This document shows positions 1-64,000 of a stretch of 64,000 nucleotides of DNA, piece after piece. Position 1 is the stretch's first letter. Each line of letters opens with the position of its first letter. Under the pieces are notes generated by a model. It was not told the DNA's origin, searched no databases, and saw nothing but the letters and a program-made list of their open reading frames with translations. The stretch spans positions 1-64,000 of the forward strand of contig SDRQ01000001.1 of the NCBI GenBank assembly GCA_007845355.1. Direction: 5' to 3'. The stretch comes from TM7 phylum sp. oral taxon 352. Lineage in GTDB: Bacteria > Patescibacteriota > Saccharimonadia > Saccharimonadales > Saccharimonadaceae. Made by a program: the position numbers and the translations under genes.

Positions 1-122
1 ATACGAATAGTTTATACCTATTCTGGCATATTACATGACATTGGTCCCTCACCCAATTTATCTATTGTTTATTTTCACTACATAGTAATGATTGCTTTTA
101 AATTAACATAAGCGCATATGAC

Positions 123-128
123 GTGTCA
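123..128 (-). promoter_or_regulatory. Possible -35 box of a leftward promoter
   Basis: A perfect TTGACA reads leftward here, with an AT-rich TTAATT 17 nt downstream as a weak -10. It would fire out of the left edge of the window. No open frame of useful size follows before the edge, so the target is unknown. The rest of 1-233 holds nothing else I can name. Confidence 0.3.
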
Positions 129-233
129 ACAGTTTTTTATAAAAATATACAACGATTTTAAAAGAGCGCGACCTATAGCCTCTTACCATCATTGCTAACT
201 CCTGTCTGCGTAATATGATAAACTGATAAGGTT

Positions 234-767
234 ATGCAAGATTTTTTCAAACGATACATACCAGAATTTGTTTATGGCGCGGTTGACGGCACAGTAACAA
301 CATTTGCAGTCGTGGCGGCTTCAGCTGGAGCTGGAATATCCAGCTCAGTAATTCTTATATTAGGAATTGCTAATTTAATAGCCGACGGATTCTCAATGGG
401 CTCTAGCGCATATTTAGCAGCCAGCGCTGAACACGAAGAATCTGTTCGCGACAGCCAAAAACGCTCATCCCCAAAGATCATAGGCGCAGTAACATTCTTA
501 GCTTTCGTGGTGGTCGGTAGCGTACCAGTATTACCATATTTGATTGACGTAATTGCAAACTTAAAAGCGCCAAGCGCGGTATTATTCTATATTAGCTCGG
601 CGCTAACTGCGGCAACGTTCTTAGCAATCGGCTTCATCAAGGGCAAAGTCAGCAAACAATCACCTTGGCAGTCTGCAGGTATCACGTTACTTCTTGGGGC
701 GATTGCAGCAGGATTAGCCTACTTTGCGGGCGATATTTTGGCGGCGTGGCTAGGTATTAGGATCTAG
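234..767 (+). CDS. VIT1/CCC1-family membrane transporter
   Basis: 177-aa integral membrane protein of the VIT1/CCC1 family, whose members move Fe2+ or Mn2+ across membranes. The N-terminal stretch VYGAVDGTVTTFAVVAA, followed by a glycine/alanine-rich helix and MGSSAYLAASAEHE, is typical of the family. Further helices lie near residues 80-100, 115-135 and 145-170. At 177 aa it is shorter than full CCC1 proteins (about 220-250 aa) and lacks most of the cytosolic metal-binding insert. A TATGAT -10 box at 214-219 gives a leader of only about 7 nt. Its 3' end overlaps the convergent gene by 18 nt. The substrate (iron or manganese) is inferred from the family only. Confidence 0.8.
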   Translation: MQDFFKRYIPEFVYGAVDGTVTTFAVVAASAGAGISSSVILILGIANLIADGFSMGSSAYLAASAEHEESVRDSQKRSSPKIIGAVTFLAFVVVGSVPVLPYLIDVIANLKAPSAVLFYISSALTAATFLAIGFIKGKVSKQSPWQSAGITLLLGAIAAGLAYFAGDILAAWLGIRI

Positions 768-1499
768 ATTTTCTGCGATAAAATTTATTATTTTATCTAT
801 ATTACACACAGCATTTTCGCTTACCACACCACCATTCAAATAGATGCGCCTATTAATTTCCAACATCACCGAATGTATCTTCGGATTTTCATCGTGATAA
901 AATTCCATCGGAACTAGCGCCCCAGAATACGGATAATTTAACTCACAACTATATCCCATTTTTTCAATATATGTCTTTAATTTTGATGCATTGTCTTTAC
1001 CGAACCATTTTTCATCATAGCCGAGGCAAATATCTGGTAAATTATCCGTCCAGCCAAACAATCTTCGCACTAATTCATCGCTATAACTATGAATATCAAT
1101 AATCACACACGATCCATATTGATCAACAATTTCCCTACTCAATACGTTTAGTTGTTTGTGATGTAAGTCGTATGATTTGCCCAAAATTTCCTCCCGGCGG
1201 GATGATCCTATTTTGCGATATTGCGTACCGTCAGATAAATGTGTATAAATCGCTCCCATACCCAGCTTAGCCATTGGCTCAGCTTCGTCATCACGAAACC
1301 TCTCGACGTCACAATATAGCCGCGAATATTTAGCTATAATTTTATGGCTATATATATTTTTAACAAGCTCATCAACTTTATAATCAGCAATGAAACGCAA
1401 TTCCCTCTCGATAATCTCTTTATCTACCGTAATATCACGCCAAAAATCGGTCGGTAGATGCAGCGAGGCATGAGGAATGTGAAGAATAATATTATCCAT
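750..1499 (-). CDS. N-formylglutamate amidohydrolase-family protein
   Basis: About 249 aa. The opening ILHIPHASLHLP, then DCERFRDDEAEPM (written DVERFRDDEAEPM here), IDIHSYSDE and the late MLEINRRIYL block match the N-formylglutamate amidohydrolase (FGase) family, zinc-type amidohydrolases that release glutamate from N-formylglutamate. In an organism without a visible histidine degradation pathway the substrate may differ, for example another N-acyl amino acid or a peptidoglycan-like amide. I chose the ATG at 1499 because the family begins close to IPHAS. An in-frame GTG at 1541 overlaps the aspS stop as GTGA, and would add 14 residues and suggest translational coupling. It is probably cotranscribed with aspS. 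Confidence 0.75.
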   Translation of the reverse strand: MDNIILHIPHASLHLPTDFWRDITVDKEIIERELRFIADYKVDELVKNIYSHKIIAKYSRLYCDVERFRDDEAEPMAKLGMGAIYTHLSDGTQYRKIGSSRREEILGKSYDLHHKQLNVLSREIVDQYGSCVIIDIHSYSDELVRRLFGWTDNLPDICLGYDEKWFGKDNASKLKTYIEKMGYSCELNYPYSGALVPMEFYHDENPKIHSVMLEINRRIYLNGGVVSENAVCNIDKIINFIAENLDPNT

Positions 1500-1537
1500 C
1501 ACCCTACGAGCATCTCCCGTGAACTCAATGCTAAATC

Positions 1538-3316
1538 TCACAAACCCAATTCGCGTAGCTGAGCAGGATCGACAATTGAAGGTGAATTCATCATCACATC
1601 CACACCAGAGCCATTCTTTGGAAACGCCAGAGTCTCGCGGACGTTTTGCTCATCGGTCAATTCCATCAAAATACGATCAACTCCAAAAGCACATCCTGCG
1701 TGAGGTGGAGCGCCGTATTTGAAAGCGCCTAGCATAGCACCAAACTTTTCTTCAACATAAGACTCACTGAAGCCCAGCAAACCGAACACCTTATAAAGCA
1801 CCGCTGGATTATGGTTGCGAACGCCGCCAGAGCAAATCTCATAGCCATTCATTACCATGTCAAATTGATCAGCGACAATGGATAATTTTTCGGCGTCAGT
1901 TTCAGCAGACTCCAGAGCTTGCAAACCACCCTTTGGCATACTGAACGGATTATGACCAAAATCAAGTTTTTTACTTCGCTCATCCCATTCATAAAACGGA
2001 AAATCAATAATCCAAGCAAACGCCACGACCGATGGATCCTTAAGATTAAAGTGCGAGGCAAATTCATTACGCAAGCGCCCCAATACCGCGTTAACAACCG
2101 AGCGAGAATCAGCGCCAAAGAACACTGCATCGCCATCAACCACACCAGTTTTCTGCTGGATATCAGCTAATTCCTTCTCACTCAAGAATTTCGCAATTGG
2201 AGATTTTGCTTCACCGTCTTGATATGTAATGTACGCTAAACCGCCAGCGCCTTCGCTTTTAGCAATATTAGTGAAATTGTCAATTTGCTTACGACTCAAA
2301 CTTGCGCCATTTTTTACGCAAATAGCCTTAACGCATTCAGCATTTTTAAATACACCAAACTCAGTCTCCGAGAACACATCCGTCAGTTCTATCAATTCCA
2401 TACCAAATCGCAAATCCGGCTTATCAGAACCGTAAGTTTCCATGGCGTCACGATACGAAATTCGCGGAATTGAACTGCCATCACCAACCGCCAAATCGCT
2501 CAAATCCAACAATTTTTTACCAGCAAAATCAGTTGCCAGTTGCTTCATCAAAGGCTCAACTTCAGTGCGAACTTCTTCACCATCTTCAGCAAAACTCATC
2601 TCCAAATCAAGCTGATAAAACTCACCGTATAGGCGATCTGCTCGCGGATCTTCGTCGCGGAAACAAGCCGCCAACTGATAATAACGCGGCACACCACCAA
2701 CCATCAAAAGCTGCTTAAACTGTTGTGGAGCTTGCGGCAAGGCGTAAAACTTCCCTTCCTGCAAACGACTCGGAATCAGAAAATCACGCGCACCTTCAGG
2801 GCTTGAATTCGCCAAAATTGGCGTTTGAATTTCAATAAAATCTCGATTGTCCATATATTCATGGATTCGACGATACATTTCGGCGCGCTTTTTAAGCATG
2901 TTTTGCATTTTTGGACGACGCAAATCAAGATAACGATACTTGAATCTTAGTTCTTCGCCAGCTTGATTATCCTCGGCAAATGGTTGAATTGGCAAAGTTT
3001 CAGCTCGGTTCAAAATCTCCAAATTGTCCACAACAATTTCCACATCGCCACTGGCAATATTCGGATTTTTCAGACCTTCGCCACGCTCCGCAACCACGCC
3101 ACAAGCACGAACCACAAACTCATCCCGTAAGCTTTCCGCCAAAGAAAAAGCATCTTTTTTATCAGGATTAATAACCAACTGAACCAAACCTGTGTGGTCG
3201 CGCAAATCAATAAAAATCAATCCGCCATGATCACGCCTGGAATGAACCCAGCCCGCAACCGTAATATTCTCACCAACTTTTTTAGAAGTTTCTGCCGCCA
3301 AAATTCTATTTTTCAT
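1538..3316 (-). CDS. aspS: Aspartyl-tRNA synthetase
   Basis: 592-aa class II synthetase that charges tRNA-Asp (or Asp/Asn in non-discriminating forms). The N-terminal OB-fold anticodon-binding domain contains VAGWVHSRRDHGGLIFIDLRD. Motif 2 is FRDEDPRADRLYGEFYQLD, a GAD-type insertion lies near residues 280-400, and motif 3 is FGVDRILMEL. Full bacterial length. The -10 box TATAAT (3324-3329) ends 7 nt before the ATG, so the transcript is probably leaderless. The downstream amidohydrolase-like gene is coupled to it. Confidence 0.97.
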   Translation of the reverse strand: MKNRILAAETSKKVGENITVAGWVHSRRDHGGLIFIDLRDHTGLVQLVINPDKKDAFSLAESLRDEFVVRACGVVAERGEGLKNPNIASGDVEIVVDNLEILNRAETLPIQPFAEDNQAGEELRFKYRYLDLRRPKMQNMLKKRAEMYRRIHEYMDNRDFIEIQTPILANSSPEGARDFLIPSRLQEGKFYALPQAPQQFKQLLMVGGVPRYYQLAACFRDEDPRADRLYGEFYQLDLEMSFAEDGEEVRTEVEPLMKQLATDFAGKKLLDLSDLAVGDGSSIPRISYRDAMETYGSDKPDLRFGMELIELTDVFSETEFGVFKNAECVKAICVKNGASLSRKQIDNFTNIAKSEGAGGLAYITYQDGEAKSPIAKFLSEKELADIQQKTGVVDGDAVFFGADSRSVVNAVLGRLRNEFASHFNLKDPSVVAFAWIIDFPFYEWDERSKKLDFGHNPFSMPKGGLQALESAETDAEKLSIVADQFDMVMNGYEICSGGVRNHNPAVLYKVFGLLGFSESYVEEKFGAMLGAFKYGAPPHAGCAFGVDRILMELTDEQNVRETLAFPKNGSGVDVMMNSPSIVDPAQLRELGL

Positions 3317-3323
3317 ATCTGTT

Positions 3324-3329
3324 ATTATA
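3324..3329 (-). promoter_or_regulatory. Extended -10 box of aspS, leaderless type
   Basis: TGCTATAAT on the minus strand, ending 7 nt before the aspS ATG. There is no room for a Shine-Dalgarno sequence. Confidence 0.6.
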
Positions 3330-3354
3330 GCATAATCTAGGCAAATTCCCAGAA

Positions 3355-4377
3355 TTAAACATCTCGTCGAGTTTTTGTGGGCAAATTATTTTTCTGCGGA
3401 TTAGCCGTGGCGGCCTTACGAATATCTCCATAAACATCATATTCGTCAATAATTTTCTGACCTAATAGCGCTTCAATTACGTCTTCTAAGCTCAGTAGAC
3501 CAACTGTTTCTCGAAATTCATTCACAACAATAAACAAGTGATGCTGCGTTTTCAAAAATGCAGCCAAGGCGTGCTGTAAAGTTTGATTTTCGCGAATATA
3601 ATAGACGTCTTTGCTCATGACTGTTTCCGCGCGATGAGATTTTGCTTTACGATCAATCGTCAGCAAATCTTGAATCCTCAGCATGCCAATAACGTGGTCA
3701 ATGTCACCGTCAATGACAGGAAATCTGCTATACCCTTTTTTATGAAGATCATCAAGCACTAGCGGCCCAAGGAGTTCGTTCATAGGTACCGATTCAATCA
3801 TGCTTCGCGGCGTCATAACTTCCTCGACCTTCATATCGTTGAACTTCAGTCCGTTAGTAATAAGCTTTTTCTCAGAAGGTGAAATCGCCCCGCTAGATTG
3901 AGCCACCATTTCCAGCAATTCTTCTTTCGATTCAATCACCTGACTATCACCAACAACTGGCGATACCGAACGGATTAGCGACAAAATTACTTGATGTCGC
4001 TCAATTGTCGTCAAGATTAGTGGTTCGTATTTTTCATAAAGTTGCTGTGAGTATTTCTGCCACAAGCCAATTCGCGCGACGGCTCCGATTTCTAGAGCTA
4101 TTATAATTGACAAAAAGAGTCCAGCCGCCCAGTTGAACAAATAAACACTAATAACACTTAAAATTACCAAACATAAAGAAGCCACGGCGCGCTGCAGTGA
4201 AATAATATCTCGTAAAAATTCTCTTTGTCGCAAAAGAATTTTAGCCTTTTCATCGCCTAGTCCACTTCTCCGCCGCAGCTCAAATTGACTATGCGAAGAC
4301 GTTTTTGGCTGAACTCCCAGCACTATCAGCAAAACCGCCAAAGTAACCAAATATCCAAAAATTAGCACAATCGTCAT
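3355..4377 (-). CDS. CBS-domain CorC/HlyC-family protein
   Basis: About 340 aa. One N-terminal helix (residues 1-20) and two more near 60-100 are followed by paired CBS domains: EEVMTPRSMIESVP opens the first, and VMSKDVYYIRENQTLQHALAAFL the second, ending with VGLLSLEDVIEALLG. This is the architecture of the CorC/HlyC/CNNM group, implicated in Mg2+/Co2+ efflux and often mislabelled haemolysin. The membrane part is shorter than a standard DUF21 domain, and the usual C-terminal transporter-associated domain is missing. I set the start at the ATG at 4377, since the -10 box TACAAT at 4384-4389 would exclude the upstream ATG at 4395. It is divergent from the DsbA gene. Confidence 0.75.
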   Translation of the reverse strand: MTIVLIFGYLVTLAVLLIVLGVQPKTSSHSQFELRRRSGLGDEKAKILLRQREFLRDIISLQRAVASLCLVILSVISVYLFNWAAGLFLSIIIALEIGAVARIGLWQKYSQQLYEKYEPLILTTIERHQVILSLIRSVSPVVGDSQVIESKEELLEMVAQSSGAISPSEKKLITNGLKFNDMKVEEVMTPRSMIESVPMNELLGPLVLDDLHKKGYSRFPVIDGDIDHVIGMLRIQDLLTIDRKAKSHRAETVMSKDVYYIRENQTLQHALAAFLKTQHHLFIVVNEFRETVGLLSLEDVIEALLGQKIIDEYDVYGDIRKAATANPQKNNLPTKTRRDV

Positions 4378-4383
4378 AGTTTT

Positions 4384-4389
4384 ATTGTA
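4384..4389 (-). promoter_or_regulatory. -10 box, leaderless type, for the CBS-domain gene
   Basis: TACAAT on the minus strand, ending 6 nt before the ATG at 4377. Confidence 0.5.
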
Positions 4390-4402
4390 CCGCATTCCGT
4401 GC

Positions 4403-4408
4403 TATACT
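4403..4408 (+). promoter_or_regulatory. Extended -10 box of the DsbA gene
   Basis: TGCTATACT. Unlike most first genes here it leaves a short leader of about 16 nt carrying GGAGG 5 nt before the ATG at 4431. Confidence 0.55.
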
Positions 4409-4430
4409 TACTAGAGTAAATGGAGGGAAA

Positions 4431-5123
4431 ATGAATAAGAAAAGCTGGATAATTTTCGCAATTATTGTAGTGGCGATTGTTGGTGGAATGATTTATATTT
4501 CGACACAAAATCGACTAAACATTAGCGATATCAATAACGATCAGCTGAACACAACTATCAGCGCAGAATCAAGAAATGGCAGTATCGCGGATCACGAAAT
4601 TGGCAGTAAAGACGCCAAAGTAACAATTATCGAATACGCCGACTATCAATGCCCTGGCTGTGGCACTGCTGCACCAAAAGCCGAAGCACTAGCTAAAAAA
4701 TATAAAGATCACGTTCGATTAATTTTCCGTAATTTCCCAATTGCCAGCTCACACCCTAACGCACGAGCTGCCGCTGCCGTAGCTGAAGCTGCTGGTTTAC
4801 AGGGTAAATTCTGGGAAATGAATGAGCTTCTATATGCAAATCAGGACGCTTGGAAAAACGCCAACACTACAGAACGCGACAACATCTTCAAATCTTATGC
4901 TGAACAACTGAAGCTTAATATCGATCAATATAAAACCGATATCGCCAGTAACAAGGTTAAAAATAAAATTGACTTCGATATGGCTCTCGGTCGCAAACAC
5001 GGCGTTGCCGCAACGCCAACTTTCTACATAAATGGAAAAAACACTGAGATGGACAGCTCTGGCTCAATCGAATCATCAGTCAAGGAAGCCTTGAAAAAAG
5101 CTGGCGTTGAAGTAAAAGATTAA
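4431..5123 (+). CDS. Membrane-anchored DsbA-like thiol oxidoreductase
   Basis: 230 aa. A signal-anchor helix (residues 5-24) is followed by a DsbA/thioredoxin-fold domain. The active site is CPGC within YADYQCPGCGTAAPKAEAL, and the cis-proline loop is VAATPTFYING. It should introduce or isomerise disulfides in exported proteins outside the membrane. Start by ATG with GGAGG upstream. A second DsbA-like protein with a different active site (CSFC) lies at 25963-26679. No DsbB or VKOR partner is adjacent to this copy. Confidence 0.88.
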   Translation: MNKKSWIIFAIIVVAIVGGMIYISTQNRLNISDINNDQLNTTISAESRNGSIADHEIGSKDAKVTIIEYADYQCPGCGTAAPKAEALAKKYKDHVRLIFRNFPIASSHPNARAAAAVAEAAGLQGKFWEMNELLYANQDAWKNANTTERDNIFKSYAEQLKLNIDQYKTDIASNKVKNKIDFDMALGRKHGVAATPTFYINGKNTEMDSSGSIESSVKEALKKAGVEVKD

Positions 5124-5141
5124 CGCATTTTCACACAAACC

Positions 5142-5180
5142 AAAATCCCGCTCCGGTGCCTTGGAGCGGGATTTGTTTAT
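5142..5180. terminator. Strong intrinsic terminator, probably bidirectional
   Basis: Perfect stem AAATCCCGCTCC / GGAGCGGGATTT with an 8-nt loop, followed by T-rich DNA on the plus strand and preceded by A-rich DNA. It closes the DsbA gene. Read the other way, it closes the small leftward unit starting near 5404. Confidence 0.85.
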
Positions 5181-5219
5181 AGTCGTCCCTATTCTATCGT
5201 TGGATCGACTGCACTCTTT

Positions 5220-5312
5220 TTATTGTGCTATGTATGTTTGCCATTCGGCAGGCACCACATCCACCGCGATCTTTTTGCGCCTTGATGGCACAAATTTGAT
5301 TGCTATTGGCAT
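5220..5312 (-). CDS. Candidate 30-aa basic micropeptide
   Basis: Short open frame starting MPIAIKFVPSRRKK and ending in EWQTYIAQ, net charge about +3. AAGGAG (5323-5328) sits 10 nt before its ATG, a good ribosome binding site. It lies inside a leftward unit bounded by a sigma70-type promoter (-35 at 5434-5439, -10 at 5411-5416) and the terminator at 5142-5180. I do not recognise a family. The alternative is that the transcript acts as an RNA and the frame is incidental. The codon run is too short for a composition test. Confidence 0.45.
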   Translation of the reverse strand: MPIAIKFVPSRRKKIAVDVVPAEWQTYIAQ

Positions 5313-5373
5313 GTGTTTTGCACTCCTTATTATTATGTGCAGCCCCACGCGCTTCGACCTTTATCACTTAATA

Positions 5374-5403
5374 TCAGCAATTTAATGCTTCGGCGCGAGA
5401 CAT
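5374..5403 (-). CDS. Possible leaderless 9-codon leader peptide
   Basis: An ATG at 5403, 7 nt after the -10 box TAACAT, opens a frame MSRAEALNC then TGA. The spacing matches the leaderless rule of this genome, so the RNA would begin at or next to this start codon. It may be a leader peptide controlling the downstream micropeptide, or coincidence. Confidence 0.25.
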   Translation of the reverse strand: MSRAEALNC

Positions 5404-5410
5404 GCTAACA

Positions 5411-5439
5411 ATGTTACCAAACGTTTATTGGTACGTCAA
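5411..5439 (-). promoter_or_regulatory. Promoter with embedded inverted-repeat operator
   Basis: On the minus strand TTGACG (5434-5439) and TAACAT (5411-5416) are separated by exactly 17 nt. The spacer (5415-5433) is the inverted repeat TACCAA-N7-TTGGTA, positioned so that a bound repressor would block RNA polymerase. The stretch 5124-5474 holds no long gene; this promoter, the two small frames and the terminator account for it. Confidence 0.55.
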
Positions 5440-5474
5440 GCAAAAACATTTTGAAAATGCTTATTATATCTATA

Positions 5475-6395
5475 TTAGAACAAGCGAAGTCGCTTAGCAA
5501 CAAACATAACAAGTAAAATCAACAACACTGTAAAACTGGTGATAACTGGATATGCCCAAGGCTCGCCCTGAAATGGCAACGCGATATTCATTCCATACAT
5601 TCCGTAAAAAACGTTTGGAATAGCCAGAAGAATTGTTATGGCGGTCAATGCCTTCATGCGTTGGTTTAGCGTATTATTAGCAACCGTCGAATAAGCGTTT
5701 TGGATGCTGGAAATTGTGTGCGTACTGGAACTGATTGCCACTAAAACTTGCCTGATGTGTAAATCGACGTCCTCCAAGGCTTCCAGATCTCTAGTCTTAA
5801 ATAGATGGCGACGATTTTCCATCAGTTGTGTAATAACACGGGACATACCTTCCAAGCTGCTTCGATATTCATTGAGCGTGTCTTCAATTGCGACAAATTT
5901 AATAAAATCCGAATTCTCAACTTCATGACGGCTTAGTCGCCGACGAGCATCGCTAATTTGCTCCGTTAACAAATGCACGCGTTGTTCATATTGAGAAATA
6001 ATATACGCCAAATTCGCAGCAAAAACTCCCGCTGGACGCTCGGTTGTGCTAAATAAATAATCGCTGACCTCCAGGGGTGAAAATTTAGCATGAGGCGATA
6101 TTGTAATATAATGACCGCCGCTAATTGCAATCAAAAACGGCGCCGTTTTGCCAGAATCAGTTTGACCAAACGGTATGCGCGTAAAAATATATTCAACACC
6201 ATCAGAAAACTCCGCTCGAGGTAATTCGTGGATATCGAGTACGTCACGGACAATATTAGCAGACAGCGACAAAGCCTTTGAAACTCGAGTAGCATCAAGA
6301 CTCCCGGTCAAATTAATCCAACCGTTTTTATGCATTCGTTGAGCTTGCGTCAACTTTTCAGTCAACGATCTGCGTTCAAAATAGCCCACCATCAT
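5475..6395 (-). CDS. corA: CorA-family divalent cation channel (copy 1)
   Basis: 306 aa. A long soluble N-terminal alpha/beta and helical domain (to about residue 240) is followed by two C-terminal helices with the CorA signature YGMYGMN (GMN motif) just after the first. Family members are homopentameric Mg2+/Co2+ channels of the inner membrane. The -10 box TATAAT at 6402-6407 ends 6 nt before the ATG, indicating a leaderless mRNA. A paralogue lies immediately upstream in the same direction with its own promoter; the two could form distinct channels or mixed pentamers. Confidence 0.92.
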   Translation of the reverse strand: MMVGYFERRSLTEKLTQAQRMHKNGWINLTGSLDATRVSKALSLSANIVRDVLDIHELPRAEFSDGVEYIFTRIPFGQTDSGKTAPFLIAISGGHYITISPHAKFSPLEVSDYLFSTTERPAGVFAANLAYIISQYEQRVHLLTEQISDARRRLSRHEVENSDFIKFVAIEDTLNEYRSSLEGMSRVITQLMENRRHLFKTRDLEALEDVDLHIRQVLVAISSSTHTISSIQNAYSTVANNTLNQRMKALTAITILLAIPNVFYGMYGMNIALPFQGEPWAYPVITSFTVLLILLVMFVAKRLRLF

Positions 6396-6401
6396 AAGAA
6401 A

Positions 6402-6407
6402 ATTATA
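6402..6407 (-). promoter_or_regulatory. -10 box, leaderless type, of corA copy 1
   Basis: TATAAT, 6 nt before the ATG at 6395. Confidence 0.6.
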
Positions 6408-6452
6408 ATATACACAAGCGATATTAGCAATCTATCGAATTGCAATTAAACT

Positions 6453-7367
6453 TTAGCGGCGGCGCAGGAAATAATAGCCCACAACGAATGCCAGAACTAC
6501 ACTAACTGCGGTAATTCCCCAAAACATCAATGGATTATCGGCACCTGGAACCGGCACGTTCATACCATACAAACCAGCGATCATCGTCGGAATAGTCAAA
6601 GCTACGGTAATTACGGTTAGCAGACGGATCGTTTCGTTAAGGCGCGTATCCATCACCGCCCTATAGCTATCGCGCACATTAGTAATCGTCCTCAACAAAC
6701 TTTTACAACGCGCAATCACCTGCTCCAAATCAATCGAAATATCCTCAACGTCTTCCTTATCATCAGCCTTCAGTCGCAACTTCTGAGTCGCCAAAAGTTT
6801 CTCAATTGCCCAGTTCATCGGAATTAACGCGTCAAGATAATCATTCAATTTGCGCTCATACTCTGCCAGAGTGGCAATGTCATTAACTCTCAGCGTATGA
6901 ATACTGTCTGTAGCCGCTCGCATTTGGCGATTAATTGTTGCCACGCGCCGCTGATATTGCATTGAAATCGCCTCAACCATCGCCACCAAAAGCTCAACTT
7001 GTCGATCCGTCCTAATTCGCACTTTATCAATAAATGGCTGCCATAATCGCCCCAAACTATCTCTAGACAGCGTCACGATATGATCTTTATTAATGCAGAA
7101 TAAAATCGGCGTGGTAAAATCGTTAAAATCGTCGTCAGTGTCTGGCAATCGCGCAATCAAATAAGTCCACTCATCGTCAAACTCAATACGCGGCACCTCG
7201 TGCGGGTCAAGCGCGTCACTTATCAAATCCTCATCCAAGCCCAGAGTCAACAATTGCGAAATCTCTTCGTCGCTTGGTCTTTCGCAGCGCACCCACGAAC
7301 CAGACTGCAAATTTTCTTGCGGGCTAATTATTGAATCACTATTTGTTGAACGAAGATATTGCAACAT
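6453..7367 (-). CDS. corA: CorA-family divalent cation channel (copy 2)
   Basis: 304 aa with the same architecture as its downstream neighbour. The C-terminal AGLYGMNVPVPG carries the GMN motif between two membrane helices (about residues 242-262 and 275-297), and the tail is FLRRR. The two paralogues are clearly related but well diverged in the soluble domain. The -10 box TATAAT at 7376-7381 ends 8 nt before the ATG, so the leader is essentially absent. The metal specificity (Mg2+, Co2+ or Zn2+ export) cannot be told from sequence. Confidence 0.92.
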   Translation of the reverse strand: MLQYLRSTNSDSIISPQENLQSGSWVRCERPSDEEISQLLTLGLDEDLISDALDPHEVPRIEFDDEWTYLIARLPDTDDDFNDFTTPILFCINKDHIVTLSRDSLGRLWQPFIDKVRIRTDRQVELLVAMVEAISMQYQRRVATINRQMRAATDSIHTLRVNDIATLAEYERKLNDYLDALIPMNWAIEKLLATQKLRLKADDKEDVEDISIDLEQVIARCKSLLRTITNVRDSYRAVMDTRLNETIRLLTVITVALTIPTMIAGLYGMNVPVPGADNPLMFWGITAVSVVLAFVVGYYFLRRR

Positions 7368-7375
7368 AATTTCAT

Positions 7376-7381
7376 ATTATA
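7376..7381 (-). promoter_or_regulatory. -10 box of corA copy 2
   Basis: TATAAT, 8 nt before the ATG at 7367. Confidence 0.5.
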
Positions 7382-7401
7382 AAATAAAACATATATAAAC
7401 A

Positions 7402-7436
7402 CAAGAAGCTCCTGCGCCATTCACAGGAACTTCTTG
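7402..7436 (-). terminator. Terminator hairpin after arcC
   Basis: CAAGAAG(T/C)TCCTG pairs with CAGGA(G/A)CTTCTTG around a 9-nt loop, directly after the arcC stop. The T tail is interrupted, so termination may be partial. Confidence 0.6.
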
Positions 7437-7443
7437 ATTTTTA

Positions 7444-8394
7444 TTACGATTTGACTATCGTGCCTGCCGAGCCGTTAATGGCTTCAGCGGTTTTATCCAG
7501 CGAAGTAATAATCGCCGTACGCCCCGACTTTCCATCCAGGAACGACAAGGCAGCCTGAGTTTTTGGCAACATTGAACCTGCCGCAAATTGCCCATCGTCA
7601 ATATGCTTTTGAAGTTCTTCTATTGAAACTTCCCCAAGAGATTGTTCATCTGGTTTGCCAAAATTAATTTTAGCAGCATCAACCGAAGTCAAAATCAGCA
7701 AGGTGTCAGCATCCAAAAGATCTGCCAATTTTGCCGCGCCGAAGTCCTTATCAATGACCGCAGCGACGCCTTTTAATTGACCAGTTTCGTCTTGCAGAAC
7801 AGGAATGCCGCCGCCGCCAGTTGAAACGACCGTCACGCCAGCATGAACCAGTGCCTTAATCACGTCGGCCTCAACAATCGTCTGAGGTTTTGGCGATGGA
7901 ACGACACGCCGCCAACCACGGCCAGCGTCTTCTTTTACCGTGTAGCCGCGCTCGCTAGCGACGGTTTTTGCCTCGTCTTCCGAATAGAACGGACCAATTG
8001 GCTTGGTTGGATTTTGGAATGCTGGATCGCTCAAGCTAACAATCGTTTGGGTTATAACGCTAACAGCGCGATTGTTCATCTGATTAACCATAAAGGCGTC
8101 ATGAAAAGCCTGTTGCAGCCAAAAACCAATCAATCCCTGGCTCATAGCGCCAGAATCTTCCAATGGCAAGCTTGGCACATCTGGCGTGTTAATCGCCTCT
8201 TCGTGCAACACAATATTGCCAACCTGAGGGCCATTGCCATGAACAATTGCTACGTTATGACCAGCTTGGATTAACGGTAAAAGTTGACGAACCGTTTCAT
8301 CAGCCACTCGCTGCTGCTGCTCAGACGCGGCTTCGCCCTGCCGTTGCAGGGCGTTACCACCGAGCGCTACTACAATAGTACGCTTCTTATCCAT
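7444..8394 (-). CDS. arcC: Carbamate kinase
   Basis: 316 aa, full length. Catalyses carbamoyl phosphate + ADP to ATP + CO2 + NH3, the energy-yielding last step of the arginine deiminase pathway. VVALGGNALQRQG at the N terminus, VHGNGPQVGN, STGGGGIPV and AAVIDKDFGAAKLAD are family signatures of the amino-acid kinase fold. The ATG is 3 nt after the arcD stop with no clear ribosome binding site of its own, so it depends on arcD translation. Last gene of the operon. Confidence 0.97.
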   Translation of the reverse strand: MDKKRTIVVALGGNALQRQGEAASEQQQRVADETVRQLLPLIQAGHNVAIVHGNGPQVGNIVLHEEAINTPDVPSLPLEDSGAMSQGLIGFWLQQAFHDAFMVNQMNNRAVSVITQTIVSLSDPAFQNPTKPIGPFYSEDEAKTVASERGYTVKEDAGRGWRRVVPSPKPQTIVEADVIKALVHAGVTVVSTGGGGIPVLQDETGQLKGVAAVIDKDFGAAKLADLLDADTLLILTSVDAAKINFGKPDEQSLGEVSIEELQKHIDDGQFAAGSMLPKTQAALSFLDGKSGRTAIITSLDKTAEAINGSAGTIVKS

Positions 8395-8397
8395 AGG

Positions 8398-9942
8398 CTA
8401 CAGTGCTCCGAAAATTGCAATAACTGTGATGCTGATAATAGCAAATATCGCCATAATTGGAGCTGAGCGTTTTAGCCAGTCGCGATACGAAACACCAGCC
8501 AAAGCCAATCCACCCATCAACGACGCGATAGTTGGAGCCATCATGTTGATCAAGCCAGACGCTGTCGCAAATGCGGCGACCATAACTTCTTTACTTGAGC
8601 CAACCAAGTCAGCAATTGGCGCGATAACCGGCATAGTTGCTGCCGCCAAACCTGATGATGACGGAACGATAAATGACATTGGCAAGTAAAATAGGTACGC
8701 CAACACACCGACAACACCGCCACCAGCATCTTTCAGGAGAGATTCACCCCAGCTGATGATCGTGTCCTGAATTTCGCCATTAGACATCACCACAGAAACG
8801 CCCGTTGCCACTGCGATAATCAGAGCAACCGGCAAGATGTCTTTCACACCATCGATAAATGTATCAACTGGGAAAACACCCTCTTTCTTAAATTCTTTGT
8901 AGTAAATTGCGGTTATGACAATTGTTGAAATTAGGAATAGCGCAGTGATTTCATTGAAATACCAATCACCAAAGGCTGCACTGTGGACTACACCAAGCAC
9001 CGCGCCAATAACTGGCAAACCTGCAGCCCATTCAAACATATCAGCGAAGAATGTGATATTCCAACTTCCCCATGGAATCAAGGAAAGAATCATTAGCACA
9101 AATGTAATAGCAAACACAGACATAACAACTTTTCGCGGACCAGTGAATTTTGGTACGTTTGTCATGTCGAGAGCAGCCGTAGCTGGCTTGTAGCGAACAT
9201 CTTCTTTATACTTGCCGGCCTTCACTTTTGCGGCGTAACGCATAGTAAAGACAATCGCGGCAATCAAACAAAGTACTAAGATGATAGACATTATTGGAAT
9301 AACGCTACCCAATTTCACATCTGCGGTTTTTGCTGCAACACCAGTAGAAAATGGGTTGATTGTCGAACCGAGCACGCCAGTACCAGCACCCAGAACAATC
9401 ACCATCACACCAGTCATGGCGTTATAGCCAGCAGCAATCATCATTGGTATGACGAGCGCATAGAACGCCACAGTTTCTTCTTGCATACCGTAAGTAGTAC
9501 CACCGATAGCGAATAAAATCATCAGAATCGGGATGAGCCACTTTTCCTTGCCCTTCATCTTTCGGAGCAGCGCGCCAAGAGAAGCGTCAAGCGCACCAGT
9601 TTTCATAGTGACGCCTAAGAATCCACCAAGCACCATCACGAAGACGATGACATCAAGCTTGTCTGACATACCTTTAATAGGTGCGGTGAAGACGTCCCAC
9701 AAACCTTGCTGGTCGTGTTTTTTGACCTCTTCCTTTTTACCGTCTTTTTCTTCCGTGACGGTTCGCTCTTTGTCGACTACGTGATACGAATTAGCTATAC
9801 GATCGCCGTCCTCGTTTGTCTTATATAAACCCGAAGGAACAACCCACGTCAATGCCGCCATAATGATGATCACGACAAACAAAATAGTAAACGCCGACGG
9901 TGATCGAAGCTTCTGCTTTGCTTTTTTAATTTTTTCTACCAT
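8398..9942 (-). CDS. arcD: YfcC-type arginine/ornithine antiporter
   Basis: 514 aa with about 12 membrane helices. Belongs to the YfcC/C4-dicarboxylate-carrier-like family, which supplies ArcD function in many streptococcal arginine deiminase operons. Family blocks include TWVVPSGLY near residue 33, GGTTYGMQEETVAFY, NPFSTGVAAKTA and VPSSSGLAAATMPV. It should exchange external arginine for ornithine at no energy cost. There are two GGAGG sequences upstream (9944-9970), the nearer about 10 nt from the ATG. Its position between arcB and arcC supports the role. Confidence 0.9.
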   Translation of the reverse strand: MVEKIKKAKQKLRSPSAFTILFVVIIIMAALTWVVPSGLYKTNEDGDRIANSYHVVDKERTVTEEKDGKKEEVKKHDQQGLWDVFTAPIKGMSDKLDVIVFVMVLGGFLGVTMKTGALDASLGALLRKMKGKEKWLIPILMILFAIGGTTYGMQEETVAFYALVIPMMIAAGYNAMTGVMVIVLGAGTGVLGSTINPFSTGVAAKTADVKLGSVIPIMSIILVLCLIAAIVFTMRYAAKVKAGKYKEDVRYKPATAALDMTNVPKFTGPRKVVMSVFAITFVLMILSLIPWGSWNITFFADMFEWAAGLPVIGAVLGVVHSAAFGDWYFNEITALFLISTIVITAIYYKEFKKEGVFPVDTFIDGVKDILPVALIIAVATGVSVVMSNGEIQDTIISWGESLLKDAGGGVVGVLAYLFYLPMSFIVPSSSGLAAATMPVIAPIADLVGSSKEVMVAAFATASGLINMMAPTIASLMGGLALAGVSYRDWLKRSAPIMAIFAIISITVIAIFGAL

Positions 9943-9981
9943 TGCCTCGGAGCCTCCTTAACCTCCTTATTACGACAACAA

Positions 9982-10971
9982 CTACAATGTCAAAGCCATC
10001 ACAGCTTTGATTGTATGCATACGATTTTCCGCTTGATCAAAAACTATCGAATGTGGCGAGCGGAACACCTCATCCGTCACTTCCATTGAATCTAAACCGA
10101 AATCTTCCTGAATCTTCTTCCCAGTAATCGTCAATGCATCATGGAATGCTGGCAAACAGTGCATAAACTTAACTTCAGGATTTCCTGTCAGGTTAATCAT
10201 TTGGCGGTTAACTTGGAAATGTCGCAATTGGTTAATGCGCTCAGCAAACTTATCTTCCTCGCCCATTGAAACCCAAACGTCTGTGTAAATTACATCAGCA
10301 CCGCGCAAAGCTTCTTCGAAGTTGTCAGTGACGGTAATACGCGCATGACTTGACCTGGCAAAGTGATTTGCTTTATCAACCAAAGCTTGCTCTGGATGCA
10401 ACTCACGAGGCGCCAAAATGCGGAAATCAAGTCCCATAATAGCTGAACCGATCATCAGCGAGTTCGCCATATTGTTGCGACCATCGCCAACAAATACCAG
10501 CTTAGTTCCCTTCAGTTTTCCAACATGCTCTTCAATTGTCATGAAGTCAGCCAAAATCTGTGTTGGATGGAACTTATCGGTCAATCCATTCCATACTGGA
10601 ACGCCAGCGTGGCGCGCCAATTCCTCAACAGTTGCGTGATCAAAACCGCGGAACTCAATCCCATCAAACATTCGACCCAAAACCTTAGCGGTATCTTCAA
10701 CCGTCTCTTTCTTGCCCAATTGAATATCATCTTTACCGAGGTATTCCGGCGCAACTCCAAGGTCATTAGCAGCCACTGTAAATGCGCAGCGCGTTCGTGT
10801 TGAAGCCTTTTCGAATAGCAATGCCACATTTTTACCCTCATGAATTCGGTGCGGAATGCCGGCATATTTCAATCGTCGATATTCACGAGCGGCATCCAAT
10901 AGCAAGCGAATCTCTTCAGCGGTATAATCGCTCAAAGTCAGTAGCGATCGTCCTCTCAAACTCTGAGCCAT
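9982..10971 (-). CDS. arcB: Ornithine carbamoyltransferase (catabolic)
   Basis: 329 aa. Converts citrulline + phosphate to ornithine + carbamoyl phosphate. STRTRCAF (carbamoyl phosphate binding), [20 protein letters not shown] (SMG loop) and HCLPAFHD (catalytic Cys) are all intact. No biosynthetic arginine genes are nearby, which supports the catabolic direction. The arcA stop and arcB start overlap by 1 nt (TAATG). Confidence 0.97.
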
Positions 10972-12209
10972 TAGAATACATCCTCTCGTACTAGCGGCAT
11001 ACTCATACAGCGTGGACCGCCACGACCGCGTCCAAGCTCAGCACCACTAATCTCAATAACTTCAATACCGTTTTCGCGCAATTTCTGGTTAGTTACGTAG
11101 TTACGATCATAAGTCACCACAACACCCGGCGCAATCGCCAAAGTGTTTGAACCGTCATTCCACTGCTCACGAGCAGCAGCAATCGGATCGCCACCGCCAC
11201 ACTCAATCAACGTAACACTTGGCAAGCCCAGCGCAACCCTCAGAACGTGCTCCAAATCTGTTTCGTGTGTAATTCGTGGGAATGGCTGACCTTCAACCTT
11301 CTCCAAAATAAAACAATTCATCCTGCCGCCGTGGTCGCGAATTTCTGGGTGAATCGTAAACTTATCACGATCAATCATCGTAAACACGGTGTCTAGGTGC
11401 ATGAAGGCGTGAGATTTTGGAATTTCCATAGCAATGACTTTCTCGAATTTCGAACCAGCAAACAATTTGGTTGCCATCTTTTCAATTGCCTCAGCGGTTG
11501 TTCGCTCTGAAACACCAATTGCCATAACCTTATCGCTTAATATTAATTCGTCACCACCTTCCATTGAGAATTTCTCTGTGCGGTTGTACCAAACTGGCGC
11601 ACGATTAGCAAAGCGTGGATGGTGGTCGATGATGTAGCGCATAAATAGCGATTCACGACGACGAGCCGTCCAGTGCATCTTGTTGATTGTCAAACCGTTA
11701 CCAATTGCGGCAGCCGGGTCGCGTGTAAAGTATAGGTTTGGCATCGGGTCGAGATAGAACGGATAACGATTTTTCTCGATCATATTATGAAGTTGCTGAT
11801 GCTGGTCTGGAGGCAAAGTAATTTCATCCTTGCGAACACCAGCCATAATCTTGCGAATCATAGCGTGGGTTGGCAAATCCAACAAGAATTGACGCAATGT
11901 TTGAGTAACGCGGCGTGAATCCTGCTTAGAAGCAGCCAACATTTCATCGACAAATTGTTCGCGCAATTGATCCGTGCTAATTGCCTCGGCGACCAATTGA
12001 TCCAGATACAAAACTTCGATTCCACGACTTCTCAATGCTTCCGCAAAAGCATCGTGTTCAGCCTGCGCCACTTTCAGATATGGAATATCGTCAAATAAAA
12101 GATCGGTCAGATAGTCTGGCGTCAAATTTTCCAGCTCTTCACCTGGCCGATGCAATAGAACGGTCTTAAGTTTTCCTATTTCAGACGTTATGTGAATTGG
12201 TTCGTCCAT
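10971..12209 (-). CDS. arcA: Arginine deiminase
   Basis: 412 aa. Hydrolyses arginine to citrulline + NH3. Conserved blocks: [34 protein letters not shown] (catalytic His/Asp) and the C-terminal [14 protein letters not shown] with the nucleophilic Cys. The start is the ATG at 12209, preceded by GGGGAGGG with 6 nt spacing; the GTG immediately before it is less likely. First gene of arcA-arcB-arcD-arcC, which lets the cell make one ATP per arginine and raise local pH. The pathway is known from oral Saccharibacteria, where it helps both symbiont and host. Confidence 0.98.
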
Positions 12210-12256
12210 CACAACCCTCCCCTGTTTATATTAGTGATGTTTTAATTGTAACACGT

Positions 12257-12889
12257 TTATGTTTTTGGGCAAGAGGAGATGATTGCCAGACTAGCTTCAG
12301 TTCTGACCGTGAATTGTCGATTAACCTTCAGCCATTCATCAGTGGCTTTTGCGGCGCCTGGCAGAGCTTCATTTGCGTAATCATCAACAATAATTATCGC
12401 GTCTTTATTAAACTTACTTTCACAAACCCGAAAAGAATCGACAATTGACTCATAAAAATCGCCATCAAAAAACGCAAATATAATATTTTCCGGCACGTCA
12501 TCAGAAGTAAAATCAGAAAACCAGCCTTTGTGAATAATCGGCGACTTCAATCCTGCTTTCTTAAAATTCTGGACAAACGTCTTACGCGGCGCTAATAACT
12601 CGCCAGCCTTAAATTGATCACCCGCGGCGCTATTATCCTTCTGGGTTTTTTCTGGCAATCCCGCAAACGAATCGTAAACATGAAACTCGCCCGTAAAATC
12701 ATAAGCATCCAGCAGTCGGCGAATAAACAAACTAGTCGTGCCAACATAACAACCAAACTCCACAATATTTCCAGTGGTGCCACGACGTAGAGTTTTTTCC
12801 AACTCTCTTAAAAGCGCACCAAGCTCTTTTACGTCAACTTGGTCAGAAATAATTGGGTATTTAGCAAGGAGTTGGTCTGCGATATTCAT
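12257..12889 (-). CDS. TylF/MycF-like SAM-dependent methyltransferase
   Basis: 210 aa, Rossmann-fold methyltransferase. The SAM motif is EFGCYVGTTSLFIRRLL (residues 45-61), then HVYDSFAGLPEKTQ, and the metal-binding acids FFDGDFYES and IIVDDYANEALPGA. This matches the TylF/macrocin O-methyltransferase group, which acts on sugars or small acceptors. The substrate here is unknown; a cell-surface glycan is plausible. The -10 box TATAAT (12896-12901) lies 6 nt before the ATG. It reads toward arcA, only 47 nt away, so read-through into the arc operon is possible. Confidence 0.8.
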   Translation of the reverse strand: MNIADQLLAKYPIISDQVDVKELGALLRELEKTLRRGTTGNIVEFGCYVGTTSLFIRRLLDAYDFTGEFHVYDSFAGLPEKTQKDNSAAGDQFKAGELLAPRKTFVQNFKKAGLKSPIIHKGWFSDFTSDDVPENIIFAFFDGDFYESIVDSFRVCESKFNKDAIIIVDDYANEALPGAAKATDEWLKVNRQFTVRTEASLAIISSCPKT

Positions 12890-12895
12890 GACTTA

Positions 12896-12901
12896 ATTAT
12901 A
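12896..12901 (-). promoter_or_regulatory. -10 box, leaderless type, of the methyltransferase gene
   Basis: TATAAT, 6 nt before the ATG at 12889. Confidence 0.6.
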
Positions 12902-12987
12902 AATACTTCGCCAAATATCGACAAATTTATCAACGACGCAGCCCTATATATTTACGGTTTTATGAAGTAAACTATCAATTAGCACCT

Positions 12988-13728
12988 ATGAATAATCACG
13001 ATATTATCAAAACATTCTTGCCGAAACGACTGGACATAAGACAGTTAAATTCGCTTCAATCCACATTGCGAAAATCAAACATAATTGTATACGGCGAAAT
13101 TCACGGCATTAAAGAAAATTCCGACGTCATCTATACTCTGGTTAAGAAACTTGGCGTAAAACGATTAGCTATTGAAGCCAGCCCCGCCGTATCCAACTTC
13201 ATCAATTCAGTAAAGACCGGCTCTTGCGATTTTTCCTTAGTTGATGAAGACCTTTTTGACTTAAGCGTTCTATCTCTTGAGATGATAAAAACAATAGCAA
13301 TTCTTCTGCAGCAAAATCAACTTAAAGAGCTCGTTTTTATTGATACATTTTTTGACAATTTAGATGAGGATGCCATCATACCACCAAGCCCGCAAGAACG
13401 AGAAGAGCAGCTAGCTAAAAATATCCTCGGAATTGACGGCTCTCTACCAACATTATGTATTATGGGACAATGGCATACGCAGCCCAAAGTTATTACAGAT
13501 GGCGAAACACGGCATGAATCAGCGTTATGTCGCTTGAGAAAAGCAAAACCAAATGTACCGTTTATTCACAATGTCTACAGACAAGGACGATTATTTAATG
13601 ACGGAAAAATAATTGAACTTCCGAAAAACCCATCAATTCCGCCTTATTATGAAATTGTCCAGAAAACTGATATTGATTTTGAACTGCACATACCAGAAGC
13701 TACAAAAATATCATTATGTAAAAAGTAG
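12988..13728 (+). CDS. Unknown protein with EreA/ChaN-like features
   Basis: 246 aa, no signal peptide or membrane helix. VYGEIHGIKENSDVIYTLV near residue 34 and a later CIMGQWHTQPK near residue 158 place conserved Glu/His residues as in the EreA/ChaN/TraB-like (Tiki) superfamily of putative metal-dependent hydrolases, but I cannot assign a family firmly. The acidic centre FIDTFFDNLDEDA (residues 113-125) is of unknown use. It stands alone between the divergent methyltransferase and the convergent ABC exporter, whose stop is 8 nt away. Confidence 0.7.
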   Translation: MNNHDIIKTFLPKRLDIRQLNSLQSTLRKSNIIVYGEIHGIKENSDVIYTLVKKLGVKRLAIEASPAVSNFINSVKTGSCDFSLVDEDLFDLSVLSLEMIKTIAILLQQNQLKELVFIDTFFDNLDEDAIIPPSPQEREEQLAKNILGIDGSLPTLCIMGQWHTQPKVITDGETRHESALCRLRKAKPNVPFIHNVYRQGRLFNDGKIIELPKNPSIPPYYEIVQKTDIDFELHIPEATKISLCKK

Positions 13729-13735
13729 CAGACAA

Positions 13736-15730
13736 CTACTCAGCAAACTGGCTATTATACAGCTCAGCGTAAAATCCATTTTGCTTCAGCAGAGTTTCGT
13801 GATTGCCCTGCTCGATAATATTCCCATCCTTAACCACCAAAATCAAATCAGCGTCACGAATGGTACTCAGACGATGCGCGATAACAAAACTAGTTTTTCC
13901 CTGCATCAACTTATCCATAGCTTTTTGGATAAGGACTTCGGTGCGCGTATCAACCGAGCTTGTCGCTTCATCCAGAATCAGCATTGGCGTTTTTTCTAGC
14001 ATCGCCCTGGCAATTGTCAGCAGCTGCTTTTCTCCCTGGGAAATGTTAGCAGCCTCCTCACCCAAAACCATATCATAGCCGCCCGGCAGCGACCGCACAA
14101 AATGATCAACATGCGCTTCTTTGGCGGTTTTTATCATCTCTTCCTCGGTAGCTTTTGGATTGCCATACATCAAATTCTGACGAATCGTGCCATTAAACAG
14201 CCACGTATCTTGCAACACCATACCAAACATTTGACGTACATCGCTACGTTTCATTCTACGAATATCCACGCCGTCAATTTTAATCGAACCGCTATTAATC
14301 TCATAAAATCGCATTAGCAAGTTAACCAGCGTCGTTTTACCGGCACCAGTCGGACCGACAATCGCCACGCGCCGACCTGGCTTAATGTGCGCCGACAGAC
14401 CTTTGATGATAGTTTGGTCTGGCTTATACCCAAAGACGACATTGTCGAATTCAACTTCGCCTTTTACATTAGACAATTTCACCAAGTTGTTCGACTCAAC
14501 CGCTTCTTCTGGCTCGTCCAAAAACTCAAACACTCGCTCGGCGGCAGCAGCTGTCGATTGCAAAATATTAGCGATATTAGCGACCTGAACCAGCGGCTGA
14601 TTGAATTGATCGACGTATTGAATAAACGCCTGAATATCGCCGATTTTTAGCCGACCATTAATCGCCAGCCAACCGCCCAAAATTGTCATAGCTACGTAGC
14701 CAATATTGCTGATAAAATTTATAATCGGGTGAATCAAGCCAGAAAAGAACTGAGCCTTCCAAGCGCTCTCCTGAAGCCGATTATTGATATTAGAAAACTT
14801 AGCAATCGATTTTTTCTGGCCATTAAAGACGCGCATCACTTGATGACCGCCATACATTTCTTCAATGTGTCCATTAAGTTCGCCAAGCTGCGTTTGCTGG
14901 CGTAAGAATTGTTTTTGCGAACTCTTTGCGATCAGCGTAATCACGCCACCCGCCAACGGAAGCACCAGCAGCGCAACCAGCGACATCTGCCAGCTAATCG
15001 AAAACATCATCGCCAAAATTCCCAGTACTGTAACCGTTGAAGTTATAATTTGCGACAAACTCTGATTTAGTGTTTGGCTAATCGTATCGACATCATTAGT
15101 TATGCGACTAAGAACTTCGCCGTAAGTTTGCTTATCGAAATAACTCAGCGGCAAGCGATTTATTTTTTCGGACAATTGTTGTCGCATCCTGAAAGTTACG
15201 GTTTGCGTCACCTGAGTCATTATCCACGTTTGAATATAGCGAAAAATCGCACTCAACACATACATTCCGACTAGCAAAATAATTATTCGCCAAATAGCGT
15301 CAAAATGAAATTCTGGACGGCGACTAAGATCTAGCCTTTTAATCGACTCAAGTTGACTGGACGGAATCTGTTTTTCAATCTCCGACTTATTCGGCAATCG
15401 GTTCAAAACGTCCGCGCCAGTAGTTCCCGCTGACAAAGAAACGCCTTTTGGCAATTTGCTAGTAATCGCCTCGTAGGCTTTCATATTAGCATAATCATCA
15501 ACAATTTGGTTCGTCGCGCCGCCTAAAATCTTCGGGCTAGCAATCGCAAAAATCGTGCTCCCAATTGCAAAAACCAATACCATCAACATTTGCCATCGAA
15601 AATCCGACAAATATTTAATCAGCTTCTTGACCGTTCCCTTGAAATCTTTAGCCTTTTCGCCAGTGCCCATTCCGCCCATCGGGCCACCCATTCGTACTTG
15701 CTGTCGCTTTTTCGTGGTTTGCCTAGACAT
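13736..15730 (-). CDS. Heterodimeric ABC exporter subunit, catalytic Walker B half
   Basis: 664 aa with six transmembrane helices fused to an ATPase domain. The N terminus is extended and Gly/Met/basic-rich (residues 1-30), and a 100-residue extracytoplasmic insertion lies between helices 1 and 2 (about 70-150). Walker A is GPTGAGKTT, Walker B LILDEATSSVD with the catalytic Glu, and the switch is AHRLSTI with His. The signature is ISQGE rather than LSGGQ, a degeneracy expected in one half of a TM287/288 or LmrCD-type heterodimer. Its start overlaps the stop of its partner by 1 nt (TAATG). The substrate (drug, lipid or peptide) is unknown. Confidence 0.92.
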   Translation of the reverse strand: MSRQTTKKRQQVRMGGPMGGMGTGEKAKDFKGTVKKLIKYLSDFRWQMLMVLVFAIGSTIFAIASPKILGGATNQIVDDYANMKAYEAITSKLPKGVSLSAGTTGADVLNRLPNKSEIEKQIPSSQLESIKRLDLSRRPEFHFDAIWRIIILLVGMYVLSAIFRYIQTWIMTQVTQTVTFRMRQQLSEKINRLPLSYFDKQTYGEVLSRITNDVDTISQTLNQSLSQIITSTVTVLGILAMMFSISWQMSLVALLVLPLAGGVITLIAKSSQKQFLRQQTQLGELNGHIEEMYGGHQVMRVFNGQKKSIAKFSNINNRLQESAWKAQFFSGLIHPIINFISNIGYVAMTILGGWLAINGRLKIGDIQAFIQYVDQFNQPLVQVANIANILQSTAAAAERVFEFLDEPEEAVESNNLVKLSNVKGEVEFDNVVFGYKPDQTIIKGLSAHIKPGRRVAIVGPTGAGKTTLVNLLMRFYEINSGSIKIDGVDIRRMKRSDVRQMFGMVLQDTWLFNGTIRQNLMYGNPKATEEEMIKTAKEAHVDHFVRSLPGGYDMVLGEEAANISQGEKQLLTIARAMLEKTPMLILDEATSSVDTRTEVLIQKAMDKLMQGKTSFVIAHRLSTIRDADLILVVKDGNIIEQGNHETLLKQNGFYAELYNSQFAE

Positions 15731-17490
15731 TACAACACTCCTTTCGCAGCAATAGACATTTTCTGTAAATCATCTTCCGAGAGTTGCGAAGCGGCAATTT
15801 CTTGATAAACTTCGCAATCTTTCATCAATTCCTGATGCGTTCCCTGGCCAACAATTTTTCCCTCATTAAGCACAATAATTTTATCGGCATTCATAATCGT
15901 ATTAATTCGCTGACCGACAATTAACACAGTTTTATTCTTAGTTTCCTTCGCAAGCACAGCCCGTAACTTCGCGTCCGTCTTAAAGTCAAGCGCCGAAAAC
16001 GAATCGTCAAAAATGTAAACATTCGGCTCAACCGCAATAGCCCTCGCAATCGACAGACGCTGACGCTGACCGCCAGAAACATTGCTACCGCCCTGAGCGA
16101 TTTCACTTTTATAACCACTTTTTAACTCGCTAATAAATTCTTCCGCTTGGGCAATTTTGGCCGCTTTTTCAACCAACTTATCACTAGCCTCAGCGTTGCC
16201 GTATTTGATATTACTAGCAACCGTTCCACTAAACAACATGCCTTTTTGCGGCACGTAACCAATTTGACCAGACAAATCTTCCAATTTCAGATTTCTAATA
16301 TCAACGCCATCAAGCAAAATCTGCCCCGCCGAAACATCATAGAAACGAGGAATCAAATTTATCAGCGTCGATTTTCCCGAGCCAGTACTGCCAATAAACG
16401 CCGTTGTCTGACCAGGTTCAGCTACAAAATTAATATCCGAAAGTACTGGCAAATCCGCGTCAGGATAAGTAAATGTAACGTCCTTAAATTCAATTTTTCC
16501 CTTGGCGTCTTTTGGTAATTTTTTCGGCGACTTCGGGTCAGTAATTGACGGTAAAGTATCCAAAACTTCTCCGACTCGGCGCACCGATACGGCGGCTCTT
16601 GGCACCATAATAAACACCATTGACAGCAACAAGAACGAGATTATCACCTGCATCGCGTATTCCAAAAACGCCATCATATTACCAATTTGTAAATTGCCAC
16701 TACTTATCAAATGCGCACCAAACCACACAATTGCCACACTCGAAAAGTTCATCACTAAAGTCATAATCGGATCAAGCAACATCATCAAACGGTTCACAAA
16801 TAAATTCATCTTATTTAATTCTGTGTTGGCTTCTTGGAATTTTTTCTGCTCAATCTTCTCGTTATGGAACGCACGAATAACTTTCAGTCCAACCAAATTT
16901 TCCCGCGCCACCAAATTAAGCTTATCCACCAGAGTCTGCAATTTCTTAAACCTAGGTACGGCAATCGTAAATAACGCGGCGATAGTCACAAACAAAACTA
17001 ACACCGCCAAAGCGATAATCCAGCTTAAATCGGGCGCATTATTCATGGCTTTTTGCAGACCACCAATTGCCATAATCGGTGCCATTAACGCCAGTCTCAG
17101 CAGCATTATTGACGTTGTTTGAATCTGCTGAATATCATTCGTTGAGCGCGTAATCAGCGACGCCGTAGAAAACTTATTAAAGTCCGCCAAAGAAAAACTT
17201 TCTATTCGTTCAAACAATTTCAATCGCAATTTTTGCGCCATTCCCGTAGCAATTCGCGCCGCCAAAAAACCCACGACAATTGAACAAAACCCACCAGCCG
17301 CCGTCACCAAAATCATCATCAGGCCATTATTCCAAATCGCCGACATATCTTGTTTAATAATGCCATTATTGACAATTTCCGACATTTTATCCGGCAGCCA
17401 CAAATTCGCCATCACAACGCCATACGTGAATCCAATCAAGATAATAAACAGCAACCAATAGCCTCTAAAAATTCGTAAAATATGTTTCAT
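15730..17490 (-). CDS. Heterodimeric ABC exporter subunit, degenerate Walker B half
   Basis: 586 aa, six helices then an ATPase. Walker A is GSTGSGKST and the signature VSGGQ is intact. However, Walker B reads IFDDSFSALD with Asp in place of the catalytic Glu, and the switch His is replaced by Gln (GQRINTI). Together with the partner's ISQGE this gives one competent and one degenerate ATP site, the known arrangement of asymmetric exporters. The transcript starts near 17516 from TGATATAAT (17523-17528), leaving a short leader with AAAGGA before the ATG. Confidence 0.92.
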   Translation of the reverse strand: MKHILRIFRGYWLLFIILIGFTYGVVMANLWLPDKMSEIVNNGIIKQDMSAIWNNGLMMILVTAAGGFCSIVVGFLAARIATGMAQKLRLKLFERIESFSLADFNKFSTASLITRSTNDIQQIQTTSIMLLRLALMAPIMAIGGLQKAMNNAPDLSWIIALAVLVLFVTIAALFTIAVPRFKKLQTLVDKLNLVARENLVGLKVIRAFHNEKIEQKKFQEANTELNKMNLFVNRLMMLLDPIMTLVMNFSSVAIVWFGAHLISSGNLQIGNMMAFLEYAMQVIISFLLLSMVFIMVPRAAVSVRRVGEVLDTLPSITDPKSPKKLPKDAKGKIEFKDVTFTYPDADLPVLSDINFVAEPGQTTAFIGSTGSGKSTLINLIPRFYDVSAGQILLDGVDIRNLKLEDLSGQIGYVPQKGMLFSGTVASNIKYGNAEASDKLVEKAAKIAQAEEFISELKSGYKSEIAQGGSNVSGGQRQRLSIARAIAVEPNVYIFDDSFSALDFKTDAKLRAVLAKETKNKTVLIVGQRINTIMNADKIIVLNEGKIVGQGTHQELMKDCEVYQEIAASQLSEDDLQKMSIAAKGVL

Positions 17491-17522
17491 TTATAGTCCT
17501 TTACGCTCTAAGTCCACCTTAT

Positions 17523-17528
17523 ATTATA
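17523..17528 (-). promoter_or_regulatory. Extended -10 box of the ABC exporter operon
   Basis: TGATATAAT on the minus strand, about 32 nt before the ATG at 17490. A leadered transcript, back to back with the tRNA-Pro promoter. Confidence 0.5.
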
Positions 17529-17567
17529 TCATTTTAGGACTAGTTGATTTCATTTTAATAATTACAA

Positions 17568-17597
17568 TTGGACAAAAATATCTGTTAGTTTTATACT
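17568..17597 (+). promoter_or_regulatory. Promoter of tRNA-Pro
   Basis: TTGGAC (17568-17573), an 18-nt spacer and TATACT (17592-17597), about 11 nt before the mature tRNA 5' end. Confidence 0.6.
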
Positions 17598-17608
17598 GTT
17601 TTTAGCGT

Positions 17609-17685
17609 CGGGGTGTGGCGCAGCTCGGTAGCGCGCACCGTTCGGGACGGTGAGGTCGCTGGTTCAAATCCAGTCACCCCGACCA
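17609..17685 (+). tRNA. tRNA-Pro (anticodon CGG)
   Basis: 77 nt with a complete cloverleaf. The acceptor CGGGGTG pairs with CACCCCG, the anticodon arm CACCG-TTCGGGA-CGGTG places CGG at positions 34-36, and the T-loop is TTCAAAT. CCA is encoded. The anticodon reads CCG codons. It lies 65 nt upstream of the Nudix gene and may be cotranscribed with it. Confidence 0.95.
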
Positions 17686-17750
17686 TGAAATTATTGGGCG
17701 TACGTTCAGCTTAATTGAACCTCTGGCTATTAGCAATTAAAGGAGGTTTT

Positions 17751-18218
17751 ATGCGACGAAGAGTAAACGTACGCGGAATTATTATCAACAATAAGGGCGA
17801 AATTTTCTGCCAAAAATTAACCGCAAACACCGGCAAAGGTCATGATTTTTGGTGTACGCCGGGCGGCGGTTTGGAAATGGGCGAAAGCTTGCTGGACGGC
17901 TTGCGTCGAGAAATGATTGAAGAAACGGGAGTCAAACCAGAAATTGGTAAGCTGTTATTTATCCAACAATTCGCCGAATCAGGCGAGCAATCCGCACATG
18001 GTCCGAACGAGCAATTGGAATTTTTCTTCCTCATCACCAACTGGCAAGATTACCAACACATCAACCTGGAGCAAACATCGCACGGTGTCGAGGAAGTGGC
18101 GGAATGCGGCTTTGTCGACCCAAAAACAACAAATATTCTGCCAAGCTATTTGACAGAGGTTGACCTGGACCAGCTGGTTAATAAATTGACAGAAGTTCCA
18201 GTTCTAAGCGAATTATAG
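17751..18218 (+). CDS. Nudix hydrolase
   Basis: 155 aa. The Nudix box is GGGLEMGESLLDGLRREMIEETGV (residues 39-62; GX5EX7REUXEEXGU satisfied), with a beta strand before it and DFWCTPG leading in. It hydrolyses a nucleoside diphosphate linked to another group; the exact substrate cannot be read. I chose the ATG at 17751 because AAAGGAGG is well placed in front. An upstream in-frame ATG (17715) has no such site. It runs into the convergent amino-acid ABC operon 15 nt away. Confidence 0.9.
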   Translation: MRRRVNVRGIIINNKGEIFCQKLTANTGKGHDFWCTPGGGLEMGESLLDGLRREMIEETGVKPEIGKLLFIQQFAESGEQSAHGPNEQLEFFFLITNWQDYQHINLEQTSHGVEEVAECGFVDPKTTNILPSYLTEVDLDQLVNKLTEVPVLSEL

Positions 18219-18232
18219 CGAGGTCACTCGGG

Positions 18233-18955
18233 CTATTTGGCGAAGAATTTTTTGGCACGTTCAGTTTTCGGGTGATCCATTACCTGAGCTGGCGTGCCAT
18301 TTTCGATTATTTCTCCCTTATCCAGAAAAATCATCCGCGTCCCAACTTCGCGGGCAAATTTCATTTCGTGCGTAACGATTACCATCGTCATTCCCTTTTT
18401 GGCAACTTTTCTAATCACGTCCAGAACTTCGCCAATCATCTCTGGATCTAGCGCTGAAGTCGGCTCGTCAAAAAGCATAATTTTCGGCTCCATCGCTAGC
18501 GCCCGCGCAATTGCTACTCGCTGTTTTTGACCGCCAGACAAACTATTCGGCGAAGCGTCCGCTTTGTCTAATAGTCCAACATCGTCCAATAAACTTCGCG
18601 CCAATTTTGTCGCTTTTTGATCTGAAAATTTACGCAGCTTTTTCGGAGCGAGTTTAATATTATCAATCACGCTCAAATTCGGAAACAAGTTAAATTGCTG
18701 AAAAACCATACCAATCGTCTGACGCAGAACATTTAGATTCACGTGCGGATCGGTGATTTTAACTCCATCAACAATAATCTCGCCCGAAGTCGGCTCCTCC
18801 AGCAAGTTCAAACAACGCAAGAATGTCGACTTGCCAGAACCAGACGAGCCAACCACCACGACAATCTCGCCCTCTTCAATTTCCACGTCAATATCACGAA
18901 GAACTCGATTTGTGCCGAACGTTTTTTTCAAGTTTTTAACGCTGATCATCGTCAT
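18233..18955 (-). CDS. Polar amino-acid ABC importer ATPase
   Basis: 240 aa, GlnQ/ArtP-type ATPase. Walker [11 protein letters not shown]-loop [10 protein letters not shown], signature LSGGQKQR, Walker [13 protein letters not shown] and switch VTHEM are all intact. Its start overlaps the permease gene by 20 nt. With the next two genes it forms a complete importer, probably for glutamine, arginine or a related polar amino acid. In this context arginine supply to the arc pathway is an attractive but unproven role. Confidence 0.94.
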
Positions 18956-19646
18956 GCTTCAATTTCCTTTCTACTCGCGCCATTACTCGCGTAAAAATCG
19001 CCGTCAAAATTAAGTACATCGCTGCAGCGGCAAATAGCGATTGAAAAGCTGTCGCCGTCTGAAAACGAATATTGTCCGCGCCCCGCATAATATCATTCAG
19101 ACCAATCCAACCAACAACCGAAGTTTCCTTTAACAGCGCGATAAATTCACTAATCAACGCCGGCAATGAATTTCTCATTGCTTGCGGCAAAATGACTAGC
19201 CGCATTGCCTGCCAATTACTCATACCCAAAGACCTGGCTGCTTCCATTTGCCCCTTGTCAATACTCTGAATTCCGCCACGAATAATCTCAGCAATGTACG
19301 CGCCGCTATTTATCCCGAACGCCACCGCCGCCACAAAAATCTTCGGCATAAATTGATACGACCCAAAAACGACGTAATACATAATCAATAGCTGGACCAA
19401 AAGTGGCGTGCCGCGAATAATATCGACATAAATTTTTCCCAGACTAGCTAGCGGATTAAAGTTCGCGAGCCTACTCGTTTTCATCCTGCCAAATGGTCGT
19501 AAATTCGACGTACGCATCAGGGCGACAAGCACACCAATTGCCGACCCTAAAATAAGCGACAACACAGTCAAAACCAGTGTCACCTCTAATCCATGCCATA
19601 AAAATAGCCATCGACCGCCACCAAAAATCACTTCCCAAAAATTCAC
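18936..19646 (-). CDS. Polar amino-acid ABC importer permease
   Basis: 236 aa, HisM/GlnP-type single permease with about five helices. The EAA loop [24 protein letters not shown] (residues 135-158) contacts the ATPase. A central insertion after the first helices (residues 47-65, basic) is longer than usual. It overlaps the binding-protein gene by 4 nt. It would function as a homodimer, since only one permease gene is present. Confidence 0.93.
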
Positions 19647-20434
19647 GATTTAGCCTCCTCGCCAAAATATTTGCGGATTAATTTTTCATAGCGGCCATCT
19701 TTTTTCATCTTGGCAATTTCTTTATTAACCTTTTCTAAGAGGTCTTTATTATCTTTTTTAATAGCAATCGCATAACTTTCATCGCTGAGCGCGCCCGGTA
19801 AGATTTCTAAGTCAGAAAATCCAGCCGAATATTGCTTTGCGGGAGCGTCGTCCAGAATGACCGCTTCAATTTTTCCCGAACTTAATTCCTGCAAAACACT
19901 CGGCGCGGTTTGGAATTGTGTGACTGATGCGCCAGCAATCTTAGACGCCAAAGTATCGCCAGTCGTACCCAGCTGTACGCCAATTTTTCGCCCTGGCAAT
20001 TGATATTTATTGCGAATCGGACTGCCCTTTTTAACAATTATTCTCTGTGACGCCGAATAATACGAATCTGAAAACAGCGCATTTTTTTCTCGCTCAGGCG
20101 TCACTGTCATTCCAGCCGCCACCATATCAATCTGTCCACTATCCAGCGCCGGAAGTAGCCCATCAAACGACATATCTTCGACCTTCAAATCTTTGCCCAA
20201 GCTTTTAGCAATTTCCCTCGCCAGATCAACATCAAAGCCAACCACTTGATTGTTATCAATATATTCAAACGGCTTAAATCCAGCATTCGTGCCCATCACT
20301 AAAACATCAGTTTTTGAGCCAATTACGCCATCTCGATGTAAAATATCGCCCAACATCAAACAAATCATCCCCGCAAATAAAACCAAACCAATCCACCAAC
20401 TAATTCCGAATGTGCGCGTCTTATTCTTGCTCAT
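19643..20434 (-). CDS. Amino-acid ABC importer substrate-binding protein
   Basis: About 263 aa. A signal-anchor helix (residues 14-33 from the chosen start) is followed by a type II periplasmic binding fold: VLVMGTNAGFKPFEYID, VGFDVDLAREIAKSLG, DMVAAGMTVTPERE and a DDAPAKQY segment. No lipobox Cys is visible, so it is membrane-tethered by the N-terminal helix. Start at the ATG at 20434: a TATAAT box (20441-20446) ends 6 nt before it, so more upstream starts would lie outside the mRNA. Confidence 0.92.
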   Translation of the reverse strand: MSKNKTRTFGISWWIGLVLFAGMICLMLGDILHRDGVIGSKTDVLVMGTNAGFKPFEYIDNNQVVGFDVDLAREIAKSLGKDLKVEDMSFDGLLPALDSGQIDMVAAGMTVTPEREKNALFSDSYYSASQRIIVKKGSPIRNKYQLPGRKIGVQLGTTGDTLASKIAGASVTQFQTAPSVLQELSSGKIEAVILDDAPAKQYSAGFSDLEILPGALSDESYAIAIKKDNKDLLEKVNKEIAKMKKDGRYEKLIRKYFGEEAKS

Positions 20435-20440
20435 GCTTTT

Positions 20441-20446
20441 ATTATA
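20441..20446 (-). promoter_or_regulatory. -10 box, leaderless type, of the amino-acid ABC operon
   Basis: TATAAT, 6 nt before the ATG at 20434. Divergent from the next promoter 29 nt away. Confidence 0.6.
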
Positions 20447-20474
20447 CCCCTTCATCCGCAAAAAACGTAAGTGA

Positions 20475-20480
20475 TATAAT
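20475..20480 (+). promoter_or_regulatory. Extended -10 box of the LtaS-like gene
   Basis: TGATATAAT. It ends 3 nt before an ATG (20484) but 6 nt before the next codon, GTG (20487). The spacing rule of neighbouring genes favours leaderless initiation at GTG. Confidence 0.5.
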
Positions 20481-20483
20481 AGA

Positions 20484-22052
20484 ATGGTGAGAAAAATTAA
20501 ATTTACCAAACGTTTCTGGATTAAATCAATATCAATCATTTTGCTTTTTTTGGCGGCATTTTGCTTAATTGCGGCGCGCTATAAATATATAGTCTTTAAA
20601 GATTCACAAATCGACGAGATAATTTTTTATTTCGTCAACGGATTAGCTGGTGGCAAATCTGACAATTTATGGTCGGCCGTCCTGCAAAATCTTCCGCTAG
20701 TTCTCCTATTATTCGGCACTTTATTAATCCCAATGTTCGACAAATCGATCTCTTTTATCAATCGCATAATCGCCTTCTGCTTGAAAAAAATCAAATCATC
20801 ACGAAAACTCACCTTGCCGTTTTTGAGATTACGCAATCAAGCAATTTACTCGCTAAGTATGTTTTTAATTGCGATCGTTCTTCTAATTCAAAGTTTCGGC
20901 ATCCCTAACTATATTTATGCCCTGACCCAATCGACCAAATTATACGAAGAAAATTACGTCAATCCAAAAACCGCCAAATTGACTTTCCCAGAGAAAAAAC
21001 GCAACTTAATATACATCTATTTAGAGTCAATGGAAAACACTTTAGCGTCAAAGGCTAATGGCGGCAGTTCCGAAACCTCCGTTATTCCAGAGCTGGAAGA
21101 ATTGGCGTTAAAAAATACCTCATTCTCAAACAAAGCATCCGGTGTTGGCGGCGCTTTGCCTGCAACAAACACTGGCTGGACCGTGGCAGGAATGGCTGCG
21201 CAATCTACTGGCGTCCCACTGAAAGAAAACTTGGTTGGCGGACGCGACCATAACGCCCTGGGCGAGTTTAAAAAATTCTTGCCAGGCGCTTATAGTCTTG
21301 GTGAGATTTTAGAAAAACAAGGCTATAATCAAACATTTGTTATGGGCTCTGAAGCAAGTTTTGGCGGACGCGATAAATTATTAACTCAGCACGGCAATTT
21401 CAATATCGAAGATTACAATTACGCCAAAAAACACGGAAAAATATCCGAAGATTACAAAGTTTGGTGGGGTTATGAAGATAAAAAATTATTCCAATTTGCC
21501 CGCGAAGAAGCCTCGCGTTTGGCGGCGTCAGACAAGCCATTCAACTTGCAATTATTGACCGCCGACACGCATTTTACCGATGGCTATTTGGATGAAACCT
21601 GCGCTAAAACCTTCAGCAATCAATACGACAATGTCCACGCTTGCTCCTCAAAACAGGTCGCCGCATTCGTCAATTGGGTTAAATCTCAACCGTTTTATGA
21701 AAACACCACAATTATCATTTCTGGCGACCATTTAGGAATGCAGACTTCATACTACGACAAAAAAATTGGCGGAACTAACTATCAGCGAACCATTTACAAC
21801 ACGTTTATAAATCCAGCCATTTCGACTAGTCACTCAAAGAACCGTCAATTCACGACATTCGATATGTATCCGTCAACTTTGGCGGCGCTGGGAGTTAAAA
21901 TTGACGGCGACCGATTAGGTCTGGGCACAAACTTATTTTCTGGAAAGAAAACCTTGGTCGAACAGTACGGCGGAATTGAAAACTTAAATTCAGAACTTTC
22001 CAAACGTTCCGCTTATTACGAAAATAAGATTTTCACCAAATCTGGCAATTAG
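20484..22052 (+). CDS. LtaS/MdoB-like phosphoglycerol transferase (sulfatase fold)
   Basis: 521-522 aa. About four to five N-terminal helices (residues 12-140) are followed by an extracellular sulfatase-fold domain. Metal and catalytic elements visible: IYLESMENT (Glu ligand), PATNTGWTVAG (candidate nucleophilic Thr) and ISGDHLGMQ (Asp/His ligands). Family members transfer glycerol phosphate from phosphatidylglycerol onto lipoteichoic acid or periplasmic glucans. The cell likely decorates a surface polymer this way. The true start may be the GTG at 20487. The 3' end overlaps galE by 4 nt, convergently. Confidence 0.88.
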   Translation: MVRKIKFTKRFWIKSISIILLFLAAFCLIAARYKYIVFKDSQIDEIIFYFVNGLAGGKSDNLWSAVLQNLPLVLLLFGTLLIPMFDKSISFINRIIAFCLKKIKSSRKLTLPFLRLRNQAIYSLSMFLIAIVLLIQSFGIPNYIYALTQSTKLYEENYVNPKTAKLTFPEKKRNLIYIYLESMENTLASKANGGSSETSVIPELEELALKNTSFSNKASGVGGALPATNTGWTVAGMAAQSTGVPLKENLVGGRDHNALGEFKKFLPGAYSLGEILEKQGYNQTFVMGSEASFGGRDKLLTQHGNFNIEDYNYAKKHGKISEDYKVWWGYEDKKLFQFAREEASRLAASDKPFNLQLLTADTHFTDGYLDETCAKTFSNQYDNVHACSSKQVAAFVNWVKSQPFYENTTIIISGDHLGMQTSYYDKKIGGTNYQRTIYNTFINPAISTSHSKNRQFTTFDMYPSTLAALGVKIDGDRLGLGTNLFSGKKTLVEQYGGIENLNSELSKRSAYYENKIFTKSGN

Positions 22053-23062
22053 CTATTGTAGCCATTTGGATTATTGCTCTGCCAATTCCAAGCGTCGCGG
22101 CAAGCATCTTCAATCGTCAATTCTGCTCGCCAACCTAGCTCTCTCTCCGCCAAGCCTGGGTCTGCATAGCACGTCGCAATGTCACCTGCTCGACGTGGCG
22201 TAACTTGATACGGAACATCATGACCAGAAGCTTTCTCAAACGCCTTCACTAATTCCAAAACTGAAGTGCCACGACCGGTGCCGATATTATAGACTTTATA
22301 TTCGTTCGGTCGACCCAAATTCTCCAGAGCTGCCACGTGAGCCTTTGCCAAATCAACCACGTGAATATAATCACGCACGCCAGTTCCATCTGGGGTGTCA
22401 TAATCGTCACCAAAAACGCTCAAATACTCTCGCTTACCAACAGCAACTTGCGACACAAATGGCAGAAGATTGTTCGGGATCCCTGAGGGATTTTCCCCGA
22501 TGCGACCGCTCGGATGCGCGCCAACTGGATTAAAATAGCGGAGAGATGTAAATTGCCATCCCTGATTTGTCGCTGAAATGTCGCGAAGCATTTGCTCAAT
22601 CATCAACTTTGTTTGGCCATATGGATTTGTGGCAGACAACGGCATGTCTTCGGTAATTGGCAATTTAACAGGATCGCCATAAACTGTTGCCGAACTAGAA
22701 AACACCAATTTCTTCACGTCAAATTCTTGCATCACATCAAGCAAAACCAACGTGCTTTCAAGGTTATTTTTATAGTAAAGAAGCGCCTTTTCAACCGATT
22801 CACCAACTGCCTTCAACCCAGCAAAGTGAATCACAGCGTCAATTTTCTCAGATTTAAACAATTCCGATAGTCGCTGATGATCACACAAATCGAATTCATG
22901 AAACGGTATTGATTGACCGGTGATTTCTTCAACTCGCCTCAGACTCTCGACGGATGAATTTGATAAGTTATCGACCACCACTACGTTATGATTCGATGAT
23001 AATAGTTCGATGATTGTGTGACTGCCGATATATCCAGCGCCACCAGTGACAAGAATATTCAT
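22049..23062 (-). CDS. galE: UDP-glucose 4-epimerase
   Basis: 337 aa, extended short-chain dehydrogenase. NAD-binding GGAGYIGSH at the N terminus, SSSATVYG and the catalytic NPYGQTKLMIE (Tyr/Lys), then FNPVGAHPSGRIGE. Interconverts UDP-glucose and UDP-galactose (possibly the GlcNAc/GalNAc pair) for surface polysaccharide. The -10 box TATAAT (23069-23074) ends 6 nt before the ATG. Confidence 0.95.
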   Translation of the reverse strand: MNILVTGGAGYIGSHTIIELLSSNHNVVVVDNLSNSSVESLRRVEEITGQSIPFHEFDLCDHQRLSELFKSEKIDAVIHFAGLKAVGESVEKALLYYKNNLESTLVLLDVMQEFDVKKLVFSSSATVYGDPVKLPITEDMPLSATNPYGQTKLMIEQMLRDISATNQGWQFTSLRYFNPVGAHPSGRIGENPSGIPNNLLPFVSQVAVGKREYLSVFGDDYDTPDGTGVRDYIHVVDLAKAHVAALENLGRPNEYKVYNIGTGRGTSVLELVKAFEKASGHDVPYQVTPRRAGDIATCYADPGLAERELGWRAELTIEDACRDAWNWQSNNPNGYNS

Positions 23063-23068
23063 ACACTT

Positions 23069-23074
23069 ATTATA
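23069..23074 (-). promoter_or_regulatory. -10 box, leaderless type, of galE
   Basis: TATAAT, 6 nt before the ATG at 23062. The CIRCE element lies only 24 bp away. Confidence 0.6.
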
Positions 23075-23097
23075 CTACAAAAAGCCTATTTATTTTA

Positions 23098-23124
23098 TTA
23101 GCACTCTTGCACTGAGAGTGCTAA
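23098..23124. promoter_or_regulatory. CIRCE heat-shock operator (HrcA site)
   Basis: Perfect TTAGCACTC-N9-GAGTGCTAA. It sits just upstream of the TATGAT -10 (23130-23135) of clpB, so HrcA binding would block that promoter. hrcA itself is not in the window. The galE promoter is close enough that some cross-talk is possible. Confidence 0.93.
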
Positions 23125-23211
23125 TTTGTTATGATAACTACATCAAATTTCACCATTCTGTCTTTTACTGGGGCGCAACAAATTAGGACTAAAAACCAAA
23201 AGGAGGATTTT

Positions 23212-25359
23212 ATGCCACCAAACATGAATCAAGAAGAAACAACTAAACCACTCGAAAAATTCGGTACAGATATAACGGCGTTGGCGCGAGAAGGTAAACT
23301 CGATCCAGTGATCGGTCGAGATGAAGAAATTCGACGCACTATGCAGATTTTGAGTCGCCGCACCAAAAACAATCCCGTCCTCATCGGTGAGCCAGGAGTT
23401 GGCAAAACCGCAATTGTTGAGGCGTTAGCGCAACGAATTGTCAAAGGCAACGTTCCCGCCTCACTGAAGGATAAGCGACTAATTTCCCTAGAAATTTCCA
23501 GTCTTCTGGCGGGCGCTAGTTTCCGCGGACAATTTGAAGATCGATTGAAAGCCGTTTTAAAAGAAGTAGAAGAAGCGGCTGGCGAGATTATTCTTTTTGT
23601 CGATGAAATTCACACCATGGTTGGTGCTGGAAAAAGTGAAGGCAGTATGGATGCGGGCAATATGTTAAAGCCAGCGCTGGCTCGCGGAAAATTACATATG
23701 ATTGGCGCGACGACGCTCGCTGAATATCGTCAATATGTCGAAAAAGATGCCGCCTTAGAACGAAGATTCCAGCCAGTTTACGTTGGCGAACCAAGCTTTG
23801 ACGACACTGTCGCCATTTTGCGCGGATTGAAGGAAAAATACGAAATTCATCACGGAGTAAAAATCGCTGATGACGCAATCGTGGCAGCCGCCAGATTATC
23901 TACCAGGTATTTGCCCGACCGATTCTTGCCAGACAAAGCAGTCGACTTGCTTGACGAAGCGACCAGCTCGCTCAAAATGCAATTGGAAAGCGTGCCAATT
24001 GCGCTGGATCGATTGAATAATAGACGTTTGCAATTGGAAATCGAGGAAGCGGCGTTGAAAAAGGACAAATCCGACCACGCCAATATTCGCAAAGATGAAA
24101 TCAAGGAGCAAATTGCCGAGATTCGCGCAAAAGCCGAAGTGATTGATAAAAAATGGCAACACGAAAAAGACATTTTGCAAACCGTCAACACGACTACCGA
24201 AAAAATGGACAATCTGCGCTCACAATTAGAAATTGCTGAACGCGACGCGGACTTAGCCACCGCCAGCCGCATTAAGTATGGCGATTTACCGGAGCTGGAG
24301 AAAAAATTAGCAAGCGCCCGCGAGGAGCTAGCGGCAATTCCAACCCACGACAGATTACTCCGCGAAGAAGTTACGCCTGATGATATTGCTGGCGTGGTAG
24401 CGCGCTGGACCGGAATTCCGGTGGAGCGATTGATGGAAAGCGAATCCAGCAAATTGACCAAATTGGAGGAATCAATCAGCCGCCAAGTCATCGGACAAGA
24501 TCGCGCCGTAGCAGCTGTAGCAAGCGCCATTCGTAGGTCACGCGCTGGACTCGGCGATATCAATCGACCGATTGGCTCATTCCTATTCCTCGGCCCTACT
24601 GGCGTGGGAAAAACAGAGGTCGCGCGCAGTTTATGTCGTGAATTATTCGACGACGAGCATGCCATGATTCGAATTGACATGAGTGAATATATGGAACGCC
24701 ATGCCGTAGCCAGATTGATCGGTTCGCCTCCAGGATATGTCGGCTACGATCAGGGCGGTCAATTGACGGAAGCCGTTAGACGACGTCCGTATAGCGTGGT
24801 TTTGTTTGACGAAATCGAAAAAGCACACCCCGACGTGTTTAACGTTTTGTTGCAAGTTTTGGACGATGGTCGATTGACGGACGGACAAGGACGAACGATT
24901 GACTTTAGCAACACCATTATCATCATGACCAGCAACGTCGGATCGCAAATGATTATGGACTACACGGGCGACGACATTAGCTCTCTCGACAATCAAATTT
25001 TAGAGACGCTTCGTGGTCATTTCCGCCCAGAATTCTTAAACCGAATTGACGACATCGTGATTTTTGATCGCATTCATCCTGAATCGATGCGTGCAATTGT
25101 TGACGTGCAATTAGAAAAAGTTGTTCGCCAAGTTAAAGATAGTCGCGACATAACGCTGAATTTTGACAATAGTGTTTGCGATATGTTGGCGCGAGACGGC
25201 TACGACCCAAGTTTCGGCGCTCGGCCACTTAAGCGTTTGATTCAAAAACGCGTACTTGATCCTTTGGCGCTCGAACTGATCGACGGGCGAATTCACGACG
25301 GTGATACAGTAAAAGTTGCCGCCGTGGATGATCGAATTGCCTTTACGAATATCGTATAA
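23212..25359 (+). CDS. clpB: ClpB disaggregase without N-terminal domain
   Basis: 715 aa, AAA+ unfoldase. First ATPase domain: GEPGVGKTA and [13 protein letters not shown] long coiled-coil middle domain (about residues 300-420) identifies ClpB rather than ClpA/ClpC. Second ATPase domain: [21 protein letters not shown] and MTSNVGS. The usual 140-residue N domain is absent: the protein opens almost directly at [19 protein letters not shown]. The start at 23212 is set by AAGGAGG 5 nt upstream; an upstream frame to 23131 lies in the leader. CIRCE control fits a chaperone role with DnaK. Confidence 0.93.
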
Positions 25360-25360
25360 T
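25355..25360 (+). promoter_or_regulatory. -10 box inside the clpB stop region
   Basis: TATAAT spanning the clpB stop codon and ending 6 nt before the ATG at 25367. The next gene thus has its own probable leaderless promoter in addition to any read-through from clpB. Confidence 0.5.
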
Positions 25361-25366
25361 AGGCAT

Positions 25367-25966
25367 ATGGGTCGAATTCGCAGCAAGCAGGAATCTGTCA
25401 AATCAGCAATTTTAGGAATCGGCAGAATGCTTGGTTTACCGAAATATTTCCTAATAACAATTGTCGTGACCATCGCCTTCGCCGTGATAATTTATTTCGC
25501 AATCAACGCCAATTTTTACGGACCGCTGATGATGTCGCGTTTACCAATCCTCGATAAAATCGCATTGCTCGGTTCGATGATTATAGACATCTTCAAACAA
25601 AGTTTCACTTCACTAAATGGCGCACTGCTTATGGTAGTGTCAATTCTTCAAGGTATATCGATCGCCGCTGTAATTTTTACAGCAAAGAATAATCGCGACA
25701 ATGAAAAAACTGTATCTCGACAAGTCGGACTAAGCGGAATCGCATCAATTGCCGCAACAGTTGGACTCGGCTGCGTTCCCTGCGGAACATCACTAATCTT
25801 GCCAATTGTAACCCTATTTTTCTCGGGAGCTGCCGCCGCCACCGCTGCAAATATCGCCAGCATAATAGTTCTTTTATTAGCTTTACTGCTCAGTTTATTC
25901 TCGCTATATAAATCAGGTCAAATTATTTTTATGTACACAGAATTATCTAAACAGGAGAAAATATGA
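25367..25966 (+). CDS. Unknown membrane protein with CVPC motif, DsbA partner?
   Basis: 199 aa with about four to five helices (first at residues 26-48). Near the end of the third hydrophobic segment GLGCVPCGTSLILP places a CxxC pair next to the membrane. I do not recognise a family. The next gene is a DsbA-like oxidoreductase whose start overlaps this stop as ATGA. A redox partner role, analogous to DsbB, VKOR or CcdA, is therefore a reasonable inference. The ATG at 25367 follows a TATAAT by 6 nt; the longer frame opening at 25316 would lie within clpB. Confidence 0.7.
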   Translation: MGRIRSKQESVKSAILGIGRMLGLPKYFLITIVVTIAFAVIIYFAINANFYGPLMMSRLPILDKIALLGSMIIDIFKQSFTSLNGALLMVVSILQGISIAAVIFTAKNNRDNEKTVSRQVGLSGIASIAATVGLGCVPCGTSLILPIVTLFFSGAAAATAANIASIIVLLLALLLSLFSLYKSGQIIFMYTELSKQEKI

Positions 25967-26679
25967 ATCGACAAAAATCATCAGGCATAGCGCTTATTTG
26001 GGTTCTTTCGGGAATTGTAATCGTGGGAATTGTAGCTTTGTTTATCTATGGAATTGTCAATCGCCCGCCGAATCGTCACATTGGCGATAATAAACCGTGG
26101 AATGAAAAAATGTCACAAGGATCCGCTGACGCGAAAAACGTATTCATTGATTATACTGACTATTTTTGTTCATTTTGTGCCGAGGTCGAAGCCGCAACCA
26201 GCACAGAATTCTTCAAAAATGACTATATTAAATCCGGAAAAGTTCGTTATGAGCATCGCGTAGTAACACTATTAAAAGAGATGACCAACAATACCGAAAC
26301 TGGTGCTCACGCTGCGTTTTGTGCTGCTGATCAAGATAAATATTGGCAGTACACCCACGATATCGTCCCGCGCATTAAAAGCGATTACTTTGATAAAGGA
26401 ATCGGCGTAAAAAACGTTGCTGTGCCGAAAAAAATCCCTGCTCTTCCACTGGAATATTTCCTGACTTCCGCCAAAAATGTCGGCATGAATGAATCGCAAT
26501 TTTCCGATTGTATGACCAAAAAACCGCATCAAAAAGAAATTGATAGCAACACACAAAAAGCTCTGTCGCTTGGCGTGAATGGCTTGCCATATATGGTTAT
26601 TAACGACTATCAAACCAGCGGATTCGTCGGTGGAGAAAACGGATTAAGAAGTATTCTTAAGGCTGGCGGCGTCGAATAA
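25963..26679 (+). CDS. DsbA-like thiol oxidoreductase, CSFC active site
   Basis: 238 aa. A signal-anchor helix (residues 9-30) is followed by a DsbA-like fold with YTDYFCSFCAEVEAAT (active-site CSFC) and LGVNGLPYMVIND as the cis-Pro loop. Two more cysteines (CAA near residue 108 and FSDCMTKK near 183) could form a second disulfide. Compared with the DsbA at 4431 the dipeptide between the cysteines differs, which normally changes redox potential. Coupled to the upstream CVPC membrane protein. Confidence 0.85.
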   Translation: MNRQKSSGIALIWVLSGIVIVGIVALFIYGIVNRPPNRHIGDNKPWNEKMSQGSADAKNVFIDYTDYFCSFCAEVEAATSTEFFKNDYIKSGKVRYEHRVVTLLKEMTNNTETGAHAAFCAADQDKYWQYTHDIVPRIKSDYFDKGIGVKNVAVPKKIPALPLEYFLTSAKNVGMNESQFSDCMTKKPHQKEIDSNTQKALSLGVNGLPYMVINDYQTSGFVGGENGLRSILKAGGVE

Positions 26680-26787
26680 TTATTTGATTTGTCGCGCGGA
26701 ATTAAGCATCTCCCATTGTCAAAAATATCAAGCACTCACTTATGGTGGGCGTAACGTTTTTCTATTTGTTTTACTATCATTGAATGG

Positions 26788-27906
26788 TTATTCCCACCTA
26801 AATAGCTTAATGGCTAAGAAATAGACAGCAAAAGTCCAAGCCGCGATAATACCGAGTTGTGGCAAGACTTCCATAAAACTTGCATGTTCAGTCATAATTA
26901 ACCGGAATCCATCCGTAACTGGCGTTATAGGGATAAATTGAGCAACACTTCGCAACCATTCTGGAAATAGATAGAGTGGAAAAAACGTACCAGATAAAAA
27001 CATCATCGGGAAAGAGATTAAGTTACTTAATGACGATGACTGATCTTCGTTCTCTGACAACCCAGCAATTAATAACCCCACACCCACAGTCATAAATGCA
27101 GACAATACAGACATCATTACAAATAGCACCCAGTCGCCTCGCATATTAAAGTGGAATATCAACGTCCCAGCGATAACCATCATCACCAAACTAAGCAAGG
27201 AAATCGTCGTATAATGAATTGCCGTGGAGATGATTAACTGACCCGAAGTAAATGGTGCCGCGCGTAACCGACGATATAGACCACGTTTCTTTTCAGCCGG
27301 TATTTGGTTAGCCAAGCCAAAAATGCCCATACTCATCAAACTGAAAGTCAATAGTCCCGTAAACATGTAGTCAAACGATTTTAGTTGCTCATCACCAATC
27401 GCTTTACCAACAGCTTTAAGCGGAGCTTCAGGTTGACCCATCTGACTATTGATGTTATTGGTAATTTGGTTCATCACTGCCACCAACGCGCCGCCTGTTT
27501 GCTCAGAACCTTTGGAGTAAATAACATTCATAGTGCCTGTTGGAATAGGCTGATTGCCATTATTTTTTATCGCACCAAAATCACTTGGAAGCTCAATAAT
27601 ACCATTAAGCTCCGACCGCTTCATCTTTTCACGTGCGTCATTCATATCTTTAACGTCTTTAATTTTTAGAATCGAATCCTTCGAATTTTCTTTGGCATTT
27701 TTAACGAAACTTTTGGCAAATTCCGTCTGTGAATTGTTAACGATTGCAATATTAAAACTGGTCGAATCATTACTAAAAACCGACCCAAAAACCAATAGAA
27801 AAATCAGCGGAAAAAGAAAGGTAAAAAATAGCGCCATTTTATCCCGAACGAAACGCTTTTGCTGAGCGCGAACTTGCCCGAATATTCCAATCCAATATTT
27901 TTTCAT
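26788..27906 (-). CDS. ABC-2 type exporter permease
   Basis: 372 aa. One N-terminal helix (residues 27-46), a large extracytoplasmic segment (47-170), then five C-terminal helices, with PAEKKRGLYRRLRAAPFTSGQL between the first two and FPMMFLSGTFFPLYLFPEWLR near the end. This is the YhgE/DrrB-like ABC-2 arrangement for export of drugs, lipids or polysaccharides. It follows the ATPase gene by 1 nt. No clear terminator is seen in the 108 nt to the convergent neighbour. Confidence 0.9.
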   Translation of the reverse strand: MKKYWIGIFGQVRAQQKRFVRDKMALFFTFLFPLIFLLVFGSVFSNDSTSFNIAIVNNSQTEFAKSFVKNAKENSKDSILKIKDVKDMNDAREKMKRSELNGIIELPSDFGAIKNNGNQPIPTGTMNVIYSKGSEQTGGALVAVMNQITNNINSQMGQPEAPLKAVGKAIGDEQLKSFDYMFTGLLTFSLMSMGIFGLANQIPAEKKRGLYRRLRAAPFTSGQLIISTAIHYTTISLLSLVMMVIAGTLIFHFNMRGDWVLFVMMSVLSAFMTVGVGLLIAGLSENEDQSSSLSNLISFPMMFLSGTFFPLYLFPEWLRSVAQFIPITPVTDGFRLIMTEHASFMEVLPQLGIIAAWTFAVYFLAIKLFRWE

Positions 27907-27907
27907 G

Positions 27908-28669
27908 TTAATCCCGAATTGCCTTTCCTGTTAAATCAATAAACACGTCCTCTAAGTTGGCTTGCTCGACAACTTGTTCCTTCTTAAAACCGCGCGCTAA
28001 TAATTGCTGGATGAGATTATGTGGCGTATCAATTGTGATAATCTTACCGCTATCCATAATTGCCAGACGATCACACAATAATTCCGCCTCGTCCATATAA
28101 TGCGTCGTCAAAAGAATCGTAATTCCCTCGTTGCGAATTTCCTTAATCAAATCCCACAAATTTCGGCGCGCCTGTGGATCAAGCCCTGTGGTCGGCTCGT
28201 CCAAAAACAACACTTTTGGATTATTTACCAATGTCGAAGCAATCGCAAAACGCTGTTTTTGACCACCAGAAAGCTGCTCGACGTAATTCTTAGCCTTTTC
28301 CGTCAATTGAACCTTAGCAAGCAGCGCCTCAGTATCAACTGTCCGACCATATAAACTACCAAACATTTTCAATTGTTCACGCAAAGTCAGTTTGTCATAA
28401 AAAGCCGTCGACTGAAGTTGAATACCAATTATATTCTTAATATCCTTAGGTTTCTTAGCGACATCTATGCCGTCAATTGTAGCCACGCCGCCGTCAATTG
28501 GTCTGAGCACTTCCAGCATTTCCAACGTTGTTGTTTTGCCCGCGCCGTTAGGACCAAGAATCCCAAATATCTCGCCCTTTTTAACTTCAAACGACACGCC
28601 GTCGACCACGTTATTTCCATCATAAGTTTTAACGAGTTTATCGACTTTTACAATTGGCTCAAGTTCCAC
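27908..28669 (-). CDS. ABC-2 exporter ATPase
   Basis: 253 aa, DrrA/CcmA-type. Walker A GPNGAGKTT, Q-loop QLQST, signature LSGGQKQR, Walker B LFLDEPTTGLD and switch TTHYMDEAE are complete. GTG start with GAGGA about 10 nt upstream. It pairs with the downstream permease to form a two-gene exporter of unknown substrate. Confidence 0.92.
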   Translation of the reverse strand: MELEPIVKVDKLVKTYDGNNVVDGVSFEVKKGEIFGILGPNGAGKTTTLEMLEVLRPIDGGVATIDGIDVAKKPKDIKNIIGIQLQSTAFYDKLTLREQLKMFGSLYGRTVDTEALLAKVQLTEKAKNYVEQLSGGQKQRFAIASTLVNNPKVLFLDEPTTGLDPQARRNLWDLIKEIRNEGITILLTTHYMDEAELLCDRLAIMDSGKIITIDTPHNLIQQLLARGFKKEQVVEQANLEDVFIDLTGKAIRD

Positions 28670-28751
28670 TCCGCAAATTCCTCTCTGTTGTAATTTTGAT
28701 CAAGCTAGTCTCTACTTATTATCAATAATAACAAAACCAAAATACTAGTGC

Positions 28752-28770
28752 TATACTTATAGTATGTGCA
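28752..28770 (+). promoter_or_regulatory. -10 box overlapping a palindrome at the start codon
   Basis: TGCTATACT ends 6 nt before the ATG at 28764. The palindrome ATACT-TAT-AGTAT covers the -10 and the start codon. Nearly the same sequence occurs at the polysaccharide locus promoter (56147-56163), suggesting a shared operator. Confidence 0.5.
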
Positions 28771-30215
28771 TTCAGAGAAAAATAGCAAAACCAAAATCGA
28801 AAAAACTATTTATTATCATACCGTTTTTGATTTTGCTATTTTCGGCAGGACTATTTGGGATATATTTCCTCAATCAATCACACTCACGACAAACGACTGC
28901 GCCATCTGACGAAAAGTATTATTTTGCCGATTCGAAATATTCTGGCATTCGCTCAAAATTTGTCACCAGAGATAACAAACGGGAAAAAGTTTCAATTGAA
29001 TATCCGATCACGGAAAATGAAAAAATTAATCGCTTAATTAGCGAGTCGATTGATAAAATTGATCGCGATTTTCAAAATACGGTTTTACTGGCGACAGTTT
29101 TTGATAAGCCAATGACTGAAACAATTAGCTATCAAGTCACGCACAACTCTTCAGAAGCGCTGTCAATTGTCGTCAATATTAAGCAGGATATGAATGGCGC
29201 ACATCCAGCATCAATGACGCAATTTTGGACTTTCGACAAAAAATCTGGCGAAGTTGTCGGCTTAGCTGATTTTATAGAACAGTCCGATGAAGCCGCCGAA
29301 GCAATCATATCCGCTGCCAAAGATAATATTTCTCAGACCATCAAACAACGCCAGCAGCCAGAAATTGACCTGAATGAAATCATAAATAAAGAAGCTTTGT
29401 CTAATTTCATCATCACTAATAACGGCAATTCATTGGCTTGGCCACTCGGTCAGGCGTCGCTACTGCCATCATCATACGGAGAATTGACAATTACCGTGCC
29501 AATTTCCTCCGTCTCTAAATATCTACAAAACCCAACGGCGAGAAAATTCGCCAACATTCCCAAGCCACCCGAGCCAAAGCCAGAACCAGCACCAGCACCC
29601 GCTGCGCCAACACCTGCACCAACCACTGGCAATAAAGTAATTGCCTTGACGTTTGATGATGGACCAGGTCCATACACCGCGCACCTACTGGACATCTTGG
29701 ATCAGTATGGCGCGAAAGCGACATTTTTCTTGATTGGTAGCAAAGTTTCTGGGCAAGCTAGCGTCGTACGTAGTATACAGGCGCGTGGTCATCAACTGGG
29801 TAATCATTCTTGGTCGCATCCAGAGTTAAATAAGGTTTCAGCAGAGCAACTCGCTAGTGAAATTGACCAGACGAATAACGCCATAAAACAAGCCGTCGGC
29901 ACCAAACCTAACATCATACGTCCACCATACGGTGCGTTTAATCGAGCAGTTTTGGAGCAATTCCGTCAACGCGGAATGTCGGCAGTTGTTTGGTCTGTCG
30001 ATACACGCGACTGGGCTGATCGTAATAGTGAAATCGTCTGCTCAAGGGCCGTCGCCGGCGCTCGCCCTGGAGCCGTCATCTTGATGCACGACATACACCA
30101 AACTTCCGTCAATGCCGTGCCGTGTATCCTCAGCTCACTCAAACAGCAGGGTTATTCATTTGTAACGGTACAAAATTTAATCGGCGATATGACACCGGGC
30201 ACCGTTTATCCGTAA
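28764..30215 (+). CDS. Anchored polysaccharide/peptidoglycan deacetylase (PdaC-like)
   Basis: 483 aa. Membrane anchor (residues 14-33), a DUF4163/DUF3298-like domain (about 50-255), a Pro/Ala/Glu-rich linker (268-292), then a NodB deacetylase domain. All five NodB motifs are present: TFDDGPG, HSWSHP, RPPYG, DTRDW and LMHDIH. This matches PdaC-type enzymes, which deacetylate peptidoglycan or chitin-like polymers outside the cell and confer lysozyme resistance. Target may be its own wall or that of the host bacterium. Predicted leaderless. Confidence 0.92.
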   Translation: MCIQRKIAKPKSKKLFIIIPFLILLFSAGLFGIYFLNQSHSRQTTAPSDEKYYFADSKYSGIRSKFVTRDNKREKVSIEYPITENEKINRLISESIDKIDRDFQNTVLLATVFDKPMTETISYQVTHNSSEALSIVVNIKQDMNGAHPASMTQFWTFDKKSGEVVGLADFIEQSDEAAEAIISAAKDNISQTIKQRQQPEIDLNEIINKEALSNFIITNNGNSLAWPLGQASLLPSSYGELTITVPISSVSKYLQNPTARKFANIPKPPEPKPEPAPAPAAPTPAPTTGNKVIALTFDDGPGPYTAHLLDILDQYGAKATFFLIGSKVSGQASVVRSIQARGHQLGNHSWSHPELNKVSAEQLASEIDQTNNAIKQAVGTKPNIIRPPYGAFNRAVLEQFRQRGMSAVVWSVDTRDWADRNSEIVCSRAVAGARPGAVILMHDIHQTSVNAVPCILSSLKQQGYSFVTVQNLIGDMTPGTVYP

Positions 30216-30217
30216 AC

Positions 30218-30439
30218 TTAATCAATCTCAAATATCTTATATTTTGAAGCTGCACCACGCACTAATTTAACTTTGGACGGCGCAACCTTAAAATGTTTTG
30301 CCAATAATTTAATAGTCGCCGCGTTGGCTCGACCTTCAATTGCTGGAGCTTTGACATAAACCGTCAATGTGTCGTCATCATTTTTCACAACTTCCTCACG
30401 ATGGCGAGAGTTTGGTTTAATGTGTACGGAGATTTTCAT
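30218..30439 (-). CDS. DUF167/YggU family protein
   Basis: 73 aa. ISVHIKPNSR at the N terminus, VYVKAPAIEGRANAATIKLLAKHF and VKLVRGAASKYKIFEI match the small DUF167 (YggU) family, of unknown function. It lies at the edge of the defence island, 19 nt after the 200-aa unknown gene, and is convergent to the deacetylase gene with a 2-nt gap. Confidence 0.85.
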   Translation of the reverse strand: MKISVHIKPNSRHREEVVKNDDDTLTVYVKAPAIEGRANAATIKLLAKHFKVAPSKVKLVRGAASKYKIFEID

Positions 30440-30458
30440 GATTCAATAATCATTACCC

Positions 30459-31061
30459 TTAAAACGACATCGCCTCCAACTCCCGTGGCAAAATCTCCTG
30501 CACTTCTACCGAACCTGCTACCAAATGATAGCCGTGCAACTTTGACGGCAAATCACGCTCGACCGAACGCCAATTAACTGGCCGATTTTCATCGAAATAA
30601 TCGAGTAGTTCTGCATTCAAAAAATGCTCGCGCGGCAGATCCACCGAACCATCCTGATTGACAACCAGCGCTATCGACAGGCCAGCCGTCACACCACCTT
30701 CATTTTTAGCATACGCCGCCGTTACCAGATGAACCAGCGGCTCAAATTTCAGCACCGACTGGTCGCTCGCCTCCACCTGCGCCTGGCCGCGACGCGCTAA
30801 CTGCTGATTGATTTTTGTTGTCAATTCGTCAACACTTGGCTTACCGTCGCCCGCTCGGCAATAGTCGCAACCATCTGCCGCCTCGACATATTCCAGCAGC
30901 AAATCCATGTCGACGTCAGTGTCTTTAACGCCATGCTGCGACAATTGCTCCACCATTTCATGTAACGCGCCCAGCAAACTATAATCATTAGCATTTCTGG
31001 CGGCATCACCGATGCGGATGATGGCGCGAGCGATAGTGATGGTTTTATTTGGCGTGTTCAT
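30459..31061 (-). CDS. Unknown 200-aa protein, last gene of the defence run
   Basis: Soluble, acidic. An N-terminal helical part is followed by DGCDYCRAGDG (CxxC, near residue 78) and an alpha/beta C-terminal half ending in LPRELEAM. No family recognised. I chose the ATG at 31061 because AGGGGA lies 4-5 nt upstream. A longer frame overlaps the res gene but lacks such a site. It follows Res by 41 nt and probably belongs to its operon. Confidence 0.65.
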   Translation of the reverse strand: MNTPNKTITIARAIIRIGDAARNANDYSLLGALHEMVEQLSQHGVKDTDVDMDLLLEYVEAADGCDYCRAGDGKPSVDELTTKINQQLARRGQAQVEASDQSVLKFEPLVHLVTAAYAKNEGGVTAGLSIALVVNQDGSVDLPREHFLNAELLDYFDENRPVNWRSVERDLPSKLHGYHLVAGSVEVQEILPRELEAMSF

Positions 31062-31102
31062 ACATTCCCCTGAAGCTATTTCACAACTCTTTATCAATAT
31101 AT

Positions 31103-34015
31103 TTACACCCGCCAATCATCAGGCGTTGATTTAGCATAATCACGCATACCAATTGTCTCAAAATGTTTCTTAGCACAAGCAATTTTATGTAGTTCATCTT
31201 CGCGTTCGCCACCGTTCTTCGTCTCACGCACCATATATACTTTTTCTACGCCATTAACTTCTTTGACAATTGCCCAGTCTGGATTGTAGTCACCGACTGG
31301 CGTTGGTATCGTAAACTTCGACGGCAGCTTGAGGAATAGTTTGACATCTTCGCGACTATCCAAGTATTCGGCAAACTTTTGTTCAGTCGCCGAGTCTAGT
31401 GCTAATCTATCTGTCACTGTTTTTTGTTGATTCTTAACTTGATACAGTCGATCAATAAATCGTTCGGCTTCTTCATCGCTATCTTTTTGAAAATTGCGAA
31501 GTTCATAACTACGCTCACCCATCTTTTCATACTCAACGCCATCTACCACAACCTGCGCCAGTACCGACTTAATTGCACTCTTCACCATCTGCACATAGTC
31601 ATACGGGTTTTTCAAGAATTCATGCAGCCGACCACTACCGATCAAAATGTCAACAATTGTTCGTCGAGTGAGACCAGTGCTATCCTGTAATTCAGAGATG
31701 ATATTCGGCAGTTCAAACGTTCCCGCCAAATCATGCGTTGCTTCGCCGACCATACCATCATTATGAACACCGCCGCGCTTCAAAAGTACCCTATGTCTTT
31801 GCACTTCAATTCTTAATGGCTTAAGCTCAGGTTTAGCTTTAATAGCATTGATGGCCGCCATAATAATCTGGCCGTTATCAAATACCACACGATACGTCGT
31901 TTTATGTGAAATTCGCTTCCACAATTCCTCGAGTAGCGGACTATACAAAACTTCTTTATTGGGACGAATCTTCTCTTTTTTACGCGCATCCTTAACAAAT
32001 TTATCAATTTTACAGCCCTCAATAATATCAACCACCTCGGCATGATATTTTTGCAGATCGCCAGGTAGATCAAGCGTAAAGCCAATATTATTCGGCGCGA
32101 AATTCGCCAGCACCCGACCTTCATCATCAATCATGCTGCGACGCCGCAAACATTCCCAAATCTCATTTGATTTCTGATGTCCCAATGTACTGTTTGGATC
32201 GTCATGTAGTGGTATCCGCGCAAATTCACTACGCCGCACAAAACCAATCTTAACACCAGCTTTCTTATATTCCTTTTGTAAATTATTAGCAAAATCACGA
32301 TACGATTCATTAGCAACCACCATCAACTGATTGATCTGTTCGTCAAACACTCGCGTACCGTCCTGACGCACTGGCAAGCGCAAACCCCGCCCAATCGTCT
32401 GTCGGCGATCATTTTCACTGCCGCTCTCGCGCATCATACAAATTTGAAACACATTCGGGTTATCCCAACCCTCTTTCAGCGCTGAGTGGCTAAAAATAAA
32501 CCGTACTGGATTTGCCTGGTCGAGCAGTTTTTCTTTACCTTTCATGATTAGGTCATAAGCCGACTCATCCTGTGCATTACCCTTACCCTCTTTGCTATCG
32601 ACAAAGCTTGTTTTACCGCCCTTACGCATCTCAGCAAAGTATGCTTTTCGAACCTCACTTGGATCTTCAGGCATAATATCTTCGTAAAAACGGCTCTTTT
32701 TTCGCTCTTCCTGGTACAATTCATCAAACCAACGTGCAAATTTTCCGTCAACCATATTACCGTCATCATCATACTCTAAATAGCTCGCCACCTTATCAAC
32801 AAAAAATAGACTCAGCACTTTAATCCCTTGATCGCGCAGTAAATATTCTCGCTTAATATGCTCGGCGATGGTCACACGAATCATCTCACGCATAACCTGG
32901 TCTTCATTGCCGCCCCAATTTTCACCAAGCATCAGGACCCCTTGCGATCCAACTTCCACACTCGCTGGAACCGTCGAAATTTCATTGATGGTATAGCCTT
33001 CATAAATACTATTACCGGTGCGAATATCCAGTTTGTCATGATGATTAACCCATAATGATTTTCGACCAACATTGCCATTTTTATCGCGAACCAACACTTC
33101 GACATAAGCTTGGAGCTTCGGCGTATTACGCACATCGATGAGTTTGATATACGGCTTAGCATCACTACCCTCTTGCTGAGCATTCGCCACCACGATGCTT
33201 TTCACCAACTTCTCCCGGTGAGCATCAACTGGATCGAGCCGATACATCATGTTGTATTCGTTAGTATGCGTGGCGCTATAACGCAATGTGCACATCGGGT
33301 TCAAATCCTTAATCGCACTCGTCGACAGTTCACTCTCCATATTTTGCGGCTCGTCCATAATGACAATCGGATTGACAGCAGCCAGATATTCAATTGGGGC
33401 AATACCATTTAGCTTGTCGCGTTCTTGATGAATTACTCGTGTATTCTTATTACCGCGAATTGCATCAATTGTCATGACCATAAACTGCGTCATAGTGCTG
33501 GTAGCATAACTCTGTACCACCTCTGGATTTTTACCATCATACACCGACGCTTCATACGGGCTATACCCCATCTCACGCGTAAAGTGTTCACGCATGCCAT
33601 CAAGGCTACTTTTCACGCCCTCTTTGATGGCAATGCTCGGCACGATGATAATAAATTTCGAAAAACCATACAATTTCGCCATTTCCAGCGCTGTACGCAA
33701 GTATACATACGTCTTGCCAGTGCCAGTTTCCATCTCCACGGAAAAGTTCATGCCGTCCAATTCTTTAACCGGAGCGATGCCGTTGTCGTTTTGAATTGAC
33801 CGAACATTCTCCAAAATAGCATCGTCATCAAGCAGCAAATTATTGCCAATTGCACCAATTTCGTCGAACAGCCTGACCTGGGAACCGCGCACCGATCGCG
33901 ACTGCAAAACCGCATCGAACGCATCAGCACCGTCAGGCTGCCCTTCAAAAACACCAGTAATAGCGCTGATAGCCTGTAGCTGGAACGGCTGGCTGGAATC
34001 GTATTTAATTTTCAT
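31103..34015 (-). CDS. res: Type III restriction enzyme, Res subunit
   Basis: 970 aa. SF2 helicase core: METGTGKTYVYLRT (Walker A), IVIMDEPQNME (motif II, DEPQ form), then QTIGRGLRLPV (motif VI). The C-terminal PD-(D/E)XK nuclease is visible as NPDWAIV followed by MVRETKN. Together with Mod it forms a complex that translocates and cleaves DNA lacking methylation at paired sites. All catalytic blocks look intact, so the system is likely active. It overlaps the KilA-N gene by 11 nt. Confidence 0.95.
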   Translation of the reverse strand: MKIKYDSSQPFQLQAISAITGVFEGQPDGADAFDAVLQSRSVRGSQVRLFDEIGAIGNNLLLDDDAILENVRSIQNDNGIAPVKELDGMNFSVEMETGTGKTYVYLRTALEMAKLYGFSKFIIIVPSIAIKEGVKSSLDGMREHFTREMGYSPYEASVYDGKNPEVVQSYATSTMTQFMVMTIDAIRGNKNTRVIHQERDKLNGIAPIEYLAAVNPIVIMDEPQNMESELSTSAIKDLNPMCTLRYSATHTNEYNMMYRLDPVDAHREKLVKSIVVANAQQEGSDAKPYIKLIDVRNTPKLQAYVEVLVRDKNGNVGRKSLWVNHHDKLDIRTGNSIYEGYTINEISTVPASVEVGSQGVLMLGENWGGNEDQVMREMIRVTIAEHIKREYLLRDQGIKVLSLFFVDKVASYLEYDDDGNMVDGKFARWFDELYQEERKKSRFYEDIMPEDPSEVRKAYFAEMRKGGKTSFVDSKEGKGNAQDESAYDLIMKGKEKLLDQANPVRFIFSHSALKEGWDNPNVFQICMMRESGSENDRRQTIGRGLRLPVRQDGTRVFDEQINQLMVVANESYRDFANNLQKEYKKAGVKIGFVRRSEFARIPLHDDPNSTLGHQKSNEIWECLRRRSMIDDEGRVLANFAPNNIGFTLDLPGDLQKYHAEVVDIIEGCKIDKFVKDARKKEKIRPNKEVLYSPLLEELWKRISHKTTYRVVFDNGQIIMAAINAIKAKPELKPLRIEVQRHRVLLKRGGVHNDGMVGEATHDLAGTFELPNIISELQDSTGLTRRTIVDILIGSGRLHEFLKNPYDYVQMVKSAIKSVLAQVVVDGVEYEKMGERSYELRNFQKDSDEEAERFIDRLYQVKNQQKTVTDRLALDSATEQKFAEYLDSREDVKLFLKLPSKFTIPTPVGDYNPDWAIVKEVNGVEKVYMVRETKNGGEREDELHKIACAKKHFETIGMRDYAKSTPDDWRV

Positions 34016-34877
34016 GATTCAGCCTCTTTATCTTATCGTTTATGAACATATTATGCTGTTCTTCCGCTTTTAAGATTGAATCGTAGTGCCTTCTTGCATG
34101 TTCAGCTAATTTTATAATTCGTTCCTGCTGTGGCATTTTTTGATCTATCAAAAAAGCATTAAGACTCTGTAGGTTTGCTATTAATACAAGTTGTTGTTCT
34201 GTCGCATAATCTCGCTGATTACGACCAGCCTTAGCTAAAGCCGGATTTTGTCTACGCCATTCTCTAGCAGTCTGGCCAAAAGCCAACCGATTAAGCATAT
34301 CTGCTTCGTCCGTATACACGTACTTATCTATAACACTATGACTCAAGGATGGGATTAAACTATCCCTGATAGAATCAGTGTGTAATTTATAATTTACACT
34401 GGCAAGAATTCTTCTTGAATCCCAGTTAAGCTTCTTCTGTTCAATAGCCTTCAGTCTCTGATACTCAGTAATAATTAGTAATCGAAATTCTGGACTCAAC
34501 CAAGTACCAAATTCAAATGCGATATCACGATGTGCATAAGTACCGCCATATCTGCCAGCTCGTGCCACAATACCTTTCGCATTTACACGCTCAACCCAGT
34601 GTTTTGCGGACATTGTAAATCTGTTTAAGCCTGCGATATTTTTAATTTCCTCGAATTCGAGGAAATTAAAATCTGGATTATTATATCTCTCCCAAACACC
34701 TAAAAAATCTATAGTATTCTTGTTACGCAACCAATTATCTATGACTTTGTCTGCTCCGTAAGCCTTTGCCATATCAGTTAGACAGATATAATCTTCACCG
34801 TCAATTTTTGTAACTTTGACTCCTTGATTATTAATATCAAGTGAGTTGTTTTTAGTTGTCTTATATACTGGAGTCAT
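34005..34877 (-). CDS. KilA-N domain protein inside the type III RM operon
   Basis: 290 aa. The N-terminal KilA-N domain (residues 25-135) includes CLTDMAKAYGADKVIDNWLRNKN and the typical GGTYAHRDIAFEFGTWLSPEFR. The C-terminal half is helical and charged. KilA-N is a DNA-binding module first known in phage and large DNA virus proteins and also found beside bacterial methyltransferases. Here it is locked between mod (1-nt spacing) and res (11-nt overlap). It could be a specificity, regulatory or anti-phage accessory subunit. No phage structural genes are nearby. Confidence 0.88.
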   Translation of the reverse strand: MTPVYKTTKNNSLDINNQGVKVTKIDGEDYICLTDMAKAYGADKVIDNWLRNKNTIDFLGVWERYNNPDFNFLEFEEIKNIAGLNRFTMSAKHWVERVNAKGIVARAGRYGGTYAHRDIAFEFGTWLSPEFRLLIITEYQRLKAIEQKKLNWDSRRILASVNYKLHTDSIRDSLIPSLSHSVIDKYVYTDEADMLNRLAFGQTAREWRRQNPALAKAGRNQRDYATEQQLVLIANLQSLNAFLIDQKMPQQERIIKLAEHARRHYDSILKAEEQHNMFINDKIKRLNHEN

Positions 34878-34878
34878 C

Positions 34879-36819
34879 TTACACCGTCCACAATTCTACA
34901 TCATAGCTTTTACAAGTTTGGACCAGATTGGTTTTAAGCTGGTTGTCACCCTGGAAGGCGTCGTCGAGAATGACAAACTTACTCGGAGTCAGGTCGGTGA
35001 TAATAGCGCGCAATTGATCTAGCGTCGGTTTGGCGTGTTCGTTGAGATACAGCACTGGCTGACCTTCCGTCGAATCGCCCTCGGCGACGACTTGATATAC
35101 ATGCAGACCATCGACGTCGACGGTTTGAGTGCGCGTAGTCAGCGGCAAACCCATTTTCAAAAGCACTTCCACCAGCAGATCTTCCTCGCTAGCATTATCG
35201 TTACTGCTTTCGCGCATCAGATCAAGTCGTGCCTGCAATTCGGTCAAATCGCCCGTCGGCGCGCTTTGCCACTTGGTGAAATTGGTGTCAGCCAGTTTGT
35301 AAGTACGATATCCAACATCCAGCGGAGTCTCACGCTCAGCCAGCTTATCGGCAAAATCGGCTTTAATCTTTTCACCCGCCCGATTGATACGCTCGCGGGC
35401 AATATCGCTAATCTTTTTATAACCAGCCTTAAACGCCTCGCTCTTTTCGTCGGTCGGCTCAGGCAACTGCACCATGATGTGCTTACGGTTACCGCCATCT
35501 TCGGCGTTGAGTTGCATGACAGCATGAGCGGTGGTGGCAGAACCAGCGAAGAAGTCGAGAATCAACGAATCTCTTGATGAAGCTATTTTCGCCATAAATT
35601 CAATCAAAGTTACAGGCTTTGGGTAGTCAAAATATTTTTTACCATCCATAAGATTCTTCAAGCTTGTAGCAGCCCCTTGATTGTGCCCTACATCTTTATA
35701 TAACCACAAAGTCTCAGGAACCGAACCATCTTGCACTTCACTCAGAAAGCGCTTAATCCGTGGCACATTATCACCGTCTAGGCCAAACGATATCCTGTTA
35801 TCAGCCACTAACTTTTTATAATTTTCATACGATGTTCGCCAGCAACGACCTGGGGTTGGATTTATTGTCCTACCAGAGGGTAAAGTTATCGGATAATCAT
35901 ATGATGCGCTGTATGTTGCAACTGTAAAGTTATCACTTTGCCACGGACCGCGTGGATCATTATCAATATTCTTATAGCGTGCAAGCTGCTCTTTACTCCT
36001 TGGTAGCAAATTGCGCGAAAATCTTTCTATAGATCGTGCATAGATAAGAATATAGTCATGACTTGTAGAAAAGTACTTGGCGTCATTTTGAGGTGCATAT
36101 TTTTTCTGCCATACAATCTGAGAAACAAAATTTCCCTCACCAAAAATCTCATCACAAATCTTTTTCAAATTCGCTTGTTCGGCGTCGTCAATCGAAATAA
36201 ATATCACCCCATCATCGGTCAATAAATTACGCGCCAGCTTCAAACGCGGATACATCATATTCAGCCAGTTACTGTGATAACGGCCGGCGGTTTCGGTATT
36301 GGTACTGATCTTTTTGTTACCCTCGTCTACCTGCTGGCTAAACTCCAGGTAGTTTTGCAAACCTTCCTTGAAATTATCCGGATAGACAAAATCTTTACCG
36401 GTGTTATACGGCGGATCGATGTAAATCATCTTGATGCTGTTGTGATACTGCTTTTGCAATACTTTCAGCACCTCGAGGTTATCGCCCTCAATGAAAATGT
36501 TATTGGTCGTATCCCAATCTTTGCTCTCGTCCTTGGCGGGTCGGAGCGTCGCAGTTGTCGGGTCCTGGGCTGCCCGAAGCGCCTGCTTCTTGCCCGGCCA
36601 AAACAACCCGAACCGCTCATTCGGCTCGCCAGCATCCTCCGCCAGCAGCTCCTTCAACTTAACGACATCCACCTTACCATCCGCAATCGCCTCCGGAACT
36701 AACTCCTCCAGCTTTTTCGCTAGGTCGATGCGGAAGTTGGGAGAAGTGCTGATTAGTTGGTGGTTGTCTGTGTTTTGCTGTTCGTTATACTCATTTAATT
36801 CACTCATTTTCATCCTCAT
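34879..36819 (-). CDS. mod: Type III DNA-methyltransferase, Mod subunit
   Basis: 646 aa, beta-class N6-adenine methyltransferase. The catalytic DPPYNTGKDF (about residue 137) precedes the SAM motif LDFFAGSATTAHAVMQLN (about 420). The target recognition region lies between them and is AT-rich at DNA level compared with the flanking conserved parts, as is common for exchanged recognition domains. It protects host DNA and supplies site specificity for Res. The start overlaps the upstream membrane protein stop as ATGA. No repeat tract typical of phase-variable mod genes is visible. Confidence 0.95.
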   Translation of the reverse strand: MRMKMSELNEYNEQQNTDNHQLISTSPNFRIDLAKKLEELVPEAIADGKVDVVKLKELLAEDAGEPNERFGLFWPGKKQALRAAQDPTTATLRPAKDESKDWDTTNNIFIEGDNLEVLKVLQKQYHNSIKMIYIDPPYNTGKDFVYPDNFKEGLQNYLEFSQQVDEGNKKISTNTETAGRYHSNWLNMMYPRLKLARNLLTDDGVIFISIDDAEQANLKKICDEIFGEGNFVSQIVWQKKYAPQNDAKYFSTSHDYILIYARSIERFSRNLLPRSKEQLARYKNIDNDPRGPWQSDNFTVATYSASYDYPITLPSGRTINPTPGRCWRTSYENYKKLVADNRISFGLDGDNVPRIKRFLSEVQDGSVPETLWLYKDVGHNQGAATSLKNLMDGKKYFDYPKPVTLIEFMAKIASSRDSLILDFFAGSATTAHAVMQLNAEDGGNRKHIMVQLPEPTDEKSEAFKAGYKKISDIARERINRAGEKIKADFADKLAERETPLDVGYRTYKLADTNFTKWQSAPTGDLTELQARLDLMRESSNDNASEEDLLVEVLLKMGLPLTTRTQTVDVDGLHVYQVVAEGDSTEGQPVLYLNEHAKPTLDQLRAIITDLTPSKFVILDDAFQGDNQLKTNLVQTCKSYDVELWTV

Positions 36820-37250
36820 TCAATTTTGAATTGTGCCAATAAGGCAACTAATTCTGTTATTACTATTATAACCCCAAAAATTGCTGATGCATTATACAAT
36901 GAGAGTATAAATAGCCCCATATTGCCTTCGCTGTAGATTTTTGAGGCTATATAACAGATGGTATTTAATATAAATATAGTCACCATCTGAGATACCAGTA
37001 CATTTCTCCATGGCTGCCGCAAAAAATAGTCAAACTTATCTTTATCCTTTTTCCTAGCAAACAACACTCCAAAAAGCGAGATGGCTGATGTCAACAAAAA
37101 GATAATGAGGATTTGATCTGGATACTCAAATTTAGAAATTAAGTTGTTCTTTATCCCACAATAAAGCAATAGAGAAATTCCCGCTACTACAAATAAAATA
37201 CTTGCAATTTGTATGATTACAGAGCTAAAACAGATCTTAATCAGCTTCAC
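36816..37250 (-). CDS. Unknown four-helix membrane protein of the defence run
   Basis: 144 aa with four predicted helices (about 9-31, 46-64, 85-105, 110-138). A charged cytoplasmic loop ARKKDKDKFDYFLRQPWRN lies between helices 2 and 3. No family recognised. It is tightly coupled: 14-nt overlap with the 301-aa gene and 4-nt overlap with mod. Small multi-helix proteins beside a soluble partner are common effectors of abortive defence systems, so a membrane-effector role is a reasonable guess. Confidence 0.7.
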   Translation of the reverse strand: MKLIKICFSSVIIQIASILFVVAGISLLLYCGIKNNLISKFEYPDQILIIFLLTSAISLFGVLFARKKDKDKFDYFLRQPWRNVLVSQMVTIFILNTICYIASKIYSEGNMGLFILSLYNASAIFGVIIVITELVALLAQFKIE

Positions 37251-38142
37251 TACTAACCGCCTTTGTCAGCAGCTCTCTGTTTGTTTGATAATTATGGTAC
37301 ATTTCTTCCTGAACACTTTCATGAGTACCTGGGTCGTTGTAATCTTTAGTCTGAATGCTTGATTCATACTTCTCCTGAAGTATATTAACTAGCTCTTCGC
37401 CAAATTTAGCCGACACTTTTTCGTACATACATCGTAATTCCTCAATGCTATCAGAACCCAATAAGTTAAATATGGATTGATTGCGCAAAATATCATCATC
37501 ACTTCGCGAGCGAGGTCGCTTCTTAACAGTTATTTCTATAACCGATTCATCAGAAACATATGATCTTAACTGAGTAAAGGCAGAAAACAGAGAGGATTTA
37601 TCTTGTGTAGTTGGTATTTTATCCCTACTAATTGATACTGTTGCGAGGCTCAGAGATTTGTCGGATAGCAATTGCTGTACATCCGGATATAGTATCAGTT
37701 TAGGCTTCAGATACACAATCGGATCATAACCCAGTTTAAACTGCATAAAATTCAAATAATTCATGATTGCGGAATATCTAGCACCATGATGGTTGTATAA
37801 AACGGAGAATATTTTTGTAGACGGAAAATACAGGAATAAAGTAACTTGCACGATTTTCTTTCCTTGGGGTAGTTCAAACTTCTCAAGCGACGAAGACTCC
37901 TTTTCTCCTGTAGTCATCGATCCATCTGTATACATCACAAGAGATCCGGCATAATAATCACCCACTTTTCGCCACGAATGCAGACGCATCGTGATATTGT
38001 CCTTTTTAGGCAATTCATAGTCTCTCTTCTCCACAGGTAGCTCTACGACCTCATTGAACATCTCCTCAATAGTGTGTTGAAGTTCTTCATGCTCCTTATC
38101 GTACGTATAACTAACGTAAATAATCTTTTTAGATTGACTCAT
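37237..38142 (-). CDS. Unknown 301-aa soluble protein of the defence run
   Basis: An N-terminal alpha/beta part starts MSQSKKIIYVSYTYDKEHEE. A central segment TLFLYFPSTKIFSVLYNHHGAR (residues 101-122) has a striking NHHG motif. The C-terminal half is helical, containing RRPRSRSDDD-like basic/acidic residues (about 209-218). No family recognised with confidence. ATG preceded by GGAGAA. It follows fic by 4 nt and overlaps the four-helix protein gene. The soluble plus membrane pairing resembles sensor/effector modules such as Kiwa in layout only; I see no sequence match to KwaA or KwaB. Confidence 0.7.
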   Translation of the reverse strand: MSQSKKIIYVSYTYDKEHEELQHTIEEMFNEVVELPVEKRDYELPKKDNITMRLHSWRKVGDYYAGSLVMYTDGSMTTGEKESSSLEKFELPQGKKIVQVTLFLYFPSTKIFSVLYNHHGARYSAIMNYLNFMQFKLGYDPIVYLKPKLILYPDVQQLLSDKSLSLATVSISRDKIPTTQDKSSLFSAFTQLRSYVSDESVIEITVKKRPRSRSDDDILRNQSIFNLLGSDSIEELRCMYEKVSAKFGEELVNILQEKYESSIQTKDYNDPGTHESVQEEMYHNYQTNRELLTKAVSSEAD

Positions 38143-38146
38143 TCCA

Positions 38147-39016
38147 TTATTCTCCTATCATCCACACTCCACCAACTCTAAACGCCGGTATGGTTTGTCG
38201 AGCAGCTTTATTGGCAGCTACATTTCCAGCGACGCCGTTTTGCTTCGCCCATTCGGACAGCTTGATAATTTTTGATGAAGATAGTAGTGTTATTCGTTTG
38301 TGAAGCGATTCTATAAGCAGTAGCGCAAATAGCTCAGTAAAACCATCGTATCGATTGGTCTTTGTGTATTCATCAAACAATGGATAGTAGTCTGTGTTTT
38401 TACTCTTACTTTGGATAATAATTGGCGGATAGCCAGCCAGCGCAAGCTGTTGATTGATCAATACCCGACCCATCCTGCCGTTTCCATCGGTAAATGGGTG
38501 TATAGCTTCAAACTCTGCGTGAAAATACGCAATTTTATCAAGAAAATAGTCAGTTTCATTTTGATAATAGCTATCAACCAGCTCAGATATCAGTCTCGTT
38601 ACAAATGCCGGATTGGCGCCCAAATTACTACCGACGCGCACCCATTCTTTACCTGATCGAAACCTACCGGCTATATCATCTCTGATGCCAGACATTAGTA
38701 GCGAATGAATGGACAATATTAGACCGGTTGATAGACGTTCGGTGGGGTTTTTAAGTAGTTCGGCAGTTATTTTAGCAAGATTTTTCACCTCATATATTTC
38801 TCTAATTTCGTGATCTTTGACGATTTTATTGTGAATAATAATAGCTTCAGTATCTTGCAAGGTTAGCGTAGAATTTTCGATAGCATTAGAGTTGTAAACC
38901 ATTTCCGACAGCTCGCTCATAGATATCTCATAAAGCGCGCTTTCTTTGCCTTTTGACAACTTATCGTATTGCTTATGCAATGATGCAATTTTGTCTTTTG
39001 TCGTTTGGTTAATCAT
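38147..39016 (-). CDS. Fic family protein (AMPylase-type), class II layout
   Basis: 289 aa. The Fic core HPFTDGNGRMGR (residues 173-184) is complete. An N-terminal inhibitory helix motif SNAIEN (residues 43-48; [ST]xxxE[GN]) identifies a self-inhibited class II Fic. A winged-helix-like C terminus (220-289) may bind DNA. Such enzymes transfer AMP or another nucleotide to Ser/Thr/Tyr of a target. Predicted leaderless (-10 at 39024-39029, 7 nt). As first gene of the coupled defence run it could modify or regulate a partner encoded downstream. Confidence 0.9.
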   Translation of the reverse strand: MINQTTKDKIASLHKQYDKLSKGKESALYEISMSELSEMVYNSNAIENSTLTLQDTEAIIIHNKIVKDHEIREIYEVKNLAKITAELLKNPTERLSTGLILSIHSLLMSGIRDDIAGRFRSGKEWVRVGSNLGANPAFVTRLISELVDSYYQNETDYFLDKIAYFHAEFEAIHPFTDGNGRMGRVLINQQLALAGYPPIIIQSKSKNTDYYPLFDEYTKTNRYDGFTELFALLLIESLHKRITLLSSSKIIKLSEWAKQNGVAGNVAANKAARQTIPAFRVGGVWMIGE

Positions 39017-39023
39017 ATGATTT

Positions 39024-39029
39024 ATTATA
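39024..39029 (-). promoter_or_regulatory. Extended -10 box of fic and the defence run
   Basis: TGCTATAAT, 7 nt before the fic ATG. It is the only clear promoter upstream of the seven-gene run. Confidence 0.6.
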
Positions 39030-39082
39030 GCATATTTATCGTGAAAATCACCAACTTTATGCCATTTTTCACGGTAAGTTGC

Positions 39083-41932
39083 TTATTGTATGGCAAATTC
39101 TATGGTAAATAACCTATCGGTAATTACCCCGCCCTCAGACGCTTGTTGCGCTAGAGCTATTTTATCGGATATTTGCTCGTCCATACTGTCTTCGAGGTCG
39201 TATTTCTCGCGGTTGAGAGTGCGTACTTTTTTGCGTAAAACTTGGACTTCGCTGGCAATTTTTAGACGAGAAGCGGCATCACCTGCCTGACGTTCTTGCT
39301 TTTGCAATTCTTGAATCTTAGCATTAAGCTTATCAGCCTTCATTTCGTATTCGACAATTTTGTCTTTATATTGACGCTCTAGCAGATCTTTTTTATCAAG
39401 GTAAGCGTCAGTGTTGCGACCCTTGACTTCCTCTTGGCGTTCAGCAATTTGCTGAGCCAGGTGATTTTGCAACACTTCTGTAGGGGCAACTGCTTTTTGG
39501 TTGCTATCAGCAGCGTATAGCTCGAGGATCTTGCGGCAAGTCTCCGTATCAAGCAACATACCGTCTTCTGTCTGCGCTGACGCCAAAATGTAACTTTCGC
39601 TCATATCCGAAGAGCCTATTTTCATCGGAAAGGTTACCTGCTCGACAACCATTGTGCCGCGGGCGCCGATCAGCTTTTTAACCTCAGAAGCGACTCGATC
39701 AGACTGGCTCATGTCAAAGATAAGTTCTGCTGGCGGCGTTGGCGCAGTCTTTGCTGTACGGCGCACATATTCTGCCAAATCGTCGGCATATTTGTATTGC
39801 CGAGCGTGCAGCAAGCGTTCAGTTTTATAGAAATATGTTCCGCATTCGATGTTTTTTTCCGGTGCAGTTTTTAGATCAAAAACGTGTTCGTTTGCAAACG
39901 ACGCGTTGCCGCGCAGTATATAGCGCGTCAGGTTCATAAACAATCGCTCAAAGCGCGTAAAGGCTTCTTCAGCTTGCTCGTCGTAGCGGCGGAAACGATC
40001 TTGCACGTGAGGATCAAGCCCCTCAAAAATCCGGGTACGCGCCGCTTGTTGCTCAGTATCAATTTCTATCTTAAATTCTTCTTGTAACTTTTCAAACCGT
40101 TGGCTAATCTCATCATCGGTGCGGCACGTGTTCAAAATATCGCTAATTTTCTTTTCAAAATCCAGTCCGCTTTCAATCGCGCCTAGTACATCATTGCTGG
40201 CGCCAAATGTACTTTTGAACAAACTAAATTTGTCAGTCAATAGTTCAAGAATTCGCTGCTCGGCGACATTGCCTTGATTGCTAAAATTCACCACAACAAC
40301 ATCGTATTTCTGCCCCATGCGATGGACTCGCCCAATTCGCTGTTCAACGCGCTGCGGATTCCATGGTAAGTCATAATTAATTAGCATGGAGCAAAATTGC
40401 AAGTTGATACCTTCGCTGGCCGCTTCGGTGGCGATCATGATCTGCATTTTGTCATCTTTGAATTTATCAATTAACGCCTTGCGGCGGTCCGCTGATTCTA
40501 TACCAGTAACGACATCGGAATTTTCATTATCCGCCAACCATTGGCGATAAATCTCGGTACTTTCCGGCGAGTTATTTTGTCCGTTGAATAACACTATTTT
40601 TCCATCATAGCCCTGCTTTTTAAGCGTTTTGGCGATATAGTTCTGCGTAAGGGTTGATTCGGTAAAAATAATTGCTTTGCGAGCAGCTTTTGATTCCAGT
40701 GCATTAAAGCCGACATTGATCGCCTCGACCAATTTTTCGGCTTTGACATTTTCTTTGATTGAATCAGCAAAGTCGGCGTATGATTTTAGTTCATCGATTT
40801 CAGCCTGAAACTCGGCGCGCTCTTTGGCCGATTTAATTATATAGTCATCGTAAGCGCCAGTCTCCTCAAATGCCTCAATTTCTTCATCGTTCAGATCGCC
40901 CAGCTCATCAATCAAGCCACCGCGGTTATCGCGAACCTTACCCGCAGCATACTCTTCCTCCATGCGCCGTACAATATTCCGGAGTGTACTGGCAACTGCG
41001 AACGTGGATGAACCGAGACGTTTGCGAAGAATCAGCGCTGACAAGTGGCGCTGCGAAGATGCAAATGCATACAGTTTATCGCGATGCAAATATTCGTCCA
41101 CCAGCTCATATAATTTTTGCTCATCGCCAGATGGTTCAAATTGCACCGTCTTGGCAATACGGTCAGTGTATTTAATATATTTCTTGACCTCCGATCGCAA
41201 AGTACGCTTGGCAATTTTGCTCATGCGCGAGCGAAGATCATCGAGTGCAAACGGATGATTTGACTTAATATAGCGTTGGCGAAAAACATCAAGCTTATAA
41301 AAATATTTAGGGTCAACAACCGACACTAAGCCGTATAATTCTTCAAGTCTATTCTGCAGAGGCGTGGCTGTGAGGAGCAGCGATTTTTCAGAACCTTTAG
41401 CGATATCAGAGACCGCACTAGCGATACCCTTTTGGTTATTATAAAAATTCCTTAACTTATGCGCCTCATCAAGAACTAGCAAATTCCAGCCGTTTGATAA
41501 CCTTGTCGAATGGCGATTGGCAAATTCGTAAGAACAAATATAGATGCCGTCTTTTTCGATGGTTCTTTTTGCCTTCATCCATTTGGAGTCGACAACGGTT
41601 GCTGGTAAATTGAACTTTTCTTGCAATTCCTGCGCCCATTGCTGGCGCAAGCTCGACGGCGCAATAATCAGGATCTTTCGTTTGCGTTCCGAGTAGTATT
41701 GCATGATAACGATACCTGCCTCAATAGTTTTGCCGAGGCCGACTTCATCCGCCAAGATAATACCGCGAGCCATTGGTGAGTTTAATGCAAACAGCGCCGC
41801 GTCAATTTGGTGCGGTGTCGGGATAATCTGAGCATCGAACATCAAGCCCGACAACTTAGCAACGTCATCGTTAGCATAGACGCGCTCAAGCTCATGGGCA
41901 ATATACTTTGCCTGATAATCAGAGTTAATCAT
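39083..41932 (-). CDS. SNF2/RapA-like helicase
   Basis: 949 aa. SNF2-type motor: LADEVGLGKTIEAG (motif I), LLVLDEAHKLRN (motif II), LLTATPLQN (III), ATEAASEGINLQFC (V) and QRIGRVHRMGQ (VI). After the motor, residues 620-949 hold an unknown domain and a long coiled coil (about 840-920). Resembles RapA and the SNF2 helicases of DISARM (DrmD) and other phage-defence clusters. No DISARM methylase or DrmA/B/C is present. It has its own leaderless promoter (41940-41945). Confidence 0.88.
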   Translation of the reverse strand: MINSDYQAKYIAHELERVYANDDVAKLSGLMFDAQIIPTPHQIDAALFALNSPMARGIILADEVGLGKTIEAGIVIMQYYSERKRKILIIAPSSLRQQWAQELQEKFNLPATVVDSKWMKAKRTIEKDGIYICSYEFANRHSTRLSNGWNLLVLDEAHKLRNFYNNQKGIASAVSDIAKGSEKSLLLTATPLQNRLEELYGLVSVVDPKYFYKLDVFRQRYIKSNHPFALDDLRSRMSKIAKRTLRSEVKKYIKYTDRIAKTVQFEPSGDEQKLYELVDEYLHRDKLYAFASSQRHLSALILRKRLGSSTFAVASTLRNIVRRMEEEYAAGKVRDNRGGLIDELGDLNDEEIEAFEETGAYDDYIIKSAKERAEFQAEIDELKSYADFADSIKENVKAEKLVEAINVGFNALESKAARKAIIFTESTLTQNYIAKTLKKQGYDGKIVLFNGQNNSPESTEIYRQWLADNENSDVVTGIESADRRKALIDKFKDDKMQIMIATEAASEGINLQFCSMLINYDLPWNPQRVEQRIGRVHRMGQKYDVVVVNFSNQGNVAEQRILELLTDKFSLFKSTFGASNDVLGAIESGLDFEKKISDILNTCRTDDEISQRFEKLQEEFKIEIDTEQQAARTRIFEGLDPHVQDRFRRYDEQAEEAFTRFERLFMNLTRYILRGNASFANEHVFDLKTAPEKNIECGTYFYKTERLLHARQYKYADDLAEYVRRTAKTAPTPPAELIFDMSQSDRVASEVKKLIGARGTMVVEQVTFPMKIGSSDMSESYILASAQTEDGMLLDTETCRKILELYAADSNQKAVAPTEVLQNHLAQQIAERQEEVKGRNTDAYLDKKDLLERQYKDKIVEYEMKADKLNAKIQELQKQERQAGDAASRLKIASEVQVLRKKVRTLNREKYDLEDSMDEQISDKIALAQQASEGGVITDRLFTIEFAIQ

Positions 41933-41939
41933 CAGAGTT

Positions 41940-41945
41940 ATTATA
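41940..41945 (-). promoter_or_regulatory. Extended -10 box of the SNF2 helicase gene
   Basis: TGTTATAAT, 7 nt before the ATG at 41932. Confidence 0.55.
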
Positions 41946-41953
41946 ACATTTTT

Positions 41954-42598
41954 CTAATCGATGGTTCGGAAGGATTGCTTGGTGATTAATAAATGAGACA
42001 TAAGAGGTATGCCAAGTAGCTCGCCGGCACGTTTGAGCCGATTGGTCGTTTCTATGTCGGCCTGGCTTGGTCTCATACTCCCGCTCGGATGATTATGTGC
42101 CACGATGATGCTGGCGGCACGATCGGCGATGGCGTCGGCGAAAACCTCGCGCGGGTGTACCAGGCTGGCCGTCAACGTACCGATAGTCACCACCCGCTTG
42201 GCAATCAAACGATTCGCACCATCCAGTGTCAGGCAAACAAAATATTCCTGCTTTTTGTCGCGAATGTCGACCAGTAGCTCGACCGCCTTTTCTGGACTGT
42301 CGATGATTGGCTGGTCGCTGTCCAGCAAGTACCGCCGCGCCAGTTCCAAACTCGCCAAAATCACCGAGATTTTCGCTTCACCCAAACCAACCACGCTACG
42401 CAGATCATCATACGAAACATCACCGCCCTTTTGACGCAAAATTTTCAGCACCTCGCGCGCAATCTTGCCGACATTGGCCCGAGCATTACCGCTGCCAATA
42501 ATCGCCATCAACAGCTCCAAGTCGCTCAGCCGCGCCGTACCGTAACGTGCCAATTTCTCGCGGGGACGGTCGATTTTCGGCTTGTCGAGCACTTTCAT
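41954..42598 (-). CDS. radC: RadC-family JAB/MPN protein
   Basis: 214 aa. An N-terminal UPF0758/helix-hairpin-helix-like segment (RDREKLARYG-type start, residues 8-70) is followed by a JAB/MPN metalloprotease-like domain with HNHPSGSMRPSQADIE (zinc ligands). Despite the name its role in repair is doubtful, and RadC genes are often linked to mobile or defence loci. Predicted leaderless (-10 at 42605-42610, 6 nt). It ends 9 nt before the helicase promoter. Confidence 0.92.
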   Translation of the reverse strand: MKVLDKPKIDRPREKLARYGTARLSDLELLMAIIGSGNARANVGKIAREVLKILRQKGGDVSYDDLRSVVGLGEAKISVILASLELARRYLLDSDQPIIDSPEKAVELLVDIRDKKQEYFVCLTLDGANRLIAKRVVTIGTLTASLVHPREVFADAIADRAASIIVAHNHPSGSMRPSQADIETTNRLKRAGELLGIPLMSHLLITKQSFRTID

Positions 42599-42604
42599 AG
42601 TCTT

Positions 42605-42610
42605 ATTATA
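42605..42610 (-). promoter_or_regulatory. Extended -10 box of radC
   Basis: TGATATAAT, 6 nt before the ATG at 42598. Confidence 0.6.
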
Positions 42611-42695
42611 TCAGGCTTTAACCATTCATCAGCTGCCAATCTTCGCGCTATCATTTCGTGCAGTCCTATTTATCGCTTACACCACGCAAAGATCA

Positions 42696-44639
42696 TCAGC
42701 TATTCGGAATCGCTCTAGCTTGTCGGCCGCGCGCCACACACATCGCCACCACCAACACACCAACCAGCCGCGATACCAATGATGAGTCATCCGCAGCAGA
42801 TTGAGTCATTGTCACCAACCCCTCTTCTGGATTTAGCGGACTATCGTCTGACCATAAACCAGATGATGGATGGGTATTCATCAGCAAATCATCACCATTC
42901 GCGACACTTTCTTCGCCATTATAGACACAATCATCCAGAATATCGTTAAGTTCTGCTTGCTCTACAGACAGGTTGATGCCTGATTTTATGTCACTAACAT
43001 CCATAATTACACTTTCAATTTCATCATCACTGCGCAGCAAATCGCTTTTTTCCGATATTTTCACAAACTCCTCACGAAGCACGAGACATTCCTCTGGAAT
43101 TTTCGTTGCCACCTCGTCCGACTCAACATCAAGTGTTGGCTCAATAATCGGTGAGGTGGAAATAATTACTTGTTCCACTGGCTCAGAGTCATCAGTTTCT
43201 TCACGCACTGTAATCGTTTCTACCGGCAGCGCAATCGTCACTGCTTCAGTAGAAGACGCTTCCGACTCTACTACTGGGGACTCCTGCCGTTCGATAAAGA
43301 AAACCGCATCTTCTTCAGCCCAAAAATCATTATCCTTACCATGACTACGCTCTATCGCCGTACCACTATAGTCAAGTTGCTCAATTGACAAGACCTGTGT
43401 ATCAGTGAAAATTTGATCCGCCGCCAATATGTCAATCTCCTCGTTTGGGGGATCAACCTTAGCTTCATCAACTATTGCGGCATCAACCAGCCGCTCATTA
43501 TCAACAATGTCAGTCGATTCGACAGAATTATTATAATCCGGCGTCGCATCTATATTAATCTCGTTAGATTGAATGTATACTGGTGCTTTCGTGCCAGAAT
43601 TGTCAATTGGTACCGTAATCGCAGATTTATCCGCCCCTACTGCATCAAATTGTGCTGCCAAGTGCTGCTGCTCGGAAATTGACGTAAAAGCACTTTCATC
43701 ATTTTCTGCTTCTCGGCTCGGCTCAGACTCTACAGCCTTAGCAGCAATCTTATTATCGCTAGCCGCAGGGTAAACAGTTTCATGTTCCAGCGAATTGCTA
43801 TTATCATCAACGGTTTGGGTGTTCTTATCTATCACTACCGATACCGGCGCATTTTCCGTCTTTGTCGGCGCATCTAAGGACTCTGGTGCCGGCTTCTTAC
43901 TGTCATTATGCACTGCGTCAGAAATAGAATCAATAATGTGCGGCTTCATCTCCACCGAAGGGCTGACCACCCCTATCTTCTCAATGCCCACATCCTCGCC
44001 CGAAGCTTCAATCGCCTGGTTAGTCGAAGTTTTATCTTCTCGTTCCTGCGGTATGAGTTTCTCAGTTGACTTATTTGTTTTAGTTGTCAAATCTATGGGC
44101 TTCGCCTCTGATACCACTGGCTCAGGTGCTTTTTTAATAATAGGCTCTTGATAATCGGTAGACTCTGAATATCCCGCCAACACCAATTCTCCGCGTCCAT
44201 TTTCATCCAGACTATCGAAATCATCTGGAGCCAATAGTCTATCCAAATAGCTTTGTTTTGGTGTCATTTCCAACAAATTAGGAATCGCCTCTTCATCCGC
44301 AGAATTCATATCATCAGATACATTCTCCTGTCTTTCCGACTCCTGTTTCATGACTAACGCCTGAGGTTTTACGCACTGACTAAGAAATGAGCAGCCAACA
44401 CATGTAGCACATGCCGTTTGACCAATTGACGCTGATACTTTCTCGGTAGAAGGTAACTCTGCTTCACCGCTAGCTACCGCCACCAAATCAAACCGACCTA
44501 CACCATCAGTCACTTCTTCACCAACACTAGACGAAAAATCCTCGCTAATATTGCCATCTCTCAGCGACAAAAACACATCAAAATCATCACCATCAATTAC
44601 TGTCGATGATAATTCTACTGTAGTCGTCACCCCAATCAT
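42696..44639 (-). CDS. Acidic, probably disordered protein with CxxCxxCx5C cluster
   Basis: 647 aa. Residues 77-89 hold four cysteines spaced CxxCxxCx5C (ACATCVGCSFLSQC), suitable for an Fe-S cluster or zinc. The remaining 550 residues are rich in Glu, Asp, Ser, Thr and Val with no evident fold. A short hydrophobic stretch (LVGVLVVAMCVA) near the C terminus is followed by basic residues and may anchor it. Its start overlaps the flavin reductase stop as ATGA, making it the fourth gene of nrdD-nrdG-reductase-this. No family recognised. An electron-carrier or scaffold role for the reductase is inferred from context. Confidence 0.7.
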   Translation of the reverse strand: MIGVTTTVELSSTVIDGDDFDVFLSLRDGNISEDFSSSVGEEVTDGVGRFDLVAVASGEAELPSTEKVSASIGQTACATCVGCSFLSQCVKPQALVMKQESERQENVSDDMNSADEEAIPNLLEMTPKQSYLDRLLAPDDFDSLDENGRGELVLAGYSESTDYQEPIIKKAPEPVVSEAKPIDLTTKTNKSTEKLIPQEREDKTSTNQAIEASGEDVGIEKIGVVSPSVEMKPHIIDSISDAVHNDSKKPAPESLDAPTKTENAPVSVVIDKNTQTVDDNSNSLEHETVYPAASDNKIAAKAVESEPSREAENDESAFTSISEQQHLAAQFDAVGADKSAITVPIDNSGTKAPVYIQSNEINIDATPDYNNSVESTDIVDNERLVDAAIVDEAKVDPPNEEIDILAADQIFTDTQVLSIEQLDYSGTAIERSHGKDNDFWAEEDAVFFIERQESPVVESEASSTEAVTIALPVETITVREETDDSEPVEQVIISTSPIIEPTLDVESDEVATKIPEECLVLREEFVKISEKSDLLRSDDEIESVIMDVSDIKSGINLSVEQAELNDILDDCVYNGEESVANGDDLLMNTHPSSGLWSDDSPLNPEEGLVTMTQSAADDSSLVSRLVGVLVVAMCVARGRQARAIPNS

Positions 44640-45298
44640 TGCTCAAAAAACGTCTCCGTTGAAATTTTCAATTCACTTACACCAGCGGCGGATAATTTTT
44701 GCCAAACATCTCTAACGAACGGCAGACTTCCACAGACCAAAAAATGCGCATCTTCTGGCGTTTCATGAACAATTTTTTCCACATTAAATCGACCGTTAAA
44801 CCAACCGTCTTTTTCTTCAACTTGCTGGCGAGTACTGAACTTCTTCACTTTAATATTTGACGCCGCTAGCTCATTTCCAAAAACCATATATTCTGGCGAT
44901 TTTTGGCTAAAATATAAAAACGTCGGCTGGCTAGAACTTGCCATAACGCTCCAAATTGGACTAAGTCCACAGCCCGCAGCAATTCCAACCAAAGGACTTT
45001 CTGTTTGCGGATTGAAATCGCCATAAGCGTGGCTAATTTGTAATTTATCGCCAACATTCCGTGAGCATAAATAGCTAGAAAATTCACCACCAACATTCTT
45101 CACAGTAATTGACATTAGCTCATCGTCAGGAGTAGAAGAAATACTATAAGCCTTCCCTTCACGCACGCTACTACCATCAATAAAAACCGTAATATATTGT
45201 CCGGCGGTAAAGTCGAACGGTCGCGCAAAATATAACGTCTTCACCTCAGGATTTTCCTGACGGACGCGCACAATTTCAACCTCTAATGAATCACGCAT
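44636..45298 (-). CDS. Ferredoxin-NADP reductase-like flavoprotein
   Basis: 220 aa. FAD-binding beta barrel with GKAYSISS (variant of RxYS), then a nucleotide-binding half with GIAAGCGLSPIWSVM and FLVCGSLPFVRDVW. It moves electrons between NAD(P)H and a small carrier. In this operon the obvious consumer is NrdG, whose [4Fe-4S] cluster needs a low-potential electron to activate NrdD. Overlaps nrdG by 16 nt upstream and the acidic Cys-cluster gene by 4 nt downstream. Confidence 0.88.
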   Translation of the reverse strand: MRDSLEVEIVRVRQENPEVKTLYFARPFDFTAGQYITVFIDGSSVREGKAYSISSTPDDELMSITVKNVGGEFSSYLCSRNVGDKLQISHAYGDFNPQTESPLVGIAAGCGLSPIWSVMASSSQPTFLYFSQKSPEYMVFGNELAASNIKVKKFSTRQQVEEKDGWFNGRFNVEKIVHETPEDAHFLVCGSLPFVRDVWQKLSAAGVSELKISTETFFEQ

Positions 45299-46023
45299 TC
45301 TCCAACGTACCTTTCCATTATTTTCTGAGCTTCTCTAAATTCTTCGTCAGTAAAAGTGTGGTAATTCGCAAACTTCGGACTAATTGTCGTGCCAGTGCGA
45401 AAATGCTGCAAGGCAAATCTCTTCGCGCCCTTAACTAGCTCGCCAATCTTCTCAAAATCGCTAACCTCCAATTGCTCGCGGACAATTGTCGTACGAAATT
45501 CGTGATCAATTCCCGAATCAATCATCAACCGAACATTCTCTTTGATCGCTTCCAAATCAATCGGTCGCGCCGCAATCTCAACATACTTTTCCAGCGGACC
45601 TTTTACATCCATCGCAATAAAGTCGATCAGCCCTTCTTCAACCATTCCACGAACTATATCTGGATGCGTGCCGTTGGTGTCCAATTTAATATCAAAACCA
45701 AGTTCCTTAATCATCCGACATAACTCCGGCAAATCTTCGTTTACCGTTGGCTCACCGCCAGAAATCACCACGCCGTCCAGTCGACCAACTCGCGATTTTA
45801 GAAATATCATCACTTCATCAACTGGAATACTCGGCGCCAATCGTTCAGGCAATACCAATTCAGGATTATGGCAATAACCGCACCGCATATTACAACCAGA
45901 GAGAAACAGAGCTGCCGCCACGTGCCCTGGATAATCCACGAGCGACAGCTTCTGGATTCCACCAATTGATACCTTAAGCTGCCGCGACGGCGCTAAGTCG
46001 CTGGTGTTCGGCGGCATTGTCAT
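45283..46023 (-). CDS. nrdG: Anaerobic ribonucleotide reductase activase (radical SAM)
   Basis: 246 aa. The radical SAM motif CNMRCGYCHN (CxxxCxxC), then GGEPTVNEDL and LDTNGT. Generates the glycyl radical on NrdD using SAM and a reduced [4Fe-4S] cluster. It is longer than typical NrdG (about 155-175 aa) and resembles the PflA/NrdG-like activases used with class III enzymes in many anaerobes. ATG preceded by GAGGGA. Overlaps nrdD by 50 nt. Confidence 0.93.
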   Translation of the reverse strand: MTMPPNTSDLAPSRQLKVSIGGIQKLSLVDYPGHVAAALFLSGCNMRCGYCHNPELVLPERLAPSIPVDEVMIFLKSRVGRLDGVVISGGEPTVNEDLPELCRMIKELGFDIKLDTNGTHPDIVRGMVEEGLIDFIAMDVKGPLEKYVEIAARPIDLEAIKENVRLMIDSGIDHEFRTTIVREQLEVSDFEKIGELVKGAKRFALQHFRTGTTISPKFANYHTFTDEEFREAQKIMERYVGECVIH

Positions 46024-48100
46024 AATGTTCCCTCATTTCAAATTCCGCTTGCTTGCCCTTATTCCATTGAGAAACTGGACGCAAGAAACCAACCACACGT
46101 GAGTAAACTTCAGTCGCTTCACCACACTTTGGACATTCTGGATGCTCACCAACAATATAGCCGTGATTCTTACAAATTGAGAAGCTTGGACTGAACGTGA
46201 AGTATGGCAATTTGTAATTTTCACAAATCGTTTTCACCAATTTTTTCAAAGTTTGTGGATCGTCCATGCGCTCACCTAAGAAGAAGTGAATCACCGTGCC
46301 ACCTGTGTACTTGGTTTGCAAATTGTCCTGAAGATCCATCAATTCAAACAAATCGTCTGTGTAATTAACTGGCAAGTGGCTAGAGTTGGTATAGAACGGA
46401 CATTTAACTTCCGCGCCAATTCCGTTAGCAAAATGCGCTCGATCTGGGAAGCTGGCTTTATCAAGTTGTGCCAATCGATAAGTTGTACCTTCAGCTGGCG
46501 TTGCCTCAAGATTGTAATTATTGCCAGTTTCCTTCTGATATTCCACCAAACGATCGCGCATAAAATCAAGCGTCTTCTCAGCAAAAGCCTTACCTTTTTC
46601 CGTGCCAATATCAACGCCTAGTAAATTAAGCGCCGCCTCGTTCGTGCCGATCAAACCGATAGTTGAAAAATGGTTCTTCCAATATTGATTGAAACGCTGT
46701 TTAATGTTTCGCAAATAAAACTTGGTGTACGGATACAAATTAGCGTCGGTCAATCGCTCCAAAACTTTACGCTTGGTCTCCAAACTGTCCTTTGCCATAT
46801 CCATAAGTTCAGCCAACCCCTTAAAGAATTCTTTTTCGTTCTTAGATTTTAGAGCCAGTCGTGGCAAGTTTATTGTCACTACGCCAACCGAGCCAGTCAT
46901 TGGATTTGAGCCGAACAAGCCGCCGCCACGATATTCCAATTGACGATTATCAATACGCAATCGACAGCACATCGAGCGCGCATCTTCTGGATCCATGTCA
47001 GAATTAATGAAGTTTGAGAAGTACGGAATGCCGTATTTAGCGCTGGCTTCCCACAAACTTTCAATCACCGGATTATCCCAATTAAAATCCTTGGTGATAT
47101 TAACCGTTGGAATTGGGAAGGTAAACACGCGACCATTAGCGTCGCCCTCAGAAAGAACTTCCAGCAGCGCCTTGTTTAGCATATTCATTTCTTCTTGATA
47201 TTCGCCATAAGTCGTGTCCTGCATTTCGCCACCAATAATCACTGGATTATCTGCCATGTGTTTTGGACATTCAAGGTCAAGTGTAATGTTGGTAAACGGC
47301 GTCTGGAAACCAACACGAGTCGGCACGTTGACATTAAAGACGAATTCTTGAATAGCCTGTTTTACTTCCTCGTAGCTCAATTTGTCGGCACGAATAAACG
47401 GTGCTAATAGCGTGTCAAAATCAGAGAAAGCCTGCGCGCCAGCCGCTTCGCCCTGTAGTGTATAAAAGAAGTTTACAACTTGACCAAGTGCTGATCGGAA
47501 ATGCTTAGCTGGCTTAGAAGCAACCTTACCAGCCACGCCAGTAAATCCTTCTTGTAATAAGTCAGTCAAATCCCAACCAACACAATAAACACTTAGCAAG
47601 TTAAGGTCGTGAATGTGCAAGTCGCCTTCTTTGTGAGCTTGCCCAATCTTCGATGTATAGATCTTATCCAGCCAGTAAGTCTTCGTAATCTCCGCTGAAA
47701 CATAGTTATTCAAACCCTGAAGACTGTAGCCCATATTAGAGTTTTCATTAACTTTCCAGTCCAAATTTTCCAGATATTTATCAATCAAATCAACGTGCGC
47801 ATTAGAGGTAATTTCGCGCAATTTTTTATGCTGATCGCGGTAAATAATGTACGCCTTTGCAGTCTTCTTAAACTTAGAGTCAATCAACGCATCCTCAACA
47901 ATGTCCTGAATATCTTCAACGCTTGGTAGACGCTTTTGGTTACGAGTTTCCAAAACGCCCAAAACTTTGTCGGTCAATTCAACTGCTTGAGCGGCGTCAA
48001 ATTCACCAGTTTCCAGTCCTGCCTTTTTAATTGCTTTTTCAATTTTTTTCCGATCAAATTTAGCAGTTCGACCATCGCGTTTTTTAATTGATTTATACAT
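45974..48100 (-). CDS. nrdD: Anaerobic ribonucleoside-triphosphate reductase (class III)
   Basis: 708 aa. An N-terminal ATP-cone (residues 1-95, MYKSIKKRDGRTAKFDRKKIE) is followed by the glycyl-radical barrel. The C-terminal radical loop RVVGFLRPVSQWNKGK is intact. Metal site: CxxH (CKNH) plus CPKC, instead of two CxxC pairs. Reduces NTPs to dNTPs without oxygen. The start at 48100 follows GGAGGGG; a longer frame to 48163 lies in the leader. Controlled by two NrdR boxes upstream. No aerobic reductase is in the window. Confidence 0.96.
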   Translation of the reverse strand: MYKSIKKRDGRTAKFDRKKIEKAIKKAGLETGEFDAAQAVELTDKVLGVLETRNQKRLPSVEDIQDIVEDALIDSKFKKTAKAYIIYRDQHKKLREITSNAHVDLIDKYLENLDWKVNENSNMGYSLQGLNNYVSAEITKTYWLDKIYTSKIGQAHKEGDLHIHDLNLLSVYCVGWDLTDLLQEGFTGVAGKVASKPAKHFRSALGQVVNFFYTLQGEAAGAQAFSDFDTLLAPFIRADKLSYEEVKQAIQEFVFNVNVPTRVGFQTPFTNITLDLECPKHMADNPVIIGGEMQDTTYGEYQEEMNMLNKALLEVLSEGDANGRVFTFPIPTVNITKDFNWDNPVIESLWEASAKYGIPYFSNFINSDMDPEDARSMCCRLRIDNRQLEYRGGGLFGSNPMTGSVGVVTINLPRLALKSKNEKEFFKGLAELMDMAKDSLETKRKVLERLTDANLYPYTKFYLRNIKQRFNQYWKNHFSTIGLIGTNEAALNLLGVDIGTEKGKAFAEKTLDFMRDRLVEYQKETGNNYNLEATPAEGTTYRLAQLDKASFPDRAHFANGIGAEVKCPFYTNSSHLPVNYTDDLFELMDLQDNLQTKYTGGTVIHFFLGERMDDPQTLKKLVKTICENYKLPYFTFSPSFSICKNHGYIVGEHPECPKCGEATEVYSRVVGFLRPVSQWNKGKQAEFEMREHYDNAAEHQRLSAVAAA

Positions 48101-48185
48101 TTCCCCTCCTTGTTTATAAAAATAGCAAACTAGCCCAACCTCTCCAGTGGGTACGTGTTGCAAAAAACGTTATTTATTTTCTAAA

Positions 48186-48201
48186 ACACCATATGTAGTG
48201 C
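48186..48201. promoter_or_regulatory. NrdR box 1
   Basis: ACACCATATGTAGTGC against the NrdR consensus ACACwATATaTwGTGT: 12 of 16 positions agree. Start-to-start distance to box 2 is 32 bp, three helical turns, the spacing required for NrdR tetramer binding. Confidence 0.75.
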
Positions 48202-48217
48202 TTAATATTGAATATAC

Positions 48218-48233
48218 ACGCGATATATAGCGT
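48218..48233. promoter_or_regulatory. NrdR box 2
   Basis: ACGCGATATATAGCGT, about 12 of 16 consensus positions. With box 1 it should repress nrdD when dATP is high. The 48101-48276 gap otherwise holds the nrdD leader. Confidence 0.7.
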
Positions 48234-48276
48234 CTGTCAATGAAAGTACATTGTATTATTTACATTTATGATTTCT

Positions 48277-49287
48277 TTACATAGATTGCAGCAAATCATA
48301 AGCAGCAGCCGCTGATAGCGCTTGCATTTGACGAAGATTATCACCCGGCTTGAGTGGTGGCTTGAGGCTACGTGTAAGGAAAAATCCGACAAATGACGCC
48401 AGCATTTCCGCGTTCAACTCACCTAGCCACGGCGTTACGTCATGACCATGGCGCGCCATATCAACCAGAAATTCTGTCGCACCAGATCCCTGGGGTGCAT
48501 AAGAAACCCAGTTCCAGTCAACCAACTTCAACTCGCCAGTTTGCGGATTAAATGCCAAATTATCACTACGAACATCCGAATGATTAAAGCAATCTTCCGT
48601 CTGCTTGGCAAATTCTTTAGCGCGCACCGAAATATCAATCAACTCATCGCGCTTTTCTAACAGCTCAATTATAGCCTGACAACGCCGCTGATTAATCTCC
48701 AACTGATTTGGTAATAGTTTTTGATAGTTATTAATCAATCGACGACGAATATCAGCATCAGCAATAATTTGATCAATCCCATCATCTAAGCCAAGCTCTC
48801 TCGCCACAAACGGTTGTAGTTGCAATTCTTCAATCAACTCCTGCGGCAATTTTATTTTTTCCAACTCTCGAACCGCGGTTATCACCGTCGAAATATAACG
48901 TTCCGCGACAGAGTTATCCGTCGGAGGCTGCCACAACCACCCATCTGACGAAGCGTAACTGCTCGTCATCAACACGTAACCGTCATCAGCCAATTCAGTC
49001 CAATCAGCAACATATTGCGGATAAGTTTTCTGCAACAAACGCGTTACTGCATAATCTTTTTTTAGCCAGCCTAGTTCCCGCTCGCCCTCATCCGACAATA
49101 AATCAGCATCAACTTCTTTAACAAAAATCGTTCGACCACCAGACGACACTAACGCTCGGCGATTAAGCGAGAAGCCGCCACTTACTGGCGTGATCCGTAA
49201 TTCAGATGAATCAACATTTAGCTCCGTCGCCGCGCATTGCAAGGCTCTGTCGGTTAATAATTTATCGTAATCTGGCAATGTTCCCAT
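48277..49287 (-). CDS. Aminoglycoside phosphotransferase/choline kinase-fold protein
   Basis: 336 aa. The catalytic loop NHSDVRSDNLAFN (HxDxxxxN) and the metal-binding LVDWNW are present near residues 236-260. An N-terminal lobe carries GGFSLNRRALV and a Lys in IFVKEVD. Family members phosphorylate small molecules such as sugars, choline or antibiotics. The substrate is unknown and resistance should not be assumed. Predicted leaderless: TGCTATAAT at 49294-49299 (core) lies 6 nt before the ATG. Confidence 0.82.
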   Translation of the reverse strand: MGTLPDYDKLLTDRALQCAATELNVDSSELRITPVSGGFSLNRRALVSSGGRTIFVKEVDADLLSDEGERELGWLKKDYAVTRLLQKTYPQYVADWTELADDGYVLMTSSYASSDGWLWQPPTDNSVAERYISTVITAVRELEKIKLPQELIEELQLQPFVARELGLDDGIDQIIADADIRRRLINNYQKLLPNQLEINQRRCQAIIELLEKRDELIDISVRAKEFAKQTEDCFNHSDVRSDNLAFNPQTGELKLVDWNWVSYAPQGSGATEFLVDMARHGHDVTPWLGELNAEMLASFVGFFLTRSLKPPLKPGDNLRQMQALSAAAAYDLLQSM

Positions 49288-49293
49288 GCATAA

Positions 49294-49299
49294 ATTATA
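49294..49299 (-). promoter_or_regulatory. Extended -10 box of the kinase-fold gene
   Basis: TGCTATAAT on the minus strand, 6 nt before the ATG at 49287. Confidence 0.6.
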
Positions 49300-49311
49300 G
49301 CATCAGACAGC

Positions 49312-50343
49312 TTAAATCCGCTTGGTGAATATCATTACTCGGCTATTACGAGTTTGAGAATTTTTTATCCATTCTCCTGCACATGTCATCAAATTCAAAC
49401 CCTCAGATACACCATCAGCTGGCCGAATAAAACTATTCATATCCACATCGGACAATTTAACTGTTTGTTTTTTTATTACCTGATAGCGCAGTATTTTACC
49501 GTCGCCACGCTCGACACTAATCGTATCACCGGCATTCAAAGTCTCTAGCTTATTAAAAACTCCGCCCAAAGTTGTACCCGACGCATGTCCGACAATAATA
49601 GATGCCCCTGGCTGACCTGGCTTAACGCTACCAGTGTACCATCCTGCATCAAAAATATTTATAGGAGACTGCATTGAGCCGTCCGAATTGACGTTCATCT
49701 GCAAAACCCTAGCCTTAACCCCCAATTTCTCAATGGTAATGACTCGCGGCAAATCTGCAGCAACCTTATATTTGGCAATAGCATCATCAGACACTTTGGT
49801 CTCGTCTTTACCTTCACTATTTTTTCGATCATCCAGATTATCGCTACGTGCAGCCACCGGCGTCGCATTTACAGCGTTTTTTATTCGATTATTAAGCAGC
49901 CAGGAGTCAGCAAACGAATATATCGAGATTATCAAAAGAGCAGAAGCCGCAAAACTAGGTACTTTTCTACGAAAGTTGCTACCTAAAATATTTTGTAAAT
50001 ATCGCTTGGCGTGCTTTCTTCTACCGTCACGGCAACCATTAGCTATTGATTTTTTACAAATAATTAACAAACGAGCCGAACGAGCTAATCTTTTATTAAT
50101 TCGTGCATGATTTATTGGTTTTTTCGCATATTGCTGGGTCGGCCTCACCTTGGATTGCTGGGTCTGCCTCACCTTGGCTGGTGCGGAAGGGCGCACAACG
50201 TCAACAATGTTCTTCGCATTCACATTACTGACAGTATTAGCAACAACATTACTTGCCAATCCACGCCGAGGTATAGTCACTCGCCCCCTCGCTCTTAATG
50301 GCGTCTGCAAACTGCGATTAATTTTTCGTTCTCTTTGTATCAT
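49312..50343 (-). CDS. Sortase (class D/E/F-like) with long basic N terminus
   Basis: 343 aa. The catalytic C-terminal domain (about 190-343) has VGHASG (His), LNLMTCAGEW (Cys) and NSRVMIF (Arg). A membrane helix lies at 130-150. The first 125 residues are unusually long, strongly basic and presumably cytoplasmic, with a repeat KVRQTQQ/KVRPTQQ; the encoding DNA (50131-50176) is a tandem duplication of about 23 nt. Sortases cleave LPxTG-like signals and attach proteins to the wall. Likely substrates are the adjacent VPNTG and LANTG proteins. Confidence 0.9.
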   Translation of the reverse strand: MIQRERKINRSLQTPLRARGRVTIPRRGLASNVVANTVSNVNAKNIVDVVRPSAPAKVRQTQQSKVRPTQQYAKKPINHARINKRLARSARLLIICKKSIANGCRDGRRKHAKRYLQNILGSNFRRKVPSFAASALLIISIYSFADSWLLNNRIKNAVNATPVAARSDNLDDRKNSEGKDETKVSDDAIAKYKVAADLPRVITIEKLGVKARVLQMNVNSDGSMQSPINIFDAGWYTGSVKPGQPGASIIVGHASGTTLGGVFNKLETLNAGDTISVERGDGKILRYQVIKKQTVKLSDVDMNSFIRPADGVSEGLNLMTCAGEWIKNSQTRNSRVMIFTKRI

Positions 50344-50344
50344 T

Positions 50345-50404
50345 GTCTGTTTTTACTGCGGTAAACAGACACGCCCCGTGTCAAACTGCTTACGACGCGT
50401 CTGT
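50345..50404 (-). promoter_or_regulatory. Possible two-state RNA element before the sortase gene
   Basis: In the minus-strand RNA, ACAGACGCG (50404-50396) can pair with CGUGUCUGU (73-65), using one G-U pair. GUCUGUUU (70-63) can alternatively pair with AAACAGAC (52-45), which abuts the sortase start codon. The two helices are mutually exclusive. The wobble pair works only in the minus-strand RNA. Function untested. Confidence 0.35.
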
Positions 50405-50426
50405 CCGCTTTTAATTTTGGTTTATT

Positions 50427-52052
50427 TTATTTTTTATTAAAGCTTTTTCGCTTTGCTACAATCAGCAACGTCACCGCTGAAGCTACTCCAGCTATAGCGC
50501 CAATCAAGTTAACAGTCAATTTTTCACCACCTGTATTTGGAACTTTTGGAGCTTTTGGATCTTTCGAAGCTTCCGAAGCTTTCGAAACTTTCAGTGCCGT
50601 CAGTACAACATCATTACCGTCACCGCCAACATAACTAATCTTGAAGGTTACGCCACTTACAGTTATTTCTGCACCTTCCGGTAAGTCCTTAAACGTTCCC
50701 CCTGTCGTTCCGGTAGCAGGGCTAGTGCCTTTATTATCAATGATCGTAAAGGTATCACCCTTCTTAATGACACAGCCCTCTAAGTACGTTAAGTCTAAAC
50801 TACCACCATCTATAATGGCGCCTAGGTCTATAACAATCTGGTCATAATGATCTTTATCTAGAATTTTCACCTTATAAACACCGGAATCACCAAAATTGAG
50901 ACTGTCTGTAGTAATTTTACCTGGTGAGTTGTTACCTGGAGAAATAACACCTCCTACATAAAGAAGATAGTTCAGAGTAGCGTTACCGCCGAGCATACCG
51001 CCTTCAAGAATATCCACCTCACGACGATTACCATTTAGTAAAACTGCTTCACCTCTTTTAATAAGCACATACCCATTAGGTTCGTCGCCATCTAATTTCA
51101 TTAATTTAGGCCCATGGACATTACCGTACCGACCATTCGGAGTGCCGCTGGTATTGTTTGAAGATTCAACCAACACAACACCTTTATTATCTCTATGAGC
51201 AACGAACTTACCAGGGCCGCTAAGTTTTCCTGTGATCTTTACATCATTCATTGACTCTAGCTTATATTCAACATCACCGTTAAGTACAATATCACCAGAC
51301 AGAACAGTCGTCCTGATCTTAACGTTGCCACTAAGACTAGCAGGGGGTTGACAATGTACCCCATGAGAAATCATTGCACCATTTTCAAAAGTAATTTTAC
51401 TGGCGCTTGTCTCATTGCGCTCCTCATCAATCTCTAACTGACCTTTATTTTTAACCAAGATGCTATTAGCGCCATCTGGCGTCACAATAGCATTTTCTCC
51501 GACAATTTTTTCTGCAGCTCTTAGACTCTCAGCTATCTCATTACATCCAGTATTAGCAAACTCAAAACGGTTTATTGTCGGTTTGTTCTTAAATTCACCA
51601 TTAAATCCATTCGATTTCATGTTTGACAAGCCAATGACGGTGTCAATACTAACAAACGGTATTTTACGACGGTCTTTATTGTCAGCACTAGTCTGGTCGC
51701 CAGTAAATTCAGCATCTGGCGTAAATTGCATCGTATTAATAGTATATTTGGCGCACGACTTATTAGCAGGAAGACTGTCCAGCTTTTTAACCTCTAATCC
51801 TGACGGAACTACTGCTAAATCGTTCTGAATATTTTCATTAGGACCATCAACACACTTAAATACCAGCTTAGAACCTTGTGTTGGCACTGAACCTTCTTTC
51901 CAGTTACCAGCGGTTGACATTTTATGGTCACCAGCTGCGCCTGTCCAAGTAAATGTAGCCGGCGCAGCATTAACTGGCTGGTGAAATATCACCGCCCCAA
52001 CGACAGCAGCCACAGCCACAACACTGGCTAATTTAGTATAAGAAACACCCAT
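50427..52052 (-). CDS. Sortase-anchored surface protein with beta-repeat passenger
   Basis: About 541 aa. Signal peptide (residues 1-29, ending VNAA), then FTWTGAAGDHKMSTAGNWKEGSVPTQGSKLVF, an opening typical of autotransporter-associated and extracellular beta-helix proteins. A passenger-like repeat region follows, with GGVISPGNNSPGKITT and a C-terminal beta domain. The sorting signal is VPNTGGE, then a hydrophobic helix and KRKSFNKK. The short repeated Ala/Ser/Lys linker before it encodes SKASEASKDPKAPK. A likely adhesin. The start at 52052 is preceded by GGGGGAA. The sortase gene is downstream in the same direction. Confidence 0.85.
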   Translation of the reverse strand: MGVSYTKLASVVAVAAVVGAVIFHQPVNAAPATFTWTGAAGDHKMSTAGNWKEGSVPTQGSKLVFKCVDGPNENIQNDLAVVPSGLEVKKLDSLPANKSCAKYTINTMQFTPDAEFTGDQTSADNKDRRKIPFVSIDTVIGLSNMKSNGFNGEFKNKPTINRFEFANTGCNEIAESLRAAEKIVGENAIVTPDGANSILVKNKGQLEIDEERNETSASKITFENGAMISHGVHCQPPASLSGNVKIRTTVLSGDIVLNGDVEYKLESMNDVKITGKLSGPGKFVAHRDNKGVVLVESSNNTSGTPNGRYGNVHGPKLMKLDGDEPNGYVLIKRGEAVLLNGNRREVDILEGGMLGGNATLNYLLYVGGVISPGNNSPGKITTDSLNFGDSGVYKVKILDKDHYDQIVIDLGAIIDGGSLDLTYLEGCVIKKGDTFTIIDNKGTSPATGTTGGTFKDLPEGAEITVSGVTFKISYVGGDGNDVVLTALKVSKASEASKDPKAPKVPNTGGEKLTVNLIGAIAGVASAVTLLIVAKRKSFNKK

Positions 52053-52207
52053 TTTTGTTTCCCCCTCCATACATGTTTGTATTTTTAATTTAGTTTACGC
52101 ATTCACAATATCATCGCTAAATATTTTTTACAAGCATAATTGTATAAAATACAACAAAAAACTATATACTCTATCTGTTTCGCTTTTGCTTTTATTGCAC
52201 TTATTGT

Positions 52208-52213
52208 TATAAT
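52208..52213 (+). promoter_or_regulatory. -10 box of the first GH16 gene
   Basis: TATAAT with TTTGCT 17 nt upstream. The leader is about 24 nt with GGAGG (52236-52240). The equivalent region before the second GH16 gene is a diverged copy (TTTACT-17-TACACT, -10 at 53638-53643). Confidence 0.5.
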
Positions 52214-52243
52214 GAATTTTTATACTTAAATCTAAGGAGGTGT

Positions 52244-53491
52244 ATGTTAATAAGAAAACGCTTTTTAAATACAAAAGTTAAAATATTAACTGGAGTAATA
52301 GCCGCTGGGCTATTCATTGGTGGATCACTACTTACCTTGCCGACTGGACAAGCTAAGGGTGTCGTCAGCGATGATTATCCATTAAATGATAGTACTCATT
52401 GGAACACAGAACCTGTTTGGCGTGATGAGTTTAATGGCACGTCATTAGATAAAGATTCTTGGAATATATACGGCAGCGGATGGAGCGCTAATAACGTCCA
52501 GAGTTGCTACAGTAGAAGTGAAGAAAATGTGAATGTTAAAAACGGCAGTCTAAACTTAGTAGGACTATATAAGCCTGGCGCGCGTTGCAAAGGAAATGAA
52601 AAAAGCGGCAACTTCACCTCTGGATTCGTAGAAACGAAGGGTAAGAAATCGTGGACTTACGGCTACATCGAGGCTCGCATAAAAATGCCAAATAATAAGA
52701 GCACCTGGCCTGGTTTTTGGATGAGTCCTGATAAACCTACATATGGCAGTTGGCCTCGCAGTGGTGAAATTGACATCGTAGAAACTAAAGGTTCTAACTT
52801 AGATTACGCGGCAGCAGACGCTCACTGGGGACTTTCAACATACAATAAAAAACATGCTCAAGGTAGAGATTTGCCAGCTGGATTTAAAGATACCACTCAG
52901 TGGCACACTTACGGCGTAAAATGGACTGAAGGAAAATTGGAATATTACATTGACGGCGTAAAGTTCCACACTGTCAACGGATTCGATCAGCCAAACGCAG
53001 CGAACGCGCCTTATGGTCCGTTTGATCAACCATTCTTCTTGCGTCTTAACTTAGCAATCGGCGGTGATTACATCGACGGTAAAGGCAGTAAATGGTCAAA
53101 CGCCTACAATGTCCTAGCTAAATATCCAAAGTCATTCCCGGCAACTATGTCAATCGACTATGTCCGTGTATACGAAAGACGAACAGCTAAGGAAATAAAC
53201 GTGCCAGATAACAATTTGCGCACTCAACTTAATAAAAAACTGTCAACAGCACCTAGCACTAATCGTAAAGACGATCAAAAAATTACTGACGTAGAGTTGG
53301 AAAAATTGACAGACCTTAACCTGGATGCAGCTGATGACGCATCAGAAGCAGAAAAGATTCACGATTTAACAGGCTTAGAGGCAGCTAAAAACCTTAAGAC
53401 TTTATCTCTTAAGAACAACTCTGTCTTCGACCTAAGAGCGGTTTCTGACATCAATTCTCTAAAGTCAATAAACCTGACGATTAATCGCTAA
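52244..53491 (+). CDS. Secreted GH16 glucanase-like protein, C-terminally truncated
   Basis: 415 aa. Signal peptide (residues 1-37), GH16 domain (50-315) with the catalytic SGEIDIVE (ExDxxE) and WPGFWMSP. After it comes the start of an internalin-like leucine-rich region (VPDNNLRTQLN onward), which stops after about two repeats. GH16 enzymes cut beta-1,3/1,4-glucans or galactans. Compared with the paralogue downstream it lacks the later LRRs, the Pro-Gln linker and the sorting signal, so it should be released rather than anchored. Confidence 0.88.
   Translation: MLIRKRFLNTKVKILTGVIAAGLFIGGSLLTLPTGQAKGVVSDDYPLNDSTHWNTEPVWRDEFNGTSLDKDSWNIYGSGWSANNVQSCYSRSEENVNVKNGSLNLVGLYKPGARCKGNEKSGNFTSGFVETKGKKSWTYGYIEARIKMPNNKSTWPGFWMSPDKPTYGSWPRSGEIDIVETKGSNLDYAAADAHWGLSTYNKKHAQGRDLPAGFKDTTQWHTYGVKWTEGKLEYYIDGVKFHTVNGFDQPNAANAPYGPFDQPFFLRLNLAIGGDYIDGKGSKWSNAYNVLAKYPKSFPATMSIDYVRVYERRTAKEINVPDNNLRTQLNKKLSTAPSTNRKDDQKITDVELEKLTDLNLDAADDASEAEKIHDLTGLEAAKNLKTLSLKNNSVFDLRAVSDINSLKSINLTINR
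53254..53290 (+). repeat. 37-nt identical block shared with 54705-54741
   Basis: The LRR entry of both GH16 genes is identical over 37 nt here, although the flanking coding regions have diverged. It marks the tandem duplication and possibly gene conversion. Confidence 0.85.
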
Positions 53492-53510
53492 TTAGCTCAG
53501 GCGTTTACAG

Positions 53511-53547
53511 GAAAATTGTCATCTCATTACGGGATGGCAATTTTTTA
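53511..53547 (+). terminator. Intrinsic terminator after the first GH16 gene
   Basis: AAAATTGTCATCTC / GGGATGGCAATTTTTT stem with a T run. Confidence 0.75.
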
Positions 53548-53679
53548 TTTCAGCTTAAAACCTCAGTATTCAGCGTTTTCACAGCTCTGTTGTTAAAATA
53601 ACTACATAATATTCTTTACTTTTATTCCGCTTATTGTTACACTAGCGATGGATAAAAAATATTTGGGAGAAAACAAAAA

Positions 53680-55485
53680 ATGTTAATAAAAAGACGTTTT
53701 TTTAATACAAAAGTTAAAATAGTAACTGCGGTAATGACTGTTAGTGTTCTTGTTGGTGGGGCATTATTTACTCTGCCAATGGACAACGCCAAAGGTGTAG
53801 GAAGTCCATATCCGCCAACAGATAGTGAAAACTGGAATCCGGAACCTGTTTGGCGTGATGAATTCAATGGGAATTCATTAGATGATACCAAATGGGATTA
53901 CTATACTGGTGGATGGAAAGACGAAAACCAACAAGTTCAAAACTGCTACAGACGCGAATCAGAAAACGTCAATGTTAGCGGCGGCAGTCTGAATTTGATT
54001 GGATTATATAAACCAGGCGAAACATGTACTGGCAACACTAAGACTGGAGACTTTACTTCTGGCTTCGTACAGACAAAAGGTAAAGCAAACTTTAAATATG
54101 GCTATATTGAAGCTCGCATAAAAATGCCAAAGAATAAGAGCACCTGGCCTGGTTTCTGGATGAGTCCTAGCGACAAAAAATATGGAGACTGGCCTAATAG
54201 TGGCGAAATTGACATCGTGGAAGCCAAAGGCTCTAATCCAAAATTTGCTGCTTCTGACGCACACTGGCGAGACAAGAATACGCCAACCGGTCAAACTGGA
54301 GGTCACAGAAGTCGCCAAGGCGTTATTCCATCAACCAAGTTCGACACCAATGACACTACAGAGTGGCACACATACGGCGTAAAATGGACTGAAGGCAAAC
54401 TTGAATACTTCATTGACGGAGAGCTACACCATACAATTACCGAATTTAAGAATTCAAACTCCACAGGAAATCCAAATGGACCATTTGATCAAGACTTCTT
54501 CTTACGACTTAACTTAGCCATTGGCGGTAACTACATTGACGCTCCGTGGAACGATGCACACAATTCAGTAGGCGCTGCGAACGATTTTCCAGCAACTATG
54601 TCAGTCGACTACGTCCGCGTGTACGAAAGGCGAACAGCTAAGGAAGTCAACATGCCAGATAACAATTTGCGCAAGTTGCTTAATGAAAGACTGTCAATAG
54701 CGCTTAGCACTAATCGTAAAGACGATCAAAAAATTACTGACATGGAGTTGGAAAAATTTACAGATCTTAACCTAAGTTACTCAAACATTTACGACCTAAC
54801 CGGAATAGAAGCTGCTAAGAATCTTCAGAACTTGTTGTTAAACAACAACTATATCTCAGACCTAAGCCCACTATCTGGTCTAACTTCTCTAAAAATTCTA
54901 TCCTTAAGAAATAACTGCTTCGCCGATATAAGTCCGCTAGCTGGATTAACATACCTGACTTCCCTACGTCTTGAAAATCAGCGAGTTAGTGTTAAGCCTA
55001 ACGACAAATCATTCGCTTCACCGCTGAAGGATTTGGCGGGAAACACGGTTTCTGTAACCAACTCAGCGGAAGTCGTCAACGACACAGCAACTCCTGGAAA
55101 TATTCAGCTACTATCACTACCAGCCAGCGGAGCATCCCCTATCCTGAATGCCCCTTGGACCAGAAGTGTAACGCTCGGAACAGTTTCAGCTACATTTAGC
55201 GGTACTCTGGCTATCGACACATCAGCGATCCCTAGGGGAGTACAACCACAACCACAGCCGCAGCCTCAGCCTCAGCCTCAGCCACAACCACAGCCGCAGC
55301 CTCAGCCTCAGCCACAACCACAGCCGCAGCCACAACCTGGAAATCCGTCAGCTGCCGCTCATAATCCAGCTAATAAGCCTCAGGATGCTGTAAGCGGACT
55401 ACTCGCAAACACAGGATTTAATGCCTTCTTAGGTGTTATCGCCACTCTAGCATTAGTTGCCGCAGGACTATTCATTCTACGCTAA
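53680..55485 (+). CDS. Wall-anchored GH16 glucanase-like protein with LRR and PQ linker
   Basis: 601 aa. Signal peptide (1-37), GH16 domain with SGEIDIVE (ExDxxE intact), then internalin-type leucine-rich repeats (about 320-430; NLSYSNIYDLTGIE, LNNNYISDLSPLSGLTSL), a beta domain, a long Pro-Gln repeat stalk, and a sorting signal LANTG followed by a hydrophobic helix and a terminal Arg. LAxTG is the type of signal used by class E-like sortases. It probably displays a glucan-cleaving or binding domain away from the wall. SD GGGAGA. Closely related to the upstream copy. Confidence 0.9.
   Translation: MLIKRRFFNTKVKIVTAVMTVSVLVGGALFTLPMDNAKGVGSPYPPTDSENWNPEPVWRDEFNGNSLDDTKWDYYTGGWKDENQQVQNCYRRESENVNVSGGSLNLIGLYKPGETCTGNTKTGDFTSGFVQTKGKANFKYGYIEARIKMPKNKSTWPGFWMSPSDKKYGDWPNSGEIDIVEAKGSNPKFAASDAHWRDKNTPTGQTGGHRSRQGVIPSTKFDTNDTTEWHTYGVKWTEGKLEYFIDGELHHTITEFKNSNSTGNPNGPFDQDFFLRLNLAIGGNYIDAPWNDAHNSVGAANDFPATMSVDYVRVYERRTAKEVNMPDNNLRKLLNERLSIALSTNRKDDQKITDMELEKFTDLNLSYSNIYDLTGIEAAKNLQNLLLNNNYISDLSPLSGLTSLKILSLRNNCFADISPLAGLTYLTSLRLENQRVSVKPNDKSFASPLKDLAGNTVSVTNSAEVVNDTATPGNIQLLSLPASGASPILNAPWTRSVTLGTVSATFSGTLAIDTSAIPRGVQPQPQPQPQPQPQPQPQPQPQPQPQPQPQPQPGNPSAAAHNPANKPQDAVSGLLANTGFNAFLGVIATLALVAAGLFILR
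54705..54741 (+). repeat. 37-nt identical block shared with 53254-53290
   Basis: Second copy, in the anchored GH16 gene. A recombination between the blocks would delete about 1.45 kb and fuse the first GH16 domain to the LRR-stalk-anchor tail. Confidence 0.85.
55243..55338 (+). repeat. Pro-Gln codon repeat (stalk region)
   Basis: About 16 Gln-Pro units (CAR-CCN codons) in a row. A 30-nt higher-order unit beginning CAGCCTCAGCCTCAGCC occurs at least twice, differing from other units by synonymous codons. Such arrays expand and contract by slippage in whole-codon steps, changing stalk length without frameshift. Confidence 0.9.
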
Positions 55486-55496
55486 CCAGAGGCTAC

Positions 55497-55535
55497 ATAA
55501 AATTACCACCCCGTGATGAGGTGGTAATTTTTTAT
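55497..55535 (+). terminator. Intrinsic terminator after the second GH16 gene
   Basis: AAAATTACCACC / GGTGGTAATTTTTT with a 9-nt loop and T run. Confidence 0.85.
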
Positions 55536-55630
55536 TCACTAGCCCACATACCATCACAATAAGTGTTATTCATAGTCATTATTATCTCACCTATTCCGCG
55601 TTATTAGAAATGTATAACCGCAAAAACAAT

Positions 55631-55663
55631 AAAAAAAGACCTCAACTATACTTGTTGAAGTCT
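55631..55663 (-). terminator. Terminator of tRNA-Asn
   Basis: On the minus strand GACTTCAAC / GTTGAGGTC (one G-T pair) followed by TTTTTTT. Confidence 0.8.
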
Positions 55664-55675
55664 TAAAATTCGATT

Positions 55676-55750
55676 TGGCTCCGGCAGCTGGGCTCGAACC
55701 AGCGACCTATTGGTTAACAGCCAACCGCTCTACCACTGAGCTATGCCGGA
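55676..55750 (-). tRNA. tRNA-Asn (anticodon GTT)
   Basis: 75 nt with encoded CCA. The acceptor TCCGGCA pairs with TGCCGGA, the D-arm is GCTCAGTGGTAGAGC, the anticodon loop is CTGTTAA (GTT), and the T-loop is TTCGAGC. Intact cloverleaf. Confidence 0.95.
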
Positions 55751-55791
55751 ATATGTCTTGTATTATAGCGAGTTTTTGAATAGTTGTAAAG

Positions 55792-56124
55792 TTACTGACG
55801 GACAATTTCCAATGCTTTTTTTAAAATCTCCACTTCCGAGCGTGATTTTTCGTCGTCTTCGGCTTCTCTCTTCTTAATTTCTTTCGCTAAATTCTGCCAC
55901 CAAACTTCTTTTTTCTCACTACTCAGCGTCAAAGACCTAACTTCGCCGTCCTGCTTCTCTAAAAATCCCGCAGCCACCAAATTATCAACGTGTTTTGCTA
56001 CCGTCGATACCGATTTATAGCCCAAGGCGCGCATAATTTCCCGAAGCGTCGGACTGTAGCCATTGCCCTTTATAAATCCATCGATAAAATCTAACATTAT
56101 TTTTTGCTTTTTCGTCAGTTTCAT
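55792..56124 (-). CDS. LexA-type winged-helix regulator without peptidase domain
   Basis: 110 aa. The first 65 residues (LTKKQKIMLDFIDGFIKGNGYSPTLREIMRALGYKSVSTVAKHVDNLV) are a canonical LexA N-terminal winged helix. The usual S24 autoprotease half is replaced by a short charged helix, so RecA-triggered cleavage is impossible. It is not a frameshift, since no peptidase sequence lies downstream. Start at 56124, 6 nt after the -10 AGTATA/TATACT. It is divergent from the surface polysaccharide operon with only 34 bp between starts, so it probably regulates itself and that operon. Confidence 0.82.
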   Translation of the reverse strand: MKLTKKQKIMLDFIDGFIKGNGYSPTLREIMRALGYKSVSTVAKHVDNLVAAGFLEKQDGEVRSLTLSSEKKEVWWQNLAKEIKKREAEDDEKSRSEVEILKKALEIVRQ

Positions 56125-56130
56125 ATCTAA

Positions 56131-56163
56131 AGTATACACCATACGCTATACTTAAAGTATGGC
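56131..56163. promoter_or_regulatory. Divergent leaderless promoters with palindromic operators
   Basis: Minus -10 TATACT (56131-56136), 6 nt before the ATG at 56124. Plus -10 TATACT (56147-56152), 6 nt before the ATG at 56159. The region contains AAGTATA-N10-TATACTT (56130-56153) and the perfect 13-bp palindrome ATACTTAAAGTAT (56148-56160) over the plus start codon. Likely sites for the LexA-like regulator. Confidence 0.6.
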
Positions 56164-57556
56164 AAAAAAATACATTAACGACATTCGATTCTGGCTATTG
56201 ACTATTGTTATTTTTGGCGGCGGCTTCGCCCTGCATCCCAGTGTCGGATTATCAATTCTGGATTTTTCATCTTTACGCGTAGGATTATATCAAATCGTTG
56301 CCGTAAGCCTATTGTTATTTTCCTTGCCATTACTACTTAAAAAACGCCAAGAATTACTGAAAAACCGATGGCTAATTGGCGGATTTTTGGCAATTTTTAT
56401 CGCCATCAGCGTCGGAATATTTTTCGCAGAAGCACGCCTGCGCACCGCGTTATATTCATTATCGCTATTATTCTTACTCGCCGTCGGATTATCCGCTGGC
56501 TTAATTTACAGCGAATTGTCAAAATCAGAAAAACGTAAACTCATCAGAATCGGATTATGGAGCGGGCTGGTTTTTGGGATTTTAGCGATTATTCAGCTCA
56601 TCGTCGCCACTTTTGAACCAACAGGATTTGGTACGCTTTGCGCTGGTTGTAAGGCCGACGTTTTTGGATTTCCACGAATCAATTTATTCGCCGCCGAACC
56701 GCAGTTCTTCGCCAATTCTCTACTCCCAGCATTTTTCCTTGCGCTCTTTCAATCAAAATCTCGCTTAGCCAAATTTAGCCTATTTTTCACAACTCTCGCC
56801 ATATCTTTAACATTTTCCCGTGGCGGATTTTTAGCAATTTTTATTGCCATCACAGCCTTATTTATAATCGCTTTCATAAAACGAATTGACATATCTTTCA
56901 TTCGTAAAAAACTTCCAATCATCTTCGCTGGATTATTACTCGGATTCGCCTTATTATTCTCATCAGCCAACATTAAATATGCCAATACACCTTTTATTGC
57001 GCACAATACCTTCGTCAGTATGGTTGATCAATTATCTCTCGGGAAAATTAAGATTCCGCAAAAATCAGTCGCCAAAAATCCGTCACCAAAACCCGCCAAA
57101 AACGTTCCGTCAATCAACAATTCTTTCCAGCCCGCTGGTTTCGTTGAAGCTTCCGCCAACGACAGACTTAGCGCTAGTGACTTAGCCATAAAATCTTGGC
57201 TGTCATCGCCGCGAACGTTCTTCTTTGGCGTTGGACTCGGCAATCTCGGTAATTTCATCCAAAAACACCTTCACGTAAACGTCCCAGCGGACCAAACGGT
57301 CTACGTTTTTTACATATTATTACTCAGCGGAATAGGAGTCATCGGGCTATTTGCCCTTCTAATTGTCCCGTTAACAATTATATTTCTCGCCATAAAAAAC
57401 ATCCGTAAAATTAAAGCTCAATTTATCTTATCTCTAACCATCGCGATGTTTGTGCATTTTTGGTTTTTTGGCAGTTTTATAAATACGATTCATTGTTTTG
57501 CTATAATCGGCATATTTTTGTATAATTACCCCAGAGATTATGCGGAAAAAGTCTGA
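56159..57556 (+). CDS. O-antigen ligase/Wzy-like membrane protein
   Basis: 465 aa with about 11-12 helices and a large extracytoplasmic loop (about 285-350) before the last helices. The loop is Lys/Pro-rich and followed by a PRTFFFGVGLGNLGNF segment typical of the O-antigen ligase/Wzy (Wzy_C) family. TFSRGGFLAIFIA is also characteristic. It would polymerise or ligate surface polysaccharide on the outer face of the membrane. First gene of a coupled operon. Confidence 0.85.
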   Translation: MAKKYINDIRFWLLTIVIFGGGFALHPSVGLSILDFSSLRVGLYQIVAVSLLLFSLPLLLKKRQELLKNRWLIGGFLAIFIAISVGIFFAEARLRTALYSLSLLFLLAVGLSAGLIYSELSKSEKRKLIRIGLWSGLVFGILAIIQLIVATFEPTGFGTLCAGCKADVFGFPRINLFAAEPQFFANSLLPAFFLALFQSKSRLAKFSLFFTTLAISLTFSRGGFLAIFIAITALFIIAFIKRIDISFIRKKLPIIFAGLLLGFALLFSSANIKYANTPFIAHNTFVSMVDQLSLGKIKIPQKSVAKNPSPKPAKNVPSINNSFQPAGFVEASANDRLSASDLAIKSWLSSPRTFFFGVGLGNLGNFIQKHLHVNVPADQTVYVFYILLLSGIGVIGLFALLIVPLTIIFLAIKNIRKIKAQFILSLTIAMFVHFWFFGSFINTIHCFAIIGIFLYNYPRDYAEKV

Positions 57557-58961
57557 TTTTTACTTCAAAATTGTTCTGGTCGTTCTTGATATCATAGCTT
57601 TATTAAGCGCATTTACTATTGCCTATATTTTGCGAATTTCCCTGGATCCTAGACCATTCCATATCAGCATCAATGCTATGGATTTTATCACCTCCATTTT
57701 TATGACGCTGCCGTTGTGGATTGTACTGTTCTACTTCTTTGGCTTATACGACCGAGAGGTTTACACACACCCATTGCGAAACTTCGGACAAATACTTTTG
57801 GCGTCAATAACTGGAATTATGATTATGATTTCCGTGGCGTTCTTTACCAATACTCCATTATTCCCAGCCAAACTTGTCGCGGTTTACGCCACTGGAATTG
57901 GCTTCATCTTACTAATGATTTTCCGCAGCGCCGCCAATATTGTTCGCCTAAAGCTCTTAAAGCGCGGTTTGGGCGCGCGTCGTGTTATATTAATTGGCAA
58001 TTGTGACTTAACTCACGTTTTGGCTGATTTTATAGAAACTAATCCGTTAACTGGCTTTAAGATTAGCGGAATTGTTGCGCAAACCCAGTTCATCCCTATT
58101 GAATTAAAAAAACTTCGACGATCGTCATTAGAATCGGCGCTCACCATGGATAAAATTGATGTTATCATCCAAACCGACTCAAAAAACGTTAGCGAACATT
58201 ATCAAATTGCCCAGAAACATTATCTGGATTTCTATCAAGCGCCGGAATTCGACGGAATTATGACCACCAAACACACTATTGATATCATCGACTCCGTGCC
58301 GCTAATTCACACTCATCCAACGCCGCTAATGGGCTATGGGCGAATTGTGAAGCGAATTATGGATATTATCGGTGGAACAGCTGGGATTATCATCGCCTCG
58401 CCAATTATGCTTTTGGTGGCAATTGCCGTAAAAATCAGCGACCCAGCAGGACCGATTTTAATGCACGGCAAACAACAAAAACGTCTCACTCGCTACAATC
58501 GACCGTTTAAAGTCTACAAATTCCGCTCACATTATGCAAAGTTTGACGGCAAAACTGACGAAGAAGTCTTTCGAATGGTCGGTAAACCTGAGCTAATTGA
58601 AGAATACCGTAAAAACGGCGACAAGCTTGATCATGATTTTCGCGTGACGCCAGTTGGTCGATTCATTCGTCGCTTTAGCCTTGATGAATTGCCACAGTTA
58701 TTCAACGTCGTAAAGGGCGACATTAGCCTAGTCGGACCGCGAGCGCTAGTGCCACACGAGTTAAGCGCCTACGACAAAAAACACGTTTTATTAGCGGTCA
58801 AATCAGGACTCACTGGACTTGCAGTAGTGTCTGGTCGACGCAGCATCAGCTTTGAAGAGCGACGACGAATTGACTTATATTATGTTCAAAACTGGAGTCT
58901 CTGGCTGGATATTACAATTTTATTAAAAACCTGTTTGGTTATTTTCCAGAAAGATAATTAA
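57540..58961 (+). CDS. Polyprenyl-phosphate sugar-phosphate transferase (WbaP/CpsE type)
   Basis: 473 aa. Four N-terminal helices (10-110), a nucleotide-binding-like middle (RRVILIGNCDLTHVLADFIE, about 150-250), then a bacterial sugar transferase domain with one reentrant helix (VKRIMDIIGGTAGIIIASPIML, about 270) and the catalytic PVGRFIRRFSLDELPQLFNVVKGDISLVGPRAL. It starts polysaccharide repeat units by moving a sugar phosphate to undecaprenyl phosphate. Overlaps the upstream gene by 17 nt. Confidence 0.93.
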   Translation: MRKKSDFYFKIVLVVLDIIALLSAFTIAYILRISLDPRPFHISINAMDFITSIFMTLPLWIVLFYFFGLYDREVYTHPLRNFGQILLASITGIMIMISVAFFTNTPLFPAKLVAVYATGIGFILLMIFRSAANIVRLKLLKRGLGARRVILIGNCDLTHVLADFIETNPLTGFKISGIVAQTQFIPIELKKLRRSSLESALTMDKIDVIIQTDSKNVSEHYQIAQKHYLDFYQAPEFDGIMTTKHTIDIIDSVPLIHTHPTPLMGYGRIVKRIMDIIGGTAGIIIASPIMLLVAIAVKISDPAGPILMHGKQQKRLTRYNRPFKVYKFRSHYAKFDGKTDEEVFRMVGKPELIEEYRKNGDKLDHDFRVTPVGRFIRRFSLDELPQLFNVVKGDISLVGPRALVPHELSAYDKKHVLLAVKSGLTGLAVVSGRRSISFEERRRIDLYYVQNWSLWLDITILLKTCLVIFQKDN

Positions 58962-60103
58962 TGAGTAAGCCAAAAATTGCCATAGTTCACGATTGGATTT
59001 ACGGCGGCGGAGCCGAAAAAGTCGTTTTGGAAATTCACAAATTGTACCCAGATGCGCCAATTTACACTTCTTTTTGTAGCGATGAATGGCGACAAAGATT
59101 AAATAATAAAGTCGTTACTGGCTATTTACAGCGATGGCCATTTTCAAAAATTCGACGATTGCTGCCACTTCTTAGACAGTGGTGGTTCACTAAGCTTGAT
59201 CTTAGCGAATTTGACATTATCATCTCCAGTTCGGGAAATGGCGAGGCAAAATTCGTCCGTAAATCCAGACCAGATCAACTTCATATTTGTTATTGCCACA
59301 CGCCAACACATTTTTATTGGCGACACTACGACGAATATATCAAACGACCAAGTTTCCGTCCGCAATGGCTGGCGCGCCTAGGCTTAAAAACCCTAGTCCG
59401 ACCACTGAAAAAACGAGATTTTAACGCCGCTCAGCAAGTTGATGTTTTTATCGCCAACTCTACGGGAATTCAGGCTGATATTGAAGAGTTTTACCAGCGA
59501 AAAAGTATGGTTATTTTTCCGCCAATTGATGTGTCGAGCTTTTCGCCGCTCGCTAAAAATCGCAAGCAAACGTCCATCCAAAAAAAACCTCGCTGTCTGA
59601 TTTGGGGGCGAATTGTGCCAATGAAACGGCTTGACATTGCTATTAAAGCTTGTCAGAAACTTGGCTGGCAATTAGATATTATTGGAAAAGGTCCAGACGT
59701 TGATAATCTAAAAAATATCGCCGATAAACATACTAATTTCTTAGGATTTGTCGATAATGCCACACGAGAAAAATATATTAAAAAAGCAGATTTGTTTATT
59801 TTTTGTTCACACGAAGATTTTGGAATCGCGCCAGTTGAATCGTTGGCGTCTGGTATTCCAGTGGTTGCATATGAAGCTGGCGGCGCACTTGATTATATAA
59901 AACCCGAAAAAAACGGCTGGTTCTTTTCTGAGCAAACAGATTCTTCATTGATAGAAACCTTAGAGAAACTTCCCGGTAAAAAAGTTTCACCAACAAAAAT
60001 CTCAGCCACAGCCAACGAATTTTCAGCTGCAATTTTCCATAAAGCGATAAAAAATATAGTTGATAAATCATGGAAGGAACATTATCGTGAAAATCGTAAT
60101 TGA
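58961..60103 (+). CDS. GT4-family glycosyltransferase (first)
   Basis: 380 aa, GT-B fold. IVHDWIYGGGAEKVVLEIH at the N terminus (acceptor domain) and a C-terminal donor site FSHEDFGIAPVESLASGIPVVAYEAGGALDYI-like block (E-x7-E) near residue 285. Adds a sugar to the growing repeat unit, donor unknown (GDP-mannose is plausible from the ManC gene nearby). Overlaps its neighbours by 1 and 17 nt. Confidence 0.9.
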   Translation: MSKPKIAIVHDWIYGGGAEKVVLEIHKLYPDAPIYTSFCSDEWRQRLNNKVVTGYLQRWPFSKIRRLLPLLRQWWFTKLDLSEFDIIISSSGNGEAKFVRKSRPDQLHICYCHTPTHFYWRHYDEYIKRPSFRPQWLARLGLKTLVRPLKKRDFNAAQQVDVFIANSTGIQADIEEFYQRKSMVIFPPIDVSSFSPLAKNRKQTSIQKKPRCLIWGRIVPMKRLDIAIKACQKLGWQLDIIGKGPDVDNLKNIADKHTNFLGFVDNATREKYIKKADLFIFCSHEDFGIAPVESLASGIPVVAYEAGGALDYIKPEKNGWFFSEQTDSSLIETLEKLPGKKVSPTKISATANEFSAAIFHKAIKNIVDKSWKEHYRENRN

Positions 60104-61184
60104 CGCCCGAACATTAAGAACTAGCACTGGTCGGTACATCGAACGGCTGATTCATTATTTGCAGAAAATTGACAATAAAAACGATTATGTTATTCTACTC
60201 AAGCCAAAAGACTTCGATGGTTGGCAACCAAGCAACCCAAGATTTCAGAAAGTTATTTGCCCATATAAAGAATACACTTTTGCTGAGCAAATCGGCTTTA
60301 AAAAACAACTTGAAAGCCTCCATCCAGACTTAGTTCATTTTGCGATGGTTCAGCAGCCTGTTTGGTATAATTCCAGTCCAGTTGTTACTACGATGCAAGA
60401 TTTGACCACCGTTAGATTTAGAAATCCAGATAAAAATCCTGTTGTTTTCTGGATTAAGCAGCAAATTTATAAATGGGTCAATAAAAAAGTCGCCAAAAAA
60501 TCCTCACACATCATCACAATTTCCAACTTCGTAAAAAATGATTTGATTAAATTCACCGGCGTAAACCCAGAGAAAATTACTGTAACTTTGGAATCTGCGG
60601 ATGAGTTACCAAAAGGCAACGAACCTGTTGACGAGTTGATTGGTAAAAAATTCATTATGTATATCGGCAGACCAACACCACATAAAAACCTTCGACGGCT
60701 AATTGACGCTTTTGCCTTGTTACAGAAAAAATATCCAGATTTAACACTGGCTTTGGCAGGTAAAAAAGATAGTAATTACACTCGCCACGAGACATATGTA
60801 AATGAGCGTGGAATTAAAAATGTTGTGTTTACCGGCTTTATATCAGACGAGCAATTGCGCTGGATGTACGAAAATACAGCAGTTTATTGCTTCCCTTCGC
60901 TCAGTGAAGGATTTGGCTTGCCAGGATTAGAGGCAATGTTACACGGAGCACCAGTCGCCTCGAGCACAGCCACTTGCCTACCAGAAACCCACGGTGATGC
61001 CGCTCGCTATTTTGACCCTTTCAGTGTCGAGGACATAGCAAAATCAATTGACGATATCTTATCTGATGACAAATTACGCAATGAACTCGTTAAAAAAGGC
61101 AAGAAACACGTTAAGACATTTTCATGGCAGCGCATGGCCGAGCAAACTTTGGCTGTATATGAAAAATATGGTCGAAAAAGCTGA
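60087..61184 (+). CDS. GT4-family glycosyltransferase (second)
   Basis: 365 aa, GT-B fold, resembling mannosyltransferases. VIDARTLRTSTGRYIERL at the N terminus. The donor site is FPSLSEGFGLPGLEAMLHGAPVASS (E-x7-E). GTG start at 60087 with AAGGA 8 nt upstream; the frame opens earlier (60060), but that start lacks a site. Stop lies 2 nt from the convergent manC. Confidence 0.9.
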   Translation: MKIVIDARTLRTSTGRYIERLIHYLQKIDNKNDYVILLKPKDFDGWQPSNPRFQKVICPYKEYTFAEQIGFKKQLESLHPDLVHFAMVQQPVWYNSSPVVTTMQDLTTVRFRNPDKNPVVFWIKQQIYKWVNKKVAKKSSHIITISNFVKNDLIKFTGVNPEKITVTLESADELPKGNEPVDELIGKKFIMYIGRPTPHKNLRRLIDAFALLQKKYPDLTLALAGKKDSNYTRHETYVNERGIKNVVFTGFISDEQLRWMYENTAVYCFPSLSEGFGLPGLEAMLHGAPVASSTATCLPETHGDAARYFDPFSVEDIAKSIDDILSDDKLRNELVKKGKKHVKTFSWQRMAEQTLAVYEKYGRKS

Positions 61185-61186
61185 GA

Positions 61187-62230
61187 TTAAGCCTGAAGTT
61201 TCTTAGCTATATCGCCACATTTAGCCGCAACATCCCTGCGCGCTACTAGCACACCATCGGGCGTATTAACGACCACCACGTTATCAAGACCGATTACCGC
61301 TACTGGTTTATCTGGTTGTTCATTGCGAATGTAAGTATTGTCAATGTCGATAGTATGAATATTCTCGCCACGAACATAATTGTCGTTTTCGTCCTTAGCT
61401 ACCGCATTATGCAGATCCTTGAAATTGCCAATATCCATCCAATCAAAGTCAGCCGACACTACCGCCAACTCAGCCGCTTTCTCGATAAGAGCAATGTCAA
61501 TAACTTGATTATCAAGCTCTAAGTACGTCTTGTTATATTCTTCGCCACCAAACTCAGCAACGGAAGCTAAGGTTTGATAATTTGACCACAAATCAGGAGC
61601 ACTTCGTTTCATCTCATTCATAAAAACGTCAACTGAGCCAACAAAATAGCCACAGTTCCACAAATAGTTCCCCGACTCAACATATTGCTTCGCCGTATCA
61701 TAATTAGGCTTTTCTTTGAACGACTCAACGTTATAAACACCCGCTCGAGCATCAATCACACCATCGCGTTGAATGTAGCCAAATCCAGTCGACGGGAAAG
61801 TAGGCTCAATACCGATAAGCGTAATGCAGCCGCGGTCACTAGAAACGCGCGCCGCCGTATCGAACGAATGGGCAAAACCTTGAATATCGCGGACGTTATG
61901 ATCGGAATGAATAAAAGCAATAGGCTCAGTGTGATCGTGATTACGATTGATATAATCTAAGGCAAATATAATACAATGCGCAGTCCCTCGTCGCCCTGGC
62001 TCAATCAAAAACGCTTCGTCTGGCAATTCTGGCAACTGCGCTCTAAGCGCTTCAGCGTGACTGGCTTCAGTTACCACATAAACTGTATCACCAAGCTTCC
62101 TCGCTCGATCATAAGCCTGCTGAACCATAGTACGTTCACTGGTCAATGCTAAAAGTTGTTTCGGTTGAGTAGAAGTTGAAAGCGGCCATAGACGCGTACC
62201 TGAGCCACCAGCAATTATTACAGTTATCAT
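61187..62230 (-). CDS. manC: Mannose-1-phosphate guanylyltransferase
   Basis: 347 aa. IAGGSGTRLWPLS (nucleotide-binding signature) and FKEKPNYDTA (active site) with LWNCGYFVG. Makes GDP-mannose from mannose-1-phosphate and GTP. It lacks the C-terminal isomerase domain found in bifunctional ManC/AlgA. The -10 TATAAT (62238-62243) is 7 nt before the ATG. Provides donor sugar for the polysaccharide operon it meets end to end. Confidence 0.93.
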   Translation of the reverse strand: MITVIIAGGSGTRLWPLSTSTQPKQLLALTSERTMVQQAYDRARKLGDTVYVVTEASHAEALRAQLPELPDEAFLIEPGRRGTAHCIIFALDYINRNHDHTEPIAFIHSDHNVRDIQGFAHSFDTAARVSSDRGCITLIGIEPTFPSTGFGYIQRDGVIDARAGVYNVESFKEKPNYDTAKQYVESGNYLWNCGYFVGSVDVFMNEMKRSAPDLWSNYQTLASVAEFGGEEYNKTYLELDNQVIDIALIEKAAELAVVSADFDWMDIGNFKDLHNAVAKDENDNYVRGENIHTIDIDNTYIRNEQPDKPVAVIGLDNVVVVNTPDGVLVARRDVAAKCGDIAKKLQA

Positions 62231-62237
62231 ACTACAT

Positions 62238-62243
62238 ATTATA
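62238..62243 (-). promoter_or_regulatory. -10 box, leaderless type, of manC
   Basis: TATAAT, 7 nt before the ATG at 62230. Confidence 0.6.
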
Positions 62244-62296
62244 GCGATTTAAGCACATAAATGCTATCTGTTTCTAGGCAAGAGCTTAGAGTGAAA

Positions 62297-63112
62297 TTAT
62301 TCAAAAATATTTCGCACAAACGAAACAGCGTCTTCCACGCGCTTCACGTTCTCACCCCGCTCGCCTGGACGCATCTCGATTGAAACAACACCGCTATAAT
62401 CAATACGTTTTAACGCATCAGCTGCGGCACGATAATCAACATCATCACGATCGTAAACCCGATCCAACATAGGAGCGCTAATATGGAAATGTTTCAATAT
62501 ATCGCCATTATCTTGTATTGATTTGCTAATATCATCGCCCGCTAGAGCCATACATGCAGTATCAAGATGTAGGCCAATTCCTTCCGAGTTGATTGTGCGA
62601 ACAAGTCGCGCGCCCTCATCAGCCGTTGTTATATAATCACAGTTATATTGAGGAGCGTTCGGCTCGATGCAAAGCATCGTATTATATTGCTTAGCGACAT
62701 CACCAAGTTCAGAGAAAAAGCGATTGGCAATATTATCTGCCTCTTCTGTCGACATTCCACCTCGCTGTCTATTCTTCGGCGAACCAAAAACTAATCGACT
62801 AGCGCCCATATCGCCAGCTAATCGCAAAAAATCAGCTAGGTATTGACGTGTTTCATCACGAAGCTCGCTTGATTCAAACATTTTAAGATCAGGTCGCGCA
62901 AACAACATCGACTGAAAAGCTACAATCTCAATATCGTATTTCTTCCACCATTCGATATACTCATTGATCTGTTCAACAGTAGCCTTAGTTGGATCGCTCC
63001 AAATCTTAGTTGGCGCAATCTCAATATAACGCACGCCAAGCTCTTGCAGTTTCGCCGCAACGTCCGCCTCTTCTTCGTTAGTCCAGGCAATATTTGATAT
63101 AGCTAATTTCAT
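62297..63112 (-). CDS. Sugar phosphate isomerase/epimerase (AP endonuclease-2 TIM barrel)
   Basis: 271 aa. TIM barrel with the metal-ligand pattern of the family: VRYIEIAPTK, LCIEPNAPQYN, GLHLDTACMA, LKHFHISAPM and VVSIEMRPG. Isomerises or epimerises a sugar or sugar phosphate; exact substrate unknown. It lies 3 nt after the dehydratase-like gene, so the two act in the same step sequence, probably making a special sugar for the surface glycan. Confidence 0.85.
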   Translation of the reverse strand: MKLAISNIAWTNEEEADVAAKLQELGVRYIEIAPTKIWSDPTKATVEQINEYIEWWKKYDIEIVAFQSMLFARPDLKMFESSELRDETRQYLADFLRLAGDMGASRLVFGSPKNRQRGGMSTEEADNIANRFFSELGDVAKQYNTMLCIEPNAPQYNCDYITTADEGARLVRTINSEGIGLHLDTACMALAGDDISKSIQDNGDILKHFHISAPMLDRVYDRDDVDYRAAADALKRIDYSGVVSIEMRPGERGENVKRVEDAVSFVRNIFE

Positions 63113-63115
63113 ACC

Positions 63116-63877
63116 TTACCTACTTCTTGCAACAAACTTTTTAATATCATCTAACTCTTGTTCTTTTGTATAGAGATATTCTCCTTCACCTCCATAAACA
63201 GACGCGTATTTGCTATGCATATCCCAATATGCGGGATTTATTCCCTCTGGCTTATTGGTAAAATCTATGCCAAAAGCAACCTTCGCAACTTCTCGCGTAC
63301 TGACTGGTGGCGTAGCAAGGTTAACTAATGGTAAGTTATTCTCCAAAGCAATGTTAATATCTCGCCAGATGTTATCAAGATTATAATATTGGTACATACC
63401 ATCAGCGTGTATTTTTTCAACCATATTGTTATTCATCAGATCATAAATAACATTCTTCTTCAAACCGTCACCAAATAAACCCGGCAAGCGGACAATAGTC
63501 GTGTCAAAATTCTCGCGACAAAATTGCTCAAGGTAATACCTGTTAACTCCGTACGGCAATAGACCTTCTGTTTCAATAGGCGTATCTTCATTGGCACCAT
63601 TTGGATTTTTATAAACTCCAACTGTTGAAATTAGCGCAAGTTTCTTAATTTTCGCCTTTTCGATGTGCGATATAAAATCTTCAATTTCTGCACGATCAAC
63701 CTCTGGCTCTTGATTAATTCGCCACATCTCAGCACGATTCGCAGCGCTAACCACGAGATCATATTCTTTACCTTCAATATCAGATATGTTCTTACTATTA
63801 TAATAATCGTCAAACTCGTGTTGGTTCTTAATATTTCCGCCAACAAATCCAGTGTATCCAATCAGTGCAGTTTTCAT
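63116..63877 (-). CDS. NAD-dependent sugar epimerase/dehydratase-like protein
   Basis: 253 aa, short-chain dehydrogenase fold. The N-terminal GYTGFVGGNI is the NAD-binding loop. The catalytic Tyr is in LPYGVNRYYLEQF (YxxxK is altered to YxxxR/Y spacing, so activity is less certain). Shorter than classical epimerases (about 310 aa). GGAGG 10 nt before the ATG and TATAAT at 63901-63906 indicate a leadered transcript. The stretch 63907-64000 holds nothing I can identify. Confidence 0.82.
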   Translation of the reverse strand: MKTALIGYTGFVGGNIKNQHEFDDYYNSKNISDIEGKEYDLVVSAANRAEMWRINQEPEVDRAEIEDFISHIEKAKIKKLALISTVGVYKNPNGANEDTPIETEGLLPYGVNRYYLEQFCRENFDTTIVRLPGLFGDGLKKNVIYDLMNNNMVEKIHADGMYQYYNLDNIWRDINIALENNLPLVNLATPPVSTREVAKVAFGIDFTNKPEGINPAYWDMHSKYASVYGGEGEYLYTKEQELDDIKKFVARSR

Positions 63878-63900
63878 TAATATAATTCCTCCTGTATTTA

Positions 63901-63906
63901 TTATAG
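63901..63906 (-). promoter_or_regulatory. -10 box of the sugar epimerase operon
   Basis: TATAAT on the minus strand, about 23 nt before the ATG; the leader carries GGAGG. Confidence 0.5.
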
Positions 63907-64000
63907 TAGATTTTATATAAAAGACATAACACTAGTTAGTATAGACATATCCCTGATATCAATTTAGAATAGTTTAAGTAATATGAATATACGTAAGACT

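Follow-up and report, generated by a model that had tools for sequence, protein, structure and literature searches.

An apparently undescribed micropeptide gene with a structured mRNA, conserved in the Saccharibacteria order

Hidden small genes are a known kind, as are structured mRNAs. The mRNAs of ribosomal proteins such as L10, S15 and L20 have an autogenous, structured leader beside the Shine-Dalgarno (SD) sequence that acts in cis only, and a product that is small, soluble, near-universal and single-copy. Dual-function RNAs (RNAIII/hld, encoding delta-haemolysin, SgrS/SgrT and SR1/SR1P) are structured RNAs of ~250–500 nt that include an ORF of 25–45 codons, and the mRNAs of type I toxins (hok, tisB and ibsC) likewise combine a short ORF with a structured, possibly long-range paired, RNA. 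The spread of type I toxin modules is typically patchy. Conserved short ORFs that annotation has missed make up the Sberro human microbiome set and GMSC (PMC11364881), and such large small-protein catalogues might list the peptide described here; the literature searched mentions neither the peptide nor its RNA, and the gene is apparently undescribed. Apart from autogenous control, which would apply to it by analogy, the gene shares the features of build and product listed above with each group but differs from the ribosomal protein mRNAs in that it has no ribosomal protein or Rfam leader match and its structure runs through the ORF, from the dual-function RNAs in that it is an order-wide, vertically inherited gene whose peptide has persisted over evolution where the RNA structure has not, and from the type I toxins in that its product is not a hydrophobic membrane peptide and it is near-universal rather than patchy. 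What is new is the order-wide spread at 23–31 aa and covariation that extends through the ORF.

The window is a stretch of 64 000 nt from TM7 phylum sp. oral taxon 352 (contig SDRQ01000001.1), and the gene lies on its minus strand in a gap of 351 bp, just downstream of a CorA stop codon (5477–5475). A first-pass annotation had proposed a hidden small transcription unit here, with its own promoter, SD, 30-aa ORF and terminator. When the sequence was read directly, all of the listed parts were found on the minus strand in the reported order, namely a −35 element TTGACG (5439–5434) separated by 17 nt from TAACAT (5416–5411), an inverted repeat TACCAA-N7-TTGGTA (5433–5415) regarded as a putative operator, a predicted transcription start at about 5404, a 9-codon ATG frame MSRAEALNC* (5403–5374), the SD AAGGAG (5328–5323), the 30-codon ORF MPIAIKFVPSRRKKIAVDVVPAEWQTYIAQ (5312–5220), and a terminator hairpin (5174–5143) with a perfect 12 bp stem that is shared with the convergent dsbA gene. 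In a pattern scan, 8 promoter-like sites were observed where shuffles gave 4.2±2.0, and 3 terminators where 2.2 were expected; the window includes four ORFs of 20–60 codons with a strong SD. As the scan counts are near the shuffle expectation, the parts are not beyond chance by pattern alone. The reality of the gene is settled by conservation, the evidence being comparative, and on this evidence 5439–5143 is an autonomous gene made up of promoter, leader, SD, 30-codon ORF and terminator, as had been proposed.

DNA comparison matched the 351 bp gap in 8 of the 9 genomes of the genus. With the single 30-aa sequence as query, matches were found in 151 of 394 family genomes, most of them once per genome, full length and with 44–100 % identity; a few with E above 0.01 are partial and perhaps due to chance. 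Profile A1 found the peptide in 106 of 198 genomes of the order and, in a set of 287 phylum-wide genomes, nothing outside it. Profile A6, which takes in distant members and has the consensus MPIKIKxxxSRxxxVxVxVxRPxWQxFIxY, raised this to 145 of the 198 genomes and to 100 of the 122 genera in the order, with E values down to 1.6e-17, a strongly positive outcome for the conservation in relatives that the first-pass annotation had named as a check. No credible family member was found outside the order among about 267 genomes, the one A6 match there being a partial one within a 179-aa frame, which was dismissed. An apparent absence from two large genera of the same family was rejected after reading downstream of their dsbA genes, where the genera missed by the profile have relatives of 23–29 aa at the same place (for example MRIKRLKRSGGRQKSKIAPAAWQEFIEI and MKKRSRKGTLRVEDALRWNEYIEM) that carry the SD, the promoter and the AGGTCG leader motif. 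In one genus the peptide is 24 aa long. On these comparisons, the peptides form a conserved family that is near-universal in the Saccharibacteria order to which the window's genome belongs. Weak second matches were noted in a few genomes (L306, L307); these are 26-aa frames that resemble the N-terminal hairpin only, e.g. MPVVITDESHRATKITVRVERPQLRV, and are possible paralogues.

The ATG is kept and the stop is at codon 31 in 117 family relatives, the family alignment is gapless over 30 aa, and an SD-like motif precedes the ORF in 119 of 124. Synonymous bias in the 30 codons, also suggested earlier as a check, was strongly positive, with pS 0.53, pN 0.175 and a median dN/dS of 0.20 (117 distinct family sequences); for structure-free codons only, pS was 0.71 and pN 0.17. 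We regard the existence of a translated gene as nearly certain. The 9-codon frame, which had been thought possibly leaderless, is not conserved: it begins with GTG in most of 50 relatives and is 2–26 codons long or open. The peptide lacks hydrophobic character, with a GRAVY of 0.12 in the window and negative values, ranging to −1.2, in three others; far members include some that are very basic (a pI of 11.8, for example), and near members are only weakly basic. AlphaFold2 predicted a beta-hairpin followed by a C-terminal helix (E3-10 E13-21 H22-29) with pLDDT 78, which for a 30-residue model is suggestive only. Searches of Pfam, NCBIfam and PDB sequences with the peptide returned no match, and a PDB fold search gave none at E<=0.001.

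The predicted promoter is of the strong extended −10 type. In the window the extended −10 is TGG followed by TAACAT (5419–5411), TGn ahead of TAnnnT being the commonest layout in relatives, and the strict pattern TTGAC-N14..16-TGnTAnnnT occurs upstream of the ORF in 103 of 122 family relatives and in none of ~733 control windows, mostly coding, from the same loci. The repeat proposed as an operator is present, but it is largely accounted for by the promoter, its right arm TTGGTA forming the extended −10 (TGn-TA) and the first bases of the −10. A matching left arm in the same register was found in only 8 of 116 relatives (several genera; 2.0 expected by shuffling) and is broken, as TGCCAA, in the nearest genome, and the host genome holds no further copy of TACCAA-N7-TTGGTA beyond that in the promoter. 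Hence, a role for the repeat as an operator for a regulator is weakly supported at best, possible but unproven. What looked like a second upstream promoter in relatives is, by eye, the conserved CorA C-terminus (codons for AKRLRLF*). A short inverted repeat at 5446–5460, after the CorA stop and ahead of the −35, occupies the same place in many relatives, its sequence varying by species (e.g. AGCGTTAT..ATAACGC), and could serve as a weak terminator for CorA or in regulation.

The first-pass annotation missed the 5′ leader, an untranslated structured RNA element of ~94 nt (5406–5313), the leader helix P1 and the RNA structure inside the ORF discussed below, and it noted neither the freezing of the terminator loop nor the spread of the gene through the order. 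P1 joins GTCTCGCGC (5401–5393) to GCGTGGGGC (5350–5342) over 9 bp; in 7 of its 9 pairs both partners have changed, and 97.8 % of cells are paired. For the leader, covariation was counted in 29 cells where shuffling gave 7.3, and the covariation score was 0.294 against 0.208, values reached by none of 500 shuffles in either case; slid structures, used as a control for P1, also failed to reach the observed covariation. The motif TAAAGGTCG (5363–5355; UAAAGGUCG), just before the SD, did not vary in 50 aligned relatives. AGGTCG is present in 97 of 124 family leaders and in about 3 % of control windows. With covariance model R1 the leader is found a single time in each genome and directly abuts the ATG, with E values of 2e-14 to 3e-26 where the match is better; the leader therefore acts in cis on this gene. 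No match was found at the site in an Rfam search at the gathering score, and no tRNA or tmRNA; sub-threshold Rfam matches, e.g. RsaJ on the terminator, were set aside as chance only. In three relatives from one genus (L012, L015 and L016) an extra ~55–90 nt with apparent hairpins of its own lies between the leader helix and the SD.

Distant families have another leader motif, [AG]A[GA]ACAAAA, found in 25 of 40 and in 0 of ~222 controls, and their leaders may form a second class that serves the same peptide. This motif also takes the form GA[GA]ACAAAAACAAUAAAA (L171–L200), about 50–100 nt upstream of the ORF, and ACUUC often precedes it, just after the promoter.

Within the ORF, the relatives that have the frozen terminator loop use nearly fixed synonymous codons at positions 5, 7, 8, 12, 14, 17–20, 22, 23 and 26, while codon 21 is mostly fixed and the others vary freely, a pattern explained by helices. 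Columns 19–26 pair with columns 32–39 to form a hairpin at 5294–5274 (5294–5287 with 5281–5274). In this hairpin the pair 25–33 (5288–5280) is CG in 28, UA in 27, UG in 7 and GC in 1, and is never broken, tying Pro9/Ser9 to the silent third base of Arg11; the pair 24–34 switches from GC to UA. A second hairpin at 5250–5239 (UGCC 5250–5247 with GGCA 5242–5239) includes the pair 63–74, which switches from UA to CG when Q25R (CAA to CGA) occurs together with a silent change at Pro21 (CCT to CCC). On the DsbA tree the pairs 25–33, 24–34 and 63–74 change ~24, ~7 and ~5 times, respectively, and as the changes are repeated they do not reflect a single inherited change. The ORF has 41 double-change cells against 7.1 when shuffled (0 of 500), and its folding energy lies below that of synonymous randomizations (mean z −1.7, 95 relatives). 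A candidate helix of 55–60 with 81–86 showed no covariation. In the aligned sequences, amino acid changes are thus matched by silent changes elsewhere in the ORF, so that a single sequence clearly meets the demands of a protein and of an RNA fold together.

The terminator stem varies among relatives, and the core of its 8 nt loop, GGCACC, is frozen, usually as AAGGCACC (5162–5155), an octamer that occurs once in the window. The frozen core was found in 98 of 125 relatives, and most of the rest have other hairpins. GGTGCC, complementary to the loop and located in codons 19–21 (5256–5251), is present in 94 of the 98 relatives with the loop and in 3 of the 27 without it, though this split in presence and absence of the two also follows phylogeny. 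A pseudoknot-like contact of GGUGCC with the GGCACC loop is plausible and, because both sides are invariant, lies beyond proof by covariation.

We infer translation, a target, autogenous control and the contact between loop and ORF, and the following scheme would unite them. The gene would be transcribed from the extended −10 promoter into a ~260 nt monocistronic structured mRNA, and its soluble peptide would bind a core, order-wide target, which could be RNA polymerase, an RNA, or a ribonucleoprotein, for instance the ribosome. The level of peptide would be set at translation, with the leader helix and UAAAGGUCG ahead of the SD sensing the peptide or its target and tuning initiation and mRNA stability; in its folded form, in contact with the terminator loop, the ORF would join in both sensing and tuning. 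Regulation in cis by the structured mRNA is likely, and feedback specifically by the peptide, suggested by analogy, is less likely than not. Taken as one explanation, the micropeptide gene with its structured mRNA, core target and translational self-control has about an even chance of being right, a figure that is a compromise over those for the translated gene, the cis-regulation and the peptide feedback. The RNA mechanism is perhaps not order-wide, since outside the family the leader is different and folding of the ORF is weaker (z −0.5). The bolder reading, of an order-defining core micropeptide that could be an unrecognized ribosomal or RNA polymerase component, is possible but doubtful; its mRNA would represent a new structured RNA class, with the coding sequence forming part of a conserved regulatory fold made up of the leader helix, the ORF hairpins and the contact of ORF and terminator loop.

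The main rival is a dual-function RNA, in which the ~260 nt RNA would act in trans, using the frozen terminator loop AAGGCACC and the leader motif as a seed or to bind protein, while the peptide would be a second product. Structure and freezing at the nucleotide level across leader, ORF and terminator are consistent with this, as is a loop that stays frozen although the stem varies. However, members from beyond the family differ in leader, loop and ORF structure yet retain the peptide pattern, and the loop has a partner within the same RNA, in the ORF; we consider this explanation unlikely but not negligible. A lineage-specific ribosomal protein or ribosome-associated micropeptide, subject to the leader feedback seen for ribosomal proteins, would be a specific form of the preferred reading of a self-controlled micropeptide gene. 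A near-universal, single-copy, soluble product with a strong promoter and a structured leader beside the SD fits this well, as do the very basic far members, but there is no match to a PDB chain, evolution is fast (24 aa in one genus) and the near members are only weakly basic, making it a rather improbable form. No ribosome structure from Saccharibacteria was found in the literature searched.

The gene is convergent with a gene for a DsbA-like thioredoxin (dsbA) at 148 of 166 loci overall and at 31 of the 40 in other families, and a CBS-domain (CorC/CNNM-like) gene adjoins at those loci. The median distance between the end of dsbA and the small ORF's start codon is ~180 nt. This arrangement, and a shared terminator with a frozen loop, could indicate a cis element of dsbA, in which the small gene would be the driver and dsbA would be regulated through the shared bidirectional terminator and the overlap of the 3′ ends. 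Such an element leaves the amino acid conservation and the leader unexplained and, as gene order is generally well kept in Saccharibacteria (PMC10768705), the dsbA neighbourhood is weak evidence of function and better evidence of homology; hence, we give this explanation little weight. A type I toxin, with a ~30-aa product from a small, stable, structured mRNA, is suggested by the size and by the likeness to Hok-type mRNAs, and is very improbable given a peptide that is not hydrophobic and vertical conservation at one locus throughout an order. The same very low probability attaches to a non-coding structured RNA with an incidental ORF, which would account for the strong nucleotide-level constraint but not for pS far above pN, the strict length, the SD and stop, or a protein pattern that outlives the RNA structure. 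Chance alignment of motifs in the gap, each alone near expectation, is refuted by the order-wide conservation and has a vanishingly small likelihood.

Order-wide retention, and encoding by an RNA bound to conserved shapes, make it probable that the gene has an important function. A protein of 23–31 residues is kept across an order of ultra-small epibionts yet is absent from the family libraries searched, which suggests that core components of minimal genomes can lie hidden below the length at which genes are annotated. Very little is known of gene regulation in this group, and the micropeptide gene offers a concrete, testable target.

The gene upstream of the micropeptide varies. It is CorA in many relatives and, by eye, an antiporter, iron permease, NadD or Nramp in distant families; other ion transporters seem to lie beside the micropeptide in distant relatives. 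In the window, genes for VIT1 (234–767), a CBS-domain (CorC/CNNM-like) protein (3355–4395) and two tandem CorA proteins (5475–6395 and 6453–7367) form an ion-transport cluster. Beyond it, at 7444–12212, carbamate kinase, a 514-aa membrane protein, ornithine carbamoyltransferase and arginine deiminase were recognized by eye in a row, an arrangement known for some Saccharibacteria, and the membrane protein looks like the partner transporter.

What the first reader, a model, noticed from the sequence alone, without database searches (positions are those of the whole stretch)
30459..39016. Seven-gene coupled run: Fic, two unknowns, type III Mod, KilA-N, Res, unknown
Seen: one clear promoter (39024-39029), then fic, a 301-aa unknown, a four-helix membrane unknown, mod, KilA-N, res and a 200-aa unknown. 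The first six are joined by gaps of 4 nt or less or by overlaps of 4-14 nt, and the last follows by 41 nt. Known: Mod/Res form type III restriction; Fic enzymes transfer nucleotides to proteins; KilA-N binds DNA. Inference: these are stoichiometrically coupled parts of one composite defence system, with restriction as the first layer and a Fic/membrane abortive layer as backup, rather than chance neighbours. I know of no described system with this gene set.
Basis: partly seen in the sequence, partly recalled or inferred. Interest (0 to 1): 0.82.

Follow-up and report, generated by a model that had tools for sequence, protein, structure and literature searches.

The report
RexAB-like cassette inside restriction operon
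In a tiny Saccharibacteria-type bacterium, a DNA-cutting defence operon carries swappable extra cassettes, and the two 'unknown' genes look like a distant cousin of the RexA/RexB phage-exclusion pair of phage lambda rather than parts of one fixed seven-gene machine.

Summary
The gene order, coordinates and tight junctions are real; the reading as one seven-gene system is not supported. The restriction core is SNF2 helicase–Mod–Res (the helicase, 39083-41932, was left out). It fills a hotspot between radC and the 200-aa gene, which is a flank: two congeneric genomes carry type I R-M between the same flanks. A relative 98% identical over 7 kb keeps SNF2, fic, the Mod ends and Res, but lacks the 301/144-aa pair, the middle of Mod and KilA-N. 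Other loci hold Gabija, CBASS, Shedu or BRO-N genes around mod. The 301- and 144-aa genes are an autonomous pair: relatives in four other Saccharibacteria, an archaeal virus and phages directly precede a small membrane gene, and no homologue of this mod, res or fic was detected near the 18 relatives checked. The family is homologous to DUF6731; a confident model of a phage DUF6731 protein has the lambda RexA fold (Foldseek E 2e-7; Z 12.0, next 7.0). The 144-aa protein repeats RexB's length and helix layout. Best reading: a RexAB-like abortive module embedded beside Fic and KilA-N. The window's own protein was not modelled well, and its direct similarity to RexA is not significant.

The parts
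41954..42598 (-). radC, conserved left flank of the hotspot
   Evidence: Pfam RadC E 1.8e-38; found in 7 of 10 genomes tested, beside type I R-M in G005 and G008
39083..41932 (-).
   Evidence: SNF2-rel_dom E 1.2e-34; best NCBIfam DISARM_DrmD_b 597 bits against a cut-off of 950; 70/52/44% homologues precede Mod-Res in L106/L107/L108; TATAAT
39024..39029 (-). TATAAT preceded by TG (extended -10), 7 nt before the fic ATG, so a probably leaderless message
   Evidence: class over-represented in the window
38147..39016 (-). fic: Fic nucleotidyl transferase with intact HPFxxGNGRxxR and N-terminal SNAIEN inhibitory-type motif; between SNF2 and mod (slot 1)
   Evidence: Pfam Fic E 4.9e-19; PADLOC PDC-S04 4.8e-37, SoFic 4.4e-32; motifs
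37237..38142 (-). RexA-like sensor candidate (301 aa), divergent DUF6731 superfamily; slot 1
   Evidence: Profile-profile to DUF6731 members prob 98.9, E 1.1e-17, 280 columns, 0 of 100 shuffles; RexA fold shown for a phage family member
36816..37250 (-). RexB-like 4-TM membrane effector candidate (144 aa), 14-nt overlap with the 301-aa gene
   Evidence: Hydropathy segments 11-29, 47-65, 84-102, 121-139; lambda RexB (144 aa) 8-26, 48-66, 84-102, 116-134
34879..36819 (-). mod, type III DNA methyltransferase
   Evidence: PADLOC MTase_III E 4.6e-209; motifs
35557..36139 (-). middle of mod that does not align with G001: probable target-recognition domain (inferred)
   Evidence: GC 0.395 against 0.475 and 0.512 in the flanking mod parts
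34005..34877 (-). KilA-N protein (PADLOC candidate PDC-S22); between mod and res (slot 2)
   Evidence: KilA-N E 1.7e-22; PDC-S22 E 2.4e-106; absent, with other genes in its place, in G001
31103..34015 (-). res, type III restriction subunit with C-terminal endonuclease
   Evidence: PADLOC REase_III E 2.5e-265; RE_endonuc E 2.6e-28
30459..31061 (-). 200-aa gene: conserved right flank of the hotspot, not part of the system
   Evidence: homologues 36-39% beside type I R-M and yggU in G005 and G008

Best explanation
The locus is a defence hotspot between radC and the 200-aa/yggU genes. It is occupied by a SNF2-Mod-Res type III restriction operon with at least two cargo slots: SNF2/mod and mod/res. 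The 301-aa and 144-aa genes are one autonomous cargo cassette, a RexAB-like abortive module. The soluble RexA/RdgC-fold protein binds or surveys DNA and senses phage replication (inferred from lambda and P. putida Rex). It then activates the 4-helix membrane protein, which oligomerises into a channel or lesion, drops membrane potential and stops growth (inferred). Mod/Res cut unmodified incoming DNA first (inferred from family). Fic, held off by its SxxxEN helix (inferred), and KilA-N are further cargo. Translational overlaps would keep the RexA-like:RexB-like ratio fixed, which would matter because published Rex systems are stoichiometry-sensitive. Shown here: anatomy, cassette difference between near-identical genomes, pair conservation, homology to DUF6731, and RexA fold of a phage DUF6731 member. 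Inferred: RexA fold of the window's own protein, DNA sensing, membrane action and anti-phage effect.
For: Cassette: G001 aligns with the window at 98.1% (38154-45159), 88.6 and 91.8% (Mod ends) and 92.3% (27286-34015), but not over 36775-38153, 35557-36139 and 34016-34873. Related loci carry Gabija+Fic, Shedu, CBASS (NucC+cyclase) or PDC-S13/S05 genes around mod. GC of fic, the pair, KilA-N and the Mod middle is 0.33-0.40, against 0.44-0.51 for SNF2, Mod ends and Res; window mean 0.429. Pair: a small ORF with 3-4 hydropathy segments directly follows in 42 of 42 loci (14 clusters at 90% for the 38 clustered), and in G010. Homology: Saccharibacterial trio against DUF6731 members prob 98.9, E 1.1e-17. 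Fold: L015 model pLDDT 80.4; Foldseek top 8twq RexA E 2.0e-7, then RdgC; VIA Z 12.0, next 7.0. Six-row family against RexA score 40.2, best of 150 column shuffles 26.4. The Pseudomonas phage copy directly follows a Cro/CI-family regulator, as rexA follows cI in lambda. Three of six relatives hit PADLOC candidate PDC-M67A. P. putida RexAB precedent: PMC12894663 (abstract, passages, Discussion).
Against: The window's own 301-aa model is poor (pLDDT 39.6, 3 sequences), so its RexA fold rests on homology to DUF6731. The three Saccharibacterial proteins alone do not match RexA (prob 0.6; 6 of 100 shuffles reach the score), and eight phage rows alone barely do (prob 1.9, score 23.0, best of 100 shuffles 22.7); larger mixed sets reach only prob 39-65. 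Whole-chain TM-scores to RexA are low, 0.35-0.39, with 15 A rmsd. No TM partner shows sequence similarity to RexB, and the Saccharibacterial and phage TM partners do not match each other. The window protein hits neither Pfam RexA/DUF6731 nor PADLOC RexA/PDC-M67. The fold search used one model. No functional data exist, and the trigger of lambda Rex is itself unresolved. Fic sits beside mod in two other loci, so some coupling of fic to the restriction operon remains possible.
Confidence: 0.62

Rival explanations
1. One reading: one stoichiometric seven-gene composite system in which Mod/Res, KilA-N, Fic and the unknown pair are obligate parts.
For: Gaps of 4 nt or less, or overlaps, between six genes; fic also lies beside mod in G334 (384 aa) and G306 (398 aa).
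Against: Pair and KilA-N absent from G001 with core and fic kept; none of 14 other Res loci read, two of them cut short by contig ends, shows the pair or this KilA-N by tblastn at 1e-4; pair homologues stand without them in 18 of 18 loci checked; KilA-N homologues show no such Mod or Res in 13 of 13 fetched neighbourhoods of 4.8-18 kb.
Confidence: 0.05
2. The pair is RexAB-like but with reversed roles (as in mycobacteriophage Butters): the soluble protein is the effector and the 4-TM protein restrains it.
For: PMC12894663 Discussion describes Butters gp30/gp31 with reversed roles; the pair is widely phage- and virus-borne.
Against: The other described systems (lambda, P. putida, CarolAnn, Sbash) use the membrane protein as effector (same source); nothing in the sequence decides.
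Confidence: 0.2
3. The 301-aa/144-aa pair is neutral moron cargo or a phage-interference unit of another mechanism; the RexA fold is used only for DNA binding or regulation.
For: RexA/RdgC fold proteins bind DNA generally (PMC11077077 abstract); the TM partner has no detectable homology to RexB.
Against: Two-gene co-conservation across bacteria, phages and an archaeal virus; placement in a restriction operon slot and PDC-M67A similarity of relatives.
Confidence: 0.13

Closest known systems
[quoted passage not shown]
   Same: Soluble about 280-300 aa protein followed by a 144-aa membrane protein with nearly identical predicted helix positions; RexA fold for a family member
   Different: Not next to a phage repressor but inside a chromosomal type III R-M operon; no Pfam RexA/RexB hit; direct similarity of the window protein to RexA not significant
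RexABpp, P. putida PP_5643/PP_5644 (PMC12894663)
   Same: RexA recognised only by remote homology and fold; 4-TM partner without detected RexB homology (as reported there)
   Different: Prophage genes there; no direct sequence comparison with PP_5643 could be made here
DUF6731 (PF20505), PHROG 7651/10865 and PADLOC candidate PDC-M67A
   Same: Window family is profile-homologous over the full length to DUF6731 members; window protein hits PHROG 10865 at 1e-6; L007, L009, L010 and L013 pass the DUF6731 cut-off; G216, GahPV1 and G112 proteins hit PDC-M67A
   Different: Window protein itself below detection in Pfam and PADLOC; no function is given for these families in the libraries
Genes embedded in R-M operons (TgvAB inside a V. 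cholerae type I R-M, PMC11411939; PADLOC PDC/HEC candidates)
   Same: Other defence genes inserted within a restriction operon (passages); fic = PDC-S04, KilA-N = PDC-S22
   Different: Here a type III core with two slots and a RexAB-like pair in a Saccharibacterium

Membership tests
RexAB-type exclusion system | RexA/RdgC fold of the soluble protein: a family member | tested here: met
   Phage DUF6731 protein L015: Foldseek 8twq E 2.0e-7, RdgC next; VIA Z 12.0, 150 residues, 3.7 A
RexAB-type exclusion system | RexA/RdgC fold of the soluble protein: the window's own protein | tested here: inconclusive
   pLDDT 39.6; three-row profile against RexA not significant
RexAB-type exclusion system | Small 4-helix membrane protein encoded directly downstream | tested here: met
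   144 aa, four hydropathy segments, 14-nt overlap
RexAB-type exclusion system | Membrane partner homologous to RexB | tested here: inconclusive
   No profile signal; the published P. putida partner also had none
RexAB-type exclusion system | DNA binding, partner-dependent membrane damage, phage exclusion | not testable with these tools
   needs experiments
Pfam RexA (PF15969) / PADLOC RexA | Match to the family model | tested here: not met
   No hit for the window protein; lambda RexA itself hits at 1e-97 and 9e-110
DUF6731 (PF20505) | Curated cut-off reached | tested here: not met
   No hit for the window protein; relatives L007, L009, L010, L013 and G010 pass
DUF6731 (PF20505) | Full-length profile homology to members | tested here: met
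   prob 98.9, E 1.1e-17 over 280 columns; 0 of 100 shuffles
PADLOC candidate PDC-M67 | Match to the PDC-M67A model | tested here: inconclusive
   No hit for the window protein up to E 0.1; 3 of 6 relatives hit, best 4.6e-6; neither of the two DUF6731-associated TM proteins tested (window, 733R5) hit any PADLOC model
Type III restriction-modification | Mod with N6/N4 methylase motifs and Res with helicase and endonuclease | tested here: met
Fic with N-terminal inhibitory helix (class II, name recalled) | HPFx(D/E)GNGRxxR and (S/T)xxxE(G/N) upstream of it (motifs recalled) | tested here: met
   HPFTDGNGRMGR at 173, SNAIEN at 43
DISARM | DrmD above cut-off (drmA/B/C partners not searched further) | tested here: not met
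   DrmD_b 597 bits, cut-off 950
Single composite seven-gene system | Unknown genes co-occur with mod/res and fic elsewhere | tested here: not met
   0 of 14 other Res loci show the pair; 4 of 4 other Saccharibacterial pairs without detected mod/res/fic in 14-16 kb

The most novel reading that the evidence does not exclude
The RexA-like protein is wired to its host operon. It senses DNA ends or stalled complexes made by the type III Res/SNF2 machinery, or Fic modification gates it, so that failed restriction triggers RexB-like depolarisation. This would be a two-tier restriction-then-shutdown device assembled by cassette shuffling, and the DUF6731/PDC-M67 pairs of bacteria, phages and archaeal viruses would be one large unrecognised RexAB superfamily.
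Probability: 0.13. Interest if true: 0.82.

Novelty: new variant of a known kind. Interest (0 to 1): 0.6.

Why it matters
PMC12894663 (Discussion) counts only five described RexAB-like systems, all from phages or prophages. Linking DUF6731 and a PADLOC candidate family to the RexA fold would turn a handful of cases into a broad two-gene family reaching ultra-small bacteria and an archaeal virus, which makes the old question of how Rex is triggered testable by comparison. The G001/window pair is also a clean natural example of defence cassettes, and probably a target-recognition stretch, differing inside an otherwise near-identical restriction operon.

Tried and rejected
Considered and rejected: obligate seven-gene system; DISARM (below cut-off); the 200-aa gene as a system part; the 301-aa protein as a close relative of a plasmid or phage gene (no tblastn hit in plasmids or phages; none confirmed in IMG/VR; the G216 protein has none in plasmids). 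Kiwa was only a thought; PADLOC gave no hit for either protein.

Led nowhere: AlphaFold2 of the window's 301-aa protein; PDB sequence search with the family profiles; direct BLASTP between the window 144-aa protein and the G030 partner; profile comparisons of TM partners with RexB and with each other; phylum-wide profile search (1 of 379 genomes, the own one); the single genome-contig scan (one locus, the G030 contig); viral scans with the L003 and G216 proteins. The tool's alignments put the C-termini of the phage rows out of register with the window; an L-INS-i alignment brought them into register. The structure job for L015 (A11) used the tool's own alignment, with the phage rows well aligned and the window row poorly.

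Counts: the 42 loci include near-identical phages, three contigs counted twice, and two with a shortened partner; 38 were clustered (14 clusters), and L021, L025, L088, L089 were left out of the clustering. Loci that repeat contigs (L065, L066, L069-L073) were not put into. Of 15 non-own Res places 14 were fetched; one with a stop inside was left. Of 15 non-own KilA-N places 13 were fetched. The checks for neighbouring genes used tblastn at 1e-4 or 1e-5 with the window's proteins, which can miss distant homologues.

Full report
What is there. Fic, N6/N4 methylase, KilA-N and Res with its C-terminal endonuclease domain are confirmed by Pfam and PADLOC, and their motifs are intact. The 301-aa, 144-aa and 200-aa proteins match no Pfam or PADLOC family at E 0.1. 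The genome is a 636-kb, 85%-complete assembly. It shares a family with G030, whose 40,332-base contig is on record as Candidatus Saccharibacteria bacterium ME_46_23.

The restriction core and its slots. A search with Res found 15 of 392 genomes of the order (own included, E <= 1e-60). I read 14 other loci, two of them (L092, L111) cut short by contig ends. Three with the nearest complete set share SNF2 (70, 52, 44%), Mod (66, 62, 46%) and Res (76, 56, 42%). What stands between them varies. In G334 the SNF2/mod gap holds GajA, GajB and a SoFic-type Fic, and the mod/res gap a BRO-N protein (PDC-S13). In G380 the SNF2/mod gap holds an unknown 318-aa gene, the mod/res gap Shedu SduA, and a GmrSD gene follows res. 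In G107 both gaps are empty. More distant loci hold CBASS (NucC plus cyclase), PDC-S13, PDC-S05, Fic or OLD/AAA-type ATPases around mod, and two genes of G323 matched nothing. None of the 14 shows the 301-aa/144-aa pair or a KilA-N protein like this one by tblastn.

A natural experiment. Genome G001 is nearly identical in this region. Window 38154-45159 aligns at 98.1%, 36140-36774 and 34874-35556 (the two ends of mod) at 88.6 and 91.8%, and 27286-34015 at 92.3%. Missing from the alignment are 36775-38153 (the pair plus the first codons of mod), 35557-36139 (the middle of mod, probably the target-recognition domain) and 34016-34873 (KilA-N). Other genes stand in the two intergenic places in G001, several with frameshifts; the one between mod and res resembles, by eye, the BRO-N protein of G334. 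So three separate pieces differ while SNF2, fic and Res are shared; whether they changed in one event or several is not shown. The differing pieces and fic are also AT-richer than the core (GC 0.33-0.40 against 0.44-0.51, window mean 0.429).

The hotspot. In G005 and G008 radC and a 36-39% homologue of the 200-aa gene, with yggU next to it, enclose type I restriction genes (HsdM and HsdR, in G005 HsdS, in G008 RhuM) instead. In G004 radC is followed by a 68.5% identical fic and then a 1318-aa Eco57I/ResIII protein. The 200-aa gene is therefore a flank, not a seventh component.

The unknown pair. Homologues of the 301-aa protein were found in G030, G216 and G112 and, through the Pfam model of its relatives, in G010. 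They are rare: the 301-aa protein found 2 of 61 relatives, own included, profile A1 found 3 of 392 genomes of the order, own included, A3 found 1 of 379 of the phylum, the own one, and PF20505 found 1 of 21 and 1 of 392. Tblastn led on to the archaeal virus GahPV1, Pseudomonas phage AUS531phi and enterobacterial phages. A small ORF with 3-4 hydropathy segments directly follows in 42 of 42 loci scanned (14 clusters at 90% for 38 of them), and in G010 with a 17-nt overlap. No homologue of this Mod, Res, Fic, SNF2 or KilA-N was detected by tblastn (1e-4) in 18 of 18 loci checked, among them the four other Saccharibacteria with 14-16 kb each; phage loci were mostly 4-7 kb, and the 733R5 stretch has an annotated phage DNA methylase of its own. 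In AUS531phi the gene directly follows a Cro/CI-family regulator, the position rexA has after cI in lambda.

Family and fold. The Saccharibacterial trio (window, G216, G030) matches three DUF6731 members over 280 columns (prob 98.9, E 1.1e-17; 0 of 100 column-shuffled controls) and eight phage members over 265 columns (prob 96.8, E 2.4e-10; 0 of 100). Four relatives pass the DUF6731 cut-off; G216's protein does not. AlphaFold2 of phage member L015 with 15 sequences gave pLDDT 80.4, pTM 0.80. Among PDB chains Foldseek ranks lambda RexA first (8twq, E 2.0e-7, probability 1.00) and RdgC next (1.5e-4); PMC11077077 (abstract, passages and one Results section) reports RdgC as RexA's own structural relative. 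VIA-align gives Z 12.0 to 8twq_B over 150 residues at 3.7 A; the next entry has 7.0, RdgC 5.3 and 5.1. Whole-chain TM-scores are low (0.35-0.39) with 15 A rmsd, as might be if the two domains are set differently, so the match is by parts. By sequence, six family rows against four RexA rows score 40.2 (prob 65.3, E 6e-5, 187 columns), above all 150 shuffles (best 26.4); thirteen rows score 35.6 (prob 40.4), above all 150 (best 27.3); ten rows gave prob 39.0, E 3.2e-4 without a shuffle control. Eight phage rows alone give 23.0 (best of 100 shuffles 22.7), and the trio alone does not match RexA (6 of 100 shuffles reach its score). The window protein alone could not be modelled (pLDDT 39.6). The window's membrane protein and RexB are both 144 aa with closely matching predicted helices, but no profile signal links them.

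Independent hints of defence. Three of six relatives tested (G216, GahPV1, G112) weakly hit PADLOC candidate PDC-M67A (best 4.6e-6); the window protein does not. That PDC means phage-defence candidate, from the Payne embedding study, is recalled. Passages of PMC11411939 describe defence genes embedded in a restriction operon and cite that study. In E. coli the 733R5 pair occurs in 11 of 5426 genomes, annotated in the 10 listed as DUF6731 family protein and hypothetical protein. PMC12894663 (abstract, passages, Discussion) reports a P. putida RexAB whose RexA was found by HHpred and DALI and whose 4-TM partner showed no RexB homology, as here.

Mechanism proposed. Restriction acts first. The RexA-like protein, a DNA-surveying fold, senses phage replication and triggers the membrane partner, which halts growth; fic and KilA-N are separate cargo. 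The overlaps would keep the pair's ratio fixed; PMC12894663 reports that lambda Rex is sensitive to stoichiometry and suggests the same for P. putida Rex. Sensing and membrane action are inferred.

Novelty. No paper in the library holds 'DUF6731', 'RexAB' with 'Patescibacteria', or 'KilA-N', 'Fic', 'restriction-modification' and 'defense' together. Six papers hold 'RexAB', 'restriction-modification' and 'defense island'; only that listing was seen. Of 16 papers with one of four embedding terms, none of the 12 listed holds 'PDC-M67' (listing only). I rate it a new variant of a known kind: a divergent RexAB-like pair as a cassette in a type III restriction operon.

Noticed in passing
window starts 3316, 6395, 7367, 12889, 23062, 39016, 41932, 42598, 49287, 62230 (minus strand): TATAAT 5-9 nt before an ATG occurs 15 times in the window against 5.35 expected (0 of 100 shuffles reach 15); 10 of the 15 end at the listed start of an ORF of 120 aa or more: a likely class of leaderless promoters in this Saccharibacterium; radC, SNF2 and fic each have one.
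   Followed up: partly
window 35557-36139: Middle of mod does not align with the near-identical relative G001 while both ends do: a probable difference in the methylase target-recognition domain.
   Followed up: partly
L134 (G001:C1:598000-617500): The restriction core and its cargo in G001 hold many frameshifts, from either assembly error or real decay of the operon.
   Followed up: no
L109 (G108:C13:114000-130000): A type III restriction locus carries an apparent CBASS pair (NucC nuclease and cyclase) between a helicase and mod, and a PDC-S13 gene between mod and res.
   Followed up: partly
L009 7219-8683 (GahPV1 gp18/gp19): A pleolipovirus of the archaeon Geoglobus ahangari carries a DUF6731 protein followed with overlap by a membrane protein: a possible archaeal-virus RexAB-like pair.
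   Followed up: partly
window 39041-39072, minus strand: Inverted repeat GTGAAAA / TTTTCAC with an 18-nt spacer just upstream of the fic promoter, a possible operator (seen by eye).
   Followed up: no
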